Notes under the pieces: generated by a model
What the model was told of the DNA's origin: nothing
The model's database searches: none
The model's input: only the letters and a program-made list of their open reading frames with translations
Position numbers and translations under genes: made by a program
Shown here: one piece after another, positions 1 through 64,000 of the stretch
Numbering within the stretch: position 1 is the stretch's first letter
Layout: each line of letters starts with the position of its first letter
Origin: Eutypa lata
Lineage: Eukaryota > Ascomycota > Sordariomycetes > Xylariales > Diatrypaceae
NCBI GenBank assembly: GCA_022661535.1
Contig: JAKULF010000022.1
Span: 122,962 to 186,961, forward strand
DNA length: 64,000 bases
Reading direction: 5' to 3'

Positions 1-1869
1 GTTCAACGACTATACGGAAATCGGCTGTAACGGCTTAAGACATAGTCTAACCTAGTATGAAAGTACTAACTTCCCTAACTTATATATGGAGAAGTGTCTT
101 ATTTTATGGTTAAGAATTAAATAAATTGTATTGGGGAATACATTAGTTCTCGTAATTTAAGTTCGGAAAAGATCACCTTATACCCTATGGCGAACATTAA
201 ATATAATTAGTACTTAGAGGTAAAAGATCTTTGCTTGGATGGCATTCTTATTACTATATGTTGCATAACTAATTGTTTAATTTTAGGCGCCGAAGGCGGT
301 GATTTGTATTTACAAGCTTCACTTTTTAACTCAGGTTTACTAAAATTAGTATTTAATAATAGTAAACCTTCTTTAAACACTTCTATGTTTAGTAAACGTT
401 ATCTTTCTTTAGGTGGAGCTGAGAAGAAAGCTCAAAATCCTAAAGAGATCACCGTTACAGATCTTAAAACTAATATAACTTCTACCTATGACTCTATATC
501 AAAAGCAGCAGAAGGAATAGATACATCTGTAAAATCACTTACTCAATACATCAATTCATCAGAACTTGAAAAACTTCCTTACTTGGATAGATATTTTTTG
601 GTTAGTGATAAAATTATTACTACTATTATACTTAATTTTGAAGAAATTGATAATTCTGACAAATTAAAAATCCCTAAAGCTTCTTGAAAAAGGGAGTTAG
701 GTGATCAGTATAGAAAGCACAACTTAATAGTTAAATTCCTAAAAGATGGTAAAGAACCTAACAAAGAGTTTTTAAATGAACTCCTTTCATTTCCTGAACC
801 TTCTTTAGTTACGGATGCTCATTTAAAATTATGTGAGGAGATTTATAGTAGCAGGGTTGTAATGCCTATACCTTTCCCTAATACAGAGCATGTTGTAACA
901 CTTAGGAATTTAGTAGGTGGTGAGAGTTATGAATCAAAGGTTAAAACTGCAGGTTGCTATATTCTGTCTGGTACTAAAAAAGTTGTTTCTCCTATTACAA
1001 AATTAGAGAGTCTGGAATGTTATTTAGGTCAAAGTTTGCATTTAGGTAATAGAGTTAAATCTCATACTAAGGGTGGTAATACTAATTCTACATGACAATT
1101 TCTCAACTCTATACGAGATAAAGGTAAATTAGAACTATGCATTGTACCAGACAATTTAATTCCTAAAGGTTTAACTAAGACCCAATTTGTAACTTTACTA
1201 GAACAATATTTAATTCTAAAGCTAAAACCTACTGTGAATAAGAAACTCTTGGCTAAACCAGGGATAGTTTGAACACCTGAGGTGATTAAAAATCACAGCG
1301 ATAAGTTGTCTACTACTGTTTATGTTTATCAAAGAGAGAGTGATGATATGATACTTGTACAGGTATTTCCGACTACAAGATCTGTTGGTTTAAGTTTAGA
1401 TAAAGGAAAGTCCTTCTTTTCTAACTTAATTACCAGAACAGATGGGTGATACAAGGATTTATTTTTTACTAATGTTGAATTAGAAGGTGCAGAAAGTAGA
1501 TTAATGTCTATTCAAGAGTTTACCAAAGTTATAGAAAAAGCTTCAGCTGAAAGAGCAGGAACTTCTATACGTGTTATAGATGTAACTACTGGTGAAATTA
1601 CTGATTATACTTCTATGAAAGCTGTAACCCGTGCATTAGGAATTGACAATAAAGGTATCAAAGACAAAGTAGAAAGTTCAAAGTTATATAAAAATAGATT
1701 TAAGTTTGAAGTAGTTGAAAGTTAACTTGTTTTAAGATTGCTTTGCTTTATATCCTACAAAGTGTAGGCGGAGTTAAGGTAGCTTACATGTTTATTAATA
1801 TGTTTGTGAGGGAGGTAAGGGGGTAAAAAATAAAAAAAGAAAAGTTTGTGCTAAATCTTAAAGATAGAG
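1..1869 (+). other. group I intron in atp9 (5' end outside window)
   Basis: The window opens inside an intron. Positions 1-50 carry a group I core segment with the usual CGACTATACGG ... AGACATAGTC signature. An endonuclease-like ORF follows, and the last atp9 exon begins near 1872. The exact 3' boundary is uncertain because the bases before the Tyr codon do not give a clean terminal G in phase. Confidence 0.75.
235..1725 (+). CDS. degenerate GIY-YIG-type intron-encoded endonuclease
   Basis: One frame is open from about 211 to 1725 when TGA is read as Trp. A GCYILSG ... YLGQSLHLGNRVKSH stretch (about 945-1070) matches the GIY...YIG...R...H layout of GIY-YIG nucleases, with GCY and YLG replacing the canonical triplets. 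It is followed by an LEQYLILKLKPTVN segment like the family's Glu-containing helix. The C-terminus (about 1575-1725) looks like a NUMOD1-type DNA-binding module (V..TTGEITDYTSMKAVTRALGI). There is no clear ATG: 235 is TTG, and the ORF may be fused to an upstream exon outside the window. A KRYLSL segment at about 394-411 precedes the nuclease region. Activity is doubtful because the catalytic triplets are altered. Confidence 0.6.
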
Positions 1870-1871
1870 AA

Positions 1872-1955
1872 TATGCTATCTTAGGTTTTGCCTTTTCAGA
1901 AGCTACTGGATTATTTGCATTAATGATGGCTTTTTTGCTATTATATGTGGCGTAA
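1872..1955 (+). CDS. atp9: ATP synthase subunit 9, last exon
   Basis: Encodes YAILGFAFSEATGLFALMMAF and then LLLYVA before TAA. This is the second transmembrane helix of the F0 c-ring protein, including the proton-binding acidic residue in FSEATG. Only the C-terminal 27 residues lie here; the rest is upstream of the window behind the intron. A different frame is open through this exon and continues into the downstream membrane ORF, so the two genes may overlap. Confidence 0.9.
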   Translation, partial: YAILGFAFSEATGLFALMMAFLLLYVA

Positions 1956-2014
1956 TAGTATTAGAAATATTCCTTAAGTTAAAACTATTACGCCCACGTA
2001 GTGCTAATAAACAT

Positions 2015-3154
2015 TTGAGTCATCATATATCACGTAAGATACCTGTGAATCCCCTTACAGGTAAATTGGATATTTTAAATAGCAGTAAATTTTACGATAA
2101 AAAGAACTTTTCTAGTAAAAGGGTTATAAAAGGGGGTAATAATAAAAATTCTGGAGATAAGACTAATAGCAATAGTATAAATAATAAAGAGAAAGTTAAT
2201 TTAAACACTTTATTTTCTTATCTTGATATAAGTAAGTTATATTTAATAAAAGTAGCTTGAATTAAAAAATATTCCTTTATTATATTCTCTATACTTGCTA
2301 TATTGTTTTGTGCATCCTTATATATAGTTGTATTTAAAGATGAAGTTAATTTGTTTGTTTACTACTCTACTTGGTCTATCATACCTGGCTTATGTATGGT
2401 TTATTTAATGTATAAAGATAGAAATTATTGTATTAAATTATCTGTTAATAGTATGCATTTGATAAGTAACTTAGCATTGCTTAGTTTAATTTTAGCTTCA
2501 GTTATTTATATTGTAGCTAATCTCTTAATTTCTGATCTTTATTTACTGTCCTTTAGTGAATCCTTTGATTTATCAAGAAAGATTTTCGGGATTTGATTAA
2601 TCTTGAAAATAACAGTTTCGACTATAGAAAAGGTTTATTCACTTAGAAATGAATGTAATAAATTTTATGAAGCATTATTTTCAATATTATTATCTTTAAT
2701 GGTTTTAGCTTTTTTTTATCAAGTAATATTTGTTATATTCGGTGCTGTATTTCTTGTATTCGAAGATATAAAATTAATTAAATTTAAATGTGAATTAAAA
2801 TATAAAAATAATTCAGAAGTTAAACATGAATTAATCATTGTAGATAAATCGCTTGATCACCAATTAAAAAAGGATTCAAATTCTAAATCTGAATTAATAA
2901 CTAAAGATAAATCTCTTAATCATCATTTTAAGAAGGATTATCCCACAGTTGTCAAAGCAAAAGGTCATTACCTTTTTACTAAAGATGGTAATAAGGTTTT
3001 TGATGCAGCTTCAGGTGCAGGTGTGGCAAGTCTCGGATACAGCAATTTAGAAATAATCGCGGCCATAGCTCAAAAATATTGGACCTTCATATTTGGCATC
3101 TTCGTTTTGAAAAGATTATGATGTATTAAGATTACAGGATTTTCTTGTGAATAG
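2015..3154 (+). CDS. membrane protein ORF running in frame into an aminotransferase start
   Basis: With TGA as Trp this is one ORF. The frame is open further upstream, through the atp9 exon; 2015 is a TTG and no ATG precedes it. The N-terminus contains SHHISRKIPVNPLTGKLD, then three or four hydrophobic segments (about 2260-2340, 2370-2410, 2455-2545, 2680-2765). A duplicated hydrophilic motif follows (ELI..DKSL.H..KKD, at about 2829-2872 and 2889-2935). From 2939 the frame encodes the start of a class-III aminotransferase (FTKDGNKVFDAASGAGVASLG). The match is lost after an A-run at 3072-3076, where the aminotransferase continues in another frame. I do not recognise the membrane part. Confidence 0.6.
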
Positions 3155-4241
3155 CACAAAGGGTGCATTGAACAAAGTCTATTTGACAGGGTCAGGTTCA
3201 GATGCTACCGAAGCAGCGGTAAAACTAGCTCGTCAATTTTACTACGATCAAGATCCGGAAAGTCCACGTAAAGTTATCCTAGCACGTTCACAGAGTTATC
3301 ACGGAGGTACTATAACTGCTTTAAACTTATCAGATATGGAAATTAGACAAGCACCATATAAAGCGATTTTCGCGGATATTGTTCAATACGTTTCTTCATG
3401 TTTTCCTTATCGTCAACAATTTTATGGTGAGTCTGATTTAGACTTCGTGGCTAGAAAGGCCGCTGAATTAGATACCAAATTCATAGAGATAGGGCCTGAT
3501 AAAGTTATGGCCTTTATTCTTGAGCCTGTTAGTGGGGCTGCACTTGGGTGTGTTACAGATGTCCCTGGTTATCTCACAGCGATGAAAGAGGTTTGCCATA
3601 AACATGGTGCTCTTTTAATATTTGATGAGGTAATGTGCGGAATGGGTAGAACCGGTTTTCTCTATGCATGTCAAATGGAAGGAGTTTGACCCGATATTTT
3701 AATAATAGGTAAGGGCTTAGCAGCTGGATATTTTCCCCTTGCGGCGATCTTGGTTGCTCCGGAAGTTTGGGGGTCTTTAAAAACTGAGCAGTTTATTCAT
3801 GGACTTACCTTTGATGCTATACCTGTTGGAGCGGTTGCTGCCCTTAAGGTTCAGGAAATTATTATAGATAATAATCTGCTAAATAATGTAAAAAAACAGG
3901 GTGACTATCTAGGTAAACAATTAGAAACTAAATTGAGTGGCCATCCAAATATTGGAGACATTCGGGGACGGGGTCTTTTTTGGGGTCTGGAATTTGTTAG
4001 AGATGCAGAAACTAAGGAACCATTCGACTCAAAATTTAGGATTTCTCAGCGAATTGTTGACTTAGCCAAGTCGCCTGAATTTAATATGACATTTTATCCT
4101 GGGACTGGTACCGTAGATGGGGTTAATGGGGACCACATCATTATTGCACCTCCATTTACCGTTACAGAGCAAGATATAGACCATATAGTAGAGGTAATCA
4201 CAGCTGTGGTTGATATAATTTTTAAAGAAATTAACAAATAA
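2939..4241 (+). pseudogene. class-III aminotransferase, copy 1 (frameshifted)
   Basis: PLP-dependent fold-type I (class-III) aminotransferase, split between two frames by an indel at the A-run 3072-3076. The 3' part is open to 4241 with TGA as Trp. Motifs: GSGSDATE (cofactor phosphate loop, with E changed to D relative to copies 2 and 3), YHGG, FDEVMCGMGRTG (Asp to the PLP ring nitrogen), GKGLAAGY (Schiff-base Lys), [10 protein letters not shown]. At the Trp of GLFW the codon is still TGG, while another Trp (near 3687) is TGA, so codon use is mixed. Apart from the frameshift it looks complete. It could be a decaying copy, a read error, or a frameshifted fusion anchored by the preceding membrane ORF. 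Confidence 0.8.
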
Positions 4242-4564
4242 ATGGCGGATATATAAGTTTTTTTTTTTGGTTTTTATATATAAAAATATTTCATATATAG
4301 GTAGACTACGTAATTATTCGTGAGTAATCAGCAGTGTTTACTGTTTATTTAGCTCAAAAATATATAATTAGTAGGGTGGAGACGGGGTAAAAAACCAAAA
4401 ATTTTATATCAAAATTTATTTTGATTAGTCTTTATTATTTATAAATAACCTTCTAGTAGTAATAAATATTTCATATATTTTATCTTTAACTCTATATTTT
4501 ATATATGGTGTATTATATGTACAAAAATTTTTTTTATAGAGATATTTCATACTAATATTATATT
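4242..4564. repeat. AT-rich spacer with one copy of a dispersed repeat
   Basis: Spacer between the aminotransferase copy and cox2; no gene seen. About 4303-4391 (AATCAGCAGTGTTTACTG ... GTTTATTTAGCTC ... TTAGTAGGGTGGA) is closely matched at about 47242-47332 inside cox1 intron 9. Confidence 0.7.
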
Positions 4565-7500
4565 ATGTTATTTTTCAATGATTTATATAAAATAAATTTT
4601 GATGTGCCAACTCCTTGAGGAATATATTTTCAAGATAGTGCTACTCCACAGATGGAGGGATTAGTTGAATTACATGATAATATTATGTATTATCTAGTTA
4701 TAATCTTATTTTCTGTAGCATGAATAATGTTATCTATAGTAAGAAATTACGTTGAAACTAAATCACCTATTTCTCATAAATATTTAAATCATGGTAAAGA
4801 TGTGCCTTATCAAAAGTGTTTTAAGTTTAATAATTTAAAGAGTCTAAATTATATACGTTTTTACAGTACAACACCTTCTTCACAAGTTAATAGCATAAAG
4901 TTTTACGAAGATGCTTATTCTATGAAGAAATCAATTATAGAGGACAATAAAAACAAATCTGGTATTTACAAATGGACCAATAAATTAACAAATGATGTAT
5001 ACATTGGGCAATCAGTGGATTTATCCAAAAGATTTATAAGATATTTTAATCTTAGTTATTTAAAGAATAGAAATACTCTTGTAATAAGTAGAGCTTTAAT
5101 TAAATACGGATATTCTAATTTTTCATTAGATATTTTAGAATATTGTGATATAGCTAATCTAACCGAGAGAGAACAATATTATTTTGATAAATTAAATCCT
5201 AAGTACAATACTTTAAAAATAGGAGGTAGTTCTTCAGGTCATATACATTCTGAAGAAACTAAAACAAAAATTAGTCAATCTTTAAAGGGGGTTTATGTTC
5301 AAGAAAAATCTGCTTTATATGGTCGTACTCACACTGAAGAAACTAAAGCATTGATGGCTTTAAAAAAATCAAATGAGAATAACCCTTTATATAATAAAAC
5401 TCATAGTGATGAAACTAAGGAATTAATGAGACAGAAAGCTTTAGGTAGAAAACACTCTGAAGAAACTCTATTAAAAATGAGTACTAGTAGAGGTTATCTT
5501 GTTTATATACATGAAAAATGTGATTCAGAAGGGTTTAAATTAATCGGTAGTTTTGTTTCAATAAGAAGAGCTGCAAAGTTTTTAGAAATTAGTAGCAATA
5601 CTGTAAGACTGTATATAAACTCAGGTAAAATATTTAAAGACAGATATAAATTTACTGGAGGGACTCCAAAATAAACTTAAAAAAACTCTGAAAAAATTCC
5701 ACTGTATGCTGGAAACTCCTAAAGTTTTTAGGTACAATAAAAATTAATAAATATATAAATTTTATCTGTGATAACCCTAAAATATGTACAATGGACAATC
5801 AGCAGGAAACTTAAAGGTGTTAAATGCCTTAACAGGATCCTTAGAGACTATACGTGGAAACCATACGTGGTAATATATAGTCCAATTAAGTATGAAAGTA
5901 CTTATTTTTCGACATTAATAGAATTAATATGAACTATAACACCTCTCCTTCGGCGTAGGTTGCCGTATTTAAGCGGGGAAAGACTGCCAAATTCCGGGGA
6001 TCTCCTAAAGCTTCTGGTACCAAGCCTCTTGTGAAAATGAGTTGGTGGCTGAATTAATTGTTCAGGTATGGTAACAAGCCAGATGATTTTCGAAAGATTA
6101 ATGGATTACCGCGGATCTAAGTCAGCAATATGTGAAAGTATTACTGTAAAAGAGCAACGAGTGGATGGTAGTCAACACATTTCTTTAACTAAATTTAAGA
6201 TAATGTGTTTAAGGTGCACTCTAATGGGTTTCGAAAGAAATTATCAAGCCAAAAACCTTTCTAAGCAAATATTACAAATTAGACAACTTTCTTCTAGCAG
6301 ATCGCTAGCTATTTTTTCACATACTCTTACTCTTCAATCACCTGACGCCAATCTTCCTAAACTTTTTTCATCTCTTAAGCCGTGATTTGTAACTGGATTT
6401 GTAGACGCTGAAGGGTCTTTCACGGTTAGTGTTTTAAAAAGTTCTAGTGTTCGTACTGGTTGACAGGTGGGAGCTAGATTTCAATTAACTTTACATTTAA
6501 AGGATTTATCTTTATTGAGAGAAATTCAAGCCTTTTTCGGAGGAGTGGGTAAAATAGTCTTATCTAAAGATAATTGTACTTTTAGAGTAGATTCTCTAAA
6601 AGATATTTTAAAGGTAATAATCCCACACTTTAATATATATCTCCCAGTTACTCAAAAGTTAGGAGATTATCTTCTTTTTAGGGATATTGTAATAATGATG
6701 AGTAATAAAGAGCATATAACACTGGAAGGTTTAAATAAAATTATCTCTATTAAAGCTTCTTTAAATCACGGCTTATCTAAGGAATTAAGAGTAGCTTTCC
6801 ATAATGTTAAATCCGTATTAAGACCTTTAGCCATAGACCAAGTAATTCCTCACCCTGATTGAATGGCAGGTTTTGTTTCCGGGGATGGTAGTTTCTATCT
6901 TACTATTAGAAAATCCCACGAACTAAAAGTTGGATATAGAGCAGAGGTAGGATTTCAAATTACTCAACATTCTCGTGATCAGGTTTTTATGGAAAGTTTT
7001 ATTTCTTATTTTAATTGTGGTAAAATAAAAAAGGACACTAGACATTCAGTTTTATATTTTACAGTTAGTAATTTTACGCATCTTATTGAAAGAATTATTC
7101 CTTTCTTTCAAGAGCATAAAGTACTAGGTGTTAAGTTTCTAGATTATGAGGATTGATGTAAGGCAGCTGAGATAATAAAAACGAAAGCTCATCTTACTAC
7201 GGAAGGTATAAATGAGCTTCGTAAACTTCAGGACGGTATGAATAGTAAGAGATAGTAGAATGTATAATTTTGTAGGATAAATTTGGTCGCAATGGCAGTT
7301 ATATTAATATTAATAGCATTCCCTTCATTTAAATTATTATATTTAATGGATGAAGTTAATGATTCTTCAATGTCAGTTTTAGCCGAGGGTCATCAATGAT
7401 ATTGAAGCTATCAGTACCCAGATTTTTTAAATTTAGAAGATGAGTTTATAGAATTTGATTCATATTTAGTACCAGAATCTGATTTAGAAGACGGAGCTTT

Positions 7501-8592
7501 AAGAATGTTGGAAGTTGATAATAGAGTTATCCTTCCAGAATTAACACATGTAAGATTTATAATTACTTCAGGTGATGTTATACATAAAAGGGATATTAGG
7601 GTAGGCCCTTGAGTGTGAAAGAGCCAAACTCCGGGGAAACCTTAAAGCTTTAGTAACCAAAGTGTAGAGGAAACTTTACAACTGGCCCCGTTAATGACCG
7701 GGGGTATGGTAACATCACTAAAGATGAAAGATTTATTTTATTTCTTAAATAGGTAATCGCGGATCTAAGTCAGTAGTAGTTTATTTAAATTATACTGTAA
7801 AAGAGCAACGAGTAGACGGTTCTTTAGTTATTTTTGTTTATATTAATAACTATAAGGTGTACTCTAGTCGCCGGGAAACCGGTTCTTAAGCGAAAATAAA
7901 GTAACTTAAGATTAAAGCTACCACAAATTAGTTTGTCTTATAAAAATATAGGTTTTACTTCTTATTCAGACTGTTAAGTTTCCCTGAATTAGTGAATCTT
8001 TTTTCAACTAAGAAAGAGGAATTCTTAAAAATTACCTCTAGATCTAAATTTAGTAAACCTGTTATAGTTAAAGGGGAAAACGAAGAAGAAACTCAAGAGT
8101 TTTCTAGTATAACTGCAGCAGTAAACTTTTTGAAGAATAAAGATATTCAAGTAAATAGAGACCAAATTACTAAATGATTGAATACAGGTAAGCCTTATAA
8201 AGGTTATATTTTCTCAAGAGCATAGTTATATCCCTCCTCTTTTTTATTCCGTATTTTGTAGTTCCACTGTATAAGTAAAAACCATTAAGAATATATAAAT
8301 GTATTAAGATATTCTTTAAAAGAATTACCGTAGCTCATATTTGTAAGCTAAAGTGTGTATATTTTAAAGAAAAAATGGATTAATTTGGGGTTCGTCTTTT
8401 GCAGCACCTGCTTTAGGAATTAAATGCGATGCTTACCCTGGGCGTTTAAATCAGGTGTCAGTTTTTATTAATAGAGAAGGTGTTTATTACGGCCAGTGTT
8501 CGGAGATTTGCGGTATTTTACACTCAAGCATGCCGATTGTGATTGAGTCAGTTTCGTTGGAAAAGTTTTTAACATGACTAGAGGAACAGTAA
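4565..8592 (+). CDS. cox2: cytochrome c oxidase subunit 2 (4 exons)
   Basis: Complex IV subunit carrying the CuA site. Exons 4565-4795, 5912-5944, 7295-7585 and 8395-8592 join to 250 residues. The start is [19 protein letters not shown]. Two N-terminal membrane helices are followed by GHQWYWSYQY and the CuA ligand block [13 protein letters not shown] (from about 8498). The 33-nt second exon encodes TLIELIWTITP. Each group I junction obeys the U-before/G-at-end rule. The last codons overlap the start of the next ORF by 19 nt. In code 4 no defect is visible. Confidence 0.95.
4796..5674 (+). CDS. GIY-YIG homing endonuclease, fused to cox2 exon 1
   Basis: The frame is open from cox2 exon 1 into the intron and stops at 5674. 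GIY-YIG domain: [25 protein letters not shown] (about 4960-5030), then [17 protein letters not shown] with the catalytic Glu. Three to four short repeats, each containing (H/S)..ETK (NUMOD3-type), and a NUMOD1-like tail ([16 protein letters not shown]) follow. An RFYSTT segment at 4856-4873 lies between the exon-encoded part and the nuclease. It promotes homing of its intron. The key GIY and YIG triplets are intact, so it may be active. Confidence 0.9.
   Translation, partial: KDVPYQKCFKFNNLKSLNYIRFYSTTPSSQVNSIKFYEDAYSMKKSIIEDNKNKSGIYKWTNKLTNDVYIGQSVDLSKRFIRYFNLSYLKNRNTLVISRALIKYGYSNFSLDILEYCDIANLTEREQYYFDKLNPKYNTLKIGGSSSGHIHSEETKTKISQSLKGVYVQEKSALYGRTHTEETKALMALKKSNENNPLYNKTHSDETKELMRQKALGRKHSEETLLKMSTSRGYLVYIHEKCDSEGFKLIGSFVSIRRAAKFLEISSNTVRLYINSGKIFKDRYKFTGGTPK
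4796..5911 (+). other. cox2 intron 1, group I
   Basis: Core signatures follow the ORF: GCTGGAAACTCCTAAAG, CAATCAGCAGGAAAC, GGATCCTTAGAGACTATACG and a TATAGTCCAA strand near 5875-5885. This is the family shared with cox1 introns 1, 2, 5, 10, 11 and 12, cob intron 3 and nad5 intron 1 (IB-like, my assignment from memory of signatures). Confidence 0.85.
5945..7255 (+). CDS. double-motif LAGLIDADG endonuclease fused to cox2 exon 2
   Basis: The frame runs uninterrupted (TGA=Trp) from the 33-nt exon 2 through the ribozyme core and ends at TAG 7253-7255. LAGLIDADG helices are [12 protein letters not shown] (about 6385-6422) and [13 protein letters not shown] (about 6863-6900), with the catalytic acidic residues present. 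It is a monomeric two-motif homing enzyme and possibly a maturase for its intron. The leader translated from the core is probably removed or tolerated. Confidence 0.9.
5945..7294 (+). other. cox2 intron 2, group I
   Basis: A different core family: AAATTCCGGGGATCTCCTAAAG, CGCGGATCTAAGTCAG, AAAGAGCAACGAGTGGA and AAGGTGCACTCT (5987-6232), here placed before the ORF. The same core occurs in cox2 intron 3, cox1 introns 4 and 6 and the nad4-like intron at 62.7 kb. Confidence 0.85.
7586..8394 (+). other. cox2 intron 3, group I with reduced ORF
   Basis: Core signatures at 7618-7890: CAAACTCCGGGGAAACC, GTAATCGCGGATCTAAGTCAG, AAAGAGCAACGAGTAGACGG and AAGGTGTACTCTAG. At 809 nt it is the shortest intron here, and its ORF lacks a nuclease domain. 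Confidence 0.85.
7992..8225 (+). CDS. NUMOD1-only remnant ORF
   Basis: 77 residues with TGA=Trp. [26 protein letters not shown] ... [13 protein letters not shown] is laid out like the DNA-binding module at the C-terminus of GIY-YIG enzymes. No nuclease motif precedes it, and the start at 7992 is TTG or similar. It is probably the tail of a lost endonuclease. Confidence 0.5.
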
Positions 8593-10028
8593 AGAAAACA
8601 AATCATATGTTAAATTTTTTTACTCCAAATCAAAGTTCTAGGTTAATTTTTTTTACTCCAAACCAAAGGCCTAGGTTAATTTTTTTTACTCCAAACCAAA
8701 GGCCTAGGTTTAATTTAGGTCCTTTAAATATTAATAGTGTATTTTTATCTTTTTCTTTTTATTTTTTTTTTTTATTAGGTTTTTACTTAACTATAGATTT
8801 CTGGTTAAATCTTTATAATAGTAATATTTCATGTTCAAATTTAGAACATATTAAGTTTTATCAGATGTATTTATTTATTATAATTATAGATTCTATTATA
8901 ATTATAGTAGGTTTTTATATATATTACCAAAATAATATAACTAAAAATATACAAAATTTATTAAAAAAAAGTATGTTAATAGTATTAACATCAATTGCAA
9001 TATTAGTAGGGTCAATTATAGATTACTATTTAACTGGTTTAATTTTATTAGATCCAAAAATAACTTTTTTTGGAATCCTTGAAGTTATTCTTTATAAATT
9101 AGATTGAAAAGATAATATAAATATAGTTATAAATGGAAAATATATTTTTAGATTTTTAGGTGGTTTAGCTGTTTGTTTTTCTTTAATTATTTACAGAGAA
9201 AATATAAAAAATTTATTTAATACTATATACCCACCTATAGTTTTAATAAAAATTGGTTTTTATTATTGTAATAAAAGGGATAATAGTTATTTTTGTAATC
9301 TAATATCAAATATAAATAAAAAATATTTAGGTCTTAAGAAAAAAACATCAGAGGGTTGGGATAAAATAAATCCAGATGATATTAGGAAGGATTTATACTC
9401 ATCAAGTAATAATGGGCGTCTTTATAAATTTAGAAAAATAAAAGGATATTTAAGTAGAAGTATCTTATTTTATCTAATAAAAAAAACACATTGAATTATT
9501 GGATTGTTTTTATTTTTAAATAGGACTCCTAATCTTAATTTTCATTTAAATGAGTATGCAAATAATGAGGTGTTTTGGTTTGATAAATTATCTATTTTAG
9601 ATATAATGGAATTTATTTTTATTATATGTACAATTTATAAAATCTTCGAAATAATACTAGATTTATGGGTTATTTCTGATAAAAAAACCTCTGTGTTTAA
9701 TCCAAACTATCCTATTTTTTACCCAGGTTTATCTAGAAATCAAAAAATTTATTTCCATTTAGGTGTATTTTTGTCTGGTTTATTAGCTCTGTTAGGAGCA
9801 TTAAGTAAACTAATCTTTATTTATTTAATACTTTGTCAAATAAACTTAATCTCACCATATATAATATCACATTCAATTTTTGAATATATCGCTTATATAT
9901 TGGATAATATTTTTAAATTATACGAGTCTGAGGTTGAGGTTGAACAAAACCCATTTTCTTCTTTTAAATTACTTTTTGGTTTTACTTTTTTTTTTATTAT
10001 AATACCGTCTATACTTATTAAGTCATAG
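8574..10028 (+). CDS. orphan multi-pass membrane protein overlapping cox2
   Basis: ATG 8574 lies inside the last cox2 codons (19-nt overlap, different frame). The frame is open to TAG 10026-10028 with a TGA=Trp near 9105 and another near 9491, giving about 484 residues. Near the N-terminus are three 11-residue repeats with core FFTPNQ(S/R)(S/P)R. At least six hydrophobic segments follow (about 8730-8815, 8862-8930, 8980-9065, 9150-9185, 9605-9660, 9750-9850 and the C-terminal end). I recognise no family. The overlap suggests expression from the cox2 transcript. Intactness over 1.4 kb in AT-rich DNA argues that it is or was recently selected. Confidence 0.65.
8610..8708 (+). repeat. three tandem 33-nt repeats in the orphan ORF
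   Basis: Units 8610-8642, 8643-8675 and 8676-8708. The last two are identical (TTAATTTTTTTTACTCCAAA ...) and the first has a few changes. The unit length keeps the reading frame. Confidence 0.9.
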
Positions 10029-10084
10029 TATGGTCAGTAGGTTTGGTTACTTATGACCTTATTTAATTAAAATAAATAAAAAAA

Positions 10085-10143
10085 TATGCATTAGTTTAAG
10101 AGGTAAAACAATAATTAATAAAAGTTCGAGTCTTTTATGTATA
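10085..10143 (+). pseudogene. tRNA remnant lacking an anticodon arm
   Basis: The acceptor TATGCAT pairs with ATGTATA (one G-U), the D-arm is GTTT...AAAC, and the T-arm is AAAAG TTCGAGT CTTTT. Only about 10 nt separate the D- and T-arms, so there is no anticodon stem. It resembles the element at 10552-10620. Confidence 0.55.
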
Positions 10144-10551
10144 TTGGATTTTATATTGGATTTTACCTTATTTATGTTTTGTAACTTAAAATTTATAGTA
10201 GGACCTTTACATTCCAAGAATCATTTTTTAATTTGAGCTTATGCTATAATAGTTGGAATCTGTATTCTAGATAAAGTGTATCACCCATAAAAATAGATTA
10301 AATTTCTGAATTTATATATAATAATTTAATAAATCTTTTAGGTTTAGGTGGAATCACTAAAGAAGAATTTAGGATTAAAGTAGAAATTTTTAATAAAAAA
10401 AAACTGTTTGGGTTAATTAAATTTATCTGTGGAGAAAATGGATATATTCTTATCTATCTAGTAAATTATACATTTGAATTAGGTTGAAATCACATAATTG
10501 TTAAACATTTACAAAAGGTTTTATATTGTTATAAACCCTAAAAAAAAATAA
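10144..10551. other. spacer, no convincing gene
   Basis: AT-rich. A frame of about 80 codons without ATG is open near 10300-10542 (LGLGGITKEEFRIKVEIF...). It could be a fragment of an intron or plasmid ORF, but I cannot assign it. Confidence 0.4.
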
Positions 10552-10620
10552 GATACATTAGTTTAATTGGTAAAATAATTGATAAAAACAATAGTTAAAA
10601 GTTCAAGTCTTTTATGTATC
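10552..10620 (+). tRNA. tRNA-like sequence, apparent anticodon AAA
   Basis: The acceptor GATACAT/ATGTATC pairs perfectly and the T-arm AAAAG TTCAAGT CTTTT is good. The D-arm is GTTT/AAAT. The anticodon stem ATTG/CAAT (outer pair mismatched) closes a 7-nt loop ATAAAAA. An AAA anticodon is unexpected for a mitochondrial tRNA-Phe, so this may be a degenerate copy. Aminotransferase copy 2 starts 12 nt downstream. Confidence 0.4.
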
Positions 10621-10631
10621 AGCGGTAGTTA

Positions 10632-12260
10632 ATGTTTATATTTTCTATCGTACCCTTTCATCTCAAATCTTTGAGGTGGGAAAACGCTTTTAAACAACGA
10701 ATTTATTTTTTTTGCAAACGCAGTCAATACAAACACATCATACTAACACATCTTACTTATACATCTTACCTGCACATCATACTAACACATCTTACAAACG
10801 CATTACCCTCCATTATGGCTTCTTTAGCTAAAACAAGTGAAAAATTTTCGGAGGGGGTTGACTTTCATTATAGTATTAACCAAACCCCTCCCGAAGTTGA
10901 GCGAGCAAAGGGAAATTACCTTTTTACAAAAGAGGGTAACAAGATATTTGACGGGTGTTCAGGTGCTGCTGTTTCTTGTATTGGTCATGGGAATAAGAGA
11001 GTGATCAAAGCAATACACAAGCAACTTAAAACCGGAGCTACCTATCTCCCGTCTGCTATTTGGTCCAGCAAAGTTGTCAAGAACTTGCGCAAGGAACTCA
11101 TTCGAGGTACGGATGAGAAATTGGTCGGAGTCTACTTGGCTTCGTCAGGTTCCGAAGCGACAGAGACTACCATGAAGCTGGCTCGCCAATATTTCTGGGA
11201 ACAGGGCCAGAAAACTCGTGTAAATTTCATTGCTCGAGAACGCTCCTACCATGGCAACACCCTCGCTGCCTTAGGTCTATCAGAATTTAAGGTCCGGCAA
11301 GAACCTTACATTCCCTTACTCCCAGAATATGTCCATCGCATTTCCTCCTGTTATCAATATCGTCAACAAAGGGATGGCGAATTGGACCAGGAGTTTGTGG
11401 ATAGAAAAGTCCAGGAACTTAAAGATAAGTTCCAGGAGTTAGGTCCAGATACCGTGATAGCTTTCGTGGCAGAACCAGTGGTTGGTGCTGCACTAGGGTG
11501 TGTACCACCTCCTCGAGGCTATTTGAAAGCCATGAAGGAGGTTTGCGACCAAAACGGAGCACTCTTCATCCTCGATGAAGTTATGTGCGGAATGGGCAGG
11601 ACTGGCATTCTGCATGCGTGGCAGGCAGAAGATGCTCTTCCTGATCTTCAAATGATAGGAAAAGGATTAGGTGCAGGATATGAACCTTTATCTGGGATCC
11701 TTATATCAAAAAAGGTCGCAGACGTTTTGATAGAAAAGGGTAAAGATTTCATCCACGGCTTGACCTTTCAAGCTATGCCTGTGCAAGCTGCTGCAGCCTT
11801 AGAGGTTCAAAGAATCATTAGGGAAGAAAACCTACTAAATAATGTCTCCAAACGAGGTATGGAATTAGAACAGCTTTTGAAAGCTGCTTTAGGCAATCAT
11901 CCACATGTTGGAGACATCCGGGGACGAGGTCTTTTCTGGGGTATAGAGTTTGTTAAAGACAAACAGACCAAAGAACCCTTCGAATCGCAAGAAAACCATG
12001 CATATGCTATTCAGAAATTGGCCTTGTCTGACTATAATTTTTTAGTTTATGCTAGCATGGGATGCAGTGATGGCATAAATGGGGATGTGATCATTATTGC
12101 ACCTCCATTAAATGTCAGTGAGAAAGATGTGAAGTATATAGCTAAGACGGTAGAGGCGGTGGTTAACCAACATTTTGCTGAATCAGGGGAAAAAAAAAAA
12201 AGTAAAAAAGAGAAAAAAATGAAAAAATTTCTTAGATCTGCTTTCTCTCTTTCTTTTTAG
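10632..12260 (+). CDS. class-III aminotransferase, copy 2 (intact, nuclear-like)
   Basis: Class-III PLP aminotransferase with every expected motif: SSGSEATE (about 11144-11167), YHGN, LDEVMCGMGRTG (about 11570-11605), GKGLGAGY (Schiff-base Lys near 11667), DFIHGLTFQAMP and [11 protein letters not shown]. All Trp codons are TGG, and G/C-ending codons are much commoner than in flanking genes. The likely native start is ATG 10815 (MASLAKTSEKF) in the context CATTATGGCT; the upstream 60 codons read like a 5' leader. The C-terminus is a Lys-rich low-complexity tail. Closest in organisation to uncharacterised fungal class-III aminotransferases (BioA/omega-aminotransferase-like); the substrate is unknown. 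Looks like a recent nuclear gene insertion. Confidence 0.85.
   Translation: MFIFSIVPFHLKSLRWENAFKQRIYFFCKRSQYKHIILTHLTYTSYLHIILTHLTNALPSIMASLAKTSEKFSEGVDFHYSINQTPPEVERAKGNYLFTKEGNKIFDGCSGAAVSCIGHGNKRVIKAIHKQLKTGATYLPSAIWSSKVVKNLRKELIRGTDEKLVGVYLASSGSEATETTMKLARQYFWEQGQKTRVNFIARERSYHGNTLAALGLSEFKVRQEPYIPLLPEYVHRISSCYQYRQQRDGELDQEFVDRKVQELKDKFQELGPDTVIAFVAEPVVGAALGCVPPPRGYLKAMKEVCDQNGALFILDEVMCGMGRTGILHAWQAEDALPDLQMIGKGLGAGYEPLSGILISKKVADVLIEKGKDFIHGLTFQAMPVQAAAALEVQRIIREENLLNNVSKRGMELEQLLKAALGNHPHVGDIRGRGLFWGIEFVKDKQTKEPFESQENHAYAIQKLALSDYNFLVYASMGCSDGINGDVIIIAPPLNVSEKDVKYIAKTVEAVVNQHFAESGEKKKSKKEKKMKKFLRSAFSLSF
10734..10795 (+). repeat. 23-nt direct repeat in the leader of aminotransferase copy 2
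   Basis: CACATCATACTAACACATCT plus TAC at 10734-10756 is repeated exactly at 10773-10795. It lies upstream of the probable ATG 10815 and looks like untranslated leader rather than coding sequence. Confidence 0.85.
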
Positions 12261-12575
12261 CGTTGTTTTATAATTTTCACCTCGTTACTTTAAACGAATA
12301 TTACACTTTGTATTTTTCTTTATGTATTGGCTGTGCTTGCAGAAAATTAATTAAATAAAAAAAAAAGTTAAGTTTTTTTTTTTATTGTTTGAATATTGAC
12401 GTTACATAATTTTTATGTAAACTGTTAGGCGTTATGCTTTTGTTTTTTTAGCTCAAAAAAAAAAATAAATCATTGATTAAACAATACTTTGCCTTTTTTT
12501 AAATAGAGGTGATGGTTCTAGATTCTAGAGCTGCTTGAGCACGAGCTTATTGTTTACCGAGATTACAATGATAAG
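12261..12575. other. spacer with A- and T-runs after aminotransferase copy 2
   Basis: No gene seen. Contains several A/T homopolymers, including one just after AATTAATTAAATA near 12345-12367 that could be an old 3' end or poly(A) tract of the inserted gene. The insertion boundary is not sharp. Confidence 0.4.
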
Positions 12576-12644
12576 GTGTATTAATTTAAAGGTAGAATAT
12601 AGTAGTACGGTTACTATTGTATAAGTTCGAGTCTTATATACACT
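12576..12644 (+). tRNA. trnR: tRNA-Arg (ACG)
   Basis: Acceptor GTGTATT with TATACAC (6 of 7 paired), short D-arm, anticodon stem TAGTA/TACTA around loop GTACGGT (anticodon ACG, U33 present), T-arm ATAAG TTCGAGT CTTAT. Confidence 0.75.
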
Positions 12645-13228
12645 TGTTTAATATTTATATAATAACTATAAAAATATTATTATATTAATTTAATATACTA
12701 TAAACTAAAATTATGAATAATATGGATAAATTATCATATATTTATAAAAATGTAGTAAAATTATATACAATGTGAGTTTAATTAATAAACCTTTAATTTA
12801 GGTTATATATATAAAGTATAAAATTAAAGATTATAAAAAAAAATATAAAAAGCGATAGTAAGCAAATCAACAATTTTTATATTTTTTTTATATTTAAAAT
12901 AAAGATAATTATATATGTGTTAAGTATCTCTTAAGTTATATAACATATATATTATAGTGACATATATTTAGAAGATAATATATCAAAAACTACTTAGACG
13001 TGTAATTATGTGAAGGATATCTATTGTATTCTGAAAATCCTATATGATGTTTATGAAGATTCATTTATTGGTAATTATTATAAATAGGTTAAAGATTTAA
13101 TAGAGGTTGTGTTGTTTTTTTTTTTGCATGTCCAAAATTTAAAGATAGTTACTCTACAGCTAAAATAGTAGCTTTAGAATGATAAGCAAGGAGGTTTTAT
13201 TAATATAATAAAATTTATTGTTATTTAA
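12645..13228. other. AT-rich spacer
   Basis: Very AT-rich sequence with no ORF or RNA gene I can support. Confidence 0.5.
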
Positions 13229-13299
13229 AGGATGTTAGTTTAATGGAAAACCCTGGTATTATAGCTACTAAAATATAAGTTCGAGTCTTATACATCTTG
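13229..13299 (+). tRNA. tRNA-like gene, apparent anticodon AUA
   Basis: Acceptor AGGATGT/ACATCTT, D-arm GTTT AATGGA AAAC, anticodon stem TGGTA/TACTA around loop TTATAGC, T-arm identical to that of trnR(ACG). The cloverleaf is good, but the AUA anticodon (nominally Tyr) is unusual, so the identity is left open. Confidence 0.5.
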
Positions 13300-13338
13300 G
13301 CTTGTTTTATTTTTTTAATAATAATTAAATAACAAGTA

Positions 13339-13358
13339 TTGTGATAAATTTATCACAA
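13339..13358. promoter_or_regulatory. perfect 20-nt palindrome upstream of nad4L
   Basis: TTGTGATAAATTTATCACAA is self-complementary and lies 40 nt before the nad4L start. It could fold as a short hairpin in RNA; the role is unknown. Confidence 0.5.
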
Positions 13359-13398
13359 TTTTTATTATTACAATAATTTAATTTTTTATAAATATACA

Positions 13399-13668
13399 AT
13401 GAATATTACACTAATACTTTTTTTAATAGGGATTCTAGGATTCGTATTAAATAGAAAAAATATTATATTGATGCTAATCTCTATTGAGATTATGTTATTG
13501 TCTATAACATTTTTAATATTGGTAAGTTCACTTAACATTGATGATATAATTGGCCAAACATATGCTATATATATTATAGCAGTAGCAGGTGCAGAATCTG
13601 CTATAGGTTTGGGTATTCTAGTAGCTTTCTATAGATTAAGAGGAAGTATAGCAATAGAATATAAATAA
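13399..13668 (+). CDS. nad4L: NADH dehydrogenase subunit 4L
   Basis: 89 residues in three hydrophobic helices ([15 protein letters not shown]..., ending [12 protein letters not shown]). Complex I proton-channel subunit. Its TAA shares one base with the ATG of nad5 (13668), the common fungal nad4L/nad5 overlap, so the two are co-transcribed. Complete, no intron. Confidence 0.97.
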
Positions 13669-16600
13669 TGTATTTAGTAATAATAATTTTACCTTTATTA
13701 GGGTCTATAGTTTCTGGCTTTTTTGGTAGAAAAGTTGGAGTTAGCGGAGCACAGTTCATTACATGTTTTAGTGTAATAGTCACTACAATACTAGCAGTAA
13801 TAGCCTTTTTTGAAGTAGGGTTTAATAATATCCCTGTTTCAATTGAATTATTTAGATGAATAGATAGTGAATGATTTAATATTTTATGAGGTTTTGAATT
13901 TGATAGTTTAACAGTGTCCATGTTAATACCTGTGTTAATTATAAGTTCTTTAGTTCATATTTACTCAATTTCGTACATGAGCAACGATCCTCACGTACAA
14001 CGTTTCTTTAGTTATTTAAGCTTATTCACTTTTATGATGATTATATTGGTTACAGCTAATAATTATCTATTAATGTTTGTAGGATGAGAAGGTGTAGGAG
14101 TTTGTTCATATCTTTTAGTAAGTTTTTGATTTACTAGAATTGCAGCAAATCAAAGTTCTATATCTGCATTTTTAACTAATAGAGTGGGTGATTGCTTTTT
14201 AACTATAGGTATGTTTGCTATTTTATGATCTTTAGGTAAGAAAAAAAATTCTAAAGTTTTTAGAACATCGAAAAATAAAAATATTAAATTTTCTTTATTA
14301 TATAATTATAAAACAGAAACTTTACGTAAAACTTCTCAATTTAATTCTATATCTTACGGGCAAGTAAGAAAATATTCTTCTTTTGGGCCCTATTTAGCGG
14401 GATTGATAGAAGGAGATGGACACATAGCTGTACAAGATAAAAATACAGAAAAAAAAGTAATACATAGACCTAAAATAATTATTGCTTTTAATATACATGA
14501 TAAAGCTTTAGCTGATAAATTATCTATGGATTTAAAAGTAGGGAAAGTTATTAATAAACCTAAAGAAGGTCATGTAATACTACAAATTTTATCTAAAGAA
14601 GAAGTTTTGAAAATAATTCATTTAATTAATGGTTATATGCGAACACCTAAAATAGAAGCTTTACATAGAGCTATTTATTGAATAAATGTAAAAGATAATA
14701 GTTCTATACCTTGCTTAGGTTTAGATAAATCTCCTTTAGATAGTAATGGTTGATTAGCAGGGTTTACAGACTCCGACGGGTGTTTTAGTATAACTGTTTA
14801 CGATCGTAAGAAAAATGGTGTATTTTTAAGAACTAGTGTTCAAACTTTTTTCCGTATAGAAGTAAAACAGAATTATTCTAGAGAGGTTACTCTTGAACAA
14901 GGGGGATCTAGTTTTTTTTTTATTATGAGTGAAATTGCTGCTTTTTTTACAGTGAATTTGTACACTAGAACTCGAAAAACTAAGGATAAAGTGTTTTATG
15001 CTTTTGTTGCGATAGCTCATAATTCAAGAAGTCATGAAATAGTTCGTAAATATTTTGAAAAGTTTCCTTTATACTCTTCTAAGTATTTAGCTTATAAGGA
15101 CTGATGTCTTGTTCAAGATCTTCATAGAGGAAATCTAAGTAAAGATAATCTGGAAAAAATAAAACATATAAAAAATCAATTTAATAGTAAACGAAAAGTA
15201 TTTGATTTTTCGCATCTTAATTCTTTACAAATTAAATAAATTGCCGTGGGAGATATTAATATCTCTCTTATTATATAACCATATGCGGGAAACTCCTAAA
15301 GTCTTTTTATAGATTATTGTGGAAACTTATATAAATAGGATGTACACAAAACTTAAAAATTAAAAAGAATAGAACTATGTGACAATGGATAATCCGCAGG
15401 AAACAGATAATAAAAAATTATTAAAAGGTTCCTCAGAGACTACACGTTATACCCCTTATTTTACGATAATATATAATAATATATTAGCTTTAAGGGTGAA
15501 GATATAGTCCAAGTTATAGCTGAAAGGTTATATGTTTCTTGAATTTAGATTATGCAACAGTTTTTTCTTTGGCGCCATACATTAATGAAAATATTATAAC
15601 TGTTATAGGAATATGTTTATTAATAGGTGCTATGGCCAAAAGTGTGCGCTGATGTGCTTTATTTCGAAATGGAGACAAAGTCTCTAAACATTGACCAATT
15701 ATGTTTCTGACTACGAAGTTAGATGGAGGGGAAAACCTAACATTGAACATAGCATCTTCGTATAATGGAGAGATTAAACCCAATCAGGATGGTTGAGTGG
15801 CTCTTCTAGTCAATACTTCTAAGGTTAAAACTATACTGTTTGAAGTCTATCTACCAGGTGTCTTAAGCCATGGACTTCGACTCGCCTGAGACAGGTCGAA
15901 TGTGGCAAATCCTTATCTTGAACTTTTGGATAGGATTATGGTCTGCTCACAACCGAATTGCATAAACAATTTAAAGGTAGAGAGTGGACAACCTAAGGGA
16001 GTTAATATTCGAAATTTAAGAACTTCAGGATTGCCTAAGGTCAGAAATGGCTATGGCTACAGAGGAACTGAAGTACCCGTTAGTTTTATTAATTTATACA
16101 ACTCTATGAAAATAGGGTGAAGGGGAAGAGTTCCAGGTCTTAATCTTAGAATGTTATCCACTAGTGCTGGGAGTCCAGTACAGATAAAATCTAACACTAA
16201 TGCGAAACTTCTAAAACTAGCTGAACACTGTAAAAAACACCCGAACGATGTAGTTAGTATGGATAAGATATACAGATTAATGTATGATCCTAACTTATAT
16301 AAATTAGCGTATAATACGCTAAAAAGTAATTCCAGTAATAGGACTCCAGGTATAAACCCTACTACTTTAAATGGAATATCCGTTAAAGCTATATATGATA
16401 TAATCTTAAAACTTCAAAATGGTACCTTTATATTTCCCCCGGGTAGAAGAGTTGAAATCCCTAAAGCCAATGGCGGAACGAGATTTCTAACTATTACTTC
16501 TACAAGAGATAAATTAGTGCAAGAAGTGATAAGAATGATTCTTGAACTTATTTTTGAACCTACCTTATCAAAATTTAGTCATGGTTTTAGAACAGAAAAA

Positions 16601-19600
16601 AGTTGCAACACTGCTCTTAGAGAAATCAAGATGACGTTTGGCGTAGCTACTTGATACATTGAAGGAGATATTTCTAAATGTTTTAACTCTTTCAACCACG
16701 AAATCTTAATGAATATAATTGAGAATAAGATTCTAGATAGAAGGTTCACTGATTTGATTCGAAAAGCTTTGAATGCAGGGTACTTCAAATTCGAAGTAGA
16801 CAAAGATTCAATAATTGGTACTACTCAAGGTTCTATAATAAGCCCTATTCTAAGTAATATTTATTTAAATAAATTAGATAGATATATAGAGTTTTTAAAA
16901 TCAGACTTTGACACTGGTGTAGAACCCAAGTTAAGTTCTGAATATTATTCCATGGATCCAAGTTTCAAAAAATTGGTATACACTAGGTATGCTAATAATT
17001 GAATCCTAGGAATAAGGGGTTCTAAAAAAGATTGTTTAATGCTATTAGAAAAAATTGGAACTTTCTTGAAGGATAAATTAGAGTTGGATTTAAGTTCGGA
17101 TAAGATTCTTGTTACTAATGCGAAGGAAGGTAAAGCTCTTTTCTTAGGAATGAAAATTGTTAGACCAAAGTTAGAAAAAAAAAGCCCATTTGGCTATAAT
17201 AAGATAAATAGTACGAAGATTAGACTAGAAGCTCCTAAACGGAAAATATTAGGTAAACTGTATAAAGAAAGATTTATTAAAAAAGGGAAGATTGCACCTA
17301 AGTTTACCTGACTAGGTTACAATAAAGATACTATAATAACCTTATACAATTCAGTATATAGAAAATATATCCATTATTATAGTTTTACTCATAATTTTTC
17401 TAGCTTCTCTTCCTTACTCCACTTTATATTTAAATCTTCTTGTGCCAAATTACTTGCAGCCAAGTTTAATCTAAAAACTCAAAGGCAAGTATTAGCTAAA
17501 TTAGGTAAGGATTTAAAAGGGGTGGACAGGATAGGATTTGTAAGAAAAAAAGAAAGTATAAACCTTAAATCGTATATAGATATTAATAAATTGAGTTTAG
17601 CATTAATTATCTTATATATTCTTTTTACTTTTCCAGCCTTAATTATATTTATTTCTATTTTTTTTAAGGAAATATTCAATAATTGAAACAAAATAAAGAA
17701 TTTAGGTTTAATATTAAGAGAAAAATATACCCATCCTAGAATAATATTTATAAATTGTATTTATCTATTTGTCTCAGGATTTATATTATATGGATTAGAA
17801 AATATTATTTTGGATATATTACTATTTATCCCGCTTTTTTCAATGATTATCATTACAGATGTACCTTATCTACTATATCTAATAATAGCAAAATTTGAAG
17901 ATGTAATCTTCAAATTTAAACAAAATAAAGTGGCTTTTTTATTAGATTTCTTATTAAAGTGAATAGTTCTTATTATAGTACGATTTGGTCTTATTAATCT
18001 CTGTTTTTTTCTTAATCCGTTCCTATCTAATAATATTATTGACTTTAAATTTTTAGCTAGTAAGATATTAAGTATAACACCACTTAATATTTTATTCCCT
18101 ATTTTCATTGAAACTCATGGTATTAAATTATGATATGCTTTTGATATAACTAAAGTATTACAATCATTGAATTTGAAGTTAAGTAATTATCCTTTACTTA
18201 AATTAGTGATGGATAATATTTTAGTATCATTAGGAGAGGTTTGGTGATTGGAATATAATATACAATCTGAAATAAATATTATAAATAATATTATCAGTAG
18301 TACAAAGAGTGAGTTTATTATAAATGAACCTAACACTACTACTGAAATAATGGTTATAGATAAAACCAAGGTTATAAAGAAAGTAGTGCCTAGAAGTTTA
18401 AGTAAGATGTTACTAGATTGAAGGGATGATAAATTAAATAATTTATCTAATTATTATAAATTTTGGATTAAATATAAATATGTATACGGAAAAAACATGC
18501 ATACTATAAAACTTAATCTTCTTCTAAAGTCTAGTATACCAAAACCTTCCGTTATGGATTTTGCAGAGTGACCTAAGCATAAAAAAGCTTCGGTTATGGA
18601 TATGATAAGCTTAGATGTATTTGAACCTTTAACCCAAAAAAATTTAGTAAAAATTGCTTCATTAACAGAGTTGTCCGACATAGTCGCACCAACTGATAAT
18701 GAGGTTATTGTGTTAACAGCAAACCATCCTACATCTGAAAATGTAGATAAAGGTAAAAGTAAAGCTTCAATAACTCAAGATCTTCAAGAAATAAGCTCTG
18801 CATCTTCCTCAGATGCTGAAATAGAAGAGACTATCCATGAATCTCGCCTAACTTATTTTAATAGTCAGAGAGTAGGAGAGTCTAGTAGTCAAGGGGGTAG
18901 AGGTGAATATGGTTTAAGTGGTATTCATAACGGAAATACTCAGATAGAGGTAATAAATCCTTGCAATATTCCATTACCCATTGAGACTCTGGATGAGCAT
19001 ACTGAATTATTATACCCTGGAGAACCTAGATTTCTTAAGGAGGCTTATAGTGATGAATCTAGCGATCTTACTAGTAGCTCAGGGAGTATTAGTTCTTTAT
19101 TTGACAAGATAAATAGTAAAAGTAGCTCAGGTAAACTTACTATAGAAAAACTAGAAAAGCTACATTATAAATATCGAAGAGCTACGTTTACAGATCCGAT
19201 AACTTCTCATCTTGAGTGCTTAATAGGGGGATTAGCTAATAACACGGAGTATTCAGATATTGCGCATAAATACCTTCACTCTGTTTCTACCTTAGAAGAC
19301 CTTATTGAAATGGAAGAAGCTCTAACGAGGGATATAGATATAGCTTCTGGTTTGGTTTTAGAACAAATAAGAAATGATGCTGTGCTAGAGCCTCTGGAAC
19401 AGTCTGTGAGAGATGAATACTTATCCATTATGTCCTCTTCAACATCACTACTTTTAGGTGAACGGGATGAACTGTTTAGAGATATGTCGATAGGGGATTA
19501 TGCTCAACTTATGACTAGAAGGGAAGGAGCTATATCTGCTTGAAGAAGGTCTATCGTTAACGAAACAGCTGTGGGGGTTTGAACCAAATTAACTTGACGA

Positions 19601-22600
19601 AGTTATGCATTAGCTAATCCTGGTTTAGGTTTAGATTCAGGTGCTCCAACTGAATACTTAGGATCTGAATATGACTCTGACTCTGACTCTGACTTAAAGT
19701 CAGAGTCAAACTCATAAAAAAAAACCAAAGTTTGGTTTTTCATATTTAATCGAGAAAGTGTAAATTTACAGTGTAATCAATAGTATATTAGGATTGGAGA
19801 GCCGTATGATAGGAAACTATCCCGTACGGTTCGGGAAAGGGTGCGTATACTAGTAATAAGTATACGTATCTAGTTCATTCTCAAGTTGGTCTTCATGTAT
19901 GATTACCTATGGCGATGGAGGGTCCTACTCCAGTTTCTGCTTTAATACATGCAGCTACTATGGTAACTGCCGGGGTATATTTATTAATACGTTCATCTCC
20001 TTTAATCGAATACAGTTCTACTATTTTATTGCTATGTTTGTGATTAGGTGCTATTACTACTGTTTTTAGTTCTCTTATTGGATTATTTCAACAAGATATT
20101 AAAAAAGTTATAGCTTATTCTACTATGAGTCAATTAGGTATGATGGTTATAGCAATAGGTTTATCTTCTTATAATGTAGCTTTATTTCATTTAGTAAATC
20201 ATGCTTTCTATAAAGGATTATTATTTTTAGGTGCTGGTGCTGTTATTCATGCAGTAGGAGATAACCAGGATTTCAGAAAATATGGAGGGTTAATTTCATT
20301 TTTACCTTTAACATATTCTGTTATATTAATAGCAAGTCTTAGTTTAGTTGCTTTCCCTTTTATGACAGGATTTTACAGTAAAGATTTTATATTAGAATCT
20401 GCTTTTGGTCAATATTATTTTAGTAGTATAGCTGTATATGTAATAGCAGTAATAGGTGCAATATTTACTACTTTGTACAGTATTAAGGTTTTATATTTAA
20501 CTTTCTTGAGCCCCGCTTTGGGACCTAGAGTTTATTACAATAATGCTCACGAAGGGGACTTCTTTCTTACTTTACCTTTAGTAGTATTAGCTATATTCTC
20601 TATTTTCTTTGGTTACTTAACTAAAGATATTTTCTTAGGGTTGGGTGCTGGATTCTTTTCAGATAACTCTATTTTTATTCACCCTAATCATGAAATAATG
20701 ATTGAAACAGAGTTTGGAGTACCTACTTTGTTTAAACTTTTACCTTTAGGCTTCACGGTATTTTTTAGTGCATTTGCTATTATTGTATCAGAATATTTAC
20801 CTGATTCTCTAATTAGCTTTAAATTTTCTAGAATTGGTTACAATATTTTTGGTTTCTTTAATCAAAGATTCCTTATAGAAATGTTCTATAATAAATACAT
20901 AACTAACTTAGTCTTAAATTTAGGTGGACAAACTACTAAGGTTTTAGATAAAGGTGCTATAGAATTAGTGGGACCATTTGGTATGGAAATTGGATTAGTT
21001 AAATTAAGTAAAAATATATCTTCGCTTAGTACAGGGGTTGTTACTTCATATGCATTATATATCTTAATGGGCTTAATCACATACGTATTATTAGGTTATT
21101 TTTTACAATTTAATCTTAGCATGGATTTAGTCTTAATATTTATTTTAGGTGTTATTTCTCTTATGTATACTGACTACAACTCATATCATAATTATAAATT
21201 AAGCGATAAAGTTTTAGAGGCATCTTTTTTGCCTCCTAAGACACCAATGTTAATAGATCAACCAATGATAAATATTTCAAATAGCAGACCTGTTAACTTT
21301 TTGACTTTTAATGTTCCTCTCCAGCTTCGCAGGAGTAGAATTATGAGGTTTTATTCTACGAGTGGAGATAGTAATACATCAAGTTTTTTTACCCTAATGG
21401 GTCCTCTTAATAAAAGCAACCTAAAGGCTACAAAAGCAAAAGGTGTGTACATTACTACAAACGATGGCACAGTATATTTAGACGCATGTTCAGGTGCAGG
21501 TGTTTCTTCTATTGGTCACAGGAATATGAGAGTCATTAATGCAATAACAAAGCAGAACAAAACAGGTATAACTTACCTGTCTTCATCTTGAGGAAATGAG
21601 GTGGCGGATAACTTGTGTAAGCAAATCATAAATGGAACAGATGGTAAGATGGCCAGAGTATACTTAATTAATTCAGGTTCTGAGGCAAATGAAACTGCAA
21701 TTAAGTTGGCCTATTCTTACCATTGTGAGAAGAATGATACTAAACGTATTAATATTATTGCTAGGGAGGGTTCTTATCATGGAGCTACCTTTATGGCTTT
21801 GAGTATATCAGGATATAATACTCGTAAGAATTTTTACAAATGAATACTAAAGTCTGATAATATCCACTACGTTTCCGCATGTTACTCCTACCGTCAACAA
21901 CTAATAGCTGAATCTGATTCAGCTTTCGTTGCTAGAAAAAAAGCTGAACTAGAAGCCAAATTCATAGAGATAGGGCCTGATACAGTTATGGCCTTTATCC
22001 TTGAGCCTGTGGTTGGGGCAGCCTTAGGATGTGTTCCTTTTGTACCTGGTTATTTAAAAGCGATGAAAGATGTTTGCCATAAATACGGTGCTCTTTTAAT
22101 ATTTGATGAAGTAATGTGCGGATCCGGTAGAACTGGAACTTTGCATGCGTGGCAGGCAGAAAATATTGTACCTGATATTCAAACCATGGCCAAAGGACTT
22201 GGCGGAGGATATGTACCTATTTCTGCCGTATTAGCTACTGAAAAAGTAGTTAAAGTAATAGGAAAAGGTAGCGGGGAATTCGTTCACGGGCAGACCTATG
22301 AAGGGATGCCTGCAACTGCAATTGGTGCTTTAGAAGTTCAGAAATTTATTCAAGATAATAACTTACTAGAAAATGTAACCATACAGGGGGCATATTTAAG
22401 TGAACGTTTAAAAGCTGTTTTAGGTAATCACCTTAATGTTGGAGACATTCGGGGACGAGGTCTTTTCTGAGCTATAGAATTTGTGAAGGATAAAGGAACT
22501 AAAGAACCCTTTAACTCTAAACTCGAGATAGCAAAAAAGATAGCAGATTTAGCCTTCTCACCTCAGTTTAAATTGCTAATTTACTATGGCGGAGATGCAG

Positions 22601-22752
22601 GTTATCATGTTCACATAGATCGTGTTATTATTGCTCCTCCATTCATTATTAAAAAGAAGGAGATAGATTATATTGTAAAGGTTCTATCAAAGGTTGTTCA
22701 TATAGTTTGTAATGAAATTAATAGCAATAGTTCGGACAAACATGGAGGTTAA
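13668..22752 (+). CDS. nad5: NADH dehydrogenase subunit 5 fused to an aminotransferase (3 exons)
   Basis: Complex I antiporter-like subunit. Exons 13668-14237, 15542-15643 and 19879-22752. Exon 2 ends ...LLIGAMAKS and exon 3 resumes [20 protein letters not shown], so the NAD5 part is complete; residues to about 655 look like normal NAD5 (to about 21165). No stop follows. The same frame runs through a hydrophilic linker, an RFYSTSG segment (21346-21366) and a full class-III aminotransferase to TAA 22752. The predicted fusion is about 1181 residues, with three TGA=Trp codons in the aminotransferase part. The segment just after helix 1-2 encodes the usual [12 protein letters not shown]. Confidence 0.93.
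14238..15239 (+). CDS. LAGLIDADG endonuclease fused to nad5 exon 1
   Basis: In frame with exon 1, stop at 15237-15239. Motifs [11 protein letters not shown] (about 14397-14430) and [14 protein letters not shown] (about 14750-14792). An R-K-Y-S-S segment at 14367-14381 precedes the first motif. Clearly homologous to the cox1 intron 2 ORF (shared [17 protein letters not shown]). Intact in code 4. Confidence 0.9.
14238..15541 (+). other. nad5 intron 1, group I
   Basis: Core after the ORF: GCGGGAAACTCCTAAAG, TGGATAATCCGCAGGAAAC, GGTTCCTCAGAGACTACACG and GATATAGTCCAAG (15285-15512). Terminal G at 15541; exon 1 ends in T. Confidence 0.88.
15644..19717 (+). CDS. group II intron RT/maturase with altered active site and long C-terminal extension
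   Basis: Open in frame with nad5 exon 2 across the whole intron, about 1358 codons. RT blocks: [64 protein letters not shown]. The catalytic YADD box reads YANN (16987-16998), so both Asp are lost. Domain X follows ([25 protein letters not shown]). After about 17550 there is no HNH nuclease. Instead come about 6 hydrophobic segments (17590-18080), then about 350 hydrophilic Ser/Glu-rich residues ending in an Asp-Ser repeat. Maturase activity is plausible; reverse transcription is not. The extension matches nothing I know. Confidence 0.85.
19799..19832 (+). ncRNA. group II intron domain V
   Basis: 34-nt hairpin with AGCCGTATG pairing to the CGTACGGTT side and a GAAA tetraloop; catalytic heart of the intron. 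Confidence 0.9.
21343..22752 (+). CDS. aminotransferase domain, copy 3 (C-terminal part of the NAD5 fusion)
   Basis: Class-III PLP fold in the nad5 frame. Motifs: [21 protein letters not shown] (about 21670-21693), [17 protein letters not shown] (about 22100-22136), AKGLGGGY (Schiff-base Lys near 22191), [10 protein letters not shown]. All catalytic residues seen in copy 2 are kept, with no frameshift over 1.4 kb. Codon use is AT-rich and three Trp codons are TGA (including GLFW, TGG in copies 1 and 2), so it has adapted to mitochondrial coding. It ends ...SSDKHGG. It may act as a matrix enzyme after cleavage, or as a membrane-tethered domain of complex I. Confidence 0.88.
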
Positions 22753-23476
22753 AATACTTCTTATCTTACAAATAAACGGTACAATGGTGTTAGAGTTAAT
22801 AAATTTTCTACGCAAGCAATAGTCCGTGATTTTGTAAGAGCTTTTGATAAACCTTTTAATAATTATAAGGCTAGCACGCGTACTATAGCACATCGTTAAT
22901 ATCTGAAAGTCTTAAAAATAAAGGTGGTAGTTTTTATGAGTGGTTTGGTGGTGGGTCAATATAAATAAATTAGTAGGTAATAATTGATCAATAAGTCAAG
23001 AAGATTAGATTTTATATTTTAATTAAAATTTGGTATGAATAAAGTAAGGTAAATTAACTATTAATTATACTATTTTAAGAGTTAATCATACTTATATGCT
23101 TTGCCCACGCCTATATTTATTACATTAACCTTTATGGTTAGGGATATGTATTAGTTATTAACACCTAAATCTTTCTTTTTCAATTAAGATGAGGATCCAC
23201 TTTTTTAACTTTTAGTTTGTTGAATAAGGGAGAAGAATAATAAAATTAAAGCCCTTATATTATTAAAAACAGATACATATTTTATTTAATAATTAATTTA
23301 ATTCTTGTTTCTTTAATAAATTAGTAGATAATAATTGATCAATAAGTCAAGACAAGCCTTTTTAACTTTTTTTACAGTGCATTATTAATACCTTTCACAT
23401 TAATTGTATATAATACATATAAGAGCCTTTATTAACTCTAAATTTTACTAACCTAAATTATAATAATAATCAAAAC
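22753..23476. repeat. nad5-cob spacer with a 38-nt direct repeat
   Basis: 22964-23001 (AATAAATTAGTAGGTAATAA ...) is repeated at 23315-23352 with one change. About 22770-22900 contains a short open stretch (NKFSTQAIVRDFVRAFDKPF) that looks like an ORF tail but has no start. No tRNA found. Confidence 0.7.
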
Positions 23477-26400
23477 ATGAGAATATTAAAAAGTCATCCT
23501 TTATTAAGATTAGTTAATTCGTATATTATTGATGCATCAGAACCTAGTAACATTAGCTATTTATGAAATTTTGGGTCATTATTAGCTGTTTGTTTAATAA
23601 TCCAGATAATTACTGGAGTAACATTAGCGATGCACTATAACCCTAGTGTATCAGAAGCATTTAACTCAGTTGAGCACATCATGAGGGACGTTTCGAATGG
23701 TTGGCTTGTTCGTTACTTACATAGTAATACAGCTTCAGCTTTCTTCTTTTTAGTGTACTTACACATAGGTAGAGGAATATATTACGGATCTTATAGATAT
23801 CCAAGAACATTAGTTTGAGCTATAGGTACTGTTATACTTATACTTATGATGGGTACAGCTTTCCTGGGTTATGTTTATAGCCCGAAATGGTTTAATATAA
23901 GTAATAAAGGAAATATAAAGTATAACAAAGTAAATAGTAAAAGATGGTTTAACCAAAGCATGGTAAAAAGAGGATATTCTACAAATCGTCCTTCAGATAA
24001 TATTGAAATTTCTGAAAGACTAGAAATAATTCTTCAAGAATTAGGTTTAAACCCGGTATATGTTTATGAAAATTTAAATTTAGAAGATACTAGAAAACAA
24101 ATATTAAACGATACCAGAGGTTTAAGCGGTATATACATGATAGTTAACAAAATAACTAAAGATTATTATATAGGTTCTGCGGCAACCAATAGATTTTATG
24201 CTAGATTCTGTAACCATGTTATTTATTTCAGAGGTAGTAAAATAGTTAAATTAGCAATTAAAAAATATGATTTGAAAAATTTTGCTTTTATTGTATTAGA
24301 TTTATATCCTAATATTGTTACCAAGGAAAATAACAAAGAATTATTGGATTTAGAAGATAAATATTTAAAATTGTTAGTGCCTAACTATAATATTTTGACC
24401 GAAGCAGGTTATAGTTTTGGCTACAAACACACTGAAATTGATCGTAAAAAGATGAAAGATATTTATAGTGATGCTAGACGTGAAATAATAGGTAATATAA
24501 ACAAAGGTAAAAAGCTTTCTCCTGAAACCATAGAAAAAATGAGAGAAAAGGCTTTAAATAGACCTCCTATGTTAGATATAACTAAACAAAAGTGTATAGT
24601 TAATACAAGACCTGTTGTTTTGTATAACTTGAATGGTACTATTTACGGTGAATATTATACTATTTTGGATGCAGCTAAATCTATAAACTGTGGAGAAAAA
24701 ACTATTAGAAGAGCACTAAAAACAGAAAAAGGATTAGTGAAAAGACAATGAATAGTAAAAGATTTGTCAAATAAATAGTTATCTTATTTCCAATTTTTTG
24801 TTATACTTTATTTTTATATTAAATCATAGTCCCGCGAGTAACAATCTTTCTGCAATCTTTATAGAGAAAAAAAGATTAAAGTGGTATAACCCGACGGGGA
24901 TATAGAATAGTCTTTAAGATTATTTGGCGATGTTAGTGAAAACGATCAAAGAAGTTTAAACTTTAAGATCGTCGGTTATATAAATGATCGCGACAGACTG
25001 GGTCACTAATGGGTGGCTGAAATGCTGCTTAATGCACAGGCGGAACTTTTGGTTAAATTAATTTAATTAATAGAATATACGAATTAAAAGTTATTCTAGC
25101 TTATTATCTTTTTAATAAGTAAGTTTGTATGTTTTACCTTATGGTCAAATGTCTTTATGAGGTAATAGTTTGCCTCAAATGTATAACTAAAAATTAAAAA
25201 CTTTATGTTGATTGAAATAATACTATATAAATTGTATCTTAGGGTTTTAAGTTAAAATAATCCAAGTTATATGATGTAAATTATTTTATACCTAACTCAA
25301 CTAAAAAATAAGTTCCTCCATAGTTTGTCAATCTTTCCTTAATCCGTCAATCTGTATAAGAAGATATATTGACTAGCATAATCTCATTTCTTCGGAGAGA
25401 TATATCGCCAATAGGTAGTATCCCTATGTACTCCTAGTTCTTCAAACCCAGCTTTTTTCAGCACCTTTTGACTTCCAGTGTTTTTCACATGAGCTCTACC
25501 CCACAATTGTTCTGTCTTATCCTGGTAATCCATGTCGGGAAGGTTGTCTAATTTAAGATGTGTAGTCATGCGAGGTAGACTCCACCAAAATGATATGAAG
25601 AAGGGCACGAACTCAGAAGCGTACCCTTTACCCCAGTGCTTCTTCTTTAAATAGTAATAGATGGATGGCCATCCATTACTATAAATATGCACTCCTACCT
25701 CACCGATTAGCTCTCCCTCATTATCGTCTGATTTCTTCAAGAATATTCCTAAGTAGTAATGATTCGGTCGAAAAGGAGATTCTGGTTGTAGATCTTCGAG
25801 GTTTTTTCGAGTTTCACTCTCAGTTTCACTCTTCTTGTCTGGCTTGCCCTCGCCTCCTCTCAAGAGATGCAGAACTTCGGGATCCTTTCGGAGGGAGTGG
25901 TATGCATCGAGGTCCGAAAGAAGAAGTGGTCGAAGGATGAAGTGATAGGTGATAATAGGTTCATGTAGGTTACCCGCAAGGGGACATGGACGAGTCGTAA
26001 GGACCTTATCTTTATAGAAAAGGTCTTTTGTTAATAGCCAATGGAAGAGGTTTTTGTCCAATACATTTCGATAGACTTGAAGGTCAAAGCCTGTATTTAA
26101 CAGTACGTTGTAAGCAATAAAAGTATCGAGTTGGTAAGGAATCCCTGGCCTAGTCCAAGCGTATACTAGCTCTTTTGTCTCAGGTATATTCGTACCTTGG
26201 AGGTTGGTAGAGTCGGGGCTGGGAACTGCTAGGATATTTACTTTCTCGCGGGGTAGATTCCACCAAAATTCCATAAAGGTTGTTGTAAACTCAGTTTCGT
26301 AGTGTTGGCGCCAGTGTTCTTTTTTGAATATAAACCGAAATTCAGGCCATCCGGTTAGGGTAGATGCAAATTTATGTACCCCGCCTTCCCCTATCAACTG

Positions 26401-29400
26401 GCCCTCGTGTTTGTCTTCCTTCTTAAGGAAGATTCCGAAGTATACGTGCGAACCCTGGTATGGTGGTTGTAGACGTTGGAGCTTGTTCTGAGTTTCATTC
26501 TTGTTCTGATCGGGCTTGCCTGTGTCTGAAAAAGCCATAGTTTCGGGTTGGCTTCGAAGGGTGTAGTATGCCTCGAGGTCCGATAGAAAAAGAGGTCGAA
26601 GGATAAGACGATCAGAATGAATAGTAGGTAGGTTATTCTCAACCAGAGGAAGCGTGGTCGAGACAGTAATATGAGTCGGTGTGGTGGTGGTAGCAGCCAT
26701 TGTGATTGGTTGGATAAGTGCTAAATATGTAAATGCGTATAGAGATTCTGGTGCTGGATTGTAACTTTCTAAGTTGATAGAGAACAAGAGAAAAAAAGGG
26801 TAAGGAGAAGGTGATTGCTTATCCTTATATACTGTTTTTCTTTGTCAAAGTCACATGTAAATTTTTATTTGATTTCTAAGCAGGAGCTGGGATATTAGGA
26901 GTTCTCCCAGATTCTACTCATCGAAGGTTTACTATGACTTATTGTGGATCCGCATAATTTCAGTGATCATCATGTGAAAAGGCCAGATGATCAAAGATAA
27001 AACAAAAGATAAGGAGAGAACAGGTATGATTGGATAGTTTACATTGGAGGGCGGGATTTCCGCAGTCTGACTCATGCTAAGGAGGATGAGGTGTCATGGT
27101 GGCGAGCTTGCTTATCCACATTTTCCGAATTAAGATTAGATATTTATGCGATCTGACTCATGGTTTACTGAAGATGATGTGTAATGGCGACTCAAGGGAA
27201 TGGAGATTACGCGTCATGTGGCGAGGACGGAAGTTCTGCTTACCCCCTGCAAGATTGATGCCACAGTTAGGTCTTGATTTCGTATTACTCCTGCGTAGCC
27301 TGGGTGTGGCAAAATGCCGAGAAAGATTTTCATTGAGTCAGAAGACTGAAAAAATCTTGCCAGATGTAGATCATAGATAAGAAAACCTGTTTTCTTTGGC
27401 TCTACAAGCTTACCTCTGTGACAAGCTTACGTCTGCTTTTTATTTCTAAGCAACCCATCGGTCTCAAAAATAAAACAAGAGATAAGGAGATAATGGATAT
27501 GATTGGGTAAAAGATTGAGGGATTTATGCAGGTGTAGCACCAAAACTGATCTTTCGTATATGTTTTGTCAATATGGTATGACTCATGACTAGTGCCAAGG
27601 TGGCAACCCTAATGATGTGAATCACCGGAGCATATGTTCCAATGCGACTTTGCTGGGAAAACGGTAAGCTTTGATTTCTAAGCAAGAGACAAGGATGAAG
27701 AAGTAGAAGAGATCTGTTAGTGGTTCAAATATTGAGGGATTTATGCGCGATGACTCATAGATCGATCAATAATGATGCGTGATGGGTAGGTTACGCCATG
27801 TGATTTGATTACGCTTATCTATTGGCCATAGTCTAGGATAAGAAAATCTTGACAAATGCAGATCTTGGATTAGAATATGTAATAGGATAAGATAAGAATT
27901 TATCATCCCATCCTAATCGTTTAAGTTGAAATTTACCTATCCTCAATTTCTATTTAAGCTAGATCCTTTCCCTTTACTTGTTTCAAGAGTACCAGACCTA
28001 TATACAATAAGTTCTCTTTTTACCAAGTCATCTTTTTTACTCATTGTATTTATCATGGATCTTCCTTATTTTCCAGCACGTACCTATCGTTATGGTTAAA
28101 TACATACTCAGGATCTTTTTGTCGAGAACTCATCTCAAAGGATGGACGGTCTACCTACTATGACTTCATCTCAGAATAATGAGATGAAGTCAGAATATGA
28201 ATCGACTCTCTCTGTTACAGGCTCGAATTCTCGTACAGAGATTCTTCAAGGTCCAGACTCCAACTTGCACCTTGAAGAGATCCATGATGTATCTGAGTCA
28301 CCAAAGACTGTGTTTGACGGTCTTCCTTGTGACACCAAGCTTTCGAGTTCTGAGAGAATGGATGATCTCCCCGACTATGAATCCTCTCAAACTCTTTATT
28401 CTGAACCGTCCGTGATATTAATTTCGGACGATTCTTATTCAAAGACCTTACCAAGAAAGGGTACCCCTTTTCCTGTTACCACTACCGACATCTCTGATCC
28501 AGGATCAGAAAGGACAAAATGCTACACGAAGGGCACAAGCTCTTCTTCGATATTTACGGGTTAGTTGTTCCAGGGTGTTCTCCTTAATTTAACTAACTTC
28601 TTGCTAGCGAAACCTCATCTTCATCATGATGGCTATTCTTGGCGTTATGGACCGACTCATCCTAGTAAGGAATGGGTTAGAAAGTATTGCAAGCAACATG
28701 GTCTAATACCTTCTTCCTTGCCTCGAACGACCTCTTCAAAGGTGGACATTGTAAAAAAACGGCCTACTTCGAAAACCCTCCTTCAAAAGTTGAAGGAGGT
28801 TGTTAGACAACACTTGGAAGAGGAGGATGACTTTGGTGTGAAAGTTAGTGCAGGGTATTCATCTTGGAGGGAGTCAAAGATATCGGATCTGACGATGGAA
28901 AAGAAAGAAAAAGCTATAGAGTTCAGTCTTGATTTTAAGTTTATTAGTTTTACATAGTTGCATAATTGAGTATCCATCTATAGGGTTCTACGAAGAGAGG
29001 CAATATTTACTTAAATTCTCCCTTTTTCAAAATTATGCAGCAATACTAGTGAAAACGGTCAAATATATTTGTTTAGTATAAAGACCGTCGGTATAGTATA
29101 ATATCGCTACAGACTGGTCCACTGGTAGGTATCTAAAATGATGCTTAATGTACAGTCGGAGTCTTTTTTCAACATATCATTAGCTATATTGAGACACAAG
29201 GCTTTATACTAAATTAAGATTATTATATTTAAATAAGTATAAAGTACAGGGTTTGCTTGTTTTAAACATGAAAAGCTAAATTCCATAGCTAGAATGAGCA
29301 AATTAAAGACTTGGCTACAGTTTAACCGCGAAGTAATAGCTGTAGCAAAATACCACTAATTGCTGGAAACTCTTCTATTCAGATGACAATCAGCAGGGAA

Positions 29401-31851
29401 ATTAACATATTATGTTAAAACCTTCAGAGACTATACGTGGTACATTTAACTTTTTATATAGTAATATTTTTATTATATAGATTAAGAAAATGAAGATATA
29501 GTCCAAACCATTAAATAAATTTAATGAAAGGAGAGTCGCGCCTCCTTACTTTTTTAATAACAGTAAATGTTTCAGTATATTCGCAAACATAAACCTTATT
29601 TAAGGTTAATAAATTGTTTATACTGGGTTGTTACAAACAAAGGTTTAATGTATTACTTTTTTAATATCACCAATTTTAGTATATTATTTTCAAATTTATT
29701 TAGATTTATACTATTACTTTGTATTTACCTTTTTTAAGTCTAAGGTCAAAGACAATAGAGAAACTAATGAGATTAATGTTTTATTAACTGGTGTCCATAA
29801 AGAATTACCCGATTCATCTTTAAATACTAATTTTATAGAATGATTCGTAGGCCTTTGTGAAGCAGAGTCTAATTTTTTAATTAGAACAAGAAAAAACGCA
29901 AAAGAGGAAGTTTCGGGTTTTGAGTTTGTATTTAGAATTACTTTACATCAAGAGGATAGAAAAGTTTTAGAATACATAAAAAACACATTAAGATGTGGTA
30001 GATTAAACACTGAGAGAGATGTTTTAATATTTTCAATATCTCAATTAAATGATATTGAGACGGTCTTAATACCTATATTAGATAAATTTACATTAAACAC
30101 TACCAAGTACTTGGATTATCTTTATTTTAAAAAAGCATTTTGTATGTTTAGAAATCGTAAATCTAGTGAATTAACTTTACAAGAAATTAATTTAAATATT
30201 ATAAAATTAAAAGAAGGTATGAATAGTAAAAGAGTAAACTTTGTTTTACCTGAGGATCATAGTATAGTAATTACAGGTAATTATCTAGTAGGTTTACTAG
30301 AGGGAGATGGATCATTTTACTTAAATAAGCACGATATGACAGCTCGTTTTTCACTTGTTACTACTACAGTGAATAGACTAGTTTTAGAAAAAATACGTGA
30401 GTTTATTTTAAGTTTATTAGATGAGCATTCTTATATGCTAGGAAGTACAACTAAACTAATTAATATTAGTAATAAAAAAATTAAAAGTGGACATAGACCT
30501 ATCTCTATATTAGAAATCTCTCAAATTGATTTTATTTGCAATGTACTTATTCCTTACTTAGATAGTATAGAATTTAAAACTAAAAAATACCAAGATTATC
30601 TAGATTTTAAAACAATAGCGTTATTAATCTTAGAAGGTAAGTATTTAACTAATAAAGGTAAAGAATTAATAATTAGATTAGGTGACAGTATGAATAATAA
30701 TAGACTATCTACTAATCCTAACCCTATTATATTAGATGATACTACTAAATCAGAATTAAAAATTTTAGTAAAATCGGATCCTTTAATAAACATAGATTCT
30801 GAAGGTAGAGCTATGATAATATCTGAAAAAAAATATATAAGATCTACCTATATTATAAAAGTTTACCTTCTAAATGGTTCTGTTAATTATTTTACAAGTG
30901 GAATTTCATGCGCTAAATTTCTACATGTAAGTAATGATTCTATAACAAAAAGATTAAACGATGGTAAACCAGTAAAAAATAAGGAAGGTTTAATTGTTGC
31001 TCAGTGTATAAAAAGAATAAAAGTCTACTCTTCTTTAAAATAATGATACAAATTCTTAACTCAAATTTTTCTCAACCACGTCGTAAAACAACCACTTAAT
31101 TATAATTGGTTATATTAGTATTACTAACCTTATAAGTGCTATTCCATGAATTGGACAAGATATTGTTGAGTTCATTTGAGGAGGTTTCTCTGTTAATAAC
31201 GCAACTTTAAATAGATTCTTTGCATTACACTTTGTATTACCATTTGTTTTAGCTGCATTAGCATTAATGCACTTAATAGCACTTCATGATACAGCAGGGT
31301 CAAGTAACCCTTTAGGTGTATCAGGTAATTATGACAGATTACCTTTTGCTCCTTATTTCTTATTTAAAGATTTAATAACAATCTTTATGTTTATATTTGT
31401 TTTAAGTCTATTTGTGTTCTTTATGCCTAATTACCTGGGTGATTCAGAGAACTACATTATGGCTAATCCAATGCAGACACCGCCTGCTATTGTACCTGAA
31501 TGATACCTTCTTCCATTCTACGCCATATTAAGATCTATTCCTAATAAATTATTAGGGGTTATTGCAATGTTTAGTGCAATATTAGCTATAATGTTATTAC
31601 CTATTACAGATTTAGGTAGATCTAAAGGTTTACAATTTAGACCTTTAAGCAAGATAGCTTTCTTTATCTTTGTAGCTAATTTCTTAGTTTTAATGCAATT
31701 AGGTGCTAAACATGTAGAATCTCCATTTATAGAATTTGGACAAATAAGTACAGTATTATATTTTGGACATTTTGTATTTATAGTTCCTTTTGTAAGTCTA
31801 ATAGAAAATACTTTAATAGATATTAGTTTTAGTCATAACTATAAAAAATAA
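23477..31851 (+). CDS. cob: cytochrome b (4 exons, one of 8 nt)
   Basis: Complex III subunit with two b hemes. Exons 23477-23869, 25128-25163, 29314-29321 and 31119-31851 join to 389 residues. Exon 2 encodes [12 protein letters not shown], the 8-nt exon 3 gives A-T and two bases of V, and exon 4 resumes [18 protein letters not shown]. The Qo PEW motif is at 31494-31502 (VPEW). All junctions fit group I rules. Complete in code 4. Confidence 0.95.
23870..24778 (+). CDS. GIY-YIG endonuclease fused to cob exon 1
   Basis: In frame with cob exon 1; stop TAG 24776-24778. GIY-YIG domain [27 protein letters not shown] (about 24125-24210), [14 protein letters not shown] with the catalytic Glu, NUMOD3 and NUMOD1-like modules. 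An RGYST segment (23969-23983) separates it from the cytochrome b part. One TGA=Trp near the end. Intact. Confidence 0.9.
23870..25127 (+). other. cob intron 1, group I
   Basis: Core downstream of the ORF: GTGAAAACGATCAAAG, GATCGTCGGT, GACAGACTGGGTCAC and GTGGCTGAAATGCTGCTTAA (24940-25035). The same core family is found in cob intron 2 and cox1 intron 7. Ends with G 25127. Confidence 0.85.
25384..26700 (-). CDS. tandem GNAT-domain acetyltransferase (nuclear-like)
   Basis: 438 residues from ATG at 26700 (context CACAATGGCT); the frame is open 29 codons further up. Two RimJ/RimL-type GNAT domains: [20 protein letters not shown] at the N-terminus and [20 protein letters not shown] from about residue 250. 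Domain 2 has an acetyl-CoA binding motif ([12 protein letters not shown]); in domain 1 the equivalent [12 protein letters not shown] lacks the Gly pattern, so domain 1 is probably inactive. All Trp are TGG and codon use is mixed, unlike the mitochondrial genes. It is the only convincing minus-strand gene. It probably entered as nuclear DNA; expression here is doubtful. Confidence 0.8.
   Translation of the reverse strand: MAATTTTPTHITVSTTLPLVENNLPTIHSDRLILRPLFLSDLEAYYTLRSQPETMAFSDTGKPDQNKNETQNKLQRLQPPYQGSHVYFGIFLKKEDKHEGQLIGEGGVHKFASTLTGWPEFRFIFKKEHWRQHYETEFTTTFMEFWWNLPREKVNILAVPSPDSTNLQGTNIPETKELVYAWTRPGIPYQLDTFIAYNVLLNTGFDLQVYRNVLDKNLFHWLLTKDLFYKDKVLTTRPCPLAGNLHEPIITYHFILRPLLLSDLDAYHSLRKDPEVLHLLRGGEGKPDKKSETESETRKNLEDLQPESPFRPNHYYLGIFLKKSDDNEGELIGEVGVHIYSNGWPSIYYYLKKKHWGKGYASEFVPFFISFWWSLPRMTTHLKLDNLPDMDYQDKTEQLWGRAHVKNTGSQKVLKKAGFEELGVHRDTTYWRYISPKK
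26701..28141. promoter_or_regulatory. nuclear-like intergenic region with four TGACTCA sites
   Basis: Divergent spacer between the GNAT gene and the next nuclear-like gene. TGACTCA (the Gcn4/CpcA-type bZIP core) occurs at 27067, 27154, 27579 and 27751. A related AAAAC(A)AGATAAGGAGA block recurs near 27000 and 27470. An open frame at 27096-27380 shows no coding features. Confidence 0.5.
28142..28957 (+). CDS. unrecognised nuclear-like gene with a putative 48-nt spliceosomal intron
   Basis: Exon 1 from ATG 28142 ([13 protein letters not shown]...), Ser/Asp-rich and acidic. An in-frame TAG lies inside a candidate intron, 28560-28607: GTTAGT at the 5' end, ACTAAC branch site and CTAG at the 3' end. 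Removing it joins [18 protein letters not shown] with the frame kept; the second exon runs to TAG 28957. The C-terminal part is basic and then coiled-coil-like ([18 protein letters not shown]). About 255 residues. The family is unknown; only TGG is used for Trp. Confidence 0.6.
29314..29321 (+). other. cob: 8-nt micro-exon of cob
   Basis: GCTACAGT supplies Ala-Thr and the first two bases of Val between LWG and ITNL. It is preceded by an intron-terminal G and ends in T, as required. Without it cytochrome b would lack these conserved residues. Confidence 0.88.
29322..31118 (+). other. cob intron 3, group I
   Basis: The core directly follows the micro-exon: TGCTGGAAACTCTTC, GACAATCAGCAGGGAAATTAAC, CCTTCAGAGACTATACG, GATATAGTCCAA (29365-29506). 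The endonuclease ORF sits 3' of the core. Ends in G 31118. Confidence 0.88.
29664..31043 (+). CDS. LAGLIDADG endonuclease in cob intron 3
   Basis: The frame is open from 29649 to the stop at 31043, not fused to the 8-nt exon. The start is unclear: no ATG precedes the first motif, and ATA 29664 is possible. Motifs [13 protein letters not shown] (about 29847-29885) and [13 protein letters not shown] (about 30288-30325); the first is altered (CEAES). The C-terminus has a NUMOD1-like tail ([20 protein letters not shown]). Probably folds as a two-motif enzyme. Confidence 0.82.
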
Positions 31852-32088
31852 TCGGTATGGAGATAGAATAAAAGATTATGCTGCAGGTATTGCCTTTATT
31901 CCAGTAATTACTTTTTATTTTTTGGGTATTACGTAAATAAGCCAGCCCTTGATAGTTTGAATGGATTATGATAAATAAATGTTTAAAGAAAAATAATTTA
32001 ATTAGATTTTTTTATATAAACCTAAAAATTATACTAATATTATAAAATAAGTATAAAAAAAAAATAAAAGAAACCTAAGTTTCTTTTA
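31852..32088. other. cob-trnC spacer with an 8-bp hairpin
   Basis: No gene. AAAGAAAC CTAA GTTTCTTT (32067-32086) is a perfect 8-bp hairpin ending just before trnC; it could mark a processing site. Confidence 0.6.
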
Positions 32089-32159
32089 AGATTATGATGT
32101 AGTAGGTCTACACTTTGATTGCAGATCTTAAGTACGAGGTTCGATTCCTCCATAATCTT
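32089..32159 (+). tRNA. trnC: tRNA-Cys (GCA)
   Basis: Acceptor AGATTAT/ATAATCT, D-arm GTAG/CTAC, loop TTGCAGA (anticodon GCA), T-arm CGAGG TTCGATT CCTCC. The 3' side of the anticodon stem (TCTTAAG) has two extra T compared with the usual TCAAG and does not pair cleanly, as if two bases were inserted. Confidence 0.85.
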
Positions 32160-32358
32160 GTTAAATATTCGTATAATTATCTAGCTTCTTTTTTATAACT
32201 ATAGATTAATGAAATACATTAATTATATACTTTTTTTTAATAAATTTAAATTTATTATATGAAGAATGCTTATGCCTGTGTGTATCGTTCAAGATCAGGA
32301 GGATAGGCACATACATAGTGATAATGTGACAAATGAAGGTTTGAAATCTTCTATTAGT

Positions 32359-54873
<22,515 letters not shown>

Positions 54874-54893
<20 letters not shown>

Positions 54894-55560
54894 TAATAAG
54901 CTAGATAATAAAAACACAGTTGAATTATTATCAGCTGCATCCTGTGTTTATACTAATCTCCATATTCCAAGTACTTTAGTTAAAATCCGTCAGGATCTAA
55001 AATCCTTAAGTGGAGTATACGCTTTATGGTATTCGGGTTCTGACTCGGTTTATGTTGGTAGTTCAGTTAATTTAGCTAGCAGAGCTTTAGATCATATTAA
55101 AAATCGCCAATCTAATACTTACTTACAAAACGCTATAGCTAAGCATGGTTTAGATAAATTTTCTTTTTATATCTTGGAGTTGTTACCTGAAGATTGTTCT
55201 TCTTATGATGACTTGTTAGATCTAGAGCAAAAGTATCTTGATTTATTTCCTAGTAAATATAATTTTGAGAAATTTGCTAGAAAATCTAGAGCAGGTACAC
55301 TAAGTTCAGATGAATCAAGAAAACAGATGAGTGATCTTAAAAAAGCTAGTTATACTGAGGAACGTAAACACCAGATTTCCAAACAATTTAGTAAAGAGTT
55401 GTTTTTATATGACGCTAGTACTTTAAATTTAATTAAAAAGTATAGTAGGCAAGGAGAAATGATTGAAGAGTTACAAGTAAGCTTTAAAACTATTATAAAA
55501 TACAGGGACTCTGGTAAAGTTTTTAGAGGTAAATATTTAGTCTCTTCTAAATTAATGTAA
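54874..55560 (+). CDS. free-standing GIY-YIG endonuclease overlapping the cox1 3' end
   Basis: Open from 54874 in a frame one base off cox1, overlapping its last 20 nt; no ATG before the domain. SGVYALWYSGSDSVYVGSSVNLASR (about 55010-55083) has GVY and YVG; the catalytic Glu is in LLDLEQKYLDLFPSKYN. A NUMOD1-like tail ends at TAA 55560. No intron core follows. The altered cox1 C-terminus suggests insertion at the gene end, as described for some mobile endonuclease ORFs in fungal mitochondria. Confidence 0.8.
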
Positions 55561-55760
55561 GAAAAATGGTATCCATCTTTCTTGTTTAATAATTAGGAGT
55601 TTTAGTAATTTTCCTTGCCCTGCAATCAATAAAGTTAGCAAATAGAGCTTGCTTTCAATTATTTCTTGTTTACAGAAAAGTTCTTTTTTACAAAAGTTGC
55701 ATGAATTAAAAGTTTTATTTACAGATATTCTTTATAAATCAAAACAATAATTCATGTAAA

Positions 55761-55829
55761 TCTCATTAGCTTAAAGGTAAAGTAGAATAGTCCTAATATT
55801 CTGATTTTAGTTCGAATCTAAAATGAGGT
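55761..55829 (+). tRNA. trnR: tRNA-Arg (CCU)
   Basis: Acceptor TCTCATT/AATGAGG, D-arm with AAAGGTA loop, anticodon stem GAATA/TATTC around GTCCTAA (anticodon CCT), T-arm TTTAG TTCGAAT CTAAA. A diverged duplicate of trnR(UCU) downstream. Confidence 0.75.
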
Positions 55830-56474
55830 AAATTTACGGGTGAATTAATTTACAGGAAGTAGCATTATATAACTTAAAAACGGAAAAACACTGTGTACTA
55901 ATTAAAAAATTAAATTATAAAAGGAGGTCTAATACATTAACTATACATTTTTTTTAGTCTACAAGAGGGTTTTTAATTTATTTAGTAGCTCGATAAAAAC
56001 ATTCTTCCCTCTTTCAATGTTGGGGGCCTACATTAGAAATTTTGTAGTGCTTTATAGGTGGCTTTAACTTCAGCCCCTATTAAAAACTTGGCAAATTGCT
56101 GGAAGGACTAAAGGTGTAATCCCTTTACGTATAATCAGCAGGCAATCTTTCTTTATAAAAAAGAAAGCAGCTTCAACGATCAAACGCCAAGTGCCCTCGA
56201 TTTAAAAATTAAATTTAAATAAGGGTAGTGATATGATCTAAGTGAAATAGTGACTAATAAGCATTATTTTATCTTGACTAGATTTACCTGAATCTAAATC
56301 ATCTAGTTCATATAACTTGAGTCCTAAAATACCTGCTGCAAAAGATCAAATGGATATTCTCCAAAAAAAGATAGATATTTGTATTGAAAAAATATCTCAA
56401 GATCTTGAATCTTCCGAATCTGAAGGTACAAAATCTAAAAATAAAGGTAAACAACCAGAAAGATAAAAAAAAAT
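55830..56474. other. spacer with group I core remnant and an acidic ORF tail
   Basis: TTGCTGGAAGGACTAAAGG and ATAATCAGCAGGCAATC (56097-56146) resemble a group I core without flanking exons. A frame is open at about 56269-56466 (YNLSPKIPAAKDQMDILQKK..., ending KNKGKQPER) with no clear start. Probably the relic of an intron inserted between the two duplicated tRNAs. Confidence 0.45.
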
Positions 56475-56543
56475 TCTCATTAGCTCAAAGGTAGAGCAGG
56501 ATACTTCTAATATCCCTATTTTAGTTCGAATCTAAAATGAGAA
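56475..56543 (+). tRNA. trnR: tRNA-Arg (UCU)
   Basis: Acceptor TCTCATT/AATGAGA perfect, D-arm GCTC/GAGC, anticodon stem GGATA/TATCC around CTTCTAA (anticodon TCT), T-arm TTTAG TTCGAAT CTAAA. Confidence 0.92.
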
Positions 56544-56654
56544 TTCAAACAATGAGTAATTACTTAAAATAAATTATAATTACTCTTCATCTATATTTAT
56601 TATATTCTTTACATTATTTATGGAGAATATTTTATTAGAATAATAAGAAGAAAA

Positions 56655-58884
56655 ATGTTATTTTTACCTCCAACTCTTATATCAGTTATTGAAGTTCTTT
56701 TAGTTATAGTTCCAGCGTTGCTTAGTGTAGCTTATGTTACTGTAGCAGAAAGAAAAACTATGGCCAGTATGCAAAGAAGATTAGGTCCTAATGCTGTAGG
56801 TTATTATGGATTATTACAAGCGTTTGCAGATGCTTTAAAACTTTTATTAAAAGAATATGTAGCACCAACGCAAGCTAATATAGTATTGTTCTTTCTAGGT
56901 CCTGTTATAACATTAGTTTTTGCACTATTAGGATACGGAGTTATTCCTTATGGACCTGGTTTAGCTATTAGTGATTTTAATTTAGGTATATTATATATGC
57001 TGGCTGTATCATCTTTAGCAACTTATGGGATATTATTAGCTGGATGAAGTGCTAATAGTAAATATGCTTTTTAGGATCTCTTAGAAGTACTGCTCAATTA
57101 ATTAGTTATGAATTAATACTAAGTTCTGCTTTATTATTAGTTATTATGTTAACAGGTAGTTTAAATTTAACTGTTAATGTTGAATCACAAAGAGCTGTAT
57201 GATTTATATTACCATTATTACCTATATTTATAATATTTTTTATAGGATCTATAGCAGAAACTAATAGACCTCCTTTTGATTTGGCTGAGGCTACTAATAT
57301 GATTTGGTCTCATTAAAGATCACAAATTGCTGGGAACTCCACTCTTTTTTTTATAGGATAATCAGCAGGGAAATTAACATATAATGTTAAAACCTTCAGA
57401 GACTAGACGTGATCATTTAATATGAATTTATATTAGATAAGGTATAGTCCAAATTTGTATGAGAATACAAAATAATAAAAAAAAATGAAATCATATTTAA
57501 ATATGAACTCTTCCGTCACTACCTTAGGCGTGATATCTAGATTAAAAGTTTGTACGGTAGCTAGTTATAGATATTATTTTACTTCAAAATCAGATTCACA
57601 ATCATCTGAGCTACCTCCTGTTCCTATTTTTATTATTGATAATTTAAATCATGAGGATTGTATTAAGTCTTCTAGAATATTATTAAAAAAATAAAGGAGG
57701 TATTTATTCTTTTATTAATACAGTCAATGGTAATCAATATATCGGGAGTGCGAAAGATTTTTATTTAAGACTTAATGAACATCTCGAAAATAAGAAGTCT
57801 AATCTTGCTTTACAAAAAGCATTGGCTAAATATGGTTTAGATCAATTTAAATTTTGTAATTATGAATATTTCACATATGAAAATAAAATTATAAGTCATA
57901 AAGCTTTAACTGACCTAGAGACTAGTTATATTAACAGATTTAATTTTGATAGTCTTTATAATTTTAAAGCAACAGCTACAAGTTCTTTGGGTTATAAGCA
58001 TACAGAAGAAGCAATATTAAAGATGGTTGATTATTATAAAGATAAGAATAATCATCCTATGTATGGTAAAACTCACACAGAAGAAGCACTAACTTTAATT
58101 AGTAAACCAGGTGAGTTAAATCCTATGTTCGGCCTTTGGTTTTCCCTTTGGTCAAAAACCAAAGGGAAAACTAGAAAACATGGTGAAGCAACTAAAGTGG
58201 CTATGAGTGAAAAGAAGAATAAATATGCTTTAGGTGTAGGTCTTGATGATTTAAATGACAACTTAATTTTAAAGTTTAAGAATAATGTATAGTTAGCTAA
58301 ACATTTAGATATTTCTAAGGTTACAGTAGGTAAGTATTTAAATTCGGGTCTTGTATATAATAAAACATACCGGTTTAAACCTATACAAGATTAGTACGGT
58401 TTATGGTTTTTTTTTGGAATCAGAATTAGTTAGTGGATTTATGACTGAACACGCTGCAGTTGTTTTTGTATTTTTTTTTTTAGCTGAATATGGTAGCATA
58501 GTATTAATGTGTATTTTAACTAGTTTATTATTTTTAGGTGGTTATTTAATATTAGATATTATTTATTTGCTAAGTTATTTAGATTTTATTATTTGAGAAT
58601 TCTTTATTATAGACTGAATCCTTGTTTTAGATTATCTTATTGAAGATATAATGAATACACCTGCTTTAGAAGGATTGGTCTATGGGTTTAGTTTAGGATT
58701 AAAAAGTTCTTTAATGATTTTTACTTTTATTTGAGCCAGAGCTTCTTTCCCTAGAATACGTTTTGATCAATTAATGTCCTTCTGTTGAACAGTTTTATTA
58801 CCAATAGTTTTTGCTTTTATATTATTAGTACCTTGTATTTTATATAGTTTTGATATATTCCCTATTAATATAAATTTATTTTAA
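56655..58884 (+). CDS. nad1: NADH dehydrogenase subunit 1 (2 exons, one frameshift)
   Basis: Complex I quinone-site subunit. Exons 56655-57292 and 58417-58884. Hallmarks: [29 protein letters not shown] joined to ESELVSGF. At 57068-57072 a run of five T is one base short: the frame gives WSANSKYAF then TAG, while adding one base restores [18 protein letters not shown]. For an essential gene a read error is likely, but real decay cannot be excluded. Otherwise complete. Confidence 0.9.
57485..58394 (+). pseudogene. GIY-YIG endonuclease in nad1 intron 1 (frameshift and stop)
   Basis: First part 57485-57694 includes an R-Y-Y-F-T-S segment. An A-run at about 57685-57691 shifts the frame. [22 protein letters not shown] (GIY, YIG) and [16 protein letters not shown] follow, then NUMOD3 repeats. 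In-frame TAG at about 58290 precedes a NUMOD1-like end ([16 protein letters not shown]). A perfect 13-bp hairpin is inserted at 58139-58171. Likely inactive as read. Confidence 0.8.
58139..58171. repeat. hairpin insertion inside the nad1 intron ORF
   Basis: GTTTTCCCTTTGG (58139-58151), a 7-nt loop, CCAAAGGGAAAAC (58159-58171). It lies inside a NUMOD3-type repeat, after PGELNPMFG and before KHGEATK, where relatives have a short KTHS-type link. The surrounding frame is kept. Confidence 0.8.
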
Positions 58885-59017
58885 ATTTTATTTTTATTAA
58901 TATATAGTATTAAATTAATATGTAATTTGTTTTACATAATATAATCATGTAATTGTTTACTTATGATGTAATTTTAGTTTAATTATATGGGAAGTTTTAT
59001 TTTATTAAAGATAATAA

Positions 59018-60528
59018 ATGTTATTATCATCTTTATTATTTATACCTATTTTAGGGATATTTTTAATCTCTAGCAATATGTCTTATGAGGATACAGAACT
59101 AAAAATAAGATCTTATAAAATAACAGCTCTTGTAACATCTATTTTAAATTTAGTTATATCTTTAGTAATATTTCTATTATTTGATTTTAGCAGTAATCAA
59201 TTTCAGTTTGTTGGTGGGGTTCCGGCCCTACCTTACGGGATTTATCTTGGGGTAGATGCAATTTCAATCTATTTTGTATTACTTACTACTTTGATTTTCC
59301 CTATCGTTATAATATCAAATTGAAATTCGATAATTACAAACGTTAAATCTTATTTAGTAATTGTTTTACTGCTTGAGAGTTTATTACTAGGGTCTTTTTT
59401 AGTCTTAGATGCTTTGTTGTTTTATATTTTTTTCGAGGCAATACTACCACCTTTATTCTTACTATTAGGATTATTCGGTTCTAGTAATAAAGTTAGAGCT
59501 AGTTTTTATCTATTTTTATATACTTTGTTTGGTTCATTATTCTTACTGCTAGCTATCTTAACCATGTCTTCTATAATGGGTGCTACAGATTTCGAGGTGT
59601 TATGAAAATCAAATTTTGATTATTATATACAAATTGTTTTATTTTGCGGTATTTTTATAGCAATTTCTATTAAAACGCCTCTTTATTTTGTTCATACTTG
59701 ATTACTAAAAGCCCACACTGAGGCACCGTTAGGTGGAAGTATTATCTTAGCAGCTATAGTCCTTAAGTTGGGATTATACGCAGTTCTAAGATTAATTCTA
59801 CCTGTACTCCCTGAAGCTTGTGTAGCTTTAACACCATTTGTTTTTGTAATAGGGGTAGTAACTATAATATATGCTAGTTTTAGTACAATAAGAACTACAG
59901 ATATTAAAGAGTTAATTGCCTACTCTTCTGTTTCCCATGCAGCTGTATATTTAATGGGTGCATTTAGTAACACTATCCAAGGAATAGAAGGAAGTATAAT
60001 TTTGGGTTTAGCCCATGGATTAGTTAGTCCTGCTTTATTTATTATTGCCGGAGGGTGCTCTATGAAAGATCAGGAACTCGTAATATTAGCTATTACCGAG
60101 GAATAGCTCAAATGATGCCTCTGTGTTCCATTTTATTTTTTATCCTTTGCTTAGGTAATTGCGGGGCTCCTTTAACTTTAAATTTTGTAGGTGAGTTCTT
60201 ATCGTTATATGGAGTATTTGAAAAATTACCATTGCTAGGTGTTTTTGCTGCTTCATCTATAGTATTTTCTGCTGCTTACACAATATATTTATTTAACAGA
60301 ATATCTTTTGGAGGATCATTCAGTTTATTTTTCCAAGAAAATTTCCAAGATCTAACTAAAAGAGAATTCTTTATATTATTAACTCTAGTATTCTTTACTA
60401 TATTATTCGGTATTTACCCAAGCTTTATCTTAGATGGTATACATCATGGTGTATCAGGTTTAATATATAGTTTTAGTGAAATCTCTACTACGTTGGACAT
60501 GTCTTATGTTAATATTCCCCTGAGTTAA
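59018..60528 (+). CDS. nad4: NADH dehydrogenase subunit 4 (one frameshift)
   Basis: Complex I antiporter-like subunit, about 503 residues, no intron. Hallmarks: LLFYIFFEAILPPLFLLLG, KTPLYFVHTWLLKAHTEAPLGGS, IAYSSVSHAAVYLMGAFSN. At 60053-60055 GGG is one G short: the frame reads GGCSMKDQ..., whereas one extra base gives GGVLYERSGTRNISYYRGIAQMMP, the conserved continuation, open to TAA 60528. Probably a homopolymer read error in a functional gene. Confidence 0.92.
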
Positions 60529-60817
60529 CATTTAGTTATATCTTTAGTATTATTGGCTTTTAGTAGTAATCAATTTAAGATTAATCAATTTCAGTAGTAG
60601 AAGCGAAGGAGCTAGGACCTGATACAACTAAGATTATTAAGTAATGTATTCACTTTGCCGCTCTAAAAAATCTTCTGGATGTAGCAAAGTGGGTACATAT
60701 ATACTTTTTTAAGAGTATAGTTCAGGTAAAATAGGGAGCACACACTCCGAGTTCTCAGTTCAAATCTGAGTGTTTTTTGTCATCCTTTACGAAGGTAAAA
60801 AGAAAAGATATCTAAAT
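60529..60817. other. nad4 downstream spacer with a tRNA-like fold
   Basis: 60545-60600 loosely repeats a nad4 segment (TTTAGTAGTAATCAATTTAA compared with 59190-59210). 60711-60777 can pair as an acceptor (AAGAGTA/TGTTTTT, with G-U pairs) and has a good T-arm (CTCAG TTCAAAT CTGAG), but the anticodon arm GGAG/CTCC has a 6-nt loop and no U33. Probably a tRNA remnant. Confidence 0.35.
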
Positions 60818-62269
60818 ATGAATAATTTGCTTATTGTATACGAAACTTACGCAAATGGTTTATTTGCAAATATTTCCTATTATTTAATAATGTTGGGTTT
60901 AAGTTTTATAGGTTTACACTTTACTGCTTCTAATTTAATTTACGGTATTGATGCAGATTCTAGTAGTGTAATTAGTTTAGGGGTTGCAGGGGTTATGCTC
61001 AAATCTGAAGGAGGAAAGTATGAAATTGGAATTTCAGTTAAAGAAGGTGAAGAGACATCTATAACCGATCGTACGGGTAATTTCATAGAATGATTTAGAG
61101 GGTTCGTTGATGGGGAAGGTTCTTTTATGATAGCAAAGAATAAATCTCTATTTACTTTTTCATTTGCAATACAGTTACATAAAGATGATAGAGCGGTGCT
61201 TCACTATATTCAAGGAAACTTAGGGTTAGGTAAAGTGACAGTTAGCGAAAATTTAGTTAAGTTTTTAATTGTGAATCAGAAGGAAGTTGCCAAATTAATA
61301 GAAATATTTACAGCTAATCCTTTAAACACTACTAAAGTACTTAATTTTTTAGGTTTTAAGAAGGCTTTTGAGCTTTATACTAGTTCTACATCTAAATCTG
61401 AAAGTACAATAAGAGAGATAGAGATAATTAGAAGTGGTCTTAACAATAAGAGATCTTCTTTTCAAAAGCCTGAGGGACACAAGCTTCACATTACTCCTTC
61501 ATGACTATTAGGGTTTATTGAGGGAGAAGGTACTTTTTGTTCAAAGGAAGAGTTTTCGTTTAGAGTTCAGTTTAGGGCAAGCTGAAATAGATCTAGATTT
61601 AATGGAAGAAATCAAAAACTTCTTTGATTCTTTCCCTGGTGTAGTAAATGGGCGTTATAAAGGGAACCTTGTTGTAAATTTATACAACTATCCGGGTAAA
61701 ACCTTAAACACAAATCTATGGTTAAGCTTTTTATTGTTAATTATGCATTTATTTGTGATCATTTTATTCCCTTATTTAACTCTCTTGTGTGACATAGTAA
61801 GAAGGAACTAGATTATTTAGATTGGTTAAGTATTTCCAAGTTAAGAGATATGGGGCTTCAGTATACAGAAGAAGGTTTAAAGTTAATGCAGTTAATATTA
61901 AGCCAGATGAATTCTTATCGGTTATCTACTTCATCATCTCCCCGGGTAGATAGGGAAGTATTACGGTTAAATGTTGATAAGTTGTTAAATGGTCCTTCTA
62001 ACTTAGAGTTAAGAAGGATGGTAGAATTTTATCAAATCTTTAAATAGACACGCTTATAACCCTAAATCTCAAATTGTGCAATTGTGTGAAGCCGGTAGTG
62101 GAATAGTACTTCAATCATTCGAATCTACTAGTGCTTGTGCTAGGCTTTTAGGATACCTCAATCTACGGCTTCCAAAAGGTTAAATAATGAAATACCGTTT
62201 TTATTTGAAGATAAAACTGTGTATTTAAAGAGAGAAGAGGTTTTAGTAGATGTTGCTGAGCTTGATTAA
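60818..62269 (+). pseudogene. LAGLIDADG endonuclease with several frameshifts
   Basis: Starts MNNLLIVYETYANGLF with a hydrophobic segment (about 60860-60950). First motif FRGFVDGEGSFMI (about 61094-61132), second LLGFIEGEGTF (about 61505-61540). Near 61570 the frame shifts (continuing LGQAEIDLDLMEEIKNFF), again near 61800 (KKELDYLDWLSISKLRDMG) and near 62160. A NUMOD1-like tail (QSFESTSACARLLG) ends at 62269. No flanking exon is recognisable, so it is a free-standing or orphaned relic. Confidence 0.7.
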
Positions 62270-62550
62270 AAGATACTTAAATTAAACGATAGTTATTTTT
62301 TTATTTCCAAGTGTATCGCTTGATTCCTGTGTTTTAGATGAGTTATTCTTTCTATAGAGTAAGAAGCACTAAGCTTTTTTGCTTTAATTATTACCTGCAG
62401 TTGGTTACAAGATATAACCAAAGAATTTACTTTAATAGTTATTCATCGACTGATGTTATTAGTAATAATCATCGGCGTTGGAAAGGAGAGATGGTGGGTA
62501 TATTAATGTTAAATCTTATTTAATAATAATGTATATTATCTAGAAACATA

Positions 62551-62700
62551 ATGTTATATTTAGCAGTATTTTTTAGTATTAGATATTTTATTATTTTATA
62601 TATTTTTTGAATCAATTCTTCCTCCCCTGTTTTTATTATTAGGGCTTTTGGGTCTTCAAACAAGGTTAGAGCTAGCTTTTATCTTTTCTTGTACACATTA
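62551..62700 (+). pseudogene. partial second copy of nad4
   Basis: Frame pieces give FLVLDILLFYIFFESILPPLFLLLG and then, one base off, SNKVRASFYLFLYTL, matching nad4 at about 59395-59525. It has at least two indels and is followed by a group I intron rather than by the rest of nad4. ORF-like sequence at 62338-62523 just upstream (ending ...SYSSTDVISNN...) is unassigned. Confidence 0.75.
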
Positions 62701-64000
62701 AAAAATTACCTTTTTCAGTGTAAAAGAGCCAAACTACGGGGAAGCCTAAAGCTCTAGTAACCAAAGTTGTAGAGGAAACTTTACAACCGGCCTGATTAAT
62801 GCTTCAGGGTAAGGTAACATCACTAGTTTTCATTACACCGTTATGAAAACCCTGCTTCGCAAGGAGATGAGAGAGCGTTTCGCTCCTGAAATGGGTGATC
62901 ACGTATCTAAATCAGATTATCCCGGTTACGCGGGAATCTGTAAAAGAGCAACGAGTAGACGGCTCTTCAGATTCTAGGACTTTAGTTTCTGTAAGGTGTA
63001 CTCTAGTTGCTGGGAAACCAGTTTTTGCGAGAAAATTCCTTTTCATTCTCATAATCGCAGAGTTGTAATGGGGCTTTTTAGCGTAGCACAAAAAGCTTTT
63101 ATACATTCAACTAGACCTATACAAAAAAACCTAACTTTGGAGTACACAGAGCAAGTAAATAATACTTCGATCTCCGTAAAATCTACGGCTATAAATAAGT
63201 TAGATCCTAATTTTATTACAGGATTTGTAGACGCAGAAGGGTGTTTTATTTTAGGGGTATTCGCAGATAGTAATTATAAAATAGGTTATAAAGTTCAAGC
63301 TATATTTAAAATTAATTTAGATAATAAAGATTATGATTTATTATGTCAAATTAAAGATTATTTTGGGGCAGGAAGTATTACAAAACATGGGAACACTACT
63401 TTGCAATATGCAATTAAATCTTTGAAAGATTTAAACATACTTATTTCTCATTTTGATAAATATCCATTGATTAGTCAAAAATGGGCAGATTACCAACTTT
63501 TCAAGTCAGCGGTTTTACTACTTAAAAATAAAGAACATCTAACTAGAAGGGTTTAATAAAGTACTTAGCATCAGAGCTTCTATGAATCTAGGTTTATCAG
63601 ATGAATTAAAGCTAACTTTTCCTAATGTTACTCCGATTTCAAGACCTTTACTTTTAGATAGAAGTGTTAAGATCCAAATTGATTAGCAGGTTTTACTAAT
63701 GGAGAAGGATGTTTCTTTATTTCTATTCGAAAATCTTCTTCTTGTAAAATAGGTAAAGCTGTAACATTGAAATTTCAAATAGCTCAACATAGTAGAGATA
63801 CTGAGCTTATGAGAAACATAATAACTATTTTAGGATGCGGTAGAATTGAATTAAACTTATCTAGATCAGTTGTATATTTTGTAGTTATGAAATTTGAAGA
63901 TATTACCCTTAAAGTAATACCATTTTTTGGCAAATATCCCATTAAAGGTGCGAAAATCTCAGATTATCACAGTTTTAAAAAAGCGGCTATTCTAATGAAT
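62701..64000 (+). other. group I intron after the nad4 fragment (continues past window)
   Basis: Core 62718-63005: CAAACTACGGGGAAGCCTAA, GGTGATCACGTATCTAAATC, AAAGAGCAACGAGTAGACGG, AAGGTGTACTCTAG. Same family as cox2 introns 2-3 and cox1 introns 4 and 6. The start is approximate. Confidence 0.75.
62996..64000 (+). pseudogene. LAGLIDADG endonuclease, frameshifted, 3' end outside window
   Basis: ORF from about 62996 with [14 protein letters not shown] (about 63214-63255). The frame breaks near 63545 (KEHLT then RRV-stop, where relatives have EGFNKVLSIRAS) and again near 63670 (before WLAGFTNGEGCFFI, about 63682-63722). Homology continues to the window end (YHSFKKAAILMN). Both motifs keep the acidic residue, so only short indels break it. 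Confidence 0.8.

Follow-up and report, generated by a model that had tools for sequence, protein, structure and literature searches.

Organization of the nad5 locus

How a metabolic enzyme comes to stand in one reading frame with NAD5, a membrane subunit of complex I, and what becomes of such a chain once it is made, are the questions raised by the nad5 gene of a mitochondrial contig of Eutypa lata. The contig (C25, 186,961 bases) belongs to an assembly of 54.5 Mb in 29 contigs, and the window analysed here is its last 64 kb, which is fungal mtDNA read under code 4. The first ~41.7 kb of C25 recur at its end, aligned over 40,075 bases with 1 mismatch and 39 gap positions and over a further 1,502 bases at 98.9%, so that the real circle should be ~145 kb.

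Three nad5 exons lie within the window. The assembly contains another mitochondrial contig, C23, in which exons 1, 2 and 3 follow one another with no intron between them; this confirms the splice sites. At the start of exon 3 the intron-less gene has ...GCCAAAAGT directly joined to TCTCAAG, and the start at 19879 given by an earlier, sequence-only reading of this DNA is thereby borne out. The features of the locus are as follows.

13668..14240, plus strand: nad5 exon 1, 3' end approximate (Pfam Proton_antipo_N/M; identity with the intron-less C23 gene stops at C25:137200, window 14239)
15541..15643, plus strand: nad5 exon 2, start approximate, end at 15643 exact (C23 reads GAMAKS-SQVGLHV in one frame)
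15644..19878, plus strand: group II intron with a reverse transcriptase/maturase ORF at 15539-19717 (RF00029 at 19797-19878; RVT_1 and Intron_maturas2; missing from C23)
19879..21180, plus strand: nad5 exon 3, NAD5 proper (Pfam; alignment with the solved ND5, 7zm7)
21181..21420, plus strand: joint, residues 425-504 (open in one frame; pLDDT < 50 at 426-490)
21421..22698, plus strand: class-III aminotransferase domain, residues 505-930, with Y623 H624 G625, D733 and K762 (Pfam, alignment, structure model)
22750..22752, plus strand: stop codon of the fusion (open reading frame end)

Exon 3 (19879 to ~21180) continues through a joint of 80 residues into the aminotransferase without a stop before 22750-22752, and the frame 19909-22752, read under code 4, comprises 947 open codons. 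Within this single frame Pfam finds Proton_antipo_M (154 bits), NADH5_C (22.4 bits, below the cut-off of 28.2) and Aminotran_3 (PF00202; 285 bits against a gathering cut-off of 30.5, residues 505-930), which upholds the claim that NAD5 is fused in frame to a complete class-III aminotransferase. In the alignment with the Chaetomium ND5 of solved structure (7zm7, 679 aa), residue 672 falls on fusion residue 424 and NAD5 proper thus ends near 21180; the normal end had been put near 21165. The passenger lies behind the last nad5 exon, not in an intron, has its own stop, and is preceded by a complete NAD5.

The joint, residues 425-504, is open in one frame, with stops in both of the others. Stop-free stretches of 70 codons make up 0 of 508 in the spacer 22753-23470 and 683 of 3921 across the frames of the whole contig, coding sequence among them. 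It might be supposed that an assembly indel had deleted a stop between two separate genes, and C25 does have indels, as the gap positions in the overlap of its ends attest. Yet NAD5, joint and enzyme share one frame, with stops barring the other two across the joint, and the independent fusions of the enzyme to NAD5, NAD4L, NAD3 and ATP9 in public data, described below, indicate that the window fusion is not just an assembly error; an artefact of this kind is very improbable indeed. We regard the nad5-aminotransferase fusion as real and probably working. In the structure model the NAD5 part is poorly predicted, with 406 of the 947 fusion residues at pLDDT < 50, and the model leaves the topology of NAD5 unsettled. 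A hydrophobic stretch is found at residues 403-421 (mean 2.11).

The aminotransferase domain and its sister copies

The enzyme part is confidently modelled and adopts fold type I, omega-transaminase-like (Foldseek top match 5kqw_B, E 6.8e-31, TMt 0.86). H624, D733 and K762 are invariant in all 34 rows of an alignment hand-picked among the database matches, and Y623 is nearly invariant; we take K762 to be the Schiff-base Lys, D733 the catalytic Asp and residues 623-625 the YHG motif. The retention of these residues had been claimed, as had TGA codons for Trp inside the enzyme, and both statements hold, the enzyme part containing 3 TGA versus 1 TGG. The best NCBIfam model is PRK07483 (NF005685), 'aspartate aminotransferase family protein', with a cut-off of 485; the nad5 copy scores just under it (469.8) and the copy at 10632 above it (498.7). 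The latter is one of two further aminotransferase genes carried by the window.

10632..12260, plus strand: second aminotransferase, stand-alone, 542 aa (Aminotran_3 251 bits; PRK07483 498.7 bits)
2015..4241, plus strand: third aminotransferase, preceded by a membrane-like module (frames 2015-3154 and 3093-4241, which overlap; Pfam)

The frame break near 3090 in the third copy may be an assembly indel, and its membrane-like module is, by eye, common to P0105, P0125 and P0130. The three window copies are 51-53% identical, with dN of 0.38-0.41 and dS of 1.4-2.0; the lower dN points to selection on the protein, with the reservation that dS approaches saturation. Members of the family are also encoded in the nucleus, the nearest found in a whole-genome search being ~50% identical over its longest exon. 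An apparent fourth copy at C25:2-273 was rejected, as it represents the overlap of the contig's own ends.

Independent fusions of the same enzyme

Protein searches (best 120 of 8000 and best 120 of 165 matches, with fusions read from precomputed Pfam domains) revealed the enzyme joined to other mitochondrial proteins. Among the matches listed it is joined to NAD5 in P0031 and P0053, the arrangement of nad5 followed by PF00202 that was to be looked for elsewhere, to NAD4L in P0051, to NAD3 in at least eight entries (P0124, P0126, P0128, P0129, P0131, P0154, P0170 and P0180) and to the ATP9 family in P0218; one of the fused entries among the matches listed bears the name NADH-ubiquinone oxidoreductase chain 3 and comes from Nemania diffusa. 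The sequence-only reading knew of no described NAD5-aminotransferase fusion, which is in line with the literature searched, but the public databases do contain fused entries, namely P0031, P0053 and the Nemania diffusa chain 3. An ATP9-like start was also seen by eye in P0106, P0114 and P0122. The string PPKPH, presumably part of a COX1 end, is found in P0106, P0121, P0122 and P0218, and also in the window ORF 54573-54893. Enzyme-exo70 proteins of nuclear genomes were left out of the fusion count, as these probably result from the merging of gene models.

In a tree of 50 chosen rows the window nad5 copy groups with P0123, P0121, P0122 and P0114 (100/100), apart from P0031 and P0053, and the other two window copies are placed in two further branches. 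Holding the three NAD5 fusions together, a group chosen after an earlier tree, is rejected by the AU test (p-AU 1.9e-39). On this phylogeny the NAD5-aminotransferase fusion is taken to have arisen at least twice.

A block exchanged between C25 and C23

C23 is 93,279 bases long, of which 40,000 were examined. Over these, long parts are 99.2-99.9% identical to C25 with few or no mismatches, others are 93-98% identical and others are unmatched. Exon 3 of C23 is identical to the window for 599 bases and diverges from 20478; counted from 19909, there are 0 mismatches in 569 bases, after which 530 of 628 bases are identical. At the protein level the two NAD5 ends share 183 of 210 residues in 190-399 and 10 of 23 in 400-424. 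The C23 protein reaches a stop at residue 438 of the fusion frame and bears no enzyme, and identity between the contigs is back at 23389, 88 bases before cob. The loss of identity over 20478-23388 marks the nad5 3' end and the enzyme as one exchanged block, which contains or is accompanied by the following features.

20478..23388, plus strand: block exchanged between C25 and C23, comprising the divergent nad5 3' end, joint, aminotransferase, endonuclease stump and spacer (identity breaks)
22753..22952, plus strand: stump of a linker and LAGLIDADG endonuclease start, frame lost (86% and 87% identical to P0123)
22964..23001, plus strand: 38-bp repeat, copy 1 (also at C25:50741)
23315..23352, plus strand: 38-bp repeat, copy 2 (soon behind the endonuclease stump)

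No aminotransferase from C23 is among the genome's aminotransferase matches listed, and the C25 stretches with the other two copies are absent from C23 over the 40,000 bases compared. C23 itself has indels, for example in cob, as expected of a thinly covered contig. The picture as a whole would be expected from heteroplasmy, from a mixed sample or from recombinant molecules alike. An open NAD5 without the enzyme is present in the same assembly, which shows that NAD5 can dispense with the cargo in this cell. Over 210 NAD5 residues P0031 has 150 in common with the C25 end and 155 with the C23 end.

An element that replaces a gene's 3' end would be recognized by an insert-free allele, here C23, and by a second version of the gene end, both of which are present; in place of a linked intact endonuclease there is the stump that ends at 22952. 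In P0123 the enzyme, 89% identical to the window's nad5 copy over 254 residues, is fused in frame to an intact LAGLIDADG endonuclease, and the joint between them reads RAYSTS. The copy of the 38-bp repeat at C25:50741 lies inside a gene that we take to be atp6. Further traces occur elsewhere on C25. A nad5 3' end in decay lies at C25:44516-44700 and is 86.6% identical to the window nad5 and 73.7% to that of C23; C25:69620-69760 is what a deletion has left of an enzyme copy; and at C25:121905-122044 part of the membrane module adjoins a nad3-like end.

Such scattered debris, the enzyme's absence from C23, the frame break in the copy at 2015-4241 and the nuclear aminotransferases of the family would suit a tolerated passenger in decay, whose tail may or may not be translated and whose enzyme stands idle until it is lost. 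The 947 open codons, the intact catalytic residues and a dN well below dS between the copies speak against decay, and we consider it unlikely.

Candidate processing sites at the joints

The published consensus for MPP and Icp55 is RX(F/Y/I/L)|(S/A)(S/T) (PMC8847149). It is matched by RFY|ST at residues 480-484, between NAD5 and the enzyme, and the RFYSTS that had been reported at 21346 is indeed located there. Similar sites were found in other joints of the window.

21346..21363, plus strand: RFYSTS, site of MPP/Icp55 type; Ser483 (21355) is the predicted new N-terminus (consensus PMC8847149)
4856..4870, plus strand: RFYST, cox2-GIY joint (motif search of joints)
14367..14381, plus strand: RKYSS, nad5-LAGLIDADG joint (motif search of joints)
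23969..23983, plus strand: RGYST, cob-GIY joint (motif search of joints)
53442..53456, plus strand: RLFSS, cox1-GIY joint (motif search of joints)

The motif R.[YF]S[ST] occurs 10 times in C25 ORFs (96 plus-strand ORFs of at least 100 aa, non-repeated part) versus 1.42 times in shuffles (maximum 5, 500 shuffles). In the window a site is present in 5 of the 7 exon-passenger joints tested and in 0 places elsewhere in these seven proteins, with 0.04 expected and a maximum of 2 in 5000 shuffles; the fusion joint is itself among the five, and without it the count is 4 of 6. The seven proteins are those in which an exon part is combined with a passenger, out of 18 window ORFs run on Pfam (60 ORFs listed), and the joint limits were set by eye for the start of the first LAGLIDADG repeat (241) and from the ND5 alignment for the end of NAD5 (424). 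The two joints that hold no site are those of the cox1-GIY fusions at 32209 and 49724. A minus-strand control gave 0 sites in 27 ORFs, which is weak since these amount to only 4,019 residues. RMLST in the group II ORF at 15539 agrees with the consensus in its wider form and stands outside the seven-joint count.

Among cob-GIY joints from other sequences (99 cut out, from 120 relatives among the matches listed) the strict site is present in 59 of 99, where 0.57 is expected from shuffles that ignore kinship, and in 84 when Cys is allowed for Ser. As these proteins are related, the 99 joints are not 99 events, and the 30 joints left after thinning similar ones give the fairer figure of 20 strict sites, or 24 with Cys allowed. 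Eight of the 21 cob-GIY proteins outside the scored set were inspected, of which seven read RGYSTS and one RGYHTS; L045, a relative of the cob-GIY gene, is without the site. Scans of viral contigs gave one NAD5 locus, one distant aminotransferase and three cob loci, and the strict site is present in one of these five. It is absent from the fusions P0031 and P0053 (NAD5) and P0051 (NAD4L), and other N-terminally extended aminotransferases contain it in only 2 of 25 cases, a number reached by 25 of 1000 shuffles. As sites of this type are enriched at joints yet missing from P0031, P0053 and P0051, RFYSTS is likely the place where the window fusion is cut, though likely not the means by which all such fusions are. 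The predicted released enzyme has 465 aa, compared with 449-467 aa in eight free-standing relatives (P0004, P0005, P0009, P0016, P0020, P0021, P0046 and P0096).

If the chain were left uncut, complex I would bear the aminotransferase as a lasting domain of NAD5. Such a domain would agree with the missing stop, with cleavage not being obligatory and with the NAD5 fusions P0031 and P0053 that lack the strict site, and the hydrophobic stretch at 403-421 could be the last membrane helix, the tail then being in the matrix. It is made improbable by RFYSTS in the joint, by the enzyme-free NAD5 of C23 and by the partners of the enzyme, which vary among relatives so that a specific role in complex I is unlikely. 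Of the two fates that had been proposed for the chain, release at RFYSTS has gained support from the fit to the consensus and from the 5 of 7 joints, and a lasting extension of complex I has been weakened by C23. The enzyme could instead be made separately, from the ATG at 21343 that directly precedes RFYSTS or from a cut messenger, the joined frame being incidental. However, the joint has retained an open frame, and ribosomes on nad5, meeting no stop after NAD5, would run on, which leaves separate synthesis with little probability.

A model for expression of the enzyme

The best reading, to which we give somewhat better than even weight, is that the aminotransferase is a translational hitch-hiker, made as the tail of NAD5 and freed in the matrix as an enzyme of ~465 residues. 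A mobile or recombining segment of mtDNA would swap the nad5 3' end, with the aminotransferase as its cargo, and would carry along a separate version of roughly the final 235 NAD5 codons, which would leave NAD5 complete. Because start signals of its own are presumably missing, the enzyme would be translated as the tail of NAD5 in a single chain. With the NAD5 C-terminus presumably on the matrix side, MPP and then Icp55 may cut at RFY|S (residues 480-483), the predicted products being NAD5 with a short tail and a putatively active PLP enzyme of ~465 residues beginning at Ser483.

The same elements allow a wider reading, for and against which we see the chances as evenly divided. Fungal mtDNA may encode true polyproteins in which a core gene carries a passenger, either enzyme or endonuclease, with MPP/Icp55-type sites at the joints and entry via captured core-gene ends; the ancestor here may have been NAD5-RFYSTS-aminotransferase-RAYSTS-endonuclease. 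The presence of such sites at joints would then mean that the import proteases, which are encoded in the nucleus, act as well on chains synthesized within the organelle. The locus suggests how a foreign metabolic gene gets expressed in an organelle with gene-specific start signals, namely by riding a core gene and being cut off by import proteases. Oversized NAD, COX and COB entries in many fungal mitogenomes may hide enzymes, and the fusion offers a way to test the tolerance of complex I for a soluble enzyme at the C-terminus of a subunit.

Relation to known systems

The fusion is a variant of two known things, mitochondrial aminotransferase genes and exon-fused passengers. What is new here is the exchanged block of C25 and C23, closed by a homing-endonuclease stump, and the MPP/Icp55-type sites at joints. 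Replacement of a mitochondrial gene's 3' end by a mobile ORF is known, for example in Allomyces atp6. The window resembles such elements in its exchanged gene end with a foreign ORF and in the allele without the insert, and differs in that its cargo is an enzyme and its endonuclease only a stump.

Exon-fused intron endonucleases ('core creep') are described in excerpts of two papers as using the start of the core gene (PMC8393795, PMC7487136), and fused intron ORFs are said in the second to be released by proteolysis (PMC7487136). They share with the window fusion a passenger on the core gene's start and an R-x-Y-S-T site in the joint; the core-creep passenger is an intron product and is spliced away, whereas that of the window is a metabolic enzyme behind the last exon. 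The yeast Arg5,6 tandem precursor, for which an excerpt reports internal MPP cleavage (Friedl et al. 2020, via PMC8847149), likewise joins two proteins in a single chain, separated by an MPP-type site. It is synthesized outside the mitochondrion and imported, whereas the window chain is mtDNA-encoded and would be made in the organelle; as it is neither nuclear-encoded nor imported, it may work like the Arg5,6 precursor without being a member of that class.

In the literature searched, seen partly as excerpts and with subscription journals mostly outside it, no NAD-aminotransferase fusion and no MPP site in mtDNA-encoded fusions was recognised, and the excerpted Nemania diffusa report (PMC7748715) makes no mention of a fusion. 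Mitochondrial aminotransferases have been named as possible useful cargo in excerpts of PMC7902536 and PMC8393795. Class-III aminotransferase genes are known in the mtDNA of Annulohypoxylon stygium (PMC6140425) and Pestalotiopsis fici (PMC11277600), for which the excerpts, unlike the window fusion, offer no fusion to a NAD subunit, no comparison of alleles and no cleavage site. According to its excerpt, the A. stygium gene lies between atp9 and cox2, with a fragment elsewhere (PMC6140425). This arrangement resembles the window copy upstream of cox2, to which P0130, named A. stygium, is 68% identical.

Additional features of the assembly

In the window, the aminotransferase gene at 2015-4241, the reading frame of which is broken near 3090, is preceded by a membrane-like module. 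By eye, this module is common to the related proteins P0105, P0125 and P0130, and is also seen within P0126, P0129, P0131 and P0180, in which NAD3 is joined to a class-III aminotransferase.

The mtDNA also carries GNAT acetyltransferase ORFs, the longer of which has a third-position GC of 0.50.

GNAT acetyltransferase ORFs
window 25339-26856, minus strand: 505 aa, two Acetyltransf_3 matches (Pfam)
C25:68811-69461: a relative, followed by a deleted aminotransferase copy

The last Pfam match in the group II intron ORF of nad5 (window 15539-19717, 1392 aa) stops at residue 683, and its C-terminal ~700 residues gave no match at E 0.001. The long ORFs at window 8496-10028 (510 aa) and 48166-49284 (372 aa) gave no Pfam match at this threshold.

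Besides C25, the contig that contains the window, the assembly includes a second mtDNA contig, C23 (loci L052-L055). Comparison of the two reveals C23 to be an intron-poor mosaic, with some stretches identical to C25 and others different or missing. Additional nad4-like pieces, diverged or decayed, are found on C25 and on another contig, C19.

Diverged or decayed nad4-like pieces
C25:40088-40399
C25:42024-42557
C25:47094-47750
C19:42612-44803
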